A DNA stretch of 49,440 nucleotides from Gemmatimonadota bacterium (GTDB lineage Bacteria; Gemmatimonadota; Gemmatimonadetes; Gemmatimonadales; GWC2-71-9), in contig PNAE01000009.1 of NCBI GenBank assembly GCA_003169895.1, positions 41,664 through 91,103 on the forward strand. Direction: 5' to 3'. Below the pieces are notes generated by a model. That model was not told where the DNA came from and searched no databases. It worked only from the letters and a program-made list of their open reading frames with translations. The position numbers were made by a program, and so were the translations under genes. This document shows positions 1-49,440 of the stretch, piece by piece; within the stretch, counting starts at the first letter, position 1; each line of letters opens with the position of its first letter.

Positions 1-1
1 C

Positions 2-424
2 GACGCCGACGTCGACGGCGCCCACATCCGGACGCTGCTGCTGACGTTCTTCTTCCGGCAGATGCCCGAGCTCATCGAGGCTGGCTATATCTACATCGCG
101 CAGCCGCCGCTGTATCGCGTGGCGCGCGGCAAGGAAGAGTACTACGCCTACACCGAGGAGGAGCGCAGCGAGTTTGTCAAGCGACTCAGCGAAGGCGGCA
201 AGGGCAGCGTCGGCACCCAGCGCTACAAGGGCCTCGGCGAGATGAATCCGGACCAGTTGTGGAAGACGACCATGGATCCCAACACCCGGACGATCCTCCG
301 GGTGACGCTCGAAGACGCCGTTGAGGCGTCCAAGCTGTTCGACGAGCTGATGGGAGACGACGTCGAGCCGAGACGCCTGTTCATCGAGGCGAACGCGAAG
401 TACGTCAGCGTGCTGGACGTCTGA
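2..424 (+). CDS. gyrB: DNA gyrase subunit B, C-terminal part (5' truncated by window edge)
   Basis: This is the carboxy-terminal 140 residues of a type IIA topoisomerase ATPase subunit, which with GyrA introduces negative supercoils. The frame opens on the TOPRIM metal motif [19 protein letters not shown] and continues through QPPLYRV and the C-terminal [15 protein letters not shown] block, ending in the usual short tail (YVSVLDV) and a TGA. The upstream ATPase and transducer domains lie outside the window. GyrB and ParE are hard to separate from this piece; GyrB is favoured because the tail is typical and this phylum usually has one such enzyme. A hairpin follows the stop. Confidence 0.93.
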
Positions 425-427
425 ACT

Positions 428-497
428 GACGTAAGACATGAGAGGTGAGAGGGTGGGGCTGCAACTGATCCGAAGCCCCCGTCTCACGTTTTACGTT
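428..497. terminator. Hairpin with heptad-repeat arms between convergent genes
   Basis: The spacer between gyrB (rightward) and the small gene ending at 524 (leftward) holds an inverted repeat. The left arm reads as 7-nt steps (gacgtaa, gacatga, gaggtga, gagggtg). The right arm, read on the other strand, gives aacgtaa, aacgtga, gacgggg. The core stem is ggggct/agcccc with a loop of about 13 nt. There is no U-tract, so terminator function is inferred from position and pairing only. It is one of several 7-nt-period intergenic elements in this window. Confidence 0.5.
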
Positions 498-523
498 GCA
501 CGCCTTTGCAAGAGTGGCCCCGC

Positions 524-775
524 TTACGGGAGCACGCCCGGCATCGGGGAATGTCCGCTCCCGGGGCCCCAATCGTCGTCGTCGTCATCAACGGCATCGG
601 CGGCGGCTTTCGCGGTCGGATCATCCTTGATCTCCCGTTCGGCCTCCGCCAGCAGGTCATGGTCCACGGGCGTGTCGACGTCGTCTTCCGGCGCAATCGG
701 CGTGCGCTTGCCGACGCCCAGCAGCCATACCAGCAGGGCGGCGATCACGATGATACCGATCCAGGTGCTCAGCAT
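524..775 (-). CDS. Small single-pass membrane protein with acidic tail
   Basis: An 83-aa protein of unknown function. Residues 4-20 (TWIGIIVIAALLVWLLG) form one hydrophobic helix at the extreme N-terminus. The rest is polar and acidic, with a run of six Asp (DDDDDDW) near residue 65 and a Gly/Pro-rich end. The start is well supported: TGATG joins the stop of the upstream phosphorylase gene to this ATG, and GGAGG sits 6 nt before it inside the phosphorylase 3' end. It should therefore be translated by coupling. Sharing an mRNA with deoA does not by itself imply a nucleoside role. No family was recognised. Confidence 0.7.
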   Translation of the reverse strand: MLSTWIGIIVIAALLVWLLGVGKRTPIAPEDDVDTPVDHDLLAEAEREIKDDPTAKAAADAVDDDDDDWGPGSGHSPMPGVLP

Positions 776-2109
776 CAGGAACCTCCATATGGTGTGGCGC
801 CGGCAGTGGTGACGCGCCAGGCGATCAGCGGCAGCACGTCGGGCGCGGTGTCACCGACCGTTATTGCCGCGCGCACGGCGGTCACGGCCGCGCCGGCTTG
901 CGCCGCATTCCGGGCGTGAACCACGGCGAGGATGTCGCCGCGCTGCACGCGCTGGCCGGGTTTCGCCGGAACCTCGAGCCCCACATCGGGCAGCACGACG
1001 TCCGTGACCTCGTGGCGGCCGCCGCCCAGGTCGATGATCGCCCGCCCCAGCGCACGCGGCTCGACCCGGGTGACGATCCCGTCCGCCTCGGCCGGCACGT
1101 CGCGCTGGACGGGAGCGCGCGGCAGCCGCTCGGGATGCTCGATGGTCGCGGCGTCGCCGCCCTGCGCCGCCACCATCCGGGCGAACGCGGCGAGCGCGCT
1201 CCCGTCGCGCACGGTCTGTTCCAGGCGGCGCCGCGCCGCCGGGCCATCCGGATCGACGCCGGCGAGCAGCAGCATCTCGATGCCCAGCGCGTAGGTCACC
1301 GTCATCAGGTCGGCGGGCCCCGCACCATGCAGGCCGGCGATTGCTTCGGCGACTTCCAGGGCATTGCCGCACGCGATGCCGAGCGGGCGGTCCATCGCGG
1401 TGATCAGCGCGACCGTGGGGCAGCCGCGCGCGGCGCCGAGGTCGATCATCGTCTTCGCCAGCTCCAATGCACGTTCGGGCTCCGGCAGGAACGCGCCGGA
1501 ACCGAACTTCACGTCGAGGACCAGCCCGGTGAGCCCCTCCGCCAGTTTCTTCGACATGATGCTCGCGCTGATGAGCGGGATCGATTCCACCGTCGCGGTG
1601 ACGTCGCGGAGCGCGTACAGTTTGCGGTCCGCGGGCGCGATTTCCGCCGTCTGACCGATCATCGCAAGACCGAGGGCCCGCACTTGCGCCTCGGTATCGC
1701 GGAGCGACAATCCGGTCGTGAAGCCCGGAATCGCCTCCAGCTTGTCGAGGGTGCCGCCCGTGTGGCCGAGTCCGCGACCCGACATCATGGGAACGAGCAC
1801 GCCACAGGCTGCGAGCATCGGCGCCAGCAGCAGCGACGTCTTGTCGCCAACGCCGCCGGTCGAGTGCTTGTCAATGCGCGGCCGGCGTTCGCCCGCAAAG
1901 CGCAGGCGGTCGCCGGAACCAAGCATGGCATCGGTGAGCGCCGAGAGTTCCGCGGGTTCGAGGCCGCGAAAGAAGACCGCCATCGCCATCGCGGCCATCT
2001 GATACTCGGGAACTTCATTGGTCGCGTACGCTCGAATCAGCGCGCGCCATTCGTCACCCGACAGCGCGGCGCCGTCTCGCTTGCGTTCGATCAGGCGCGG
2101 AACAACCAT
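775..2109 (-). CDS. deoA: Thymidine / pyrimidine-nucleoside phosphorylase
   Basis: A 444-aa cytosolic enzyme that splits thymidine (or uridine) with phosphate into the base and (deoxy)ribose-1-phosphate, in pyrimidine salvage. Family signatures are clear: KHSTGGVGDK at residues 81-90 (phosphate binding) and SGRGLGHTGGTLDKLE at 110-125 (the thymidine/pyrimidine phosphorylase signature), followed by the C-terminal domain with GDILAVVHA. Length matches the family (430-450 aa). The ATG at 2109 has GAGG 5 nt upstream. Thymidine-specific and broad pyrimidine enzymes cannot be separated here, so the symbol could equally be pdp. It is divergent from the TPR gene at 2161, and the roughly 50-nt spacer must hold both promoters. 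Confidence 0.93.
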   Translation of the reverse strand: MVVPRLIERKRDGAALSGDEWRALIRAYATNEVPEYQMAAMAMAVFFRGLEPAELSALTDAMLGSGDRLRFAGERRPRIDKHSTGGVGDKTSLLLAPMLAACGVLVPMMSGRGLGHTGGTLDKLEAIPGFTTGLSLRDTEAQVRALGLAMIGQTAEIAPADRKLYALRDVTATVESIPLISASIMSKKLAEGLTGLVLDVKFGSGAFLPEPERALELAKTMIDLGAARGCPTVALITAMDRPLGIACGNALEVAEAIAGLHGAGPADLMTVTYALGIEMLLLAGVDPDGPAARRRLEQTVRDGSALAAFARMVAAQGGDAATIEHPERLPRAPVQRDVPAEADGIVTRVEPRALGRAIIDLGGGRHEVTDVVLPDVGLEVPAKPGQRVQRGDILAVVHARNAAQAGAAVTAVRAAITVGDTAPDVLPLIAWRVTTAGATPYGGS

Positions 2110-2160
2110 TCATCCTCAGGCCTCGTGGCCCATCGTGACATCAGGGAAGGATCTCGGATC

Positions 2161-2949
2161 GTGGCGCACCTGCGACTGTCATTCATGCTGGCGGCCGGCT
2201 CCGCGATGCTTCCGGCGCGGATGGTCGCCCAAGGTGACGAGCTGGCCGCCGGGATTCAAGCCGCCGCCGTCCACGACTTCGCCGCCGCGCGACGTCACTT
2301 CGAGATCGTGCTGCGACGCGACCCGTCCGCGTATGAAGCCAACTGGCGGCTTGCCCTGCTGCTCATCGATACCGCGAAGCAGATTTCCGACAGCGTCAGG
2401 AGTCCGATTCGTGATTCCCTCTACCTGCGTGCCGAAAGCTACGCCCGTCGCGCCGTGGCCGCGAAACCCGATGGCGCGGACGGCCACGTCGTCCTGGCGA
2501 CTGCGATCGGCCGGGGATTGCTGAGCATGGGGGTCAGGGAACGGGTGAAACGCGCCACCGAAGTGCGGGCGGAAGCGCTGCGCGCCATTGAGCTGGATCC
2601 GCGCAACGACGGCGCATGGCACATCCTGGGGCGTTGGAATGCCGAGGTCGAGCGGCTGTCCACGTTGCAGAAGTTCTTCGCGAAGGCGTTTCTCGGTGCC
2701 TCGGTGTTCAGTACCGCATCGTGGGACGAGGCCGAACACGACCTCCGCCTCGCCGTCCAGTACGCACCCACCAGGATCGTGCACCGCTTCGACCTCGCCG
2801 AAATCCTTGTTTCCCGCAAGAAATGGGCGGACGCAAAGCAGCAACTGGACGCGGTGGCCGCGTTGCCCAGCGTGGATCTGTCCGACCCGTACTTCAAGCG
2901 CCAGGCGCGGGCGCTCGGACTCAAGGTACAGGAGCGGCTGGCGAAGTGA
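2161..2949 (+). CDS. RMDN/FAM82-like TPR protein, secreted or membrane-anchored
   Basis: A 262-aa protein built of TPR-type helical pairs after a hydrophobic N-terminus (FMLAAGSAMLPARMVAQG) that looks like a signal sequence. The middle carries AIELDPRNDGAWHILGRW then NAEV and KFFAKAFLGASVFSTASW. This pattern matches the bacterial relatives of eukaryotic RMDN (regulator of microtubule dynamics) proteins, whose family mark is an LGRWxxEV-like motif. The molecular role in bacteria is not established. The GTG at 2161 has AGGGAAGG 10 nt upstream; an ATG at 2185 is a possible alternative. The open frame extends far upstream, but that part is antisense to deoA. Its TGA overlaps the GTG of ligA (GTGA), so the two genes are coupled. 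Confidence 0.75.
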   Translation: MAHLRLSFMLAAGSAMLPARMVAQGDELAAGIQAAAVHDFAAARRHFEIVLRRDPSAYEANWRLALLLIDTAKQISDSVRSPIRDSLYLRAESYARRAVAAKPDGADGHVVLATAIGRGLLSMGVRERVKRATEVRAEALRAIELDPRNDGAWHILGRWNAEVERLSTLQKFFAKAFLGASVFSTASWDEAEHDLRLAVQYAPTRIVHRFDLAEILVSRKKWADAKQQLDAVAALPSVDLSDPYFKRQARALGLKVQERLAK

Positions 2950-4964
2950 TTCCGGCGCTGATCCGCGACGAGGTCGCCGCGCTGCACGAGCAGATCGGGC
3001 GCGCCAATCGCGCGTACTACGAATTCGATGCGCCCGAACTGAGCGACGCGGAATACGACCTCCTGTTCCGGCGGCTGCAGGCGCTGGAGGCCAAGTATCC
3101 GGAGCTGCAGGCGGCCGACTCGCCGACGCGGCGGGTGGGAGGCGTGCCCGCTACGCACCTGCCGAAGCACGTGCACCTGCGGCCAATGCTGTCGCTCGCC
3201 AACGCGTTTTCCGACGAAGATCTCGTCGCGTGGGAGCAGCGCAACGCCAAGCTCGCTCCCGCGGCACGGACCGCGGGTTACACGCTTGAGGTGAAGATCG
3301 ACGGCACCGCGGTATGCCTGACCTATGCCCGCGGTGCACTGGTGACCGGTGCCACGCGCGGCAACGGCGCGGTCGGCGAGAATGTCACCGCCAACCTCCG
3401 CACGATCGACGACATCCCGCTCGAGCTCCGGGGCACTGGGTGGCCGGCGCTGATGGAGGTCCGCGGCGAGGTGTATTTCGCCATCGAAGCGTTTCGCAAG
3501 CTCAACCTGCGACGGGTCCGGGAGGGCGAGCCGCCATTCGCCAATCCGCGCAATGCGGCCGCCGGCGCGTTGCGGCAGCTCGATCCCGCCGCGACCCGGA
3601 GCCGGCGGCTGCGGTGCTTCGCCTTCCAGGTCGTCCCGATCGACGGAACGCTCGCCGCGACAACGCATCACGAAGTGCTCGCCACGCTGGGGCAATGGGG
3701 ATTTCAGGTCGAGCCCCACCACGCGCGTTGCCCCGACATGGGTGCCGCGATCCAGCGCATCGCCGAACTCGAGGCCGAGCTGCCGTCGCTGCCGTTCGGC
3801 GCCGATGGCGTGGTGGTCAAGGTGGACCCGCGCAACCTGCAGGAAGCACTGGGCAACATCGGCGACCGCGAACCGCGCTGGGCGATTGCACGCAAGTTTG
3901 CGCCTGACGTCGCGGTAACGCGCCTGCTCGACATCGGCGTGAACGTCGGTCGCACCGGCGCCCTCGCGCCGTATGCCGTCCTCGAACCGGTCGAACTTGG
4001 CGGCGTCACGATCACCAGCGCCACGCTGCATAACGAAGAAGTGGTGGCCCAGAAGGACGTTCGCGTCGGAGACTGGGTCGAAGTGATCCGCGCCGGCGAA
4101 GTGATCCCCAAGGTGGTCGGTCCGCTCCGCGAGCGCCGCGACGGCTCGGAAGCGCCGTGGATCCCGCCCGATCGCTGCCCGGCGTGCGGCACGCCTGCGG
4201 TGCGGTATCCCGACGAAGTGATGCGCTATTGCCCCAATCCGCTCTGCCCGGGACGGACGCTGGAAGGCATCGTCCATTTTGCCTCGCGCGACGCGATGGA
4301 CATCCGCGGGCTCGGCGAGGAACGCCTCCGGCAGCTGCTCGAAGCGGGCCTGATTCACAGCATGGCGGACCTGTACCAGCTCACGGTCGATCAGCTGGTG
4401 AAACTCGACCGCTTTGCCAGCCAGTCGGCCTCGCAACTGGTTGCGGCGATTGCCGCGTCGCGGAGCCGGCCGCTGTCCGTGCTGCTCTACGGGCTTGGCA
4501 TCCGGCATGTCGGCAAGACGGTCGCCCAGGCACTCGCGCGGCACTTCGGGTCGCTCGACCGCCTGCGCCACGCCGATGCGGACGCGATCGCGGCGATCAA
4601 CGGCGTGGGGCCGACCATCGCCGCGGCGGTGCGGGCATGGTTCGACGAGCCGCGCAGCGCGATGCTGATAGATACGCTGATTTCGCATGGCCTGACCACG
4701 GTTGAACCGGGTGAGCGCGCCGAACCGGGCGCACTGTCGGGCAAGACGTTCGTACTCACCGGCACGCTGCCGACGCTCAGCCGGAGTGACGCGGCCGTTC
4801 GCATCGAACGGGCCGGCGGCAGCGTAAGCTCCAGCGTATCCCGACGGACCAGCACGGTGGTTGCCGGAGAGGCGGCCGGCACCAAGCTCGACAAGGCGCG
4901 GCAGCTCGGCGTCGAGATCATCGATGAGGCCGAGCTCTTGCGACGCCTCGGTCCTCCGGCCTAG
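2946..4964 (+). CDS. ligA: NAD-dependent DNA ligase LigA
   Basis: A 672-aa enzyme, the normal LigA length, that seals nicks in duplex DNA during replication and repair using NAD+. Domains in order: the Ia domain with YYEFDAPELSDAEYDLLFR near residue 20; the adenylation domain with active-site lysine 117 in LEVKIDG; GVVVKV, which completes the nucleotide site; an OB fold (GRTGALAPYAVLEPVELGG); a four-cysteine zinc finger (CPACG then CPNPLCPGR); HhH repeats (GLGIRHVGKT, INGVGPTIA); and a BRCT domain at the end (LSGKTFVLTGTL). The GTG at 2946 lies within the stop of the preceding TPR gene. No key residue is missing. Confidence 0.97.
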   Translation: MIPALIRDEVAALHEQIGRANRAYYEFDAPELSDAEYDLLFRRLQALEAKYPELQAADSPTRRVGGVPATHLPKHVHLRPMLSLANAFSDEDLVAWEQRNAKLAPAARTAGYTLEVKIDGTAVCLTYARGALVTGATRGNGAVGENVTANLRTIDDIPLELRGTGWPALMEVRGEVYFAIEAFRKLNLRRVREGEPPFANPRNAAAGALRQLDPAATRSRRLRCFAFQVVPIDGTLAATTHHEVLATLGQWGFQVEPHHARCPDMGAAIQRIAELEAELPSLPFGADGVVVKVDPRNLQEALGNIGDREPRWAIARKFAPDVAVTRLLDIGVNVGRTGALAPYAVLEPVELGGVTITSATLHNEEVVAQKDVRVGDWVEVIRAGEVIPKVVGPLRERRDGSEAPWIPPDRCPACGTPAVRYPDEVMRYCPNPLCPGRTLEGIVHFASRDAMDIRGLGEERLRQLLEAGLIHSMADLYQLTVDQLVKLDRFASQSASQLVAAIAASRSRPLSVLLYGLGIRHVGKTVAQALARHFGSLDRLRHADADAIAAINGVGPTIAAAVRAWFDEPRSAMLIDTLISHGLTTVEPGERAEPGALSGKTFVLTGTLPTLSRSDAAVRIERAGGSVSSSVSRRTSTVVAGEAAGTKLDKARQLGVEIIDEAELLRRLGPPA

Positions 4965-4992
4965 GTTCGCTTCCCCAGTCCCGCCGGCAACC

Positions 4993-5535
4993 ATGATCAG
5001 CTTCTCCATCGCGCCAACATCCCTGCACCGCCTGCGCCGCCGGCTGCTCGCCGCCGGACCGGGTGTGGCAGCGGACATCCTGCAGAGTGCAGGCTTCGCC
5101 ACCGGAGAGGAGCTGTTCACCGAATGGCGCGCGCGCGTGAGTGCGCGAACCGGCATCGACGACGCAGGGCGGCTCGACGTCACCTGGTTCGGGCCACTGC
5201 TGGCTGAGGTGTGGAGCAGCCTGGGATGGGGCACGCTCGCGGTGGCCGCCGTCGCGGACCGGGCGCTGCTGCTCAGCTCGCCGGACGCGGCGGAAGCGGA
5301 ACCCCGCAGCAGCCAGCACCCGGGCTGCTACTTCACCTGCGGATGCCTCGCCGCATTTCTCACCGCCCAGGCGGGCACCCCGCTGGCCGTGCTGGAAGTC
5401 GAGTGCCGATCGAGCGGCAGCGATCGATGTCGCTTCCTCGCCGGCTCGGGCGAGACGCTCGCCGCGGTCTACGACCTGATTGCCGCCGGTGGCAGCTGGC
5501 GCGAAGCGTTCCTGCCAGGAGAACTGACCGACTGA
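4993..5535 (+). CDS. V4R-domain (4-vinyl reductase-like) protein
   Basis: A 180-aa protein whose C-terminal half matches the V4R domain, a small-ligand or metal-binding fold found in chlorophyll-pathway Bch proteins, XylR-type regulators and archaeal sensors. Visible marks are the cysteine cluster GCYFTCGC (C112, C116, C118), then LAVLEVECRSSGSDRCRFLA with C138 and C146 and the Glu before the fourth Cys. There is no DNA-binding domain, so this is a stand-alone V4R protein of unknown ligand. The ATG at 4993 is 28 nt after the ligA stop. There is no strong Shine-Dalgarno sequence, and in-frame sequence upstream is antisense-like ligA overlap. It is probably co-transcribed with ligA. Confidence 0.75.
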   Translation: MISFSIAPTSLHRLRRRLLAAGPGVAADILQSAGFATGEELFTEWRARVSARTGIDDAGRLDVTWFGPLLAEVWSSLGWGTLAVAAVADRALLLSSPDAAEAEPRSSQHPGCYFTCGCLAAFLTAQAGTPLAVLEVECRSSGSDRCRFLAGSGETLAAVYDLIAAGGSWREAFLPGELTD

Positions 5536-5604
5536 AAGGTGAGAGGTCAGAGGTGAGAGGGAGGGGCCACTGCTTCCCTTTCACTTTTCACCTTTCACCT
5601 CCCA
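5536..5604. terminator. Inverted heptad-repeat element between convergent genes
   Basis: Directly after the V4R stop the DNA runs as 7-nt steps (aggtgag, aggtcag, aggtgag, aggga). From 5574 the complementary strand reads aggtgaa, aggtgaa, aagtgaa, aggga. The two arms can pair around ggggccactgcttcccc. The right arm covers the last codons and stop of the leftward phosphoribosyltransferase gene. The geometry suggests a bidirectional terminator, but there is no U-tract and function is inferred. Confidence 0.5.
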
Positions 5605-6091
5605 CCCCCTCCCGTCGGACCAACTCGCCATTCAGCACGACTTCCCGATCCCATGGCAGCACGATCGCCTTCTCGGTCACGAAGGCATGGAAATCCGGCG
5701 ACCATTTGCCGGTCTGGAACGACACCGCGGTGCGCACGTCCTTGGGACGAACCGCCTTGACAGCGTGAATTGCGAGCTTGAGCGTGTCGCCGCTGTCGCA
5801 CGTCTCATCCACCAGCAGCACGCGGCGGCCGCGCAGCGATTCGGGTGGGCCGGCGATCAACACCGGATCGGCCCCATCGCGCGGGCGGCCGATCACGATG
5901 GTGGCCAGTTCGCGCTGCAGCAGGCTGGCAATGATCGCCGCGGGGATCACGCCGGCCTTGGCGATCCCGACGATCACCTCAGGGTCGTAGGCGCGCGCCA
6001 CGTGCAGCGCGAGCGCCCGGCAGAGCTCCCCGAAGAACGGCCAATCCACTTCGAGAATGTCGCGGGTGACTTCAGGGCGGGACCGGGGCAT
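5588..6091 (-). CDS. PRPP-dependent phosphoribosyltransferase (xanthine/hypoxanthine-guanine type)
   Basis: A 167-aa type I phosphoribosyltransferase, probably cytosolic and acting in purine salvage. The PRPP-binding loop is RVLLVDETCDSGDTLKLA at about residues 90-107, and the pyrophosphate-side loop is IVGIAKAGVIPA near 40-51. Length and the C-terminal VLPWDREV resemble Gpt-like and archaeal HPRT-like proteins, but the base specificity cannot be read from sequence. The ATG at 6091 has GGAGG 5 nt upstream. The last codons run into the inverted heptad repeat, so the C-terminus (GVGGER) may have been set by that element. Confidence 0.85.
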   Translation of the reverse strand: MPRSRPEVTRDILEVDWPFFGELCRALALHVARAYDPEVIVGIAKAGVIPAAIIASLLQRELATIVIGRPRDGADPVLIAGPPESLRGRRVLLVDETCDSGDTLKLAIHAVKAVRPKDVRTAVSFQTGKWSPDFHAFVTEKAIVLPWDREVVLNGELVRREGVGGER

Positions 6092-6104
6092 CGGACCTCC
6101 GGAC

Positions 6105-6132
6105 GGCTATTGGCTATTGGCTATTGGCTGGG
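6105..6132. repeat. Heptanucleotide tandem repeat (ggctatt x3 plus partial)
   Basis: Three exact copies of ggctatt are followed by a divergent ggctggg, starting 14 nt upstream of the phosphoribosyltransferase ATG. The 7-nt period equals that of the repeats at 428, 5536 and 20462, although the unit sequence differs. It lies in the 5' region of the gene, so it could sit in its leader. Confidence 0.75.
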
Positions 6133-6176
6133 CGCGAGCCGTGGTCAATTGGTAACGCGCGGCGATCACCGGGTTA

Positions 6177-6419
6177 TCACAAGCTACCCGCCAAGAGCCG
6201 GCAACCGCCAAGCTCCGCCCGGGCGTCGCCGAGACGCCCTTCCTTGGTATCAGCGCCGCGTTGGCGTCGGCTGATCCAGAAACCCGCGACGGCGGTATAT
6301 ACTAGCGCGCCGCCGAATGGGCGCCAGAAGTCGCGTGGGTTACGGCCCCACGCAAGCCAGACGACCGTGCCACAGCCGACGGCAACCACCAGAACGAATA
6401 CCAGGGACCGCTTGACCAT
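6177..6419 (-). CDS. Putative small membrane protein
   Basis: An 80-aa frame with two hydrophobic stretches (SLVFVLVVAVGCGTVVWLAW at 5-24 and GGALVYTAVAGFWI at about 36-49) and a charged C-terminus, consistent with a small inner-membrane protein. AGG lies about 9 nt before the ATG, a weak ribosome site. No family was recognised. It sits alone between the phosphoribosyltransferase promoter region and the divergent lipoprotein gene at 6511. Coding status rests mainly on the hydrophobic pattern. Confidence 0.5.
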   Translation of the reverse strand: MVKRSLVFVLVVAVGCGTVVWLAWGRNPRDFWRPFGGALVYTAVAGFWISRRQRGADTKEGRLGDARAELGGCRLLAGSL

Positions 6420-6510
6420 CCGCGAAACCTAGCGCCTCACCCGATCCACGTCAGCAGCGTGAAGGCCATAGACGCAGCCTGTCCACGAAACCGAGTGACC
6501 TCCATTGCAA

Positions 6511-7533
6511 ATGCCAAGAAGTACGCAACTTACTACGGCTGTACTGGCGTTCGTATCGCTTGCCGCTTGTTCGATGCAAGGACAATTCGCGCGCGGGCAG
6601 GTTGTTGATGGGACGGGGCGCGCGATCGCTGGCGCCACGATCGAGCTATGGCGCGGCGGCGCGGTGATTACCCGGCAACTGACGAACGATAGAGGCTTTT
6701 TCACGCTGTCTTCGGATAGCATCTCCGAGACCTCGACCGTTTTGGCACGCGCAATTGGGTTCATGCCTCGTTCTGTAAGGATTGCGAGCTCGTCGAGTCT
6801 GACGATCACGCTAGAACGGGCGGCGACTTCGTTGCCCGACCTCGTTCTGCGCACGAGGCGTCAGCCATGCGATGGTCACGATGACGCCACAGCGCGTCGG
6901 CTCTGGGAAGCCGCACGCCTGCGGTACTCGCTCATACCGCTCGATCGTCGGTACATCTCCCATTTCCGCGAAAACCATGACGACGTGGACCGTCTTGACG
7001 TGATGTTCGGTAAAACGGACGAGTTGCCATTCGTTGGTGGAAACGATCTGGCGGCGGACACTCGTGGGCTGGCGAACCAGTGGATTGCGGATTCTGGCTA
7101 CGCCTTCCGAAAAACGCTACCGCCGACATCTTGGCTTCTGGCCTATCCACAATATGTCAATTGGTGGTATCCTCGGCTGGACCGGTGGGACTCGGATCAT
7201 TTCATCCGCCCAATATTCGGCAAGCTCAACCACTTCGCGTTGGAACAGTCTGGCTCCGGAGGTTGGACGCTGTCATTCTGCTCAGACACCAAGCTGCGCG
7301 CACGGATCGCGGGGACAATGAGCATTGCGCCCGACACGTCCATTTCTTCGGCGCAATGGCACTTCCTTACCGGGAGGCCCTTTGAGGATGCCGGTGGTGC
7401 GGCGGTTTTTCGCGCGCCGGTTGCTGGAGGATCCCTGCTTCCGGTCCGGTCACTTTTTTGGAGAAGGTTGCAAGGCGTCCGTGGCTGGTACTACCGCGAG
7501 GAAGCCGCCACATCGCATGTGAACGAGCCGTGA
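6511..7533 (+). CDS. Lipoprotein with carboxypeptidase-regulatory-like N-terminal domain
   Basis: A 340-aa exported protein. The N-terminus has a signal peptide ending in a lipobox (VSLAACS). A CarboxypepD_reg-like beta-sandwich follows (FARGQVVDGTGRAIAGATIELW to about residue 105), which in this lineage often decorates surface and TonB-linked proteins. The C-terminal 230 residues (DDATARRLWEAARLRYSL onward) are of unknown function and carry several Trp and Tyr. The ATG at 6511 is preferred over an in-frame TTG two codons earlier; no clear ribosome site is visible. It converges on the ADOP operon. Lower GC at wobble positions than its neighbours is apparent by eye, for example in TTTTTCACG. 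Confidence 0.7.
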   Translation: MPRSTQLTTAVLAFVSLAACSMQGQFARGQVVDGTGRAIAGATIELWRGGAVITRQLTNDRGFFTLSSDSISETSTVLARAIGFMPRSVRIASSSSLTITLERAATSLPDLVLRTRRQPCDGHDDATARRLWEAARLRYSLIPLDRRYISHFRENHDDVDRLDVMFGKTDELPFVGGNDLAADTRGLANQWIADSGYAFRKTLPPTSWLLAYPQYVNWWYPRLDRWDSDHFIRPIFGKLNHFALEQSGSGGWTLSFCSDTKLRARIAGTMSIAPDTSISSAQWHFLTGRPFEDAGGAAVFRAPVAGGSLLPVRSLFWRRLQGVRGWYYREEAATSHVNEP

Positions 7534-7614
7534 CCAGAGTCGACTCAAGCCTGGACCATTGGGTGACTATAGCTTCATTGAACGAAGACGACGTCACGCG
7601 GCAGACGAGTGGAC

Positions 7615-10332
7615 CTACTCGGCCCGCATCACCTCGGCCGGATTGACGCGAAGGGCCCGGCGAGCCGGTAGCAGTGTTGCGAGGACTACGGGGACCAGCA
7701 GCACAAGCGGAACCACTATGAACGTGAGCGGATCGTGCGGTGTGACGCCGTACATGAGGCTCTCCGCGACGCGTGCCAAGGCCCATGCTCCGGCGAGGCC
7801 CGCGGCGAGGCCAATGGCGGTGACCCAGGCCATTTCTCTGGATACCAGTGACAGGAGATCGAATCCTGTCGCGCCCAGCGCCGAGCGGATGCCGAATTCA
7901 CGGGAGCGTTGCGCGACGCTGTGCGCGACCACTGCGTATACGCCGAGCGACGCGAGCAAGAGCGCCAATCCGGCGAAGAGTGAGATGAGCAATGTGTTCG
8001 TCCGACGCGGTGCCACCGACGTACTCAACACCGCATCCATCGTTCGGACATGATAGACGGCCTGCGAGGGATCGACCGCGTGGACCGCGGCTTGCATGGC
8101 TGTGAGCAGCGCCTGCGACGGCAACGCACCACGGGCGACCAGCGCGACGTTCATCGGCGTCTCAGCGTAAATGGAGAAGTACATCTGCGGCCTCGGGTCA
8201 CGATCGAGCGTGATCTCACGGACGTCAGCGACGATTCCGATGACCGTCACTGGTGGACCGAAGACGCGGAAGGTTCTGCCCAGGGCATTGCCACCGGGCC
8301 AGTAGGCCTTGGCCATGCCGGCACTAATGATCGCCACCGGCGGCGCGAGGGTATCATCAGCCGACCTGAACGAGCGACCCGCAAGCAGTGGAATACTCAT
8401 CGTCTTGAAGTAGTTGCCCGACGCCATCAACAGGCGCGCGCCGGGGCGGTCGTCGCCCTTCGGTTCGGGGCCACCGTCGACCGTGATGGTCACGGAGATG
8501 CCACCGCCGCTGCCGAGGGGAAGATCGTTCACGACTCCCGCAGCCGCGACTCCAGGCGTCGCCTGGAGCCGTTCCAGGACCGGTTCGATCAGCCTGAGCG
8601 TTGCCGCGCGACCGCCCGCAGCTCCCCGAAACGACATCTCGAGCGTGCCGACGTGCTCGGTGTTCATCCCGCGGTCCAATCCCATCAACTGCTGAAAACT
8701 CCGCAGCATCAACCCGGCTCCCACGAGGAGCACGAGTGTCAGCGCCAGTTCGGTGGCGACCAGTCCCCGTCGGATGTGGTTGGCGCCACCGGAGGTGGTG
8801 CCATGCCCACTACCGGCCTTGATCGTCTCACTCAGGGCGCCGCCCGAGGTTCGGAGTGCCGGCCAGAGTCCGAAGGCCGTGCCCGTGGCCAGTCCGAGCA
8901 ACGCGGCGAAGATGAGGACGCGTAGGTCCAGTTGCGCCGGTGCCACCCCCGCGAGTGCAGCCGGCAGGAGCGTCCGCAGTAACCCGAGCGATGCCGGGGC
9001 GAGTATCAAGCCAAGCAGCGCGCCGGTGAGCGCGAGCAACGCGCTCTCGGCCAACAGTTGGCGTATCATCCGCGCACGCGTGGCACCAAGGACCTCGCGA
9101 ACCGCGATTTCCCGCCGCCGTACGATCGCTTGCGATAGCAGCATGTTGGTGACGTTGGCGCAGGCGATCAGCAGCAACAAGCCGGTGGCACCGAGCAGCA
9201 TCATCAATGCAGTACGCCGATCACCGAGCAGGCTCTGCTGCAGCGGAATCGCCGCGCCCACGCGACGAAGATCGTTGACGATGCCCGGCAGATCTGATGC
9301 GTTCGCCGCCGTGGGGTCCCTGCTGATGCCGCGCTGCCATTCTGCGATTAGTTGCTTCGAAGCGAGGTCGACTGTCGTCCCCGGTGCCAGGCGCGCGAGC
9401 ACCTGCGACGGCAGGAAGCCGCGGAACGCATCGAACGTTTCAAACGTCGTCGGCAGCGACATCGGAATCCAGATGTCGCTCTGCTTCGGAAACGAGAAAC
9501 CGCGCGGCATGATACCGACGACCAGGTACGGCTTGTTATTGAGCAGGACGGTGTGCTGCAGCATCTCCTTGCCGCCGAACTGCCGCTGCCAGAGCCCCTC
9601 CGATAACACCACCACCTTGGGCCCGCCGGGTCTTCCCTCGTCCGCGACGAACGCGCGCCCGATGGCGGCAGGAACACCGAGCGTAGTAAAGAAGTCGGCG
9701 GTGACCACCCCGACGTTCAGCCGCCTGGGATGCTCGGGATCCGAGAGGGTGAGACCGCCCGATGCCCACGCCGCGACATGCGAGAATTGCGCGCGCATGG
9801 CGACGACGTCGTAAACGTCGAGCTGGTGGTTGGGTGATTTTGGGAATTGTTGCCCCGGCCCGGGACGACGCAACTGGAGTGGTTCACCGTTGGTACCCGG
9901 GTCGAACGGCACGTCCACCTGTGGGAGCGTGACCAGCTCTTGGGGTCGTGGAAACGGCAACGGACGCAGCATCGCGGCATCGACCGCGCTGAACATCGCG
10001 GTCGTGGCGCCGATGCCGAGCGCGAGGACACCGATGACCGCAATGGCGAATCCTGGGCGGTGACGCAGGCGTCGCGCGGCATATCGTATATCCTGGCCGA
10101 GATCGTCGAGCGATCCGAGTCCCCACATGTCGCGACTCCCTTCCTCATGATTGAGCGGATTCCCAAAGCGCCGGCGCGCCTCGGCCGCCGCGTCGGTCGC
10201 GGTTGCACCGCCATCCCGAAGCAATTCGGCCCGCATCTCGCGATGCAGTCGCATCTCTGCTTCGAGTTCGGCGGTCGCGCGATCGCGCCCGAGCAAGAGA
10301 CCGAGGCGCCGCAGGGCTTCACGGACGTGCAT
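7615..10332 (-). CDS. ADOP-type MacB/FtsX permease, copy 1
   Basis: A 905-aa inner-membrane protein of the 'acidobacterial duplicated orphan permease' type, related to MacB but with no fused or adjacent ATPase. Order: a charged cytosolic prefix (residues 1-85, RATAELEAEMRLHREMR); TM1 (AVIGVLALGIGATTAMFS); a periplasmic MacB_PCD domain from about 120 to 370; FtsX core TMs (LLGATGLLLLIACANVTN; ALTGALLGLILAPASLG; ATELALTLVLLVGAGLML); a second periplasmic domain; and the last three TMs (FAGLALLLASLGVYAVVA; TAIGLAAGLAGAWALA; VPLVLLVPVVLATLLPA). ATG is 3 nt after the stop of copy 2, so both belong to one operon led by padR. The substrate is unknown; MacB relatives act as mechanotransmission exporters of lipoproteins, peptides or drugs. 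Confidence 0.9.
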   Translation of the reverse strand: MHVREALRRLGLLLGRDRATAELEAEMRLHREMRAELLRDGGATATDAAAEARRRFGNPLNHEEGSRDMWGLGSLDDLGQDIRYAARRLRHRPGFAIAVIGVLALGIGATTAMFSAVDAAMLRPLPFPRPQELVTLPQVDVPFDPGTNGEPLQLRRPGPGQQFPKSPNHQLDVYDVVAMRAQFSHVAAWASGGLTLSDPEHPRRLNVGVVTADFFTTLGVPAAIGRAFVADEGRPGGPKVVVLSEGLWQRQFGGKEMLQHTVLLNNKPYLVVGIMPRGFSFPKQSDIWIPMSLPTTFETFDAFRGFLPSQVLARLAPGTTVDLASKQLIAEWQRGISRDPTAANASDLPGIVNDLRRVGAAIPLQQSLLGDRRTALMMLLGATGLLLLIACANVTNMLLSQAIVRRREIAVREVLGATRARMIRQLLAESALLALTGALLGLILAPASLGLLRTLLPAALAGVAPAQLDLRVLIFAALLGLATGTAFGLWPALRTSGGALSETIKAGSGHGTTSGGANHIRRGLVATELALTLVLLVGAGLMLRSFQQLMGLDRGMNTEHVGTLEMSFRGAAGGRAATLRLIEPVLERLQATPGVAAAGVVNDLPLGSGGGISVTITVDGGPEPKGDDRPGARLLMASGNYFKTMSIPLLAGRSFRSADDTLAPPVAIISAGMAKAYWPGGNALGRTFRVFGPPVTVIGIVADVREITLDRDPRPQMYFSIYAETPMNVALVARGALPSQALLTAMQAAVHAVDPSQAVYHVRTMDAVLSTSVAPRRTNTLLISLFAGLALLLASLGVYAVVAHSVAQRSREFGIRSALGATGFDLLSLVSREMAWVTAIGLAAGLAGAWALARVAESLMYGVTPHDPLTFIVVPLVLLVPVVLATLLPARRALRVNPAEVMRAE

Positions 10333-10335
10333 TGA

Positions 10336-13023
10336 TCAGTCCGTTCGCATCACGTCAGCGGGATTGACGCGCAGCACGCGCAGTGCAGGAATCACCGTCG
10401 CGGCCGCCGTCGCGACGAGGAGGACGAACGGGACCACGATGAACGTCGCCGGGTCGTGCATGGTGACGCCATAAAGCAACGACTCGACTACTCGGGCCAA
10501 AGCCCAGGCGCCGGCAAGTCCGGCTCCAAGTCCTGCGACCACTACCCACAATGTCTCCCGTGCGATCAACGCGACGAGATCCCGTCCGGACGCGCCAAGT
10601 GCGGTGCGAATGGCACACTCGCGCGCGCGCTGCTCCACGCTGAAAGCCACGATCGAATAGACACCGAACACCGAGAGCATCAGCGCGAGCGCGGCAAAGA
10701 TGGCAATGAGTACGGTACTGGTGCGCCGGGGTGCAACCACGCCGCTGACGACCTCGCGCATCGTGCGCAGATCGGAGATCGCTTGCGCCGGATCGACCGC
10801 GCGGACGGCATCGCCCAGCGCGGTGAGGAGGGAGGCGGCCGGCAGGGACCCCCGGGCCACGATCGCCACAGTGGACGGCGTCGCCTGACGCATCGGGACG
10901 TACACTTGAGGGAGCGGATCACGGTCGAGCGCTTCGTCACGCACATCCGCGACCACGCCAACGACGGTCATTGGGTCCGGATCGCGTTCGAGCCGGAACG
11001 TTCTCCCGATCGGGTCGGTCCCCGGCCAACCCTTCCGAGCCAGCGATGCGCTGACGATGGCCACGTGAGGGGCGAGGGAATCATCCGCCGCAGTAAAGAG
11101 ACGGCCGCGACGGAGCGCAATCCCGAGCGCCGGGAAGTACCCGTCAGACGCAACGAGGTAATGGGCGGACGGACTGTCATGATGCTGATCCGCGGCGGCA
11201 CCGTCGATAGAGAGCCCGAACAGGAGGCCATTATCAGCTAGCGGGAGATCGTTCACCGCGCCAGCCGCCGCGATTCCCGGAATTGCAATGATCCGGGCGA
11301 GGATCTCCTCGATCCGCTGCTCGCGGAGCGCGATGCTCATTGCCGACTGGGGGAAGGTCACCCGCAGCGTTCCCGCATCCTCGGTCTCCATGCCGAGTTC
11401 CTTTCCCGTGAGCGTGCGCAGGCTCTTGAGCATCAATCCGGCTCCAACCAACAACATCAGCGCCAAGGCCAGCTCCGCCGCGACGAGCACGCGGCGCGCC
11501 GTGCCGGCGGCCCGGCCGTGAGTCAGGCCGTGGCCGCCGGCACTCTTGATGATCTCGCCGGGGGGGCTGCGCGTCGCGGCGAACGCCGGCCAGAGACCGA
11601 ATCCAATGCCGGTCAGCACCGCTAGCGTCACCGTGAAGCACCAGACGCGAAGATCGATGCGTGCCGGCGCAATTCCCGCGAGTTGCGCCGGCATCAGCGC
11701 GCCGAGCAGCTGGAGTGCCAGGTGGGCGATGGCGAGACCACACGCTGGGCCGACGATCGCAAGCGCGGTGCTCTCCGTCAACAATTGGCGTACGAGTCGG
11801 CCACGTGACGCACCCAACGCCTCCCGAACCGCCAACTCGCGGCGCCGTGAAGTGGCTTGCACCAGCAGCAGATTCGCGACGTTCGCGCTCACAATCAGCA
11901 TCACCAGCCCCGTGGCGCCCAGTAGGATGATCAGCGCTGACCGGCGGTCACCGCCCAGCTCCTGTTGCAACGGTACCGCCGCGCCCCGTTGGCGAATGTC
12001 GTCGATTCTGAAGTCAAGGGACGTGCGGTGATCGGGCTGGCGGATCTGGGCGGCGGACGCTTGGTCCCATCGGAGTTGCAGCTGTCGAGCTGCCGCCCCG
12101 ACACTCGACCCAGGGGCCAGGCGGGCGATGATGTGTTCCGGCAGGAACGAGCGAAAGGCGACAAACGTGCGGCCCGTGATCGGAACGCTCATCGGAATCC
12201 ACAGGTCGCTTTCGTCCGGAAATGAAAATCCTTGTGGCATCACGCCAACGACCGCATAGGGTCTGCTGTTGAGGAGAATGGTCCGGTTCCCCATATCTCG
12301 GCCACCAAACTGTCGTTGCCACAATCCGTAGGAGAGGATCACTGCCGCCGGCCCGTTTGGAGCGACCTCGTCGGCGCTGAACGTGTGTCCGCGCATGGGC
12401 ATAACACCGAGCGTGGCAAAGAAGTCGCCAGTCACGACCCCGGTCTTGACGCGCTCCGGCGTTTCGGGGTCTGCAAGGTTGAGCCCGCCCGAGGCGTAGG
12501 CGGCGACGTGAGAGAACACATTGGACATCGCCAAGGCATCACGAATGTTGGGAATACGCGCTGGACCGCCACCGGTCTCCAGTCTAGCGTTATCGGTGGG
12601 TATCCGAATGTCGCGCAAGGCAACTAGTTCCTGCGGCTGCGGGAACGGCAACGGCCGGAACATTGCCGCATCGACGGCGCTAAACATCGCGGTTGTGGCG
12701 CCGACGCCAACCGCAAGAATGCTGACCACCGCGAAAGCAAAGCCCGGACGCTGGCGCAGCCGCCGTACCGCGTAGCGAACATCCTGTCGCAGGTTGTCAA
12801 TCGATCCGAGTCCCCACGCGTCGCGGCTCGCTTCCTGAATCAGCAACGAGTTTCCGAATCGACGACGAGCGGCGGTCGCCGCTTCCGGTTCACTGATTCC
12901 ACGTGTCCGCATCGACTGCGCGCGTAGTTCGCGATGCAGGCGCATCTCTGCTTCGAGTTCGGCGGTCGCGCGATCGCGTCGTAGGAGCAACCACAACCGG
13001 CGCCAATACTCCGCGATGCGCAT
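10336..13023 (-). CDS. ADOP-type MacB/FtsX permease, copy 2
   Basis: An 895-aa paralogue of the neighbouring permease with the same order of prefix, TM1 (AVVSILAVGVGATTAMFS), MacB_PCD, FtsX core, second periplasmic domain and FtsX C-terminal TMs. The two genes share near-identical DNA in the prefix (for example around 10242-10277 and 12932-12967), which points to tandem duplication. The periplasmic regions have diverged more, so the copies may form a heterodimer or handle different ligands. It starts 3 nt after the padR stop. No ABC ATPase gene is present in the window, so the pair must borrow one or act without one. Confidence 0.9.
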   Translation of the reverse strand: MRIAEYWRRLWLLLRRDRATAELEAEMRLHRELRAQSMRTRGISEPEAATAARRRFGNSLLIQEASRDAWGLGSIDNLRQDVRYAVRRLRQRPGFAFAVVSILAVGVGATTAMFSAVDAAMFRPLPFPQPQELVALRDIRIPTDNARLETGGGPARIPNIRDALAMSNVFSHVAAYASGGLNLADPETPERVKTGVVTGDFFATLGVMPMRGHTFSADEVAPNGPAAVILSYGLWQRQFGGRDMGNRTILLNSRPYAVVGVMPQGFSFPDESDLWIPMSVPITGRTFVAFRSFLPEHIIARLAPGSSVGAAARQLQLRWDQASAAQIRQPDHRTSLDFRIDDIRQRGAAVPLQQELGGDRRSALIILLGATGLVMLIVSANVANLLLVQATSRRRELAVREALGASRGRLVRQLLTESTALAIVGPACGLAIAHLALQLLGALMPAQLAGIAPARIDLRVWCFTVTLAVLTGIGFGLWPAFAATRSPPGEIIKSAGGHGLTHGRAAGTARRVLVAAELALALMLLVGAGLMLKSLRTLTGKELGMETEDAGTLRVTFPQSAMSIALREQRIEEILARIIAIPGIAAAGAVNDLPLADNGLLFGLSIDGAAADQHHDSPSAHYLVASDGYFPALGIALRRGRLFTAADDSLAPHVAIVSASLARKGWPGTDPIGRTFRLERDPDPMTVVGVVADVRDEALDRDPLPQVYVPMRQATPSTVAIVARGSLPAASLLTALGDAVRAVDPAQAISDLRTMREVVSGVVAPRRTSTVLIAIFAALALMLSVFGVYSIVAFSVEQRARECAIRTALGASGRDLVALIARETLWVVVAGLGAGLAGAWALARVVESLLYGVTMHDPATFIVVPFVLLVATAAATVIPALRVLRVNPADVMRTD

Positions 13024-13026
13024 CGC

Positions 13027-13368
13027 TCAGACCGGCCGCAGGATGGCGCCGATGGCGTGTGCCACGCGGTGGTATGACTCGACCTCGTGCGCCAGCTGCT
13101 TCCGTCCGGCAGCGGTGATTGTGTAGTAGCGCGCCCGGCGGTTTTCGGCGGTGCGGCCCCATTCGCCCACCAGCCACCCCTTGATCAGGAGCCGCTGCAG
13201 CGCGGGATAGAGCGACCCCTCCTCGACCTGCAACACGTCGGTTGACGCGCGCTGGATCGCCTCAGCGATTTCGAAGCCATGGGATTCGCCACGGCGGGTC
13301 ACCGTCTGGAGAATCAGCATGTCCAGGGTGCCGGGCGGGATTTCGTCGCGATCCTGATGGCTTGGCAT
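13027..13368 (-). CDS. PadR-family transcriptional regulator
   Basis: A 113-aa winged-helix repressor of the short PadR class, first gene of the padR-ADOP-ADOP operon. Visible are the N-terminal GTLDMLILQTV helix, SHGFEIAEAIQ, VEEGSLYPALQRLLIKGWL (recognition helix) and the wing RRARYYTITAAGRKQL. The C-terminal dimerisation helix is short. PadR proteins paired with ADOP permeases are common in Acidobacteriota and Gemmatimonadota, and the repressor presumably controls the permeases. A perfect operator-like palindrome lies on its start codon, so autoregulation is likely. The mRNA may be leaderless, because no ribosome site fits between palindrome and ATG. Confidence 0.92.
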   Translation of the reverse strand: MPSHQDRDEIPPGTLDMLILQTVTRRGESHGFEIAEAIQRASTDVLQVEEGSLYPALQRLLIKGWLVGEWGRTAENRRARYYTITAAGRKQLAHEVESYHRVAHAIGAILRPV

Positions 13369-13388
13369 GACATAGAGAGTCTATGTCA
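13368..13388. promoter_or_regulatory. Candidate PadR operator (perfect 9-3-9 palindrome)
   Basis: The arms TGACATAGA and TCTATGTCA flank a 3-nt spacer (GAG). The palindrome begins at the A of the padR start codon and extends upstream of the gene. Known PadR operators are dyads of about this size, and the position at the head of the operon fits autoregulation of padR and both permeases. The exact boundaries are seen in sequence; the protein-DNA pairing is inferred. Confidence 0.8.
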
Positions 13389-13423
13389 CGGCGGATCCGC
13401 GGGCAAGGCCGCCGCTATCGACG

Positions 13424-13441
13424 ATAGTGGGCCAGTTTGAA
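13424..13441. repeat. Left 18-bp inverted repeat flanking the DUF2911 gene
   Basis: The 18-nt sequence atagtgggccagtttgaa here is the exact reverse complement of 14207-14224. The two copies bracket the DUF2911 gene. The sequence resembles the terminal repeats of IS21-like elements as remembered, but no transposase lies between them. Confidence 0.75.
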
Positions 13442-13481
13442 GCCGAGCGGTCGAGGAGCACCACCGGCGACGAACACCGAG

Positions 13482-14162
13482 TTACCGACGCGCCAGCTCG
13501 CCGACGGCGTCGACCCTTGCGCTCCAGCGAAGCCTGTCCCACATGATCACCAACGAACGAGTGGTACCAGGCCGCTCGATCATTGTCTCATATTGAGCAT
13601 AGCCGCGGGACTTCTTCGCATTGATCTCGATCCCCACGGTGTCAGGCCCGAACCGCTGGGTCGCGAAGGCGATGGTGAGTTGTTCGACCGCCGACGCCAA
13701 GGTATCCACTGTCATCTCGACCGAACCCAAATCAGCGGTCTTGTCGTATGAATTCGCGTCGAGGCCGATTCGCCGACTGACGATGAGCGTGGCCGCACCG
13801 GGAGCCACGTTCAACCACAACGCATACGTGCCGGGTGGTACCCGCAGCTTTCCCACCATTAACGGACGTACAGTGGTGAGCGTGGCGACATCTCCCGCGC
13901 CGATGGGCCATGCCACCGACTCCGGAATGATGCCGCCCAGCACCGCGCGACCGAGAAGTCTCGGCCGCACGTACGAGATGGCCACCTGGGCGCTCTCGTC
14001 CCGGCCCACGATGATCGTCGAAACGGTATCGCGGGTCGCGGCGACCTGAGCCGCGGCGGCATATGGCGCCCCGATCCCGAGAGTCACGCCGAGCGCGACC
14101 CGGACCGTCCGGAAGGCTAGCTCGTTCGCATCCAGCCTCAGCTTCGCGAGTTGCTTCGCCAT
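13482..14162 (-). CDS. DUF2911-family exported protein
   Basis: A 226-aa protein with an N-terminal signal-like segment (TVRVALGVTLGIGAPYAAAAQ, about residues 19-39) and then a DUF2911 domain. The domain signs are VAISYVRPRLLGRAVLGGIIP, VAWPIGAGDVATLTT, LMVGKLRVPPGTYALWL and TLIVSRRIG, matching the family pattern of a GR(K)xFGG strand followed by a GTYxL strand. Function is unknown; the family is common in Bacteroidota and Gemmatimonadota as small periplasmic beta proteins. The gene is boxed by an 18-bp inverted repeat and so may have moved as a unit. Confidence 0.8.
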   Translation of the reverse strand: MAKQLAKLRLDANELAFRTVRVALGVTLGIGAPYAAAAQVAATRDTVSTIIVGRDESAQVAISYVRPRLLGRAVLGGIIPESVAWPIGAGDVATLTTVRPLMVGKLRVPPGTYALWLNVAPGAATLIVSRRIGLDANSYDKTADLGSVEMTVDTLASAVEQLTIAFATQRFGPDTVGIEINAKKSRGYAQYETMIERPGTTRSLVIMWDRLRWSARVDAVGELARR

Positions 14163-14206
14163 GCCCGAAAGCTAGACGCGTCACCAGTCCGGCAACCCGG
14201 ACCGAT

Positions 14207-14254
14207 TTCAAACTGGCCCACTATGCCATTGTCACGGCTCAAGTGACCCACTAC
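14207..14254. repeat. Right inverted repeat plus a second related copy
   Basis: Positions 14207-14224 are the exact reverse complement of 13424-13441. A degenerate direct copy follows at 14239-14254: tcaaactggcccacta versus tcaagtgacccactac. Serial terminal repeats of this kind are a feature of IS21-family ends, so this may be the right end of a decayed element. Confidence 0.65.
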
Positions 14255-14336
14255 TCCCTGGCCGGGTCGCGTTGCCCGGAGCTTCCCCGCGGCCTAACTT
14301 TCTGCCAATGCTCTACATCCGCGATTGGCGCCCGGC

Positions 14337-14795
14337 GTGAGTTGGTGGCAGCGCATCCTCACCGGCGAGGACGGGACGGTCAAGCCCCGGCGGCTCGACT
14401 ACCTCAACGAAGGACTCGCCCTGGAACGGCAGGGCGACTACGACGGCGCGCTCACCTCGTACCAGCTCGCGCTACGCGACGAGCCGAGCAACGTCAAGAT
14501 CCTGCAATACATTGCGATCGCGCTCTCGCGGACCGGGCGCCGGGAGGAGGCCATCCGCCATTATCGCCGCGCGCTCGACCTCGCGCCTGATCTCGCGGGC
14601 GCCCACTACGGGCTGGCGTTCCTGCTCATCAAGCGCGGCGACGCCGACTCCGCCGCTCAACACCTCCGGCTCTTCCTTGCCAAGCCCCCGCGCGATCCCG
14701 AGATGGCGCGCTGGATCGACTTCGCGCGTGAGACGCTGGGACGGCTTGACGGCGCGGACGCGCCGGTGACGGCGAGCAACCGGGAGCCGGCATGA
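14337..14795 (+). CDS. TPR-repeat protein
   Basis: A protein of 152 aa from the GTG at 14337, or 156 aa from the TTG at 14325. It has three consecutive tetratricopeptide repeats covering about residues 25-125 (LNEGLALERQGDYDGALTSY; YIAIALSRTGRREEAIRHY; YGLAFLLIKRGDADSAAQHL), a scaffold for protein contacts, probably cytosolic since no signal peptide is seen. The N-terminal SWWQRILTGEDG is unusual and may be a short membrane or partner contact. The stop overlaps the next start (ATGA), so it is the first gene of a coupled three-gene operon with a lipoprotein and an acyl-CoA ligase. Confidence 0.8.
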   Translation: MSWWQRILTGEDGTVKPRRLDYLNEGLALERQGDYDGALTSYQLALRDEPSNVKILQYIAIALSRTGRREEAIRHYRRALDLAPDLAGAHYGLAFLLIKRGDADSAAQHLRLFLAKPPRDPEMARWIDFARETLGRLDGADAPVTASNREPA

Positions 14796-15166
14796 GGCAC
14801 GCGATGGCGCTGCTGACCGTCGCCGCCGCCGCCGCGTGCAGCGCGTTGCCCGACGCCGGCAGCGGTGTCGTCCAGCTGCAGGTGTTCAAGCCCGACTCCC
14901 TGTTTCTGTACCCTGGCTCATCGCTGACACTGCGGGCGATCGCCCTCAACCTCAACGGCGATTCGGTGGCGGCGACCGTCCTCTGGCGCACGCCGGATAC
15001 GGCACTCGTCACGGTCGATGCCACCAGCGGTCTGGTTACGTCAAGGAGCGACACGGGCGGCACCGCGCGAGTGCAGGCCAGCGTCGGCACCCTGCTGTCG
15101 GACATCATCTCGATCAGGTTGCGGCGCGATACCACGACGGTGGCCGGGCTCCGCGGCAGGCCGTGA
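14792..15166 (+). CDS. Small Ig-like (BIG2-type) lipoprotein
   Basis: A 124-aa protein with a short signal peptide and lipobox (VAAAAACS, Cys about 18), so probably anchored in the outer membrane. One bacterial Ig-like domain of the BIG2 kind follows: SLFLYPGSSLTLRAIALNLNG, VLWRTPDTALVTVDATSG and GTARVQASVGTL. The ATG overlaps the stop of the TPR gene and its own TGA overlaps the GTG of the ligase gene (GTGA), so three reading frames are chained. The role is unknown. Its C-terminus is short and basic (RLRRDTTTVAGLRGRP). Confidence 0.75.
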   Translation: MRHAMALLTVAAAAACSALPDAGSGVVQLQVFKPDSLFLYPGSSLTLRAIALNLNGDSVAATVLWRTPDTALVTVDATSGLVTSRSDTGGTARVQASVGTLLSDIISIRLRRDTTTVAGLRGRP

Positions 15167-16962
15167 CCCCAGCACCGATAACGCTCAACGAGATCTTCTT
15201 TGGCGCCGAACCGCGCTATGCGGAACGGCCAGCCGTGATGCGCCGCAAGCAGGACGGTCGCTGGCAGGACGTGACGTTCGCCACGTTGCTCGCCCGGGTA
15301 TGCCGCACCTGTGCCGGTCTCAAGGAACTCGATCTCCAGCCCGGTGACCGGATGGCGATTCTCTCCGAGAACCGGCCGGAATGGGCCATCGCGGACTATG
15401 CCTGCCTTGCCGCGCGACTCGTCGACGTGCCGATCTATCCCACGCTCACGGCGTCGCAGACAGCGTACATCCTGCGCGATGCCGGGGCGAAAGGCATCTT
15501 TGTTTCGTCGGCGAATCACCTCGCGAAGGTCCTCGGCATCCGCGATCAGTTGCCCGACCTGCGACACATCATACTGTTCGACGGGACGCCCGGCACGGAC
15601 CGCGCCACGACGCTCGCCACGCTGGAGGCGCGCGGCGCTGCCGCCGTCGCGCGGCACGACGATTGGCGCGCGGAAGCACTCGCGGTGGCGCCGGACGACG
15701 TCGCGACGCTGATCTATACCTCAGGCACCACCGGCGAGCCCAAGGGCGTGATGCTGTCGCACGGCAACATCACCAGCAATGTCGTGGCGTCGCTGCAGAC
15801 GCTGCCCTTGAACGAGCATGACGAGTTTCTCTCATTCCTGCCCCTCTGCCACATCTTCGAGCGAATGGTCGGCCATTACACCATGCTCCAGGCCGGCGCA
15901 GTCATCAGCTACGCGACCAGCTTCGACACGGTCATGACCGAATTGCCCGAAGTGCGCCCCACGGTCGTGGCATCGGTGCCGCGGCTGTACGAGAAGATTT
16001 ATTCGCGCGTGGTGGAGTCGGCGATCAAGAGTGGTGGAATCAAGCGCGCCATCTTCGAGTGGGCCAGCGCCACTGCGGAAAAGCGCCTCGATTACCTGCT
16101 CGTGCGCCGCTCGGTGCCGCCCTGGCTGGCACTCGCCAATCGGGCCGGCGATGCGCTGGTGTTCTCGACGCTGCGGCGACGCCTGGGGGGTCGCGTGCGG
16201 CTGCTCCTGTCCGGCGGCGCCCCGCTCAACCCGGGGATCTGCCGTTTCTTCAACGCCGCCGGGCTGCCGCTCCTCGAAGGATACGGGCTGACGGAAACCT
16301 CACCGGTGATCGCCTTCAACACCCTGGCCATGCTCAAGCCGGGGACGGTGGGACCGCCGATTACCGGGGTCCACGTCATGATCGCTCCCGACGGCGAGAT
16401 CCTGACCCGCGGTCCCAACGTGATGAAGGGCTACTATCACAAACCCGACGCAACCGCCGAGGCCATCGATCGCGACGGCTGGTTCCACACCGGCGACATC
16501 GGCGAAATCGACAACGACGGCTGCCTGCGAATCACCGACCGGAAAAAGGACCTGATCAAGACATCCGGGGGCAAGTATGTCGCGCCGCAGCCAATCGAGG
16601 GCATGCTCAAGCTCAACAAGTTCTTCGCCAACGCCGTGATGCTCGGCGACCGGCGCAATTTCCCGATCATGCTCCTCGTCCCGAATTTCACGGCGTTGTC
16701 GGAATGGCTGGCGCGGGAGGGCTCCGGACCCCGGACCAACGAGGAACTCGTCGCCGCACCCGAAGTCCGCGACAAGCTCGAGCGTGAGGCGCGCAAAAGC
16801 CTTCGTGACCTGGCGCAGTTCGAGGCGCCCAAGAAATTCCTGCTGATTTCGCACGATTTCACGATCGAGTCCGGGGAGCTGACGCCGACGATGAAGGTGA
16901 AGCGGAAAGTCGTCGAGGAGCACTACCGGGACCAGATCGAGGCGCTGTACGCGAAGTTGTAG
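15163..16962 (+). CDS. Long-chain fatty-acid-CoA ligase (AMP-forming)
   Basis: A 599-aa adenylate-forming enzyme that activates fatty acids to acyl-CoA using ATP, at the cytosolic face of the membrane. Motifs in order: LIYTSGTTGEPKGVMLSHG at about 183-201 (phosphate loop A3), the gate region FLPLCHIFERMVGHY, YGLTETSPVIAFNT near 374 (A5), WFHTGDIGEIDNDG near 442 (A7) and DRKKDLIKTSGGKYVAPQ near 460 (A8/fatty-acyl signature). It is of the FadD15/long-chain group by the FERM-like gate motif and C-terminus. The GTG at 15163 lies in the stop of the lipoprotein gene. The reading frame extends upstream, but that part overlaps the lipoprotein and is not protein-like. Confidence 0.93.
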   Translation: MTPAPITLNEIFFGAEPRYAERPAVMRRKQDGRWQDVTFATLLARVCRTCAGLKELDLQPGDRMAILSENRPEWAIADYACLAARLVDVPIYPTLTASQTAYILRDAGAKGIFVSSANHLAKVLGIRDQLPDLRHIILFDGTPGTDRATTLATLEARGAAAVARHDDWRAEALAVAPDDVATLIYTSGTTGEPKGVMLSHGNITSNVVASLQTLPLNEHDEFLSFLPLCHIFERMVGHYTMLQAGAVISYATSFDTVMTELPEVRPTVVASVPRLYEKIYSRVVESAIKSGGIKRAIFEWASATAEKRLDYLLVRRSVPPWLALANRAGDALVFSTLRRRLGGRVRLLLSGGAPLNPGICRFFNAAGLPLLEGYGLTETSPVIAFNTLAMLKPGTVGPPITGVHVMIAPDGEILTRGPNVMKGYYHKPDATAEAIDRDGWFHTGDIGEIDNDGCLRITDRKKDLIKTSGGKYVAPQPIEGMLKLNKFFANAVMLGDRRNFPIMLLVPNFTALSEWLAREGSGPRTNEELVAAPEVRDKLEREARKSLRDLAQFEAPKKFLLISHDFTIESGELTPTMKVKRKVVEEHYRDQIEALYAKL

Positions 16963-17212
16963 GACATCGGCGACGCCAATCCGCAACAGCATCACCAGCC
17001 GGTCCCACCGGAACCGGACCCGCCCAAGAGCCCCAAGTACTTGACCCCAATGGTGTTACATCACCGATCCGCGGCAGTGACTGGACCGTGGCATGGTGAG
17101 TGCACTGTTCGCCGGGAACAGTTGGGACATAGCCGGCGGCCGCCGCAGCGATTCATCGCTCGACGGTCGTTCGTGCATCAGTACCCAAGAGAGAGCCTCT
17201 TCTCGTCTCTCG
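16963..17212. other. Intergenic region between convergent genes
   Basis: A 250-bp gap without a supportable gene. The only structure seen is at its right edge, where tctcgtctctcgtta (17201-17215) repeats the heptad motif found in array form at 20462-20640. Here only one arm is present and it includes the stop codon of the leftward gene. Confidence 0.5.
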
Positions 17213-17788
17213 TTACCCCCGCCCCGCCACCACCCACACTCCGCCGGCGTTGCCGAGCAGCTGTATGTGTTCTCCGGCGGGGGGTTCGCCGCTGCCGATG
17301 GTTCGCAGTCCCGGAAGCGTGGTGGCCACCGCAGCAGCGCGCCACTGGGAGGCGTCGTCGCCGAGGATGACGCCCCGCATCGAATGCGCCTTGAATGGCC
17401 ACGCACCGCTCAGCAACACGCTGACGTTGCTCGTTGGCGAGACGGTGGCGGGCGGGTTCACCGCAACGAAGCCGACGCCGGGCAGCAACGCCGTGATCGC
17501 GGTGACCAGTGCGGCCGCGTTGCCTACCAGCGCGATCCATCCTCCAGGCCCGTCGATGCCCAGCATCGCATGCGCCGCGATGGCGTCGAACGCCGGCGCG
17601 CCCTCGGCCCGCCACCCCTCACCGAAATCGGGGACACCGTCGGTCCAGGTGGTGCTCCAGCCGCATATGGGACACCCGAGGTGACCGGCGATCACCCGCC
17701 GCTGGTCCATCCGGTCCGGCAATAGCACCAGGAATGCTTCCGGGTGCTCGCGCGGGCAGCGAAGGTGATCGGTCAGCTCGATGTGCAC
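17213..17788 (-). CDS. Trm112-like zinc-ribbon protein of unknown function
   Basis: A 191-aa protein. The N-terminus has two cysteine pairs in a Trm112-like layout (LTDHLRCPREH at 5-15, then GHLGCPICGWSTTWTDGVPDFG), which usually forms a small zinc ribbon that activates methyltransferases. The rest (GGWIALVGNAAALVTAITALLPGVGFVAVNPP onward) resembles a stripped Rossmann fold but lacks a convincing SAM motif. It starts at GTG 17788, 3 nt after the peptidase stop, as the last gene of the queD operon. The stop codon lies in a heptad motif. A role as a methyltransferase partner is possible but unproven. Confidence 0.65.
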   Translation of the reverse strand: MHIELTDHLRCPREHPEAFLVLLPDRMDQRRVIAGHLGCPICGWSTTWTDGVPDFGEGWRAEGAPAFDAIAAHAMLGIDGPGGWIALVGNAAALVTAITALLPGVGFVAVNPPATVSPTSNVSVLLSGAWPFKAHSMRGVILGDDASQWRAAAVATTLPGLRTIGSGEPPAGEHIQLLGNAGGVWVVAGRG

Positions 17789-17791
17789 GAG

Positions 17792-19339
17792 CTACGGACG
17801 GAACTCGACCCAGCTCATCGCACCGGGCCGTACCACTACCGTTCGCTGGATTCGCTTCCCGCCGATCACCACGAACAGGTGCTGCACGCCCGCGGGCACG
17901 TCGGAAATCGCGAAGTGCTCGCCGAAGACCGGGTGCGGATGATTCCTGGGACCGTACGTTTCCGCGAAGGCGAACGGTGTCTCCCGTGGGACCGGCTTCG
18001 CGATGCCGTAGACTCGCGCCTGGGGGATCGGCACACCGGCACTGTCCACCACCGTGCCCGCGATCACGCCCGTGCCGGGCAGCGGCGTGATCCAGAGTTC
18101 CGGGTTGGTCGTGTAGGACGGATAGCGGTTGAGCGAGTCGATGATCGGCTTGACCGAATCGGTCGGCGCCGCGTGCACCTCGAGATGCATGTGGTCATTG
18201 GTCGCGCGACCGGTGTGGCCCACCCGCGAGATGATGTCGCCGCGCTTCACGCGGTCGCCGACGTGAGCAATCAGCGCGCTGTTGTGGTAGTAGACCGAGA
18301 ACACGAAATACTTCCTGCCGCCCACGGTCAACATCGTATCGTGCCTGATCCCGACCGTCAGGGCGCCGCGCTCGGCGCGCCCGGCATAGACCACGAGGCC
18401 GTCACCGATGGCGTGCACCGGCGTGCCATCGGGGTTGTTGAACTCGACGCCCTGGTGGGGTTGAAAGACGCCGCCCATGGTCGAGCCCCAGCGATAGGTC
18501 TGGTCGATGTGATCGTTGTCCTCCGCCGCAATCGGCCGGGCGAACCAGGGCGACCACCGCATGGCGCTGCCAATTACCGGGCCCTTTGCCGGCACGATGC
18601 CAACCGGCTCCGGATGCCTTGGCGCCGGAGTGTCGGCCAGCACACACGGCGCGTGTGCGTCGCCGCCGGCCCGACGCAGACAACCGGCGAGGTTGAGCTG
18701 CGTCGTCCCGCGCAGGTGGTGGATGGTCCAGCCGCTGGGGCCGCTGGCCAGGCCTTGCACGTATTCGCTCGGCAGGACCTCCACGGCAGTGTCCGCAGGC
18801 CCCTTCGCTGCCGGCCCAACGGTGTCACCGAACGCGACCCAGTGCGCGCCGTCATCGGTGGTCACCTGGAGGCCGTCGGCGGTCCCGATCACCACGGTAT
18901 CGCCGCGGGTCACGATGCCATCGGGCACGACGTACTGCCATTCGGGGCCGAGGGCCGAGAAGGTCCAGTTCCGCCACGTCTTGCCGGCGTCGGCGGAGAG
19001 CCCCCAGCCGTTGCCGATGGTCCCGTACCAGATCTCCCTCCTCGGACCGAACGCGATCGCATGGACGAAGTCGAGCGAGATCGAGTTCGTGTCCCCAGCG
19101 CTGTGCGTGATGTGCCGCCACGTTCCCGGGAGCCCGCCGGCGCGCGGCCGAACGAACATGCCCCGGCCGTAGGTGCCCAGCCAGACATCACCGTTGGACC
19201 GCGTGACCTGGGCCAGGATCCTGGTCGGCGCGCCGCCGGAATCCGGGAGGGTCAGGCGCGGCGCGGCGTGCTGCGCGGCGGCGGGCCCGACGACCAGCAC
19301 CACCATCGAGACAACCATGCATCCATGTGTGACGCGCAT
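17792..19339 (-). CDS. Exported M23-type peptidase with N-terminal propeller-like and C-terminal beta-sandwich regions
   Basis: A 515-aa secreted protein. Signal peptide (MVVSMVVLVVGPAAAQ); residues 35-215 look like BNR/photosynthesis-factor-type blades (DVWLGTYGRGMFVRP, EIWYGTIGNGWGLSADAGKTW, VVIGTADGLQVTTDDGAHW); then an M23/LytM domain at about 290-395; then a carboxypeptidase-regulatory-like domain (GVIAGTVVDSAGVPIPQARVY). Zinc ligands visible are H295 in HQGVEF and HMH (H383/H385). The usual Asp of HxxxD is Glu299 here, a variant that could keep metal binding. The role is probably peptidoglycan cleavage in the periplasm. TGATG joins it to the SDR stop; the longer open frame upstream is antisense to nothing useful and overlaps the SDR. 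Confidence 0.82.
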   Translation of the reverse strand: MRVTHGCMVVSMVVLVVGPAAAQHAAPRLTLPDSGGAPTRILAQVTRSNGDVWLGTYGRGMFVRPRAGGLPGTWRHITHSAGDTNSISLDFVHAIAFGPRREIWYGTIGNGWGLSADAGKTWRNWTFSALGPEWQYVVPDGIVTRGDTVVIGTADGLQVTTDDGAHWVAFGDTVGPAAKGPADTAVEVLPSEYVQGLASGPSGWTIHHLRGTTQLNLAGCLRRAGGDAHAPCVLADTPAPRHPEPVGIVPAKGPVIGSAMRWSPWFARPIAAEDNDHIDQTYRWGSTMGGVFQPHQGVEFNNPDGTPVHAIGDGLVVYAGRAERGALTVGIRHDTMLTVGGRKYFVFSVYYHNSALIAHVGDRVKRGDIISRVGHTGRATNDHMHLEVHAAPTDSVKPIIDSLNRYPSYTTNPELWITPLPGTGVIAGTVVDSAGVPIPQARVYGIAKPVPRETPFAFAETYGPRNHPHPVFGEHFAISDVPAGVQHLFVVIGGKRIQRTVVVRPGAMSWVEFRP

Positions 19340-20043
19340 CAGGCTGGTCCCAGGCGAATGGATTCGACGTGTACGTGTGGTGCAGCGGTGAGGGCGTAAA
19401 TCACCGCATCGGCGACATCCGCCGGTCGCAACATTTCGGCCCGCGGTGTGAAGCCGTCGTGGTGATCCGGATCGACCGGGTCCCAAGCCGCGGTATTGGT
19501 CGGTCCCGGTGAAATGAGGCAACAGCGCACGCCGCTGCCGCGAAATTCCTCACACAGGACCTCGTGCAGGCCTCGCACGCCGTATTTCGACGCCGCGTAC
19601 GCTGCGTTGCCAGCAAACGGCCTGGCGTCGGCGACGCTCCCGATGATGATGTGAGTCCCCCGGCCACGTGCTCGCATTGGCGGCAGGAAATGCCGCGCGA
19701 CGGCAAAGACCGCTTCCAGGTTGATCGCCAGCTGTTCGCGCAGCAACGCGTCGGTGGTGTCTTCGAGCGATGCCAGGATGAACCCGCCGGCGCTGTTGAT
19801 CACCACGTCGGGAACACCGTGGTTCGCGGTGACGTGCCGCAGTACGGCGTCGCGCTCGCGCGAATCGGCGAGGTCGGCGCGGCGATCGATGGCGCCCGGC
19901 AACGGTGGCATGTCCGAGCGCGCGATGCGAATCACGCTGGCACCGAGCTCCGCGACCCTGGTCGCCACCGCGGCGCCGATCCCACGAGACGCTCCGGTCA
20001 CCAGCACGGTGACACCGGCGAGTCGCGGGGTCACGTCATGCAC
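19339..20043 (-). CDS. Short-chain dehydrogenase/reductase
   Basis: A 234-aa classical SDR. Cofactor motif TGASRGIG at 16-23, NSAGG at about 84-88, a catalytic Ser in IIIGSVADARPF, YAASK with the active Tyr/Lys near 151-155, and SPGPTNT after the sheet. The Arg after TGAS favours NADP(H). It starts at GTG 20043, 8 nt inside the 3' end of queD, and its stop overlaps the M23 gene. Direct coupling to a pterin synthase homologue raises the possibility of a sepiapterin-reductase-like role in biopterin synthesis, but the sequence looks generic (FabG-like) and no specific sepiapterin motif was seen. Confidence 0.85.
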   Translation of the reverse strand: MHDVTPRLAGVTVLVTGASRGIGAAVATRVAELGASVIRIARSDMPPLPGAIDRRADLADSRERDAVLRHVTANHGVPDVVINSAGGFILASLEDTTDALLREQLAINLEAVFAVARHFLPPMRARGRGTHIIIGSVADARPFAGNAAYAASKYGVRGLHEVLCEEFRGSGVRCCLISPGPTNTAAWDPVDPDHHDGFTPRAEMLRPADVADAVIYALTAAPHVHVESIRLGPA

Positions 20044-20449
20044 CGCGGTACTCCACGTAGTTGCTTGGTGTCTCCCACAAGCGAACGCATTGCAGCCGAC
20101 CAGCGGGTATGCGCGTCACCAGCTGGTCCCAGATGAAGATGGCGATGTTCTCGGTCGACGGCAGCCGGGTGGCGAACCAGGGCACGTCGAGGTTGAGGTT
20201 GCGATGGTCGAGGTGGACATGCACGTGCTCTTGGAACAGTGCCTTCACGATGCCGACGTCGACGACGTAGCCCGTGTCGGCATGGATATCACCCTCGACG
20301 CAGAGCTCGACTTCGTAGTTGTGGCCGTGATAGTTGGGATTGTTGCACGGTCCGAAAGTGGCGCGATTCCATTCCGCGCTGCGATCGGGGTTGTGCAGCC
20401 GATGGGCGGCATTGAAATGGACCCGGCGAACGACGACGGCGGAAGGCAT
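20036..20449 (-). CDS. queD: 6-pyruvoyl-tetrahydropterin synthase / 6-carboxytetrahydropterin synthase family
   Basis: A 137-aa member of the PTPS/QueD family, which converts dihydroneopterin triphosphate to 6-pyruvoyl- or 6-carboxy-tetrahydropterin. Zinc ligands are H16 (HFNAAH) and H41/H43 (NYHGHNYEVEL). The catalytic Cys is C35 in GPCNNPN and the acid/His pair is D81-H82 in HLDHRNLN. PSTENIAIFIWDQL and LWETPSNYVEY close the domain. The GPCNNPNYHGHNY form resembles the PTPS branch as much as QueD, so the symbol is tentative. No other queuosine gene is nearby. ATG at 20449; the frame upstream of it runs through the heptad repeat and is not genic. Confidence 0.88.
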   Translation of the reverse strand: MPSAVVVRRVHFNAAHRLHNPDRSAEWNRATFGPCNNPNYHGHNYEVELCVEGDIHADTGYVVDVGIVKALFQEHVHVHLDHRNLNLDVPWFATRLPSTENIAIFIWDQLVTRIPAGRLQCVRLWETPSNYVEYRGA

Positions 20450-20461
20450 GCCTAATACTAC

Positions 20462-20640
20462 AGAGACGAGAGAAGAGAGACGAGAGACGAGAGACGAGAG
20501 ACGAGAGACGAGAGACGTGAGACGTGAGACGTGAGACGTGAAACCCTCGGAGTTGTCATCCCGAGCGAAGCGAGGGATCGGCCGGCGATACAGCGATACC
20601 TCACCAGCCATATGGCTGACACGTCTCTCGTCTCTCGTTA
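20462..20640. repeat. Heptad tandem array with inverted distal copy
   Basis: 20462-20541 is a tandem array of 7-nt units, first gagacga-type (five or more) and then gagacgt (four). At 20621-20640 the motif returns in opposite orientation (acgtctctcgtctctcg). The arms could pair across about 80 nt. The array lies just upstream of the queD ATG, so on the queD mRNA it would form a structured leader if transcription starts at the promoter near 20820. It is the largest of the 7-nt-period elements here. Confidence 0.85.
20554..20580. repeat. REP-like motif inside the heptad element
   Basis: The string gtcatcccgagcgaagcgagggatcg matches, from memory, a motif seen many times in intergenic DNA of soil bacteria. 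It has short inverted ends (atccc and gggat) around gagcgaagcga. It sits in the loop between the two heptad arms. Copy number in this genome cannot be judged from one window. Confidence 0.5.
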
Positions 20641-20818
20641 ATGCGGCACAGCCGCACGATGGCGAGGAGGGTTATTTGAAGCCCGGATGAATGTTCGGCG
20701 CCCTCTCCACATCTTCCGTCTTCCCCGGGTGGGGCATGACGTGGGACACGGAATACGGGCCCTTCAATCGGACCTGTTGGCTCAATAACGTGGTTCCCCG
20801 CCATCGTCCGGCCGTAGC

Positions 20819-20848
20819 TATAATACGACGCCCGGCGACGAGCGTCAA
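20819..20848. promoter_or_regulatory. Candidate bidirectional sigma-70 promoter
   Basis: On the minus strand TTGACG (20843-20848) and TATTAT (20820-20825) are separated by exactly 17 bp, close to consensus, firing toward queD with a leader of about 360 nt. On the plus strand the same bases read TATAAT (20819-20824), a perfect -10 box facing the small gene at 20905, though with no good -35. Overlapping, near-symmetric -10 elements are a known form of bidirectional bacterial promoter. Activity is inferred. Confidence 0.55.
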
Positions 20849-20904
20849 ATTGTCCATCGTCCATGGTCGATCATCGACTCTCTGCCACCATCTGAGGCGT
20901 TTCC

Positions 20905-21069
20905 ATGCTTGAATTCGTCGCAGGCCTGCTGTTGCTCGTGATCTGGGTTGTTCTCCAGTTTGTCGTCCAGGCGACGACCGGCCTCATTCACATCGCACTG
21001 GCGGCCGGCGTGATCCTGGTGATTCGTGGGATCGTCGTATCGAAGTGGGGTACGCCGGACTCGCACTGA
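20905..21069 (+). CDS. 54-aa small membrane protein, DUF5670/lmo0937-like
   Basis: A 54-residue protein with two hydrophobic helices (MLEFVAGLLLLVIWVVLQFV and LIHIALAAGVILVIRGIVV) joined by a short VQATTG turn and ending in SKWGTPDSH. This matches the layout of the lmo0937/DUF5670 family of tiny membrane proteins, which share an 'xLxHxLLVxAxxxxxxRxI' second helix. The function is unknown; relatives are often stress-linked. GAGG lies 8 nt before the ATG, and a TATAAT box at 20819 gives a plausible 75-nt leader. It was found by direct translation of the spacer. Confidence 0.75.
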   Translation: MLEFVAGLLLLVIWVVLQFVVQATTGLIHIALAAGVILVIRGIVVSKWGTPDSH

Positions 21070-21142
21070 AATGATCCATTGGCCGCGAAATCGATAATCG
21101 GTGTGCTGCCGGGTAGCGCCAGGTTGCGCAGATGCCCGCCAC

Positions 21143-21172
21143 TTGCCACGCTGCCGCCGCCGAGACGATACT
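21143..21172 (+). promoter_or_regulatory. Promoter abutting Uma2 gene 1 (leaderless-type)
   Basis: TTGCCA (21143-21148), 18 bp, GATACT (21167-21172), then ATG at once. The same layout with the same spacing is kept at the paralogue (22488-22517). With the -10 touching the start codon, transcription would begin at or just after the first ATG, so either a leaderless mRNA or use of the second ATG two codons later is expected. Confidence 0.5.
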
Positions 21173-21718
21173 ATGTCCATGCCCGCGACCCTCTATTACA
21201 GCGCCGAGATGGTGCGCAATCTCCCCGACGACGGCAACCGGTACGAGACCGTGCACGGGGAATTGCTCGTGACGCCGTCGCCGCGGATGTCGCACCAGGA
21301 GGTCTTGCTCGAGCTGATCCTGATGCTCGGGAATTACCTCAAGAGCGAAGGGGTCAGGGGTCTACTCTGCTCGCCTGCGGACATTTCCTGGGGGCCGGAC
21401 ACACTCGTGCAGCCCGACCTGTTCGTGGTTGACGCTGAGGAGATGAAGAGCAAGGCATGGGCCGACGTTCAGACCCTCCATCTGGTCATCGAGATCCTGA
21501 GTCCATCGAGCACGCGGGCCGATCGCTTTACCAAGCGCCGGCTGTACCAGGAACAGCACGTCGCCACGTACTGGATCGTCGACGTCGATCACCAGCAGGT
21601 GGAGATCTGGACGCCAGAGGCGCGCTTCCCGGTGGTCGAACGGGAACGCCTCACCTGGCGGCATCCGGCGGCGGCGGCGGAATGCGTTGTGGAGCTCGCC
21701 ACGCTGTTCAGCGGGTGA
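21173..21718 (+). CDS. Uma2-family PD-(D/E)xK endonuclease-like protein, copy 1
   Basis: A 181-aa protein of the Uma2/DUF820 family, a restriction-endonuclease-like fold widespread in Cyanobacteria and other phyla and often mobile; its biological role is not settled. Marks are PD (81-82) in LVQPDLFVV, LHLVIEILSPSSTRADRFTKRRLY with the core Glu107, Asp117 and Lys121, and VATYWIVDVDHQQVEIW. The length is usual. ATG 21173 directly follows a -10-like GATACT, and a second in-frame ATG is at 21179. Its 3' end overlaps the opposite LigD-like gene by 11 nt. It is highly similar to the copy at 22518, including about 30 nt upstream. Confidence 0.88.
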   Translation: MSMPATLYYSAEMVRNLPDDGNRYETVHGELLVTPSPRMSHQEVLLELILMLGNYLKSEGVRGLLCSPADISWGPDTLVQPDLFVVDAEEMKSKAWADVQTLHLVIEILSPSSTRADRFTKRRLYQEQHVATYWIVDVDHQQVEIWTPEARFPVVERERLTWRHPAAAAECVVELATLFSG

Positions 21719-22406
21719 CGTTCAGTGACTTCCCCGCCGCGATTGCCGCCATCGTCCGATCGGTCGCCACCGACGTCTGCTCCTGAGCGACGATGTCGTA
21801 CCCTGATCTGGCGAATTCGTCGGCGTGCTTGATCAGCAGCCACTGCGGCTTAGCCGGACTGCCGCGCTTGATCCGCACCAACACCCATGATCCCTGCAGG
21901 CGCTTCCCCTTCAACACGAACTTGAAATCACCCTTGGCGTAGCCTTCGCGCAGGCGGGCCACCGGATCGGGATCACGTTGCCAGAAAGTGTACGTGCCGC
22001 GATCCCAGAGCATCACGGTGCCGCCACCGTACTCGCCGGCAGGAATGATCCCCTCGAACGCGTTGTATTCGATCGGATGATCCTCGACCTGCATGGCGAG
22101 ACGCTTGACAGCGGGGTCGAGGCTGGGGCCCTTGGGAACCGCCCAGCTTTTCATCGCGCCGTCGAGTTCGAGGCGAAGGTCGAAGTGCAGGCTGCTCGCG
22201 GCATGCTTCTGAATCACGAAGCGCAGCGCCTTGACGCCGCGGGTGGTAGCACCGCCCTCGGGCTCGGACGTTTTCGAGAAATCGCGTTTGCGGCGATACT
22301 CGGCCAGCTCCGGCGGCGTGCGCTTGGCGGCCTTGCGAGTAGTTGATTTCCGGGCGCCGGCTTTCTTCGGCGATTTCTTGATAGATGCCGCTTTTTTCGT
22401 GGCCAT
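21708..22406 (-). CDS. LigD-type 3'-phosphoesterase (DNA ligase D PE domain) with basic tail
   Basis: A 232-aa stand-alone homologue of the phosphoesterase module of LigD, which trims 3'-phosphate or ribonucleotide ends in non-homologous end joining. The core HxxxxxHxDxR is RFVIQKHAASSLHFDLRLEL (H68, H74, D76, R78), followed by MKSWAVPKGPS, EDHPIEYNAFEGIIPAGEYG, and GTVMLWDRGTY near 145. Residues 1-30 are very Lys-rich (KKSPKKAGARKSTTRKAAKR), histone-tail-like, probably for DNA binding. No Ku, LigD ligase or polymerase gene is in the window. ATG 22406 is preferred; the open frame before it overlaps the region upstream of Uma2 copy 2 and is not conserved. It sits head-to-head with that copy. 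Confidence 0.85.
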   Translation of the reverse strand: MATKKAASIKKSPKKAGARKSTTRKAAKRTPPELAEYRRKRDFSKTSEPEGGATTRGVKALRFVIQKHAASSLHFDLRLELDGAMKSWAVPKGPSLDPAVKRLAMQVEDHPIEYNAFEGIIPAGEYGGGTVMLWDRGTYTFWQRDPDPVARLREGYAKGDFKFVLKGKRLQGSWVLVRIKRGSPAKPQWLLIKHADEFARSGYDIVAQEQTSVATDRTMAAIAAGKSLNVTR

Positions 22407-22487
22407 CCGGCCCCCCACAGGTCTTCTGTCAGAGTGACGAGCGGCACGATGGCTCGCACACCGCGTTGCGGTGATCCACAAACCCAC

Positions 22488-22517
22488 TTGCCACCCTGCC
22501 CCCGCCGAGCAGATACT
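22488..22517 (+). promoter_or_regulatory. Promoter abutting Uma2 gene 2 (leaderless-type)
   Basis: TTGCCA (22488-22493), 18-bp spacer, GATACT (22512-22517), then ATG. It repeats the arrangement at 21143-21172 with only a few differences in the spacer, so the duplication carried its promoter. Upstream it abuts the divergent LigD-like gene (ATG at 22406). Confidence 0.5.
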
Positions 22518-23063
22518 ATGTCCATGCCCGCGACCCTGTACCATAGCGCCGAGCTGGTGCGCCACCTCCCCGACGACGGCAATCGCTACGAAACTGTCCA
22601 CGGCGAGTTACTGGTGACGCCGGCGCCGCGGAAGGCGCACCAAGAGGTTCTCGGCGATCTAAGCTTCCTGCTTCAAGTGTATCTCAAGGGCGCCAGCATC
22701 CGGGGACTGCTCTGTTCACCCGCCGACATTTCGTGGGGACCGGACACGCTGGTCCAGCCGGACCTGTTTGTCGCTGACGCGGAGGAGATGCGTGGGAAGG
22801 ACTGGTCTGACATCCAGACGCTCCATCTCGTGGTCGAGATTCTCAGTCCGGCCAGCGTGCGCGCTGATCGCTTCACCAAGCGCCGCCTGTACCAGGAGCA
22901 GCGGGTGGCAACCTACTGGATTGTCGACATCGACAACCAGCAGGTCGAGACGTGGACGCCCGCCGCGCCCTTTCCCGCGATCGAGCGGGAGCGACTCAAC
23001 TGGCGGCATCCAGCGGCGACCACGGACTGCGTGATCGAGCTGAAGGAGTTGTTCGGCCTGTAG
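22518..23063 (+). CDS. Uma2-family PD-(D/E)xK endonuclease-like protein, copy 2
   Basis: A 181-aa paralogue of the gene at 21173, with the same length and start (MSMPATLY) and roughly three quarters identity by eye. It shares the catalytic layout: VQPDLFVADAEEM, LHLVVEILSPASVRADRFTK, VATYWIVDIDNQQVETW. The most divergent block is residues 37-62, where copy 1 has SPRMSHQEVLLELILMLG and this copy has APRKAHQEVLGDLSFLLQ, so this segment may set specificity. Both copies face right and flank the LigD-like gene. It precedes the restriction-methylation gene by 40 nt and may be read into it. Confidence 0.88.
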   Translation: MSMPATLYHSAELVRHLPDDGNRYETVHGELLVTPAPRKAHQEVLGDLSFLLQVYLKGASIRGLLCSPADISWGPDTLVQPDLFVADAEEMRGKDWSDIQTLHLVVEILSPASVRADRFTKRRLYQEQRVATYWIVDIDNQQVETWTPAAPFPAIERERLNWRHPAATTDCVIELKELFGL

Positions 23064-23102
23064 CCCCTTCCCTTACGCGCGCGCCCAACGCATCCTCCCG
23101 GC

Positions 23103-26100
23103 ATGCCCCCACTCTTCTCAGCTGCCGAGGCCGCTCCTCGACTGAAGGCGCTTGCCGCGGCGTGGGATGGCAATACCGCCAACGAAAAAGCCGTCTTCCA
23201 GATGTGGTGGATCGCCTTCTGTGAGGCGCTGGGCGTGCCGGGCCCTGCCACGCCTCCCACCGACCTCGATCGGTTCGAACTTTCGATCCCCACGATTGAG
23301 CGCGACGGCCGCGAGTCCACCAACTACATCGACTATTGGAAGGCCGGCCACGCCGCAGTTGAAGCGAAGGCATCGGAGCCGGGACGCAGCAACGAACAAC
23401 TGCTGATCAAGGCGTTTGGCCAGGTCCGCAACTATGCCGCGTATATCGGCGCCCAGCCGCCGTATCTGATCGTGGTCGATGTGCCGAAGACGCTCATTGT
23501 GTGGGATCGGTGGAGCGGGAACTTCGGCGGTTTCGCGGCCGGAAAGCGCGTGGCACTCGCCACCCTGCACGAGCGGCTCGACGACATCGCGCTGCTGCAG
23601 GACATCCTCACCCGCCCCGACGTGCGCGATCCGCGCGGGAGGGCGCAGGCGGTGACCAAGGAGATCGCAGCGGGACTCGCAACGCTCGCCGCAGCGCTTG
23701 AGCGGCGGGGCTTTGATCAGGAACGGGTCGCCCGCTTCCTGATGCGCTGTGTCTTCTGCTGCTTCGCGGAGGATGTGGCGCTGCTGCCGAAGGATCTCTT
23801 CAAGCGGACGCTCGAAACGGCGCGCAACTCGGGCGCCGCCGATCGCGTCGCCGCCGTACTCACCTCGCTCTGGGAGACGATGGACCAGGGCGGCATGTTC
23901 GGCGCCGAGCTGCTGCATCGCTTCAACGGGCATTTCTTCAAGACGGTGGAAGCGTTGCCGCTCGAGGCAGAAGACGTCGATCTCCTGATTCAGGCGACTT
24001 CGTTCGACTGGTCGCATGTCGAGCCGTCGATCTTCGGCACGCTTCTCGTCCGCGCCCTCGACCCGGTCGAACGCCACCGCCTCGGCGCCGAGTATACGCC
24101 GCGCGAGTACATCGAGCGACTGGTCGAACCGACGGTGGTCGAGCCGATTCGAGAGCGGTGGACGGCGGTGCAGGCGGCGGTGATCCAGCTCGAGGAATCG
24201 GGCAAGAAGAAGGACCGCGACAGCGCCATCAAGCAGTTGCGGGACTTCCATGCGTGGCTGCGGGGTTTGCAGTTCCTCGACCCGGCGTGCGGCAGCGGCA
24301 ACTTTCTCTATGTCACAATGGCGGCGGTCAAGCGCATCGAGCTGGAGGTGATCAGCGCCACCGAGCGCGTGGGTGGGAAGGAGCAGAAGGAAGCGATCCT
24401 CGACGAGGTGCATCCGCGCCAGTTTCATGGCATCGAGATCAAGCCGTGGGCGCGCGAGATCGCGGAACTCACTCTGTGGATTGGGTATCACCAGTTCTGG
24501 CGCGAGGCACATGGTGGGCGGACGCCGCCCGATCCGATCCTGGAGGACACTGGAACGATCGAGTGTCGGGATGCGGTGCTGGCGTATGACAGCATTGTGC
24601 ACAGGCCGGAGAAGGATCGGCCCGATCCGACGCCGCGGATCATCTCTCCGGTTACGGGGGAGTTGATTCCCGATCCGACTGCCAAGCTCAAGTACATGGA
24701 GTACGTGAATCCGCGTCCGGCGGAGTGGCCGAAGGCGGATTTCATTGTTGGGAATCCGCCGTACATAGGCACTTCCCGGCAACGGGACGCTCTCGGTGAC
24801 GGATACGTCGATTCTGTACGGGCAGCCTATCCCGAGATTCCCGACACCGCTGATTTCGTGATGTACTGGTGGGCGCGGGCTGCAGCTGCGGTTGGTTCCG
24901 GCATCACACTGCGCGCCGGGTTGATCACAACGAACTCCATAACCCAAGCGCAGAACCGTGCTGTAGTTCGCCACGCGATGGAAACGGGCGTCCGAGTCAT
25001 CTGGGCAATTGCGAACCACCCGTGGCGCGACGACGTCAACGACGCAGACGTACGCGTAGCGATGACTGTCACCGGCCGCGATGTGACGATAGCAGCGCGG
25101 CTGATTGACGTGAACGAACTCGGCCAAGTTGAAGCAATCAAGTCTTCACACATCATTGAAGAGGACCTGACGACGAGTGGGGTCGCTCGCGCCGCGAACA
25201 CTCCGCTTGACGCAAACGAGGGTATGGCGCATCGTGGTTTCCAATTGATTGGCTCGGGATTCCTGCTTACGGGCATCGAGGCCGAGTCGGTGATCGCTGC
25301 GGACAGCAGATCCGGGGAAGTGATCCGTCCATACCTGCACGGACGTGATTTCGCCGGACGTCCGCGTGGCCTGCGGGTAATTGACTTTGCGTTGAGCACC
25401 ATCGAGGAGGCGCGCACGTACCCTGTTGCGTTCCAGCGTGTAATAGATCGCGTCAAGCCTGAGCGGGACGCTAACGCCAGGGAGGCGTACCGACGGAATT
25501 GGTGGCGTTTCGGTGAACCACGTCCTGAACTTCGCGCTGCAGTTCTCCACCTTCGTCGCTTCATCGTGACAGCGGAGACCATGCGGCACCGATTGTTCGG
25601 GTTCTTGGATGTCCGGAACGCCCCAGATAACAAACTGGTATGCATCGCGACGGACAACGCGACGCATCTAGGCTATTTAAGCTCGGCTCATCACGGTGCA
25701 TGGGCTGTCGCGGCTGGTAGCCGCCTCGGTGTGGGCGACGATCCCGTCTATGCGAAGCGTCTGGCGTTCGATCCATTCCCCTTCCCCGACCCCTCGCCCG
25801 ACCTTCGCATTCGGATCGGCGTCCTCGCCGAGCGGCTCGATGCGCATCGCAAGGACGCGATCGCGCGCGACGAGCGCGTCACGATGACGGGCATGTACAA
25901 TGTGGTCGAGAAGCTGCGGTCGGGCGAAGCGCTTACGTCCAAGGAGCGGGTAGTACATGAGATCGCCGCGTGCGGCGTGTTGCGCGACCTGCACGATGAA
26001 CTGGACGGGCTGGTCGCCGAGGCCTACGGCTGGCCGTGGCCGATGCAGAAGGAAGAGATCCTCGAGCGGCTGGTGAAGCTCCACGACGAGCGAGTGGAGG

Positions 26101-26435
26101 AAGAGAAGCGCGGCCAGATCCGCTGGCTCCGGCCCGACTACCAGATCCCGCGCTTTGCGCCGGCGGGCACGCCTGCAACACTCGGTATTCCCGATGCCCC
26201 AGCGGCAGCGGCCGAGCCGGTGGCATTGCGCCCGTGGCCCGCGACGGCGGTGGAGCAGCTGGCGGCGATCGGTGCGCTGGTGGGTCAGGAGCCGCGTTTG
26301 GCCGATGACATTGGTGCGGCGTTCGCGGGCGCCAAGCGCGAGCTGGTCGCTAGGCACCTGGAGACGCTGGCGCTGATGGGGGAAATCGCGATGGATGGCG
26401 AGGGACGGTATTCGGTGGTGAGGAAGGCGGCGTAG
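23103..26435 (+). CDS. MmeI-like (type IIL/IIG) fused restriction endonuclease-methyltransferase
   Basis: An 1110-aa single-chain restriction-modification enzyme. The N-terminal nuclease motif is D77-x9-E87-A-K89 (IDYWKAGHAAVEAKAS), the same spacing as the D-x9-ExK of MmeI, followed by a QVRNYA helix and PPYLIVVDV. A helical linker leads to the gamma-class N6-adenine methyltransferase: motif I LDPACGSGNFLYV at 392-404, then FHGIEIKPWAREIAELTLWIG, and motif IV NPPY at 551-554. The C-terminal 500 residues hold the target-recognition region (HLGYLSSAHHGAWAVAAGSRLGVG) and a helical tail. It would methylate one strand and cut at a fixed distance. It is longer than MmeI (919 aa). The last 80 residues (WPATAVEQLAAIGALVG) look like a winged-helix add-on. 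The ATG at 23103 has no strong ribosome site. Confidence 0.85.
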   Translation: MPPLFSAAEAAPRLKALAAAWDGNTANEKAVFQMWWIAFCEALGVPGPATPPTDLDRFELSIPTIERDGRESTNYIDYWKAGHAAVEAKASEPGRSNEQLLIKAFGQVRNYAAYIGAQPPYLIVVDVPKTLIVWDRWSGNFGGFAAGKRVALATLHERLDDIALLQDILTRPDVRDPRGRAQAVTKEIAAGLATLAAALERRGFDQERVARFLMRCVFCCFAEDVALLPKDLFKRTLETARNSGAADRVAAVLTSLWETMDQGGMFGAELLHRFNGHFFKTVEALPLEAEDVDLLIQATSFDWSHVEPSIFGTLLVRALDPVERHRLGAEYTPREYIERLVEPTVVEPIRERWTAVQAAVIQLEESGKKKDRDSAIKQLRDFHAWLRGLQFLDPACGSGNFLYVTMAAVKRIELEVISATERVGGKEQKEAILDEVHPRQFHGIEIKPWAREIAELTLWIGYHQFWREAHGGRTPPDPILEDTGTIECRDAVLAYDSIVHRPEKDRPDPTPRIISPVTGELIPDPTAKLKYMEYVNPRPAEWPKADFIVGNPPYIGTSRQRDALGDGYVDSVRAAYPEIPDTADFVMYWWARAAAAVGSGITLRAGLITTNSITQAQNRAVVRHAMETGVRVIWAIANHPWRDDVNDADVRVAMTVTGRDVTIAARLIDVNELGQVEAIKSSHIIEEDLTTSGVARAANTPLDANEGMAHRGFQLIGSGFLLTGIEAESVIAADSRSGEVIRPYLHGRDFAGRPRGLRVIDFALSTIEEARTYPVAFQRVIDRVKPERDANAREAYRRNWWRFGEPRPELRAAVLHLRRFIVTAETMRHRLFGFLDVRNAPDNKLVCIATDNATHLGYLSSAHHGAWAVAAGSRLGVGDDPVYAKRLAFDPFPFPDPSPDLRIRIGVLAERLDAHRKDAIARDERVTMTGMYNVVEKLRSGEALTSKERVVHEIAACGVLRDLHDELDGLVAEAYGWPWPMQKEEILERLVKLHDERVEEEKRGQIRWLRPDYQIPRFAPAGTPATLGIPDAPAAAAEPVALRPWPATAVEQLAAIGALVGQEPRLADDIGAAFAGAKRELVARHLETLALMGEIAMDGEGRYSVVRKAA

Positions 26436-26517
26436 GGCGGTACGCTGATCGGTGGGGTTGGTAATCATACCGCGGTGCGAGATAAAACCTAGTCACACAG
26501 TCCACGAGGGTCACAGA

Positions 26518-27429
26518 ATGTCAGTTCCGCCTTTCCAAGAGATCACCCTTCCCCTTCTGTCGATCGCGCGGGATCGAGCGGTTCATTCTCTAGCCGATGT
26601 TCGCGAGCAGCTCGCCAATGGATTCCAGCTGACTGAAATTGAGCGCAATGAACTTCTGCCGAGCGGGCGCCAGACGCGATTCGCAAATCGCGTGGCCTGG
26701 GCCAAGGTCTACTTAGAGCAGGCGGCCCTTCTTTCGTCGCCGAAACGAGGACAACTGGTGATTACGCCACGAGGCCTCAGTGTTCTCGACAATCCGCCTG
26801 ACCGCATCACGATTCGATTCCTCGAACAATTTCCGGAGTTCGCCACGTTTCGCGCGAGGCGACAGTCGCCAGTAACGGCGGTCCCGCCAGACACTGAGGA
26901 GGCAGAAACGCCCGAAGAGTTGCTGGAGGCAGGTTACCAGCGCAGTCGGGCTGGATTGGCGGCCGACCTGCTGCAGCGAATCAAAGGCATGCCACCGAGT
27001 TTTTTCGAGCGATTGGTTGTAGACCTACTTCTAAAGATGGGATACGGAGGAACACGGGCTGATGCCGGTGACGCAATCGGCAAGGCGGGAGACGAGGGCA
27101 TCGATGGCGTGATCGCTGAGGACAGGCTCGGCCTTGACCTTGTATACCTTCAGGCCAAGCGCTGGGAGGGCACAGTCGGCCGGCCCGAGATTCAGAAGTT
27201 TGTTGGAGCACTTCATGGCAAGCGCGCCCGCAAAGGAGTGTTCCTCACGACCGGCGACTTTTCTGACGAAGCGCTGGCCTACGTGCAGAATATCGACCCG
27301 AGGGTAGTGCTGATCGACGGGGAGCAACTCGCGGACTTCATGATTGACTTCGATGTAGGTGTTGCCGTCGAGCGCACCTATGCACTGAAGCGGGTCGATT
27401 CAGATTTCTTCGAGCCGGGAACTGTCTGA
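26518..27429 (+). CDS. mrr: Mrr-family type IV restriction endonuclease
   Basis: A 303-aa protein, almost exactly the length of E. coli Mrr (304). The N-terminal winged-helix DNA-binding domain is residues 5-95 (ITLPLLSIARDRAVHSLADVRE, RVAWAKVYLEQAALL, GQLVITPRGL). The C-terminal nuclease core has SFFERLVVDLLLKMGYGG, GDEGIDGVIAEDRLGLD with D196, and the QxK of YLQAKRW (Q212, K214). Mrr enzymes cut DNA carrying foreign methylation. GAGGG lies 7 nt before the ATG at 26518, 82 nt after the methyltransferase-nuclease gene. Its GC looks lower than the flanks. Co-occurrence with an adenine methylase means its target must differ from the mark placed by the neighbour. Confidence 0.92.
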   Translation: MSVPPFQEITLPLLSIARDRAVHSLADVREQLANGFQLTEIERNELLPSGRQTRFANRVAWAKVYLEQAALLSSPKRGQLVITPRGLSVLDNPPDRITIRFLEQFPEFATFRARRQSPVTAVPPDTEEAETPEELLEAGYQRSRAGLAADLLQRIKGMPPSFFERLVVDLLLKMGYGGTRADAGDAIGKAGDEGIDGVIAEDRLGLDLVYLQAKRWEGTVGRPEIQKFVGALHGKRARKGVFLTTGDFSDEALAYVQNIDPRVVLIDGEQLADFMIDFDVGVAVERTYALKRVDSDFFEPGTV

Positions 27430-27459
27430 CACACGCTTGCTGCGGGCGGCCGCGGATAT

Positions 27460-28368
27460 ATGTCTCTACTGCAGGATCCCACCTTGGCGCTCAGGCAGAT
27501 TGCCTGGTACATGGACTCCCGGGAGAGTGAGTTTTTTCCGGGAGCCTTCCTCTTGGCGGCTGGAAACCTCGCACGCCAAGTCTTGGAGCAGGTGGCGTTC
27601 ATACTGGCCTTCTACGGCGGTCTTCCTCAACAGTCCTATCTGCGCCCGAACGGTCAGCCGCGGACGCTCGATGCCATCCTTCGTGCGCTTGCGCAACGCG
27701 ATTCAAGCACGGGTAAGACATATCTCGCCCTCGCCAGACTGAAAGGGCCCCGCATCCGCAAGCTCGCGCGCAGCACACGGTCCCTGCATAGATGGCGGCG
27801 TTTGCTCAATGAGCCATCCCATTTTGCTAATCCAGCCGCTGGTCGGAAGCTTCTGGAACGTGACCTCCGCGCATTTGTTGAACACTTTGTGACGATCCTG
27901 GAGCCCCTCGACGCGTACTTGATCACAGCTGCTGTGAATGAGATCAAGTCTGGCGGCTTCATTAAGGCGATCCTAACCGTGGATCCATCCAATAAACCTG
28001 GTGTGCTGTACACGATTCGCGCATCGCCACAGATGATCCACTTCAAAGGCGGTAAGTTCTCGCTGCGCGCGCCGGTCCCCATAGTCGTCGTCAACAAGAA
28101 CCAAGAACTTCCTTATCGCTGGCGGCGCAAGGTCGTTGTCGTCCAAGACAGCCGAGGTATGGTGCTTCAGTCGCAGGTAGTTACTTCCTCTGGGAACCCG
28201 ATCAATATGAGCAGCTTTGCCCACGTGCTGTCCGGTTTTGCCTCTGACCCGATTGACGCACCGGCGCTCATGGCTCGACTGAGGTGCTTCGGCTTTCATC
28301 TCTCGATGCGCGATGGAGTGGTAACTGGTCGTCACGATGGCAAGGTGCGCCGCCTAACATCCGCATGA
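27460..28368 (+). CDS. Unrecognised 302-aa protein downstream of Mrr
   Basis: No family was recognised. The N-terminal half is helical (FFPGAFLLAAGNLARQVLEQVAFILAFYGGLP at about 25-56, then TYLALARLKGPRIRKLARST and RDLRAFVEHFVTILEPLDAYL), reminiscent in pattern of HEPN-like four-helix proteins but without a clear RxxxxH motif. The C-terminal half is beta-rich with runs such as APVPIVVVNKNQ and KVVVVQDSRG. It starts at ATG 27460, 30 nt after mrr, with no obvious ribosome site, and is probably in the same transcript. Codon use is less GC-rich than the core genes. The stop codon lies inside an attC-like sequence (28352-28375), so the gene may have arrived as a cassette. Confidence 0.7.
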   Translation: MSLLQDPTLALRQIAWYMDSRESEFFPGAFLLAAGNLARQVLEQVAFILAFYGGLPQQSYLRPNGQPRTLDAILRALAQRDSSTGKTYLALARLKGPRIRKLARSTRSLHRWRRLLNEPSHFANPAAGRKLLERDLRAFVEHFVTILEPLDAYLITAAVNEIKSGGFIKAILTVDPSNKPGVLYTIRASPQMIHFKGGKFSLRAPVPIVVVNKNQELPYRWRRKVVVVQDSRGMVLQSQVVTSSGNPINMSSFAHVLSGFASDPIDAPALMARLRCFGFHLSMRDGVVTGRHDGKVRRLTSA

Positions 28369-28375
28369 AGCTGTC
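28352..28375 (+). repeat. attC-like element, copy A
   Basis: GCCTAAC (28352-28358, an RYYYAAC-type core) is followed after 3 nt by CGCATGAAGCTGTC. The same 24-nt sequence with 4 differences occurs on the minus strand at 45450-45473. It overlaps the end of the 302-aa gene in the orientation expected for a cassette's own recombination site. No clean complementary GTTRRRY core was found within the next 150 nt, so a complete attC is not shown. Confidence 0.4.
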
Positions 28376-28601
28376 CGGGGTATAGAGATAAGTAGGCCAA
28401 CTTGAGCGCAGACCAATGTTTTCGCCGCTCCGAGCTAGTTCATAGCTGCACTATCGCTCGCCGCACGGTCGCCTCAACCGTCTCACCGCGCAGTGTGAAT
28501 TGCGGGTATGCTTGAAAGTTGCCGGCTGCGCGGCCGCCGCGGAAGCGCAGAGTCGCCGCGGGCTATATACTGACGCTTGGGTCGGCGACCTCGGAGGAGC
28601 C

Positions 28602-29897
28602 ATGAACACAGCGCACAGGTTGCGGCAGAGCCGCCGGTTGGCCGGTACCGCCCTTATGGCCGCTGTGATCTGCGTCGCGACTGGGTGTCAATCGCACGAC
28701 TCGACGACGCCGCCAGCTAGTCCATTTGTGATTTCCCCAGCAGCCGCATTCGCCGGTTCGACCGTGACGATTCACGGATCAGACTTTCGCGCGCTTGGCA
28801 CCGGTGCCGCGGCCCTGACGATAGGCGACACGGATGTGACGCTCTCGCGGTTGGACGACACAACGATGTCGGCCCTGGTGCCCGCGACTGCTGGCGGCGT
28901 GCTCACCCCCGTGCTCAAGCTGAATCAACGCCAGGTGCAACTGGCGCCGATTACCGTGTTTGGCTTTGCCGATTTGCACACGTACGACACCTTCCCCATC
29001 GAACCCGTTGTATGGCCGCGAACCGGTCACGCCGTGATCATGGGCTTCGCATTCTTCACGGATCTCGAATTCATTGACCTCGATACCAAGACCATCACAA
29101 ACTACCCCGCGATCAATTGCTGCCTGAACAGTCCGGGCGCAACCTATCAGGACAGTGTATTCGTGTTCCGTTCGCGTGACGATTCGCTCGAGGCCTGGCG
29201 CGTGCTTCCGGTACCCACCCGAATCGCCTCAGCTGCCGGATTCGGCGGTGGCTCTGGTTGGGAGGCACTGCAGCTGGGCCCCGATCGATGGCTCAGGGCG
29301 TCCAAGTACCAAATATCGACGCCGACGGGGCTGACGTCGATCGTGCAACCGCAGGGCAGCTACATGTCGCCGCGCCACGACCGGGCGATGTTTGGCGCAC
29401 TCGCCGCGTCAGGAGGACCCAGCCTCGGTACTCCCTTGGCCACCGTTCCAGTCTTCGCCGTTCCTTCCGGCACGGTGGCATACCTGAGCCCGCTCGCGGC
29501 CGTCATCGGAGTGGACTTCAGCCCCGACGGTGAACTGCTCGCGATGGTTGGCGGGAGTGTCTACATCGGTGCCATCAAGCGGATTGTGCTGCTCCGCGCG
29601 GCGACCGGCGAGGTTCTCGGCGACACCACCATCGATCGTAATGTCTACGCTGTCGCTATCGATCCTGTGCGCCCGCTGCTTTACGTCAGCACGATGACGG
29701 CAATGCGGCCGACGGTATTGGTGCTGGACCGCAGTACGTTCCGCGTGCTCGGCGAGATGCAGGCCCCTGCTTTTGCGTTCGCACAGGCCGACCTGGGCTC
29801 ATTCATCCAAGGGGGCGTAATCGCACTCAACTCCCAGAACGGGCTGTACCTCTTCTGGAAGCAAACCGCGTGGCGATTCACGCTGCCCGAACCGTAA
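28602..29897 (+). CDS. Lipoprotein with N-terminal IPT/TIG domain and propeller-like body
   Basis: A 431-aa exported protein. Signal peptide with lipobox VATGCQ; a TIG/IPT-type Ig domain at about 40-125 (FVISPAAAFAGSTVTIHGSDF, MSALVPATAGG); then a body with blade-like repeats (TVAYLSPLAAVIGVDFSPDGELLAMV, RNVYAVAIDPVRPLLYVSTM, VLVLDRSTFRVLGEM) resembling a YVTN or WD-like propeller. Probably surface-anchored; ligand unknown. ATG 28602 has GGAGGAG 3-9 nt upstream, a strong site. TATACT at 28566-28571 may be its -10. The frame extends upstream but without protein-like content. Confidence 0.8.
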   Translation: MNTAHRLRQSRRLAGTALMAAVICVATGCQSHDSTTPPASPFVISPAAAFAGSTVTIHGSDFRALGTGAAALTIGDTDVTLSRLDDTTMSALVPATAGGVLTPVLKLNQRQVQLAPITVFGFADLHTYDTFPIEPVVWPRTGHAVIMGFAFFTDLEFIDLDTKTITNYPAINCCLNSPGATYQDSVFVFRSRDDSLEAWRVLPVPTRIASAAGFGGGSGWEALQLGPDRWLRASKYQISTPTGLTSIVQPQGSYMSPRHDRAMFGALAASGGPSLGTPLATVPVFAVPSGTVAYLSPLAAVIGVDFSPDGELLAMVGGSVYIGAIKRIVLLRAATGEVLGDTTIDRNVYAVAIDPVRPLLYVSTMTAMRPTVLVLDRSTFRVLGEMQAPAFAFAQADLGSFIQGGVIALNSQNGLYLFWKQTAWRFTLPEP

Positions 29898-30342
29898 TTA
29901 TTAGAAGCGCGACCGCACGGAACAGCAGTCTTCCTTGCCGCCAGCATCACCGACCGCTTGCGCTTCCGGAGAGCAGTTCCAATGCCTCCCAATGCCGATG
30001 CGGCACCGTGCGCCCCCCAGGGGAGCCCAGTTGTGCACCCCTGAGCCTCCCACGACCGGGAAAAATACCGGCGAAAAGACCGGCGAAAAGTCCGGTGAAT
30101 TTGCCAGTGCAAATGCCAGTGCAATTGCCAGCGAAATTGCCAGACCGTCGCCCAGGGCCCGCCCCGCGGCGCCGCACGGCTGGCGATCAGCTGGCGCGCT
30201 GTGTTCCGCGAGCCCGGAGCAGTTGCGCGATGGTGTCCCAATGCCGCGGATGCGGCACACTGAGTACCCGCCGGATCCTGCTACGTGATGCGTTGGTGAG
30301 CCCGACCGCCGCGCGAGTCCGAATTAGTTGGGAGGTAACAAC
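29898..30342. other. Intergenic region with minisatellite and flanking near-direct repeats
   Basis: A 445-bp gap. It holds a 12-nt-period array (30067-30144) and, on either side, a related pair of sequences: tcccaatgccg-atgcggcac at 29987-30006 and tcccaatgccg-cgg-atgcggcac at 30236-30258, each preceded by cagtt. Several open frames cross it on both strands, but all owe their openness to the 12-nt array and none has a credible start. GGGAGGT at the right edge belongs to the next gene. Confidence 0.5.
30067..30144. repeat. 12-nt minisatellite, about six and a half units
   Basis: Units are accggcgaaaag (twice), tccggtgaattt, gccagtgcaaat, gccagtgcaatt, gccagcgaaatt, then a partial gccagacc. 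The unit drifts stepwise along the array. As 12 is divisible by 3, every frame shows a 4-residue repeat (TGEK/SGEF/ASAN in one, PAKx/PVQx in another), which explains spurious open frames. Confidence 0.85.
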
Positions 30343-30690
30343 ATGAGGAAGCGTCTGATTGCGTTGGCACTTGCTGGACTGATGACCACCGCAGAAGCGC
30401 AGCCGGTTCCGGCGCAACGAGCCATCGGGCCACGGGCTGGATTGACGCAAACGACGAGCACTCGAAAGGCGGCGTGGGAGCGGTCAGTCCCAACGGATTC
30501 ACTCGCGCCGAACGAGTGGAAAAGGGGTGTTGCCATTGGTGCCGGGATCGGCGCGGCGCTCGGTTTGTTTTTTTACTCCTTGGAAAGCAGGCTCAGTGAC
30601 AATGGTACCCACCCCGAGGTAATCCTTGGGACAGCTTTGGTACTTGGCCTGATAGGCGGGATGATCGGTTCGAGCATTCATAAGAAATAG
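30343..30690 (+). CDS. Small exported glycine-zipper membrane protein
   Basis: A 115-aa protein with a signal peptide (RLIALALAGLMTTAEAQ), a polar middle and two hydrophobic Gly-rich helices (VAIGAGIGAALGLFFYSLE at about 62-80 and LGTALVLGLIGGMIGSSIH at 95-113). This is the pattern of small glycine-zipper proteins common in this type of genome; the role is unknown. The start is well set: GGGAGGT lies 6 nt before ATG 30343. Its 3' end overlaps that of the opposite gene at 30678, which looks like a distant paralogue. Confidence 0.75.
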   Translation: MRKRLIALALAGLMTTAEAQPVPAQRAIGPRAGLTQTTSTRKAAWERSVPTDSLAPNEWKRGVAIGAGIGAALGLFFYSLESRLSDNGTHPEVILGTALVLGLIGGMIGSSIHKK

Positions 30691-31124
30691 GTGACATTCG
30701 TCGCCGATGAACGAACGGTCCCTCCCGAGGAGTGACCTTCCCCCCGAAAAGTCCGGCAGTGGAATAGTAGAGTAGAATCGGCTTTGAGCTGCATCCAAAC
30801 GGGACCAACGTCAGTTGTATAGTTGCCTGGGTTGTCCACGTGATTATCCGCGAGGAGACGGAACGAAACGCCACCGACTAGCGCACCGATTAGCACGCCG
30901 AGCAACGGGGCGTCCGAATTCTTCACGTCCCGCCCGGCGGCCGAGTTGATCAGCGGGAAATTCGAATTGAGAGACAAGCGAGCCGGCTCTCGCGTCGAGC
31001 GACCGACATCAACCGGGACCGGGGCAATGTTTGTCAGCCCCACGCGAAGTCCTGGCGCGGCCTGTGCGTTGAGACCATGGGCCGGCGCCATTGAGATGAG
31101 CAGCAGAATCGTCGATCTAGTCAT
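30678..31124 (-). CDS. Small exported protein, distant paralogue of the opposite gene
   Basis: A 148-aa frame. Signal peptide (STILLLISMAPAHGLNAQ) then GLRVGLTNIAPV, comparable to GPRAGLTQTTST in the neighbour at 30343, then one Gly-rich helix (LLGVLIGALVGGVSFRLLA). The second helix of the neighbour is not found; the C-terminal 50 residues (VWMQLKADSTLLFHCRTFRGEG onward) look random. The gene may have lost its true 3' end and now reads into the overlap with the opposite gene. No clear ribosome site. It is convergent and overlaps by 13 nt. Confidence 0.55.
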   Translation of the reverse strand: MTRSTILLLISMAPAHGLNAQAAPGLRVGLTNIAPVPVDVGRSTREPARLSLNSNFPLINSAAGRDVKNSDAPLLGVLIGALVGGVSFRLLADNHVDNPGNYTTDVGPVWMQLKADSTLLFHCRTFRGEGHSSGGTVRSSATNVTYFL

Positions 31125-31157
31125 TGCGATCCTCCCACGGGGCCCTTGTGCAACTCG

Positions 31158-31520
31158 TCATGTCGCCAATCCATCAAACGCGTGTATCCAGGAGTACAAG
31201 AGGATGAGCGGCACAAAGAACACGAACCAGCCGATGGTCTCGGGGCGCCCGACACGAGCACCCGAAATCTCAGTTGTCGCGTAACGGACCCGGCAGGAAT
31301 CACAGCTGGTGTGGGTGAGCCAGGGAATCCCGCTCACTGAATCGCGCTCGAATCGTACAGCGTGCAGGCGCACGGTTGTGTCGCGGACCCTGAACTCCAG
31401 CACCGTTCGCTCCGCTAGGGGCTTTGGTTGCGGCAAGGTGACGGGCTGCCAGTTTGGACCGCAAGCAGCAAGCGTGAGAACGACGAGCAGCGATGCCATC
31501 CGAACAATTCGAGCGAGCAT
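31158..31520 (-). CDS. Small lipoprotein with C-terminal membrane helix
   Basis: A 120-aa protein with lipobox VLTLAACGP (Cys about 20), a short beta-like domain (TVLEFRVRDTTVRLHAVRF, CDSCRVRYATTEI with a CxxC pair), and a hydrophobic C-terminal helix (WFVFFVPLILLYSWIHAF). The Met at 31520 is chosen; another at 31499 gives a shorter signal peptide and is equally possible. Function unknown. It reads leftward upstream of the 31124 gene with a 33-nt gap, so both may be one unit. Confidence 0.65.
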   Translation of the reverse strand: MLARIVRMASLLVVLTLAACGPNWQPVTLPQPKPLAERTVLEFRVRDTTVRLHAVRFERDSVSGIPWLTHTSCDSCRVRYATTEISGARVGRPETIGWFVFFVPLILLYSWIHAFDGLAT

Positions 31521-31574
31521 GGGCCCTCGACACTGCGGTCTCACGACTCCGCCAACTCCGCGCTGCCGCGGTGG

Positions 31575-31610
31575 CCCCGGCGGCCCCGGCGGCCCCGGCG
31601 GCCCCGGCGG
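31575..31610. repeat. 9-bp GC tandem repeat (ccccggcgg x4)
   Basis: Four exact 9-nt units. On the plus strand they encode AAPAAP-type or GGPGGP-type peptides depending on frame. Slippage-prone sequence; no function is evident. Confidence 0.85.
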
Positions 31611-31809
31611 CCGCGCACCGTACCGAAGGTACTCTTGCCCCGCGGGACCTGCCGCCGCCGGGCAGCGCCGCGCGGGCAGAGAGTCCGGTGAGGTGGCAGA
31701 TCGTGCGGCTCAGGCCGCCGCAGATCCCGCCCGATCCGCCGCCGGGCAGCGACCCGCAGGCAGATCGTCGGGGTACGCTCCTCCCGTGCTGCCGGTGATG
31801 TCAGCGCAC

Positions 31810-31944
31810 CTAGTGTGATGTCCCGGTAATTGCTTTCGCAAATCGGGTGAGCTTCGCGAGGATGGATTCGGCGGTGGCTGTCCAGACAAACGGCGTGGAC
31901 GTCCGGTTGTACCTGGTGACGAACGTGTCGGATTTCGGATCCGT
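31810..31944 (-). pseudogene. C-terminal remnant of an IS630-family transposase
   Basis: Reading the minus strand gives SDTFVTRYNRTSTPFVWTA then TAESILAKLTRFAKAI and a TAG at 31810. The 'RYN-x-PFVWTATAExIL' string is the usual end of the DDE domain of IS630 transposases. Nothing of the rest of the enzyme (catalytic D, D, E blocks) is found upstream, where the frame is lost near 31944. This is a fossil of an insertion element beside a foreign-looking gene. Confidence 0.7.
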
Positions 31945-32059
31945 GGGTGGCAATGGCCGCTCAGGTGCAGATCAATTGTCGGCAGCGTTTGACTCGCGAA
32001 TCACGAATGGCTAACTTCGGCTTTGAATCGCGCGGAAGCCGCCATGAGATCCGGTGACA

Positions 32060-32935
32060 ATGACCTCCAAACGCCTGGCACTGGCCGCTTTCCTCCTCTT
32101 CTCGCTGGCTGTCCCGCGCCTGCGCGCACAGGGTCCACCATTTCAGATCGACGACCCGGTGCCGGTGGATCTGCATCATTACGAGTTTTACGTTTTTGCC
32201 TCCGCGAGCGGAACCCCGGTCGAAAGGGACGTGACTGGACCCGCCTTCGAGTTCAATTGGGGCGCGATTCCCCGGGTTCAGATTCACGCGATCCTGCCTT
32301 GGGGCGTGGTCGCTCCCTCGAACAACGCGGCCTATTTTCCAAGCGGAAGCGGCCCCACCGAATTCGGCCTGACGGACGCCGAACTCGGCGCCAAAATCGC
32401 GTTTTACAAAGAGAGCAAGTACATCCCGCAGATCGGCTCGTTCACCATGCTCGAACTGCCCACAGGCAACTCTGACCAAGGCCTGGGCGTAGGCAAAGCT
32501 CGGTTCAAGGTTCCCGTCTGGCTGCAGAAGAATATCGGCAAATGGCTGCTTGACGCCGGCGGCGGGTATACCATCGTTCCGCAAACCGGCTATCGCAATT
32601 TTTCGTACGGCGGATTTCTTGTGAAATACACCGTCAGCGACCGGCTGGAATTGGGCGGTGAAGTGTTTTCCCATGGCGCCGAAGGCGCCGCCACGCCGCA
32701 GATACGCGCCTCGACGATGATCGATTTCGGCGGCTATTATCATTTTCACAATCCCAACCAACAACTTCTATTCTGTTACGGTCGCAATGTGGCAGGCCTC
32801 ACCGAAAACTACGCGTACGTCGGCTTGTATTGGACGTGGGGCAAAGACAATAGCCCAGCAAGACCCCAAGTCGAGACAAAGAACCAAGGATCGTTGCATA
32901 AACAGGAGGGGCTCGATCAAAGGAAGGAGCGGTAA
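32060..32935 (+). CDS. Outer-membrane beta-barrel protein, MetA-pathway-like (Phenol_MetA_deg) family
   Basis: A 291-aa protein with signal peptide (LALAAFLLFSLAVPRLRAQ) then GPPFQIDDPVPVDLHHYEFYVFAS, WGAIPRVQIHAILPWG, FGLTDAELGAKIAFYKES and late strands LELGGEVFSHGAEG, FGGYYHFHNPNQQLLF, YAYVGLYWTWG. Alternating aromatic strands fit a small outer-membrane barrel. The sequence resembles, from memory, acidobacterial members of the MetA-pathway phenol degradation family. ATG 32060 is used; a GTG two codons earlier is also possible. Codon use is more AT-rich at wobble than its neighbours, an IS630 fossil lies before it, and a gene is broken at its right edge, so recent transfer is likely. Confidence 0.75.
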   Translation: MTSKRLALAAFLLFSLAVPRLRAQGPPFQIDDPVPVDLHHYEFYVFASASGTPVERDVTGPAFEFNWGAIPRVQIHAILPWGVVAPSNNAAYFPSGSGPTEFGLTDAELGAKIAFYKESKYIPQIGSFTMLELPTGNSDQGLGVGKARFKVPVWLQKNIGKWLLDAGGGYTIVPQTGYRNFSYGGFLVKYTVSDRLELGGEVFSHGAEGAATPQIRASTMIDFGGYYHFHNPNQQLLFCYGRNVAGLTENYAYVGLYWTWGKDNSPARPQVETKNQGSLHKQEGLDQRKER

Positions 32936-33214
32936 CCGAGACGCGCCGGAGTCAACGAGATACTTGGCGACCGCCAGCCACCGTCGCAACACGGCAGTCG
33001 ACGCATGGACGAGGCGAAAGTCCTGTAGCTCGAACCCCTGCCGTGATAAGGAATTGGGCATCGCCAGCAGCGACACACCGTTGGCGGAATCGCCGCGAAT
33101 GCCAAAGTCCAGGAGCGGCCACTTGACCGAAGCTGGCGGAGCCCAGGAGGTTTGGGCCGCCAGAGCGTGCCAACACATGAGGATCGTTACGGCAGCGAGG
33201 AGGAACAGTCGCAT
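32768..33214 (-). pseudogene. Exported protein truncated at the right edge of the inserted segment
   Basis: From ATG 33214 the frame encodes a signal peptide (RLFLLAAVTILMCWHALAAQ) and a protein-like stretch (WAPPASVKWPLLDFGIRGD, GVSLLAMPNSLSRQGFELQD, RRWLAVAKYLVDSGA). Beyond about 32940 the frame runs antisense through the barrel gene (LPLIEPLLFMQRSL onward) and is no longer credible. The true 3' part seems to have been cut off when the segment to its left was inserted. A weak GAGGAGG-like site lies in the coding region; no family was recognised. Confidence 0.55.
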
Positions 33215-33258
33215 AGCCCGAAACTCCCAGAAAGTCACGGCTGACGGCTGGCGCTTCC

Positions 33259-33546
33259 GTGGCGATGCGTGGAGGCGGCTGCCGTGATGTCGAGATTCCG
33301 CCCCGCACAACCCCGATGGCCGCCGTCGCTGCCAGGGCCCGGATGCTCGTGCTCGTCGGCGACGCCACGCATGCGGAACTCGCAGATAACTTCATCCGGA
33401 CGACGCCGAAGATCCTGAAATTCCTGGCGAAGCGCCGAGGGCCGATGATCGCGAAGGTCTACCGCCCGAGCCCCGCCGGACCGGCCGCCGGGCCCGCGGT
33501 CGCCGGGCGGATCGAGCTCTGGTATCCAAAGCAGCGCAGGCCCTGA
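33259..33546 (+). pseudogene. C-terminal remnant of a PIN-like (VapC45-type) toxin
   Basis: The frame reads RDVEIPPRTTPMAAVAARAR, MLVLVGDATHAELADNFIRT and ILKFLAKRRGPMIAKVYRP. This follows the C-terminal half of VapC45/DUF5615-like PIN proteins ('rD..I..R..e..am..a.arafvL', then 'R..Pri..f......PfIa.v.R'). The N-terminal half with the first acidic PIN residues is missing and no antitoxin gene is present. The protein as read would start at a GTG and is unlikely to be active. Confidence 0.5.
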
Positions 33547-33589
33547 CCGCCGCCATCGAGTCACGAAGGCGTGTTCGGCGCATGGAGGG

Positions 33590-33610
33590 CTCTGGTTCGA
33601 GTCCCCCTCA
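33590..33610. repeat. 21-nt direct repeat, downstream copy
   Basis: ctctggttcgagtccccctc at 33590-33609 (plus a final a) recurs with one change at 36532-36552, so the 951-aa Ig-like gene is bracketed. On the gene's own strand the upstream copy lies in its leader. Here, read on the minus strand, the copy is followed by CCTCC then an ATG with RR-encoding codons, like the start of the upstream gene. Confidence 0.8.
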
Positions 33611-33621
33611 TAAGTGACGTT

Positions 33622-33666
33622 GGGGGTGGCGGGAGCTTATCGGTTACTCGCGAGCTCCCGCCCCCC
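33622..33666 (-). terminator. Strong GC hairpin after the Ig-like lipoprotein gene
   Basis: The arms ggggg-t-ggcgggagct and agctcccgcc-cccc pair around a 15-nt loop, beginning 3 nt after the stop of the gene at 33670. There is no U-run after it on the minus strand (caacgtcac), so it may act with Rho or protect the 3' end. Confidence 0.7.
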
Positions 33667-33669
33667 GAG

Positions 33670-36525
33670 TCAATTCGTCCCGAACACGCCACTCGACCGG
33701 TAGCTCCCGCCGTCCACGCACGCCGCAGCCGTGTTGATCATGGAGTAACCGGACAGAATCCAGTTCACCGTGGTGTTCGTGGGCGTTGGGAACCACGCGG
33801 CGTTGTATCCTGCGACTCCAGAAAGGTCCGGCATCGCCAGCGCGGTCTGTCCAGCGCCGAAGTACCCGGTCGCAGCTTCCAGAAGAGCGCCATTGGCGCC
33901 AACACCGTAGCCGAACCAGGTATATGCGTAGTCGCTCGGCAGGTTGAACAGCGCCTGGAGTCTCCGGTACGGTCCGCCCGCGCCGAGCGTACTCACGTTC
34001 GGCGTCGGCATGCCCGAACCGAGGTTGAGGCTCACGGTGGCCTGCGTCACTGTGTGGAAGTAGTTCGCCGTGAAGCGCGTGTTGGTGCCTGCGGTGATCA
34101 CGTGCAGGTCCGCCGGGCGCTGCTGAGCCGCAGGCACGCCGTAGAATGTGTTCGTGTTGCCGAGGGGCGCGCCGACACCGTTGTAGATCCCGTACGGCAC
34201 GCCGACGCAACCCAGGGCCGTGATGTAGGTGAAGCGCAACGTTGCCTGCTCGCTGCCGGCGTTCACCGAGTAGTTCCCGGCAACCGGCGCGAACGACTCG
34301 GGACCGGTGAAGTCGATGGTCGGTACCGTGCTGCCGGTGGGGAAGTTCTGATCGCGCCGGATCGCCCAGCGGATGTCGGTGCCCGGTATCGAGTTGTGGT
34401 AACGATACGCGATCAGGTCCTGCAGCCCGCTCGCGACGCCCCCCAGCTGTGTGGAGTCGACGGGAATGGTCGGACCCTCGAACGAAACCCCACCCACACT
34501 GCCGCCGATGCCGATGTCCGCGAAGTCGTTGGGTAGCAGGCCGGTCGCAGCGACAGTCAGGTTCTTGCCGGTGGGGGCGCCGACGCTGTTGCAATCCCAG
34601 GGAAGCGCCGGGAGTTCCGCGGGCGTCCCATAGTGTACGTCGGTCTCGAAACCGCCGCCGCTCACGTTCGGAATCACAGCCGCAATTATGCCTCGGGCCG
34701 AAGTGAAGGTGATGGGGAAGACGTTTCCGCTGCCGCCGGCTTGCGTGAACGGACCGTTGCCGTCCTGATAGACAACCCATACCGGGCGCTGGCCCGGATT
34801 GCAATTGGAGAAGTCCGCCTGCACGATGGTGATACCCGGTGAAGCGACCACCAGCGAAATCGTGGTGTTTCGCACCGTGGTCCCGGAGGTTCCCGTCACG
34901 ATGATCGGGTAGGTGCCTGGCGTTACTCCACTCGTCGCCGTGAAGGTGAGCTTGTTGCTATCGGCAACCGTTGTTGACGTGACCGCGGCGGTCACGCCGG
35001 TGGGAAGGCCGGCGAAGGTGTACGCGATCGAGTTGCCGAAATTGGTTCGGGTCGCCTGCAGACCGGTGGACCCGCTGCCTCCTTGCGCAACCGTCGCGAA
35101 CGCTGGTGTCCCGGCGATGGTGAAGCCGGAGCCTGGGGTCACGGTCAGACCGACCGTGGTGGTCACGTCAGCGGTGCTCGGGGAGGTCCCGCGAATGGTG
35201 ACGGTATAGTCTCCCGGGGTCGTACTGGCCCCCACGTTGAACGTGATGTTGGAAGCATTGCCTGTCGTCGATGCCGGGTTGAACACGGCCGTCGTTCCAG
35301 TCGGGAGATTCTGGGCAGCCAGCGAGACGGCTGCGGACCAGAACGTCCTGGCCAGCGTGAGCGGCGTACTGGCGTTCCCGCCCTGCGCCACGGACAACCC
35401 GCCGGATCCGGGCGTGATCGTGTAGGAGCGCGCCGTCACGATCAATGGCAACCGCGACGCCCCGCCGCCGACGAGGGGATCGCCGGAGGTGACGATGATG
35501 TCAAACGAATACGCGCCGGCCACGGCGTTCGCCGCGGCCGACATTGTCACCGAGTACGTGGCGGGGCCGGTCGCGCTGATCCTCCCACTGACGCCGGCTG
35601 GCAGCGACCCGAGGGACAACGTGAATGCCGCCGCAGGGGCGCTGAAAAGGCCCGACACGATCAACCCGGTCCCGATCGACGTGCCGCTCACCGGCACCTC
35701 GATGCCGGACAGGCAGGGCTTCACGGCACCATCCTCGGTGCAGGTCTGATCGTGAGTCACGTTCAACGCCCCCGGGCCTGGGGGCGCGCAGCCATGAATG
35801 CACGGACTGTAGATGCTGAAATGCGAAAGCGTCGCCGTCACGACATGAGCGGCAGTATCGACGGTGCTTCCGGCCACGACGCTCCAGTGGGTGCCAGCGA
35901 CGGTGTAGAGCTGGATCAGCTCCGGCAGCGTGCCGGCGGGGAGCGTGGCCGGGTCGTATCTCACTCGCACCGTGACCGGCTGGGCGAATTGCGTTCCCGT
36001 TGGCCCGAAGTCATACGGCGACCCGATCAGGTTATTGGATGCTGGGAAGGTGACCGCCGGGCGAATGCTGACCGGCGTGGTGGTCGAAACCGCCTGCGCA
36101 GGAAACGCAAAGCTGACGCTCCCGTCACCATTCGCCACCGTCCCGCCGCTCACAGTCACCATCGCGCCAGCTGTCACAGTCACGTTCGCCGTGGCACTCT
36201 TGCCGCCCGTCGTCGCCGTCACGGTGGCGGTTCCGGTCGCGACGCCGGTGACCGCGCCGACGTCATTGACCGTCGCGATCGTGGTCGGGCTCGTGCTCCA
36301 GATTATCGTCTGACCGGAGACCGTCGTGCCCGAGGCGTCCTTGGGGGTCGCGGTCAATTGAGCGGTCTGGCCGGGCACCAGGGTGTCCGTGGCCGGCGTG
36401 AGCGATACTGACGCCACCGTGGTGGTGGGGGGCGGCGTGGTGGCCCCGCCCGAACCGCAGCCCTGCGCCAGGGCAATGAGAATGGCAGTCGCAACGAGTC
36501 GCGGTACCACGGGACGGCGGATCAT
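33670..36525 (-). CDS. Large Ig-like-domain lipoprotein
   Basis: A 951-aa surface protein. Signal peptide with lipobox ALAQGCGS; a BIG2-type Ig domain at about 35-120 (VASVSLTPATDTLVPGQTAQ, ATVNDVGAVTGVATGTATVT); a ZU5/adhesin-like domain to about 240 (VRVRYDPATLPAGTLPELIQ); then at least two repeat units with a shared core (GLSVAQGGNASTPLTLAR and FATVAQGGSGSTGLQATR, each followed by a 'LPTGxTAxF/V' strand and 'TPGxYxxxxxG'); then a C-terminal domain of about 380 residues (NPGQRPVWVVYQDGNGPFTQ) of unknown fold. Probably a cell-surface or matrix protein. A hairpin follows the stop and a 21-nt direct repeat flanks the gene. Confidence 0.85.
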   Translation of the reverse strand: MIRRPVVPRLVATAILIALAQGCGSGGATTPPPTTTVASVSLTPATDTLVPGQTAQLTATPKDASGTTVSGQTIIWSTSPTTIATVNDVGAVTGVATGTATVTATTGGKSATANVTVTAGAMVTVSGGTVANGDGSVSFAFPAQAVSTTTPVSIRPAVTFPASNNLIGSPYDFGPTGTQFAQPVTVRVRYDPATLPAGTLPELIQLYTVAGTHWSVVAGSTVDTAAHVVTATLSHFSIYSPCIHGCAPPGPGALNVTHDQTCTEDGAVKPCLSGIEVPVSGTSIGTGLIVSGLFSAPAAAFTLSLGSLPAGVSGRISATGPATYSVTMSAAANAVAGAYSFDIIVTSGDPLVGGGASRLPLIVTARSYTITPGSGGLSVAQGGNASTPLTLARTFWSAAVSLAAQNLPTGTTAVFNPASTTGNASNITFNVGASTTPGDYTVTIRGTSPSTADVTTTVGLTVTPGSGFTIAGTPAFATVAQGGSGSTGLQATRTNFGNSIAYTFAGLPTGVTAAVTSTTVADSNKLTFTATSGVTPGTYPIIVTGTSGTTVRNTTISLVVASPGITIVQADFSNCNPGQRPVWVVYQDGNGPFTQAGGSGNVFPITFTSARGIIAAVIPNVSGGGFETDVHYGTPAELPALPWDCNSVGAPTGKNLTVAATGLLPNDFADIGIGGSVGGVSFEGPTIPVDSTQLGGVASGLQDLIAYRYHNSIPGTDIRWAIRRDQNFPTGSTVPTIDFTGPESFAPVAGNYSVNAGSEQATLRFTYITALGCVGVPYGIYNGVGAPLGNTNTFYGVPAAQQRPADLHVITAGTNTRFTANYFHTVTQATVSLNLGSGMPTPNVSTLGAGGPYRRLQALFNLPSDYAYTWFGYGVGANGALLEAATGYFGAGQTALAMPDLSGVAGYNAAWFPTPTNTTVNWILSGYSMINTAAACVDGGSYRSSGVFGTN

Positions 36526-36531
36526 GGCAGC

Positions 36532-36552
36532 CTCTGGATCGAGTCCCCCTCA
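36532..36552. repeat. 21-nt direct repeat, upstream copy
   Basis: Matches 33590-33610 at 20 of 21 positions. On the minus strand it ends in AGAGG 5 nt before the ATG of the lipoprotein gene, so it overlaps the ribosome-binding region. The repeat could be a conserved leader element rather than a mobile-DNA end. Confidence 0.75.
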
Positions 36553-36685
36553 AAGGCGACGGATCCCTCCCCGATGGCTCATCCAACTTGACCGCCGTGG
36601 CCTGCCATACACGACCAACCAAGCCTAACCCAGGAAAGCGTCAGGGCGGCGTCACGCGGCGGTGCCCGCCCGCTGCCGGCAATGG

Positions 36686-37207
36686 TCAGGCAGACTTGCT
36701 CACCGCGTACTCCAGGCGGACAATCCCGCTTTCATGAACTCGATGACTGGTGAGTTGCAACTTCTTTCGGGCGGCCGGTGCGGGCAGCAGCGGGATCCCG
36801 CCGCCCAACAGGACCGGCTCAACCACGACCTCCACGGTGTCGACCAGCCCGGACTGCAGCAGCCGGCGGAACAGCTCGCCGCCGCCGAAGAGCCACACGT
36901 CCTTTGTCGATTCGCTGCGCAGACTGGCCACGGCCCGCTCGGCATCCTCGCCGATCACCGTGACCTCTGGATGGTCCTCTTGTCGCAAGGTCGTCGACAG
37001 AACGACGGTCTTGATGCCGGGCATGGTTGTGCGGCCGGCGCGCACCATCGTTTCAAAGGTCCGCCGCCCGACCAAGATGGTATCGAACTGCGCCACCAGC
37101 GCACCAAAGTCCATACCGGGATCTGTGATGATCCAGTCAGCCTCGCCGTTCGGCCCGGCGATGTATCCGTCAAGGCTCATTGCAACCGAGTACCGAATAC
37201 GGTTCAT
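36686..37207 (-). CDS. Dihydrofolate reductase-like (RibD C-terminal fold) protein
   Basis: A 173-aa member of the DHFR/RibD_C superfamily of the stand-alone YwjB/YyaP kind. Marks: RYSVAMSLDGYIAGPNGEADW at 5-25, DTILVGRRTFETM at 42-54, DVWLFGGGELFRRLL at about 103-117, and a closing strand LEYAVSK. These proteins bind NADPH and their substrate is mostly unknown; true folate reduction is not assured. GAGG lies 6 nt before ATG 37207. Confidence 0.85.
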   Translation of the reverse strand: MNRIRYSVAMSLDGYIAGPNGEADWIITDPGMDFGALVAQFDTILVGRRTFETMVRAGRTTMPGIKTVVLSTTLRQEDHPEVTVIGEDAERAVASLRSESTKDVWLFGGGELFRRLLQSGLVDTVEVVVEPVLLGGGIPLLPAPAARKKLQLTSHRVHESGIVRLEYAVSKSA

Positions 37208-37240
37208 CTGCGCCTCTTTCAGTTGTCGAATCCGGCCGCC

Positions 37241-37376
37241 CTAGCTAGGCCCCTGGCTCGCGGGAAATGCGGATAGCCACCGTCCCACCCGCTTGGCATA
37301 TCTGTCATAGGAATCGCCGAAGCGCCGACGGAGCGTCGGCTCCTCATATCCGAGCGTGAAGAGATTCGCCGCGACG
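37241..37376 (-). pseudogene. C-terminal remnant of an ICMT/PEMT-type methyltransferase
   Basis: In a different frame from the VOC gene, the minus strand reads VAANLFTLGYEEPTLRRRFG then DSYDRYAKRVGRWLS and a TAG at 37241. 'YEEPxLrrrFGxxYxxYxxxVxRW(L)' is the end of isoprenylcysteine-carboxyl-methyltransferase-like membrane proteins. The membrane helices that should precede it are absent; instead the VOC gene runs into it. This is the scar of a deletion. Confidence 0.65.
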
Positions 37377-37850
37377 CGCCGCCTCGATTGCCACGATGTC
37401 GATCTTCTTCATCTGCATCATCGCATCGAACGCACGCTTCGCGGCAGCGGGATCGGGATCGGTTATCGCTTTGATGAGAGCAATCGGCGTAATCTGCCAC
37501 GACAATCCCCATTTGTCCTTGCACCAGCCGCACTCGCTTTCCTCACCCCCGTTGCCGACGATCGCGTTCCAGTAGCGGTCCGTTTCGGGCTGGGTCTCGG
37601 TGGCGACCTGAAACGAAAACGCTTCGTTGTGCTTGAATGCAGGTCCGCCGTTGAGACCAAGGCACGGAATGCCGATCACGGTAAACTCGACGGTCAACAC
37701 GTCCCCTTTCTTCCCCGACGGAAAATCTCCCGGTGCGCGGTACACCGCGCCGACGGACGAATCGGGAAAGGTCTTGGCATAGAACCGTGCCGCGTCCTCG
37801 GCGCCGCCATCGTACCAAAGGCAGATCGTGTTCCTTGCTGGATTCATCAT
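37344..37850 (-). CDS. VOC/PhnB-like (glyoxalase superfamily) protein with altered C-terminus
   Basis: A 168-aa protein of the 3-demethylubiquinone-methyltransferase-like/PhnB group of the VOC superfamily. Signs: ICLWYDGGAEDAARFYAKTF, LTVEFTVIGIPCLGLNGG, FKHNEAFSFQVATETQPETD, ECGWCKDKWGLSWQITP and AFDAMMQMKKIDIVAIEAA. Most relatives end a few residues after 'KIDI..LE.A'; here the frame runs on as RRGESLHARI into the remnant of an ICMT-type gene, so the last residues come from the junction. GGAG lies 7 nt before ATG 37850, which overrides the longer frame. The enzymatic role is unknown. Confidence 0.82.
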   Translation of the reverse strand: MMNPARNTICLWYDGGAEDAARFYAKTFPDSSVGAVYRAPGDFPSGKKGDVLTVEFTVIGIPCLGLNGGPAFKHNEAFSFQVATETQPETDRYWNAIVGNGGEESECGWCKDKWGLSWQITPIALIKAITDPDPAAAKRAFDAMMQMKKIDIVAIEAARRGESLHARI

Positions 37851-38058
37851 GTCACGTCTCCATCGTGAAGAGCCACCCGACACCGCAGCAAAGCGATTCG
37901 AAGGAGTTAGCTCGGTCGACTTCCGCAGCAAAAGGCTGAAATAGCCGTTCTCTGTGAGACGATACGGATGCCTGGAGCAATCACACCACCATTCCGTCGG
38001 AATGTCGAGCGACTCCTCCCGCCTGAGGATCCAGAAGTGTGTTTCAAAGAAGAAAGAA

Positions 38059-40797
38059 CTACTGCTTCAGCAACCGGTCATACCGCGGATTCCCCTTGAG
38101 CTCTGCAAAGGTGGGATCGATCCTGAGCCATCCCGGCGACAGGTAGTACGGCATGCTGAGCAGAGGCTGCAGCATGTCGAGCGCTTTTTCCGGCTCACCC
38201 GTCATCAGGTAGATACGGGCCATCAATTGCTGATAGTACGGCGCATTCACCCGGTCCTTGCTGATCGGGTCCAATGCGAGGCCCTGCAGCCCGAGCGCAA
38301 TCGCTTCATCCTTTCTTCCTAGGTAGGCGAGCTGCAACGCCGCGATCATCTGCTCTTGGGGATCGCCGGGTGCCGCGCGCAGCTGGGCCTGCGTCTCGTG
38401 CAACGCGCTATCGGCGTACGCGCGGGCCCGCGAGTGATCACCCCGCAGCCAGTAGATATCCATCAACACGGTTCCCCACGAGCTCCTGTCGTTGTCAAAC
38501 GACGCCGGCGTGAGCCGGAGCGCCAGCTGCTGCTGCGATTCGTCGAGCGCCCAGTACAGGTCCCAGTAGGTGCCAAAGTAGGCGACCAGTTCGGGCCCGG
38601 TGACGTCGGGCGAGACCTCACGCATGACAGCCCTGGCGCCAGCGAGGTCGCCCTGCGCGAGGTAAATCATGGCCTTGGTCTCGATCATGGAGAGGTTGCC
38701 AGGCGCTAACGCGAGAGCCGCTTCGCTGGCACCAAGGGCCTCGGGATACCGCCGAAGCCAGAGGTAGATGTTCTGCAGGCGGCTGGCTTTACTTGCCGAC
38801 CGAGGGTCCAACCGAATGGCCTGCTGCGTATGCGCCAGGGCTTCTTCCCAGCGTCCTGTCGTTTGCTCGACGCGTGCAGCGAGGATCAGGTAATCGGGGT
38901 TCTCCGGCGAAAGCCGAAGCGCTTCGTCGAGTTCGCGTTTCGCTTCCACGAAGTTTTTCGTAACGCTGGCATGATAGCCGGCCATGGCTGCGTGACCCTT
39001 GGCGCCGTTGGGGTCGAGACGAAGGACCTGCTCCGCCGCGGCGAGCGATCGGCGCGCGACGACCGGATCGGGAATGCTGTTGGCGTAGAGCGCCGCCAGG
39101 CCCCGACTCAGCCCGCTCCAGGCGTCGGTGAATGACGAGTCGAGCGCAACCGCCTGTTCGTAGTATGTGACCGCGCGACGGAGGGTAGCTGGGTCGGTAC
39201 CGGTTGCGGCTCGCCCCTTGAGATAAAGGTCGTACGCCGCAACGTTGGTCGTCGGCCGCTTGCTCAGCTTGGTCTCTTCCCGGCTTCCCAGCGCCACGCC
39301 GAGCGCGCCGGCGACCCGACTCGCGATCTGGGTCTGAACCTGGAAGACATCGGTCAGGTTGGCATCGTACGATTGCTGCCAGGTGATGTCGCCGCTCCGC
39401 ACATCGATCAGTTCCGGCACCACCTGCACTCGACTGGTCCCGTCGGCCGCCTTTGCCCAGCGGACGGTCGCGGTCAACAAGTAGTCCACGCCGAGTTCGG
39501 CGCCGATCTGCTTCGGCGCCTTCTTGCTCTCACGATACTGGTCGGAACTGCTCCGCGCGATGAGCTGCATCGTGCCGAGTCCGGCCAGCTTGCCGCGCAG
39601 TTCGTCGGCGATACCGTCGGCGAAGTAGGCGTCTTCCGCGGCGCCACGATTGGTGAACGGAAGGACGGCGAGGCGCGATTCCTTGACAGCGCCATGCGGC
39701 CGCTTCACGATGACAAAGGCCGTCGCGAGGACCGCGATGACGCCGACCAGGACCAGCGCCGGGACGCGAAGCCGCGCACGACGAGACGACGCAACGATCG
39801 GCCGTGACCCGCTGCGGCTGACATCGAGCGCCTGATCGAGCGCAGTCGCCAGCGCCTTGGCTGTTTGGTACCGGTCGGCGGGACTCTTCGACAGCGCCTT
39901 CATCGCTACCTGGTCCACGTCCGGCACCAGGTTGGTGCGGGAGTTGGTGAGCGAGCGGGGATTTTCCGTCATGCTCCGGGCCACGATTGCTTGCGCCGTG
40001 GGTCCCGTGAAGGGTGGCTCGCCGGCGATCATCTCGTAGAGCAAGGCGCCCACGGCATAAATGTCGGCCCGGGCATCCACTTCGCGGTCCCCCATCGCCT
40101 GCTCGGGCGCCATGTAGTGCGGCGTCCCCACCGCAAGTCCCGTCCGGGTCAACGACTCCGTCGCGGTGTTGCTGACCGCGCGCGCAATGCCGAAATCGGC
40201 CACCATCGCGTGGCCCCCGCCCAGCAGGATGTTGGCGGGCTTGATGTCGCGATGGATGACGCCATGCTCGTGCGCATAGGCCAGCGCTTCCGAGACTTCC
40301 CGCGCGATCTTGAGCGCGTCCTCCACCGGAAGCTGCGTCTCGCGATGGATCCGGTCCCGCAGCGTTTCACCTTCCACATAAGGCATCACGTAGTAGAGCA
40401 GCCCATCGGCCTCGCCCGATTCGTACATCGAAAGAATGTGGGGATGAGTGAGCCGGGCGGCGATCTCCACTTCGCGGAGGAAACGATCGGCCCCCAGCGT
40501 CGAGGCGAGTTCCGGCCGCATCACCTTTATCGCCACGCTCCGATGGTACTTGAGGTCGAGGGCGAGATAGACGGTCGCCATCCCCCCTTCTCCCAGCACC
40601 CGCTCGACCTTGTACCGGCCGGCCAGAGCGTGCTTGACCTTGGTGACCTCGAGCACTCCAGTCGCGGCAGTCCGCGGCGGCACGCCGGGATCGGTCGGCG
40701 TGGCCAGGCCGCAGCGGAGGCAGAATTGCGCCTCTTCGGGCAACGGTGTCTTGCAGGCAGGACACTCGCGCGCGTGGCTCATGACGATCGTCGTCAT
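38059..40797 (-). CDS. Membrane Ser/Thr protein kinase with zinc ribbon, TolB-like domain and TPRs
   Basis: A 912-aa sensor kinase. N-terminal zinc ribbon CPACKTPLPEEAQFCLRCG (12-30). PknB-type kinase at about 62-325, with LGEGGMATVY, Lys91 in VAIKVMRPE, HRDIKPANILLGG near 182, DFGIA and GTPHYMAPEQ. One TM helix (VPALVLVGVIAVLATAFVIV, near 342-361), then a TolB/CyaD-like domain (LAVLPFTNRGAAEDAYFADGI) and about eight TPR-like units to the end (WEEALAHTQQAIRLDPRSAS, PEKALDMLQPLL). Topology implies an exterior TPR sensor. The start at 40797 has GGAGGTG upstream and overlaps the small ORF before it (ATGA). Confidence 0.92.
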   Translation of the reverse strand: MTTIVMSHARECPACKTPLPEEAQFCLRCGLATPTDPGVPPRTAATGVLEVTKVKHALAGRYKVERVLGEGGMATVYLALDLKYHRSVAIKVMRPELASTLGADRFLREVEIAARLTHPHILSMYESGEADGLLYYVMPYVEGETLRDRIHRETQLPVEDALKIAREVSEALAYAHEHGVIHRDIKPANILLGGGHAMVADFGIARAVSNTATESLTRTGLAVGTPHYMAPEQAMGDREVDARADIYAVGALLYEMIAGEPPFTGPTAQAIVARSMTENPRSLTNSRTNLVPDVDQVAMKALSKSPADRYQTAKALATALDQALDVSRSGSRPIVASSRRARLRVPALVLVGVIAVLATAFVIVKRPHGAVKESRLAVLPFTNRGAAEDAYFADGIADELRGKLAGLGTMQLIARSSSDQYRESKKAPKQIGAELGVDYLLTATVRWAKAADGTSRVQVVPELIDVRSGDITWQQSYDANLTDVFQVQTQIASRVAGALGVALGSREETKLSKRPTTNVAAYDLYLKGRAATGTDPATLRRAVTYYEQAVALDSSFTDAWSGLSRGLAALYANSIPDPVVARRSLAAAEQVLRLDPNGAKGHAAMAGYHASVTKNFVEAKRELDEALRLSPENPDYLILAARVEQTTGRWEEALAHTQQAIRLDPRSASKASRLQNIYLWLRRYPEALGASEAALALAPGNLSMIETKAMIYLAQGDLAGARAVMREVSPDVTGPELVAYFGTYWDLYWALDESQQQLALRLTPASFDNDRSSWGTVLMDIYWLRGDHSRARAYADSALHETQAQLRAAPGDPQEQMIAALQLAYLGRKDEAIALGLQGLALDPISKDRVNAPYYQQLMARIYLMTGEPEKALDMLQPLLSMPYYLSPGWLRIDPTFAELKGNPRYDRLLKQ

Positions 40798-40976
40798 TGG
40801 GCACCTCCACGGTCCCTGGCAGGATCGACTCGGGTCGGCTGGGCGGAACGCTCGGCCTCCGGTGGCAGCATCGCTTCGAGCATCGCGAGCTCTGCCTCCA
40901 GTGCCTCCGATCGCGGCGCCGGAACGGGCTTGGGGACGGCGACGGGTTTCGGCGAATCGGGTTTCTGCGGTGCCAT
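40794..40976 (-). CDS. Small Pro/Glu-rich protein coupled to the kinase gene
   Basis: A 60-aa protein (MAPQKPDSPKPVAVPKPVPA, then SEALEAELAMLEAMLPPEAE). The N-terminus is Pro/Lys-rich and likely extended; the middle can form a short amphipathic helix. GAGG lies 5-6 nt before ATG 40976, and the stop overlaps the kinase start (ATGA). A start at 41030 would add 18 residues. No family was recognised; by position it could modulate or be a substrate of the kinase. Confidence 0.55.
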   Translation of the reverse strand: MAPQKPDSPKPVAVPKPVPAPRSEALEAELAMLEAMLPPEAERSAQPTRVDPARDRGGAQ

Positions 40977-41123
40977 TGGGTCCTCGATCGTGAGCTGGAA
41001 ACGCCGGACAGCCTCTACCGACATTGCCACGATACGAGGCGACGCTCAATCCCGCGCCCTCTATGCTTGCAGCCAGGGGACGGTATTTAGCGGAGCGGCC
41101 CTAACGAATTGTCTTGGTGGAAG

Positions 41124-44100
41124 TTACGAGCTTTTCTTGGGGGCGAGAAAGTCGCTCGGGGTGGCTTCGAACCGCTCCCGAAAGGCACGCCGGAAGTAGG
41201 AGAGGGACTCGAATCCGACCGCGTATGCGATCTCTGTGACGCTGCCGGCTCCCTGCTTGAGGAGCGTGGCGGCGCATTCCGCCCGGACTGTTCGGATGTA
41301 GCGGCTGGGCGTGGTGCCGAGCTCATCGCGGAGCGAACGGTAGAGCTGGTGATAGGAGAGGGAGGCGACCTCAGCCAGCACCCCGGGCCCGAACTTCGGA
41401 TCCACCAGGTGAGCCTCAACCAACGGGCGAAGCCGAAGATCGAGTCCCGATGAAGCCTTCGGCGCGGAGGCGGGCCTGACCGCTTCGCCCAGCCGAAAAC
41501 GCTCCCGCAGTCGTCGGCGCTGATTGAGCAGGTTCGCCACGCACGCGGTCAGGACGGCCGGGTCGAATGGCTTCACCAGATACGCGTCGGCCCCGGCCTC
41601 GAGGCCGGCGACCTGGTCAGCCGACTCGGCGCGCGCCGTGAGCAGGATGACCGGGATGGCATCTGTCATCGAGTCGGACTTGAGCTCGCGGCCGAGTGCG
41701 AGACCGTCGAGTTCCGGCATCATGACATCGGCCACGATCAGATCGGGAAGCGCCTCGCGGGCCAGGGCCAGGCCGGCTTTCCCGTCCGCTGCTTCGAGGA
41801 TGTGGAACTGGGGCGCCAGCACCGAGCGGACATACGCCCGAACATCGGGATTGTCGTCCACCAGGAGCACCGTGGTCCGGTCCACGGCGCTCTCCTCCTC
41901 CGTCATTCCCCCGCTCCAATCGCGGGAGAGGTTGCCGGGGGAGGTGGTCTCGAGAACGTAGAGCTCGCTGAGTTCCGCGGAGGGTGTGGCGGATGATGCG
42001 ACGGCGGTGTCGTCACTGCCGGCGACGTTCAACGGAAGTCGCACCGTGAACGTGGTGCCCTGGCCCGGAGTGCTCGTGACGCCGATCTCGCCACCGTGCA
42101 ACTCGACCAGCTCCTTCACCAGCGCCAGGCCGATCCCGGTCCCTTCGTAGCGCCGCGTGTTGGTGCTATCGGCCTGATAGAAACGATCGAAGATGTGGGG
42201 CAGGTCCTCCGCCGCGATGCCAACGCCGGAATCGCGCACGACGATCGATGCAAACCCGCCGTCCTGGCCCAACGACACGTCAATGATCCCGCCATTGCCG
42301 GTGAACTTCACTGCATTGGACAGAAGGTTGAGCAGCACCTTCTCGATCTGTTCCGGATCGGCTCGGAGCGTCAGGCTCGGAAGCGCGCTCCGGAAGACGA
42401 GTGCGATCCGGCTGCGCTCGGCCAGCGGGGTGAAGGCCTGGGTGACGGACCGGACAAAGCCGACCAGCTCGACCGGCTGCTGATGAACCGTCACGCTCCC
42501 GGCCTGGAGCCGAGTCAGGTCGAGAATCTGGTTGATCAGCCGGAGCAGGCGCTGGGTGTTGCGGAGCATCAGGTCGCCCTGTTCGCGCGCCTCACGGCTC
42601 AGTACCCCGAAACGTCCGTCGAGCAGGCTCTTGAGCGGCCCGAGGATCAACGTGAGCGGCGTGCGGAACTCGTGGCTCAGGTTGGCGAACAGTCGGGTCC
42701 GGAGCTGGTTCAGCTGCGCCAGCTTGACATTCTGCGTCGCGAGTTGCTGTTCGTTCCGCTGCAGCTCGGCCGTGCGAATCTCGATCAGGCCGGTCAGCTC
42801 TACTGCGCGTTGCCGCAGGCTCCGGACTCGCCACTGATAGACAAGCACGCCCATCAGCGCGATGGCGAGGACGAGCAGGACCTTGGCCGTCCCGGTCTCC
42901 CGGAACAACGGGGCGAGGCTGAGCTGCACCGTCGCTTCAGCAGGAGTCCAGCGATCTCCTCCCTGGCTGGCGGCCACCTTGAAGGTGTAGTGGCCCGGTG
43001 GTACCCGAGTATAGAACGCGGTGCGTCGGCTGCCGGCGTCCACCCAGTCCGGATCGTAGGGATCGAGGCGGTACCGGAAGCGAACGTTGCCGGGTTCGAC
43101 AAAGGTGAGCGCGGTATACGTGATCTCCAGGTCACGCTCGGTGGGCCTCAACGCGAGCATGCTGGTATCCGCAGAGAGTACTCGCCCGCGGCTGGTGACC
43201 TGCTCGACCGTCACGGGAGGAGGCTCACGTCCCTGGGTCACCCGGGAGGGGTCCACGCCGACAATACCATCCTGGGTGGGAAACCAGAGCCGCCCGTCTC
43301 TGGTCTTGGCGCCGGCCGGCTGGAAACCCCCGTTGCCTTCCCGGTTACGGAGGCCGTCGCGTTCGGTGTAGGCCGTCGAGTGAATCCGCGGAATGCGATG
43401 TTCGGCAAAGGCATTCAGCTCGTCGCGCCGCACCCAGAAGATGCCGCGATTGCTGTTCATCCAGAGCCGGCCCTCGTCGTCTTCGAGAATCTCATGCACG
43501 ACCGGATCGTACAGGCCATCGGTGGTCGCATATCGCGTGATCGCCGGGACGTATCGATCGTCCTCCGCAGGCCAGTGGCGCGGGTCAAGGCGCGCCAGCC
43601 CCCGCCCCTCGGTGCCGATCCAGAGCCAGCCGTCTCCATCCACATGCAGGGAGCGGATGAGATCGGCGGGAAGGCCTTCGCGAGTGGTGAGTGTGCGGCA
43701 GTGCCCGGCGAGACAGCGCACCACTCCGCCGCCATTGGTGCCGACCCACAGGGCGCCATCGGGGGTCTCGGCAAAGGCGCGGGCCGGCGCCCGCCCCGGC
43801 CATTCGGACATCGGAGTCCATTGGGCACCGCGCCGCTCCAGGACCTGGGTCTTGGTACCCGCCAGCAGGCGGCCGTCTTTCGCCTGATAGAGCGCATACG
43901 CCCCGGGCCAGTCGAAATACAGGGAGGCCACCTTGGTGCAGCCCATCTCCGGCAGGCTGCATGTCTGCAGTCCGTATGGAGTAGCGAGCAGGATCCGGTC
44001 TCCGTCCGGCAGAATGGAGGTGACCTGGGTCGCGTAACCCTGGGCCGGAGTAAAATTCTGGATGGTGCGACGGTCCGGCGAAATCCGGCTCGTCCCCTCG

Positions 44101-45293
44101 AGCAGGCTGCCGACCCAGAGCGCATCCGTCGAGTCCCGTGCTATGACGTAGGCATTGCGGGCCGTGAGCCCCTCGGGTGCGCTATAGGAAGTGAACAGAC
44201 TGCGCCGGAGCCGGTGAAGACCCATGCCATCGGTGGCGAGCCAGATGCCACCTTCGCGATCGAAGAGCAGATCGGTGATTCGCCCCGTCGGACGATTTGA
44301 TTCCGGATTCAGCGTGTAGACCTTGCGACCATTGAGCATCAGGTCGCGGTCGATCGCGTGCCAGGCGCTGTCTTTGCCCAGCACCTTGAGTGGCACCGCC
44401 AGAGTGAACTGGTGCAAGCGATCGTCGACCGTGACGACGCGATGGTCGGGGTCAAATCGGAAAACGCCACCCATGCCATAGCCCAGGACCGCCCCGGTGG
44501 CTGGGACGTAGACGAACCGCTGAATTGCCCGCGGGCGCCAATCCATTGTGGGGATACCCGCGAGCGCGCCTTTGGGGACCTGCCATACCCCTGTCGCGGC
44601 CCCGATCCACAGTCGTTCCTCGGGATCCTCGAACAGTGAGAACAATGAGTCCCGTTCAAGCGCGGGAGCGACACTCACGCGCTCCGCGCGGTCGTCGGCG
44701 ATTCGGAAGATTCCATCGACCTCCGTGGCGACCCAGAGGCTGCCGTCGCGCCGGCGTACGATACTCACCACCTTCCCCCGGATCACTTCCGGGGCCACCG
44801 GCACCAATCGGTCCTTCTCCATTCGGCCGAGCCCTTGCTCGCTGCCGATGAAGAGCTGCCCCGCAGGGTCCTCGTAGATGGACCACGGCCCGCCCACCAG
44901 ACCCCGGCTCTCATCGATGTGGGTGAAGCGCCCCCGCGCGAATTTCACCAGGTAACGCTGCTCGGTGTTCAACCAGAGCGCGCTATCCCGCGTCTCCATC
45001 ACCGACATGATCCGATCGCTGGGGAGTCCGGGCGAATTGGCGGAGTTGTAGACGGTGAAGCGTACGCCATCGAACCGGACCAGGCCGTCGAACGTGGCGG
45101 CCCAGATGTAGCCGGTCCGGCTCTGGATGAGCCCATTGATGGAATTGACCGGGAGGCCGTCGGCGATGGACCATGACTCGCGAACCCATCCAGCGGCGAG
45201 CGCCGATGAATCGCCGGTTTGCGCGTGCAGCGCGGCCGCCGCGATGGCCAGCATTGCGACGGTGCCACTGAGTCCCCGCGCCAGACGCCGCAC
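41124..45293 (-). CDS. Hybrid two-component system: Reg_prop/Y_Y_Y sensor, histidine kinase, receiver, AraC output
   Basis: A 1389-aa one-protein phosphorelay (HTCS type). Signal peptide (TVAMLAIAAAALHAQ); two seven-bladed propellers of Reg_prop repeats from about 35 to 690 (VNSINGLIQSRTGYIWAATF, LWIGTEGRGLARLDP); Y_Y_Y domain (VEPGNVRFRYRLDPYDPDW); TM (AKVLLVLAIALMGVLVYQW); HisKA with His874 in NLSHEFRTPLTLILG; HATPase (GTGIGLALVKELVELHGG); receiver with Asp1189 (LIVADVMMPELDG); AraC HTH at the end (SVTEIAYAVGFESLSYFRRAF). In Bacteroidota such proteins sense glycans, but no glycan-use genes are here. GTG 45293 has GGAG 7 nt upstream. Confidence 0.95.
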   Translation of the reverse strand: MRRLARGLSGTVAMLAIAAAALHAQTGDSSALAAGWVRESWSIADGLPVNSINGLIQSRTGYIWAATFDGLVRFDGVRFTVYNSANSPGLPSDRIMSVMETRDSALWLNTEQRYLVKFARGRFTHIDESRGLVGGPWSIYEDPAGQLFIGSEQGLGRMEKDRLVPVAPEVIRGKVVSIVRRRDGSLWVATEVDGIFRIADDRAERVSVAPALERDSLFSLFEDPEERLWIGAATGVWQVPKGALAGIPTMDWRPRAIQRFVYVPATGAVLGYGMGGVFRFDPDHRVVTVDDRLHQFTLAVPLKVLGKDSAWHAIDRDLMLNGRKVYTLNPESNRPTGRITDLLFDREGGIWLATDGMGLHRLRRSLFTSYSAPEGLTARNAYVIARDSTDALWVGSLLEGTSRISPDRRTIQNFTPAQGYATQVTSILPDGDRILLATPYGLQTCSLPEMGCTKVASLYFDWPGAYALYQAKDGRLLAGTKTQVLERRGAQWTPMSEWPGRAPARAFAETPDGALWVGTNGGGVVRCLAGHCRTLTTREGLPADLIRSLHVDGDGWLWIGTEGRGLARLDPRHWPAEDDRYVPAITRYATTDGLYDPVVHEILEDDEGRLWMNSNRGIFWVRRDELNAFAEHRIPRIHSTAYTERDGLRNREGNGGFQPAGAKTRDGRLWFPTQDGIVGVDPSRVTQGREPPPVTVEQVTSRGRVLSADTSMLALRPTERDLEITYTALTFVEPGNVRFRYRLDPYDPDWVDAGSRRTAFYTRVPPGHYTFKVAASQGGDRWTPAEATVQLSLAPLFRETGTAKVLLVLAIALMGVLVYQWRVRSLRQRAVELTGLIEIRTAELQRNEQQLATQNVKLAQLNQLRTRLFANLSHEFRTPLTLILGPLKSLLDGRFGVLSREAREQGDLMLRNTQRLLRLINQILDLTRLQAGSVTVHQQPVELVGFVRSVTQAFTPLAERSRIALVFRSALPSLTLRADPEQIEKVLLNLLSNAVKFTGNGGIIDVSLGQDGGFASIVVRDSGVGIAAEDLPHIFDRFYQADSTNTRRYEGTGIGLALVKELVELHGGEIGVTSTPGQGTTFTVRLPLNVAGSDDTAVASSATPSAELSELYVLETTSPGNLSRDWSGGMTEEESAVDRTTVLLVDDNPDVRAYVRSVLAPQFHILEAADGKAGLALAREALPDLIVADVMMPELDGLALGRELKSDSMTDAIPVILLTARAESADQVAGLEAGADAYLVKPFDPAVLTACVANLLNQRRRLRERFRLGEAVRPASAPKASSGLDLRLRPLVEAHLVDPKFGPGVLAEVASLSYHQLYRSLRDELGTTPSRYIRTVRAECAATLLKQGAGSVTEIAYAVGFESLSYFRRAFRERFEATPSDFLAPKKSS

Positions 45294-45599
45294 GAGTCAC
45301 TCCTGTCCAGTCGATCGGGGAATTGCTAGGGGAGGAAGGCCAGAATGTGACCTGATCCGGGGTTCTGGGCAACTCCGCCGCGGATTGCTGCCGAACCTTA
45401 GTGGTTTACGATAAAGAAGGGTGAGATGACCGCACCTTGGCCGCGCTTTGATAGCTTCATGCGCTGGTTAGGCGCCGACGCAGCCTTGCGACAACCAATC
45501 GCCCGCAGAACGCCACCGCCGCGCACGAATGAATCAGCTTCGCCGCGGTGCGCGGTCGCCGCAGAAGCGCAGTCCGTCCGCCGTCTGAAAGGAAGTTCC
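45294..45599. other. Intergenic region upstream of the hybrid kinase and GNAT genes
   Basis: A 306-bp gap between divergent genes. It holds the attC-like element (45390-45473). Reading frames enter it from both sides (the GNAT frame is open back to 45426), but the stretch before 45600 is not conserved in type with acetyltransferases. Promoters for both genes must lie here; I see no convincing -35/-10 pair. Confidence 0.5.
45390..45473. repeat. attC-like element, copy B
   Basis: GTTAGGC (45467-45473) is a perfect GTTRRRY core. GCCGAAC (45390-45396), 84 nt end to end, is one base off the complementary GCCTAAC. On the minus strand the right end reads GCCTAAC-cag-CGCATGAAGCTATC, matching copy A (28352-28375) at 20 of 24 positions. 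The inner arms pair poorly, so this may be a decayed site or a different repeat family. Confidence 0.4.
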
Positions 45600-46136
45600 G
45601 TGGTCACACTCTCTACTGAACGACTCACGCTGCGGCCACCGGATTCGACCGACGCCGCGTTCTTCGTGCGACTGATGAACGACCGGGACTGGCTTCGTTT
45701 CATCGGAGATCGTGGGGTTCGGACTCCGGCCGACGCCAAAGCGTACGTAGAAGACAAGCTTTTGGCCTCGTTCCACCAGCACGGCTTCGGGTTGTGGGTT
45801 GTGGAGTTGCGCGAGAACGGTAAGGCGGTGGGAATCTGCGGCCTACTCAAGCGCGACACGCTTGAGGACGTGGATGTTGGTTTCGCATTCCTCCCGGAAG
45901 CCCGTGGGCTCGGGTACGGGTTGGAGGCCGGACGGCGGTCGCTCGAGTACGCGGCGTCTGAGCTTGGGCTGTCGCGGGTAGTTGCGATTACGGTGCCAGC
46001 AAATGAAGCGTCGGCGCGGCTGTTGGAACGGCTTGGACTCTCGTATGACCACACGATGGTGAACGAGTCAGGGGAGGAACTCCTGGTCTTCGCGATCCGC
46101 CTCTCAGCGGCGGCAACGTCGACCTGGACCGGGTGA
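45600..46136 (+). CDS. GNAT-family N-acetyltransferase (RimJ/RimL-like)
   Basis: A 178-aa acetyltransferase. LSTERLTLRPPDSTDAAFFV is the typical RimJ/L-like opening. The acetyl-CoA loop is EARGLGYGLEAGRRSLEYA near 100-118, then VVAITVPANEASARLLERLG, the standard 'N..S..l.ekLG' block. Substrate unknown (a protein N-terminus, small molecule or antibiotic are all possible in this group). GTG 45600 follows AAAGGAAG by 5 nt; the open frame back to 45426 is not protein-like and lies over the attC-like element. It reads away from the hybrid kinase and ends 22 nt before an opposing remnant. Confidence 0.85.
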   Translation: MVTLSTERLTLRPPDSTDAAFFVRLMNDRDWLRFIGDRGVRTPADAKAYVEDKLLASFHQHGFGLWVVELRENGKAVGICGLLKRDTLEDVDVGFAFLPEARGLGYGLEAGRRSLEYAASELGLSRVVAITVPANEASARLLERLGLSYDHTMVNESGEELLVFAIRLSAAATSTWTG

Positions 46137-46157
46137 AGGAGCTGGTCTAGCCGCTGG

Positions 46158-46390
46158 TTACTGCACCTGCACGCTGGCCTGCGTGCTGCGTACACCATCG
46201 CTGCACGACACCGATAGTCGCGTGCCCATCGACGCTGCGATACGCGCGGACGCACCACCGGCTGTTCCGAGCATTGCCCCGGACACGGCATCGCGAACCA
46301 GAATCCCGGCGGCAGCACGATCGACGCATGTCACCGTGGCGCCATCGCCCCCGCTGACGGCCGTGGGCCAGCCACATTCTTGACACTCTC
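46158..46390 (-). pseudogene. Possible C-terminal remnant of an Ig-like-domain protein
   Basis: Between the GNAT gene and the kinase, the minus strand has a frame without a start: GGDGATVTCVDRAAAGILV, RDAVSGAMLGTAGGASARI, LSVSCSDGVRSTQASVQVQ and TAA at 46158. Two Cys and regular beta-strand spacing look like the last strands of an Ig-like domain. Upstream the frame merges into antisense or kinase sequence. It may be a gene fossil or chance. Confidence 0.3.
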
Positions 46391-46417
46391 CCAGGCCGCC
46401 AGCAGCACCGGGCCCTG

Positions 46418-48673
46418 CTACTTGAGCCCGATCCGCGTCACCAAATCGGCGAACCGTGGATCGCCGCGCAACGGCGCGTACGCCGGATCCACGTTCAGGT
46501 AGATGAGCCCGCCCGAGCGGGTCTGGTACGCACGCTCGAGGGACTCGAACGCATGGTCGAAATCGCCGAGCGCCGCGTATCCCGTCGCCATGATCTCCGA
46601 CCGGATGTAGTGCTGCTTCGATTCCTCCTCGAGCCGGGCAAGGATCTCCTCTCCCTCTTCGCGCCGGTCGAGCCTGGCAAGCGCGCGGACGATGCAGGCG
46701 TCGTACGAGCGAACGCTTTCCTCGAGCGCCTGGCCCTTCCGGTACCACTCGAGCGCGCGTTCGGCATCGCCCAGTGCCAGGTATGCCGAGCCGATGTCGA
46801 GGTACACGAGGAAGAATTCTTCTCCGAGCTCGATCGTCTTGTCACCCTGCGCTATGGCGTCGGAGTTGGCGCCGGCAAAGACGAGAAAGCGCACGAGCCA
46901 CCGGCTGAACCCGGGGTCGAGGGGGTCGAGCGCCAGCGCCTTCCGGAATTCGGAGATCGCCTCGCCCAGGAGCCCTACGGCCGGCAACACGCTGCCGAAC
47001 GCGAAATGCGCTTCGGCGTAGTTCGGCCCCAACGTCACCGCGCGACGCAGCTGCTGCTCGGCGTCGGCGAATCGCCACTCGTACCAGCCGAGCACCTTGC
47101 CGAGCGAGGTGTACGCATCGGCGAGCTGCGGGTCGTGCTCGAGCGCGCGCGTCGCGGCCGTCTTCGCGCGCGGATACGCATCGTCCGGCGCCATCCAGTC
47201 ATCCGCCAGCCGGCACCAGCAGTCGGCCATCCCAGCGTATGCGCGCGCATAGCTCGGCTCGAGTCGCAACACGCGTTCGTACGCCTCAAGACTCTTCCGC
47301 AGGCTCGCTTCGGTAAACCGGTGGTAGAAGAAGCGCGCCTTGAGGTAGAGGTTGTAGGCCTCGATATTCTTCGTGGGCACCACCAGCTGGTCGCTGTCGC
47401 TCGCCAGCCGTAGCTTAAGGGCGTCGACGATCGCGCGCGACAGCTCCTCCTGGATCTCGAACACATCCTCGAGCTGCCGGTTGTATGTCTCCGACCAGAG
47501 GTGGTAGCCGTTCTCGACGTTGATGAGCTGCGCCGTGATACGGATCTTGTTGCCGATCTTGCGCACGCTGCCCTCGAGCACGGAGCCGACGCCGAGCTTC
47601 TCGCCCACCTCGCGGACGTCCACCTGCTTGCCCTTGAACGCGAAGCACGAGCTGCGCGACGCCACCTGCAGCCCGGGCACCTTGGCGAGCGCGTTGATGA
47701 TCTCCTCGGTCATTCCGTCGCTGAAGTACTCGTTCTCCGGATCCGCGCTCATGTTGGCCAGGGGAAGCACGGCAATCGCCTTGGGGGGCGGCGCACCCTT
47801 CGGTGCCTCGGGCGGCGTCGGGTGCGACGTCGACGAGTCAGCGTCTCGAAACACGTGCCCGAGCGCCTCGCCGAAATCGCCGAGTGACGCGAAGCGATCG
47901 GCCGGCGCACGCGCGAGTGACCTGGTCACGACGCGCTCGAGTTCGTCGGGCACGTCGCGCGACACGCTCACCTTGGGCACCGGGGTCATGAACCGCTTGG
48001 CGATGATCGCCTGGGCGGTCGGTCCGGTGAACGGCGGCTCGCCGGTCAGCATCTCGTAGAGCACACAGCCGAGGCTGTACTGGTCGCTGCGCCCGTCGAG
48101 CTCACTGTCGGCGCTCGCCTGCTCCGGACTCATGTAGGCCGGCGTGCCGACCGCCATGCCGGTACGCGTAATGGACCCGCTTCCACTCAGGGCCTTACCG
48201 ATTCCAAAATCCGCCACCATCGCGTTGGACTCGTGCAGCAGGATGTTCTCCGGCTTGATGTCGCGATGGAGGACGTTTTGCCGGTGCGCATAGTCGAGCG
48301 CTGCGGCCACCTCACGCGTGATGCGCACGGCCTGGTCGAGGGGGAGCTGCCGCTCACGTTCGAGGCGCTCGCGCAGCGAGCGGCCTTCCATGTTCGGCAT
48401 CACGTAGAACAGCAAGCCGTTCGCCTCGCCGGAGTCGTACACCGGCAGGATGTGCGGATGCGTGAGTCCGGCGGCCATCTTGATCTCGCGGAGGAAACGC
48501 TCGGCGCCGACGTCCGCCGAGATCTCGGGCCGCAGCACCTTGAGCGCGACACCGCGGTCATGCCGCAGGTCTCGCGCGAGGAACACCACGGCCATCCCGC
48601 CCTCGCCGAGGGGTCGCACAATCTCGTATCGGCCGTGCAGGCCGTCAGCGAGTTGGGTTTCGAGGGACGCCAT
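46418..48673 (-). CDS. Soluble Ser/Thr protein kinase with TolB-like domain and TPRs
   Basis: A 751-aa kinase. PknB-type catalytic domain at about 15-280: LGEGGMAVVF, Lys45 in VALKVLRPE, HRDIKPENILL near 136, DFGIGKAL and GTPAYMSPEQ. A Pro-rich linker (TPPEAPKGAPPPKA) leads straight into the TolB-like domain (IAVLPLANMSADPENEYFSD, SVLEGSVRKIGNKIRITAQL) and then eight or so TPR units (EAYNLYLKARFFYHRF, YARAYAGMADCWCRLADDW). Unlike the kinase at 38059 it has no TM helix, so it should be cytosolic. ATG 48673 has GGAG 4-5 nt upstream; the frame before it is not kinase-like. No phosphatase gene is adjacent. Confidence 0.92.
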   Translation of the reverse strand: MASLETQLADGLHGRYEIVRPLGEGGMAVVFLARDLRHDRGVALKVLRPEISADVGAERFLREIKMAAGLTHPHILPVYDSGEANGLLFYVMPNMEGRSLRERLERERQLPLDQAVRITREVAAALDYAHRQNVLHRDIKPENILLHESNAMVADFGIGKALSGSGSITRTGMAVGTPAYMSPEQASADSELDGRSDQYSLGCVLYEMLTGEPPFTGPTAQAIIAKRFMTPVPKVSVSRDVPDELERVVTRSLARAPADRFASLGDFGEALGHVFRDADSSTSHPTPPEAPKGAPPPKAIAVLPLANMSADPENEYFSDGMTEEIINALAKVPGLQVASRSSCFAFKGKQVDVREVGEKLGVGSVLEGSVRKIGNKIRITAQLINVENGYHLWSETYNRQLEDVFEIQEELSRAIVDALKLRLASDSDQLVVPTKNIEAYNLYLKARFFYHRFTEASLRKSLEAYERVLRLEPSYARAYAGMADCWCRLADDWMAPDDAYPRAKTAATRALEHDPQLADAYTSLGKVLGWYEWRFADAEQQLRRAVTLGPNYAEAHFAFGSVLPAVGLLGEAISEFRKALALDPLDPGFSRWLVRFLVFAGANSDAIAQGDKTIELGEEFFLVYLDIGSAYLALGDAERALEWYRKGQALEESVRSYDACIVRALARLDRREEGEEILARLEEESKQHYIRSEIMATGYAALGDFDHAFESLERAYQTRSGGLIYLNVDPAYAPLRGDPRFADLVTRIGLK

Positions 48674-49199
48674 TTGCTCCAGAGATTGCGGGGCCGGGGA
48701 GAATGTGCGGCTGGACAGGCATTTCAATCGCGATGGGGAGAGTATAGCGCCGCTCCGAGCCAACGGCGAGAGGGGTCCGCGATGGCGCTGCTGGAGGCGT
48801 CACAGCGGGAGCGAGGCCGGCGAGACGCGTTCGCCCCCTGTAACGCGATTTGGGTCGGCCTAACCCCAACTATACCTCCGCGCGCGTCCCGTCGATCGCG
48901 GGGCTTCGCAGCCGAATCTGGAATTGCTGCAACCGATCGTGTCCGCCCCGTGGTCACTCTGCTATCTGCCCTATGCCGCATGCGTAACTGATCCGCCCTG
49001 ACGGGAGGACGGGGGAGGACACTTGGCCTTCCTTCTCTACTAACCCGTGATACATGTCGCGGGTTAGTAGATAAGGAACGCGTCGTGTCATCCCCCCCTC
49101 GATCGGGTGGAGATCGTTGCGCTTGCGGCAAGGGAAAGTCCGTCGGCTAGGCTCAAGGGGGGGGCGCAAGTGTGAGTCGGTTAGTCCTGAGGTGGTACG
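48674..49199. other. Intergenic region between the kinase and the insertion sequence
   Basis: About 526 bp with no supportable gene. The only clear structure is the 12-bp inverted repeat at 49036-49071. The rest holds short open frames on both strands with no ribosome site or protein-like pattern. The promoter of the kinase gene must lie in the first 100 bp, but no consensus is obvious. Confidence 0.5.
49036..49071. promoter_or_regulatory. Perfect 12-bp inverted repeat with 12-nt loop
   Basis: TCTACTAACCCG and CGGGTTAGTAGA are exact reverse complements around tgatacatgtcg. No gene borders it within 200 bp except the insertion sequence, so it is neither an obvious terminator nor an operator. 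A spaced dyad operator, a transposon-associated site or an RNA hairpin are all possible. Confidence 0.7.
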
Positions 49200-49249
49200 G
49201 ACCGGGGACATAGGTAACACTTTAGACCGGAGATATAGGTAACACTTTT
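49200..49249. mobile_element. Left end of IS481-family element (two tandem 25-nt repeats)
   Basis: gaccggggacataggtaaca (49200-49219, extending to 49224) is repeated at 49225-49249 with about three changes. Known IS481 elements of this subgroup carry exactly this kind of doubled end, with 'ggtaacact' cores. ggtacgg (49194-49200) and ccgtacc (49251-49257) bracket the pair as a short inverted repeat. The right end lies outside the window. Confidence 0.75.
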
Positions 49250-49279
49250 TCCGTACCGTGGGCACCGAGGAGGTGCCCC

Positions 49280-49440
49280 ATGCCGTGGAAAGTGCAGACC
49301 CCTATGTCTGGACGCCGCCAGTTCGTGGATGAATACGTTCGCCGCACCGTGTCGATGACCGCCCTGTGCGCCTGCTACGGCATCAGCCGCCGGGTCGGCT
49401 ATAAGTGGGTCGCCCGCTTCCTGGTCGAGGGCGATCGCCA
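49280..49440 (+). CDS. IS481-family transposase, N-terminal part (3' truncated by window edge)
   Basis: The first 53 residues of a transposase: MPWKVQTPMSGRRQFVDEYV then SMTALCACYGISRRVGYKWV and FLVEGD. The 'MPW...M..R..FV' opening and an HTH of the form LC..YGISR..GYKW are characteristic of IS481 transposases that pair with this doubled terminal repeat. The start is certain: GAGGAGGTG lies 4-5 nt before ATG 49280. The DDE catalytic domain falls beyond the window, so whether the copy is intact is unknown. Confidence 0.9.
   Translation, partial: MPWKVQTPMSGRRQFVDEYVRRTVSMTALCACYGISRRVGYKWVARFLVEGDR

What the first reader, a model, noticed from the sequence alone, without database searches (positions are those of the whole stretch)
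23103..28375. MmeI-like enzyme, Mrr and an unknown 302-aa protein as a candidate three-gene defence unit
A self-contained adenine methylase-nuclease (D77-x9-E87-A-K89 with NPPY) is followed in the same direction by Mrr and, 30 nt later, by a protein of no known family. Mrr enzymes attack modified DNA, so a stable pairing with a methylase needs either distinct target marks or control. The third gene, helical then beta-rich, could supply that control or be a separate effector. The MmeI-like protein also has a C-terminal helical extension beyond the usual length.
Basis: partly seen in the sequence, partly recalled or inferred. Interest (0 to 1): 0.55.

Follow-up and report, generated by a model that had tools for sequence, protein, structure and literature searches.

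The report
Old restriction enzyme, newer Mrr–toxin-like pair
The three neighbouring genes are real, but they look like two separate things: a long-resident DNA-cutting-and-marking enzyme, and an apparently later-acquired pair made of a nuclease expected to cut marked DNA and a protein of no known sequence family whose front half may fold like a common bacterial RNA-cutting toxin domain.

Summary
The genes are as described: MmeI-like type IIL enzyme (23103-26435), Mrr (26518-27429) and, 30 nt on, a 302-aa protein (27460-28368) with no significant hit in the family libraries. A three-gene unit is not supported. Same-genus genome G141 keeps the MmeI-like gene (78% identical, colinear on its left) without Mrr or the 302-aa gene. 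Only the window's own loci hold MmeI and Mrr together, and none of 80 Mrr loci carries a 302-aa relative in the flanks held. Mrr and the 302-aa gene share low G+C (0.585, 0.576; below all 136 sampled ORFs) while MmeI is typical in GC3 and codons, so these two probably arrived together. The MmeI C-terminal extension is normal for its subfamily. The 302-aa protein is a sequence orphan in everything searched. Its first ~160 residues most resemble HEPN toxins, at Z values that do not exclude a generic helix bundle. Best reading: a modification-dependent nuclease plus a HEPN-like effector beside an older RM enzyme; a probable new member of a known kind.

The parts
22434..23063 (+). Uma2-family putative endonuclease, directly upstream of the MmeI-like gene; a Uma2-like ORF stands there in the same-genus genome G141 too
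   Evidence: Pfam Uma2 1.2e-24; colinear blastn match; ORF next to MmeI in L053
23103..26435 (+). MmeI-like type IIL/IIG restriction enzyme-methyltransferase, 1110 aa; older resident gene, not part of the newer pair
   Evidence: D77/E87/K89 and NPPY551; GC3 and codon use typical of the genome; orthologue in G141
26518..27429 (+). Mrr-type modification-dependent endonuclease, 303 aa (wH N-domain plus PD-QxK nuclease)
   Evidence: Pfam Mrr_N and Mrr_cat, PADLOC type IV, D196/Q212/K214 conserved in 8 of 8 aligned; low G+C
27460..28368 (+). 302-aa orphan protein, candidate HEPN-like effector
   Evidence: no significant family match or homologue found; fold comparison
27472..27939 (+). HEPN-like helical domain, residues 5-160 of the 302-aa protein
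   Evidence: AlphaFold2 of residues 1-168 alone, pLDDT 64.8, pTM 0.55; top VIA-align rows are HEPN toxins
27799..27822 (+). R114-LLNEPS-H121, candidate R-x6-H motif at the predicted helix-3/helix-4 junction
   Evidence: sequence; position relative to predicted helices 96-117 and 125-163. Weak: six R-x4-6-H spacings exist in the protein
27952..28365 (+). beta-rich C-terminal part of unknown fold, residues 165-302
   Evidence: no Pfam match alone; strands predicted at pLDDT under 50

Best explanation
Two defence layers stand side by side. (1) An old MmeI-like RM enzyme, held in at least one other genome of the genus, marks its asymmetric site with adenine methylation and cuts unmarked sites. (2) A later-acquired two-gene cassette: Mrr, which would cut incoming DNA carrying modifications in contexts it recognises, and a protein whose N-terminal ~160 residues adopt a HEPN-like fold, with a beta-rich C-terminal sensor or partner-binding part. 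The likely mode of the second protein is that proposed for other RM-linked HEPN proteins: an RNase-like effector, held in check normally and released to stop growth when the DNA nuclease is overwhelmed or blocked. Shown here: gene identities by family match, gene order, absence of three-gene linkage in what was searched, shared foreign composition of Mrr and the 302-aa gene. Supported by prediction only: the HEPN-like fold. Inferred: co-transcription, RNase activity, growth arrest, control by Mrr, and that Mrr does not recognise the MmeI-like mark.
For: Domains and motifs. MmeI without Mrr or the 302-aa gene in G141, with left flank colinear to the MmeI stop. G+C of Mrr 0.585 and of the 302-aa gene 0.576, lower than 136 of 136 sampled ORFs; codon likelihood lower than in all but 8 and 7 of 136; MmeI mid-range in GC3 and codons. 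Whole-model VIA-align: rows 1-10 are all HEPN-type entries, Z 9.3-7.7, next rows 7.4 and 7.1. N-domain model: rows 1-4 HEPN, Z 10.7-9.9 over 116-123 residues; 15 of the 50 rows shown are HEPN entries, 16 with 1wty. Plain Foldseek on the whole model had a HEPN toxin, 7bxo_F, at rank 2 (E 0.34, prob 0.82). HEPN proteins are linked to RM genes in at least 16 clades (PMC3710099, passages).
Against: Z about 10 is below the tool's own caution level of about 13 for helical bundles, and a designed bundle ties at 9.7. Foldseek itself gives no match at E 0.001 or better, and on the N-domain model only one labelled HEPN entry, 8xeh_D at rank 23, is in the 50 rows shown. By my grouping of titles the HEPN rows come from few proteins: about four in the top ten, seven or eight. 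No HEPN sequence profile matches. The R-x6-H motif is weak: six such spacings occur and the residue after R is L, not the usual polar N/D/H. No homologue exists to show conservation or linkage. In 80 Mrr loci a strict motif pair found an N6-methylase in only 4, and none has this partner, so this Mrr type seems usually to work alone.
Confidence: 0.5

Rival explanations
1. The 302-aa protein is unrelated to Mrr: an orphan of mobile DNA that lies downstream of Mrr by chance in a variable region; its helical part is a generic bundle without RNase function.
For: No homologues in any search; window 26436-38063 has no blastn counterpart on the two G141 contig stretches compared; a 122-nt stretch at 31809-31930 recurs at 98% elsewhere in the genome; Mrr relatives show no shared partner by eye.
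Against: 30-nt gap on the same strand, same atypical composition as Mrr, and concentration of HEPN entries at the top of the structural comparison.
Confidence: 0.3
2. The 302-aa protein is a regulator or specificity partner of Mrr, its HEPN-like part serving for binding rather than catalysis.
For: Adjacent to Mrr; HEPN domains fused to nucleotidyltransferases often lack the R/H pair and are described as potential substrate-binding domains (PMC3710099, passages); the motif here is imperfect.
Against: No relative of it in the flanks held of 80 of 80 Mrr loci, so Mrr does not seem to need it in general.
Confidence: 0.13
3. A true three-gene unit in which MmeI-like methylation, Mrr and the third protein work together.
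For: Same strand, short gaps of 82 and 30 nt.
Against: MmeI-like without the others in G141; no MmeI-Mrr pairing in any other locus held; different composition.
Confidence: 0.05

Closest known systems
MmeI family, type IIL RM enzymes (MmeI, PDB 5hr4)
   Same: Domain order, D...ExK nuclease, NPPY methylase, TRD; catalytic D70/E80/K82 of MmeI named in PMC4833311 (passages)
   Different: 1110 against 919 aa; the longer C-terminus is shared by the subfamily
Mrr / EcoKMrr type IV restriction enzymes
   Same: wH N-domain plus PD-QxK Mrr_cat domain (description of EcoKMrr in PMC12707154, passages)
   Different: Next to an MmeI-like enzyme and an orphan gene; target marks unknown
HEPN superfamily toxins, HEPN/MNT type (SO_3166 PDB 5yep/7bxo, 7ae8, 8xdj) and RM-linked HEPN proteins (PrrC/RloC, AbiJ, DUF4145)
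   Same: Predicted helical arrangement of residues 5-160; an R-x6-H at the end of helix 3; neighbour of a restriction gene as in at least 16 HEPN clades (PMC3710099, passages)
   Different: No sequence profile match; no nucleotidyltransferase among the 13 neighbouring ORFs scanned with Pfam; extra beta-rich C-terminal part; L instead of a polar residue after R

Membership tests
MmeI / type IIL | MmeI_N, hel, Mtase and TRD domains in one chain | tested here: met
   All four Pfam models above cut-off
MmeI / type IIL | D-x9-ExK nuclease motif and NPPY methylase motif | tested here: met
   D77, E87, K89, NPPY551; D77, E87, K89 and N551-P552-P553 invariant in 10 of 10 aligned sequences
MmeI / type IIL | Adenine methylation of one strand and cutting at a distance | not testable with these tools
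   Needs methylome or enzyme assay
Mrr type IV | Mrr_N (wH) plus Mrr_cat with D...QxK | tested here: met
   Pfam; D196, Q212, K214
Mrr type IV | Cuts only modified DNA | not testable with these tools
   Needs in vivo or in vitro assay
HEPN superfamily | Match to a HEPN sequence profile | tested here: not met
   No Pfam match at E 10 for the whole protein or either half; so it is not filed as a HEPN member by sequence
HEPN superfamily | HEPN helical fold | tested here: inconclusive
   Top VIA-align rows HEPN, Z up to 10.7, below the caution level for helical bundles; single-sequence models
HEPN superfamily | R-x4-6-H at end of helix 3, polar residue after R | tested here: inconclusive
   R114-x6-H121 at the right place, but residue 115 is L and similar spacings occur elsewhere in the protein
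HEPN superfamily | RNase activity / toxicity | not testable with these tools
   Needs expression assay
Three-gene MmeI-Mrr-302aa defence system | The genes recur together in other genomes | tested here: not met
   Only the window's own loci hold MmeI and Mrr together; 0 of 80 Mrr loci hold a 302-aa relative; Mrr absent from G141, which keeps MmeI

The most novel reading that the evidence does not exclude
Mrr plus the 302-aa protein form a two-layer unit of a new sequence family: a modification-dependent DNase with a dedicated HEPN-fold RNase whose beta-rich tail senses Mrr-DNA engagement or phage, an Mrr counterpart to PrrC, the HEPN nuclease linked to the PrrI restriction system.
Probability: 0.25. 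Interest if true: 0.55.

Novelty: new member of a known kind. Interest (0 to 1): 0.3.

Why it matters
If the pair is real, it extends the idea that RM systems carry a built-in RNA-targeting back-up to stand-alone Mrr enzymes, and it suggests that RM-linked HEPN-like effectors can lie beyond the sequence profiles tried here. As it stands it is one orphan gene with a predicted fold. The clearer lesson is methodological: closely spaced same-strand defence genes can be a stack of independent acquisitions, as composition and a sister genome indicate here.

Tried and rejected
Three-gene unit: rejected. Unusual C-terminal extension of the MmeI-like protein: rejected, normal for the subfamily.

Homologues of the 302-aa protein. 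Phylum sample: only the window's own genome of 395 matched. Own order: only its own of 230 (overlaps). Plasmids and phages: none at E 0.01; plasmids at E 10 gave three short matches at E 1 to 8. Viral and genome contigs: no relatives; these scans reach close relatives only. Genomes of 39 of the 80 Mrr loci: 0 of 39. Class of G412 (Pseudoduganella): 5 of 369 at E 0.002-0.01, about what chance gives; I read two of the five, L145 and L146, whose matches lie across longer ORFs of other proteins; L147-L149 were not read. Phylum of G405 (an Acidobacteria MAG): 1 of 199, L150, which looks like a shadow frame of a repeat protein. Phyla of G398 and G425: 0 of 198 and 0 of 146. phmmer over 7021 ORFs of 50 aa or more from the loci then held, own loci L001, L002 and L018 left out: best E 1.3; blastp best E 1.6. 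PDB by sequence: one chance-level match, 2o2a, E 1.1 and 0.48. BFVD fold search: nothing at E 0.001.

A consistent downstream partner of Mrr relatives: by an ORF rule, a same-strand ORF follows in 44 of 79 loci read (one of the 80 dropped for lack of an Mrr ORF; 74 with 400 nt or more of room); I saw no shared protein by eye and ran no clustering. No Rfam match in the window. Promoter and terminator scans did not exceed shuffles, so operon structure is undecided. I saw no paper describing an MmeI-Mrr-302aa locus; the literature searches were seen as listings with abstract starts, and passages only were read of five papers.
Full report
What is there. Three ORFs on the + strand follow one another: an MmeI-like enzyme (23103-26435), Mrr (26518-27429; the ORF list's GTG start at 26452 is not needed) and a 302-aa ORF (27460-28368). 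The first carries all four MmeI Pfam domains, matches PADLOC's type IIG model PDLC03627 almost end to end, and keeps D77/E87/K89 and NPPY. MmeI's own catalytic residues are D70, E80 and K82 (PMC4833311, passages), with the same spacing. Mrr has the wH and Mrr_cat domains with a D...QxK site. The third has no significant match in Pfam, PHROGs, PADLOC or NCBIfam; the only line is a PHROG of unknown function at E 0.31.

The three genes are not one unit. Phylum samples of 200 genomes gave 20 with an MmeI-like match (E 1e-50) and 15 with an Mrr match (E 1e-20), own genome included. tblastn of the three proteins at E 1e-3 over every locus held at that point found MmeI and Mrr together only in the window's own loci. 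Limits: of the 15 other Mrr places, L012-L015 had at most 1.5 kb of flank on a side and were not extended, and some others end near a contig end. Of the MmeI matches, ten were extended (L053-L062), the contigs of L029 and L030 end near the gene, and the weaker or fragmentary L031-L041 had default flanks. The same-genus genome G141 carries the MmeI-like gene at 78% identity and has no match to Mrr or to the 302-aa protein. Its DNA is colinear with the window, with indels, from base 1 to 26433, the end of the MmeI gene, and then the two diverge. The window's right side resumes similarity at 38064 on another G141 contig. Mrr is without a match in all nine other genomes of the genus, three of which are under 90% complete in the table's 86, 86 and 86% and one 80%. 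A Uma2-like gene stays next to MmeI in G141.

Mrr and the 302-aa gene look co-acquired. Overall G+C is 0.585 and 0.576, lower than in all 136 sampled ORFs of 200 aa or more from twelve 20-kb stretches of the same genome. The sample was chosen greedily by length and filtered on GC1>GC2. GC3 is lower in only 8 and 9 of the 136. The MmeI-like gene is nearer the middle: 52 of 136 have lower GC3, 71 lower codon likelihood, 18 lower G+C. This shows common foreignness, not common function.

Mrr relatives elsewhere. None carries a relative of the 302-aa protein by phmmer and none an MmeI relative by tblastn. By a strict motif pair, which may undercount, 4 of 80 hold an N6-methylase; all four are N6_Mtase proteins by Pfam, three with HsdM_N. 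This Mrr type seems mostly to stand alone.

The 302-aa protein. Nothing similar was found in 394 other genomes of the phylum sample, in plasmids, phages, viral contigs, or further taxon samples. The three borderline matches that were read look like chance; three more were not read. Folded whole without an alignment it is poor (pLDDT 45.3). Its first 168 residues alone reach pLDDT 64.8 and pTM 0.55 with main helices 7-20, 28-52, 70-84, 96-117 and 125-163. VIA-align on the whole model puts HEPN-type entries in ranks 1-10 (Z 9.3-7.7; 1jog, 8xdj, 7ae8, 7ae9, 8xeh, 7ae6, 6m6u, 6m6w, 8yuf, 7bxo), with 3mfn (unknown function) at 7.4 and a designed protein at 7.1 next. On the N-domain model ranks 1-4 are HEPN (Z 10.7, 10.6, 10.2, 9.9), a designed bundle is fifth at 9.7, and 15 of 50 rows are HEPN entries, or 16 with 1wty. 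I take 1jog, 1wwp, 1o3u, 2hsb and 2q00 as HEPN from PMC3710099 (passages). That 1wty is HEPN-like, and that the chains listed for the toxin-antitoxin complexes are the HEPN partners, is recalled. Against this, the tool warns that helical bundles can score up to about 13 by arrangement alone. Plain Foldseek gives no significant match: it ranked 7bxo_F second on the whole model at E 0.34, but on the N-domain model only 8xeh_D, at rank 23, is a labelled HEPN entry among the 50 shown. I treat the fold as probable, about 0.65.

Motif. HEPN RNases carry R-x4-6-H at the end of helix 3, usually with a polar residue after R (PMC3710099, passages); mutating R or H of SO_3166 (RNIAVH) abolishes toxicity (PMC4621449, passages). 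Here R114-LLNEPS-H121 sits at the predicted helix-3/helix-4 junction. But the protein has 30 arginines and six R-x4-6-H spacings, and residue 115 is L, so the motif adds little by itself.

How it would work. [quoted passage not shown] MmeI-type enzymes protect the host by single-strand modification (title of a reference seen). Coexistence needs only that Mrr ignores the MmeI-like mark, which the single-strand mark could allow (inference). HEPN genes in at least 16 clades lie with RM genes and are proposed to act as an RNase back-up released when restriction fails (PMC3710099, passages). By analogy the 302-aa protein is most likely such an effector for Mrr, its beta-rich tail being the sensing or binding part. 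Every functional step is inferred.

Verdict. The remaining interest is an orphan, possibly HEPN-like protein that appears co-acquired with Mrr.

Noticed in passing
window 21101-21718 and 22434-23063: Two Uma2-family genes 75% identical in protein flank a short LigD-type 3'-phosphoesterase gene on the other strand; a single stretch of G141 (27812-28465) matches both copies, suggesting a duplication or insertion.
   Followed up: partly
window 24873-25700: Inside the otherwise 81-85% identical MmeI-like gene, blastn to G141 has a gap here that overlaps the target-recognition domain (residues 698-896), so the two genomes' enzymes may recognise different sites; G141 also holds a separate second piece of an MmeI-like gene (matching window 24064-24328 at 89%).
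   Followed up: no
window 31809-31930: A 122-nt stretch recurs at 98% identity elsewhere in the genome (C8:508655-508776). Read on the - strand it ends a frame (DTFVTRYNR...TSH*) that looks, from memory, like the end of a transposase.
   Followed up: partly
window 6097-14298: About 8 kb absent from the colinear G141 region; it holds two adjacent large ORFs (905 and 895 aa) that look like ABC-type permeases by eye.
   Followed up: no
L045, L048, L051: Within the phylum some Mrr relatives lie near proteins that look by eye like RM subunits and helicases, without MmeI.
   Followed up: no
window 38059-41049 and 46418-48763: Two Ser/Thr kinase-like proteins, the first a kinase-TPR protein by Pfam, the second by similarity only; DNA matching the first one's kinase part recurs many times across the genome and genus.
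   Followed up: no
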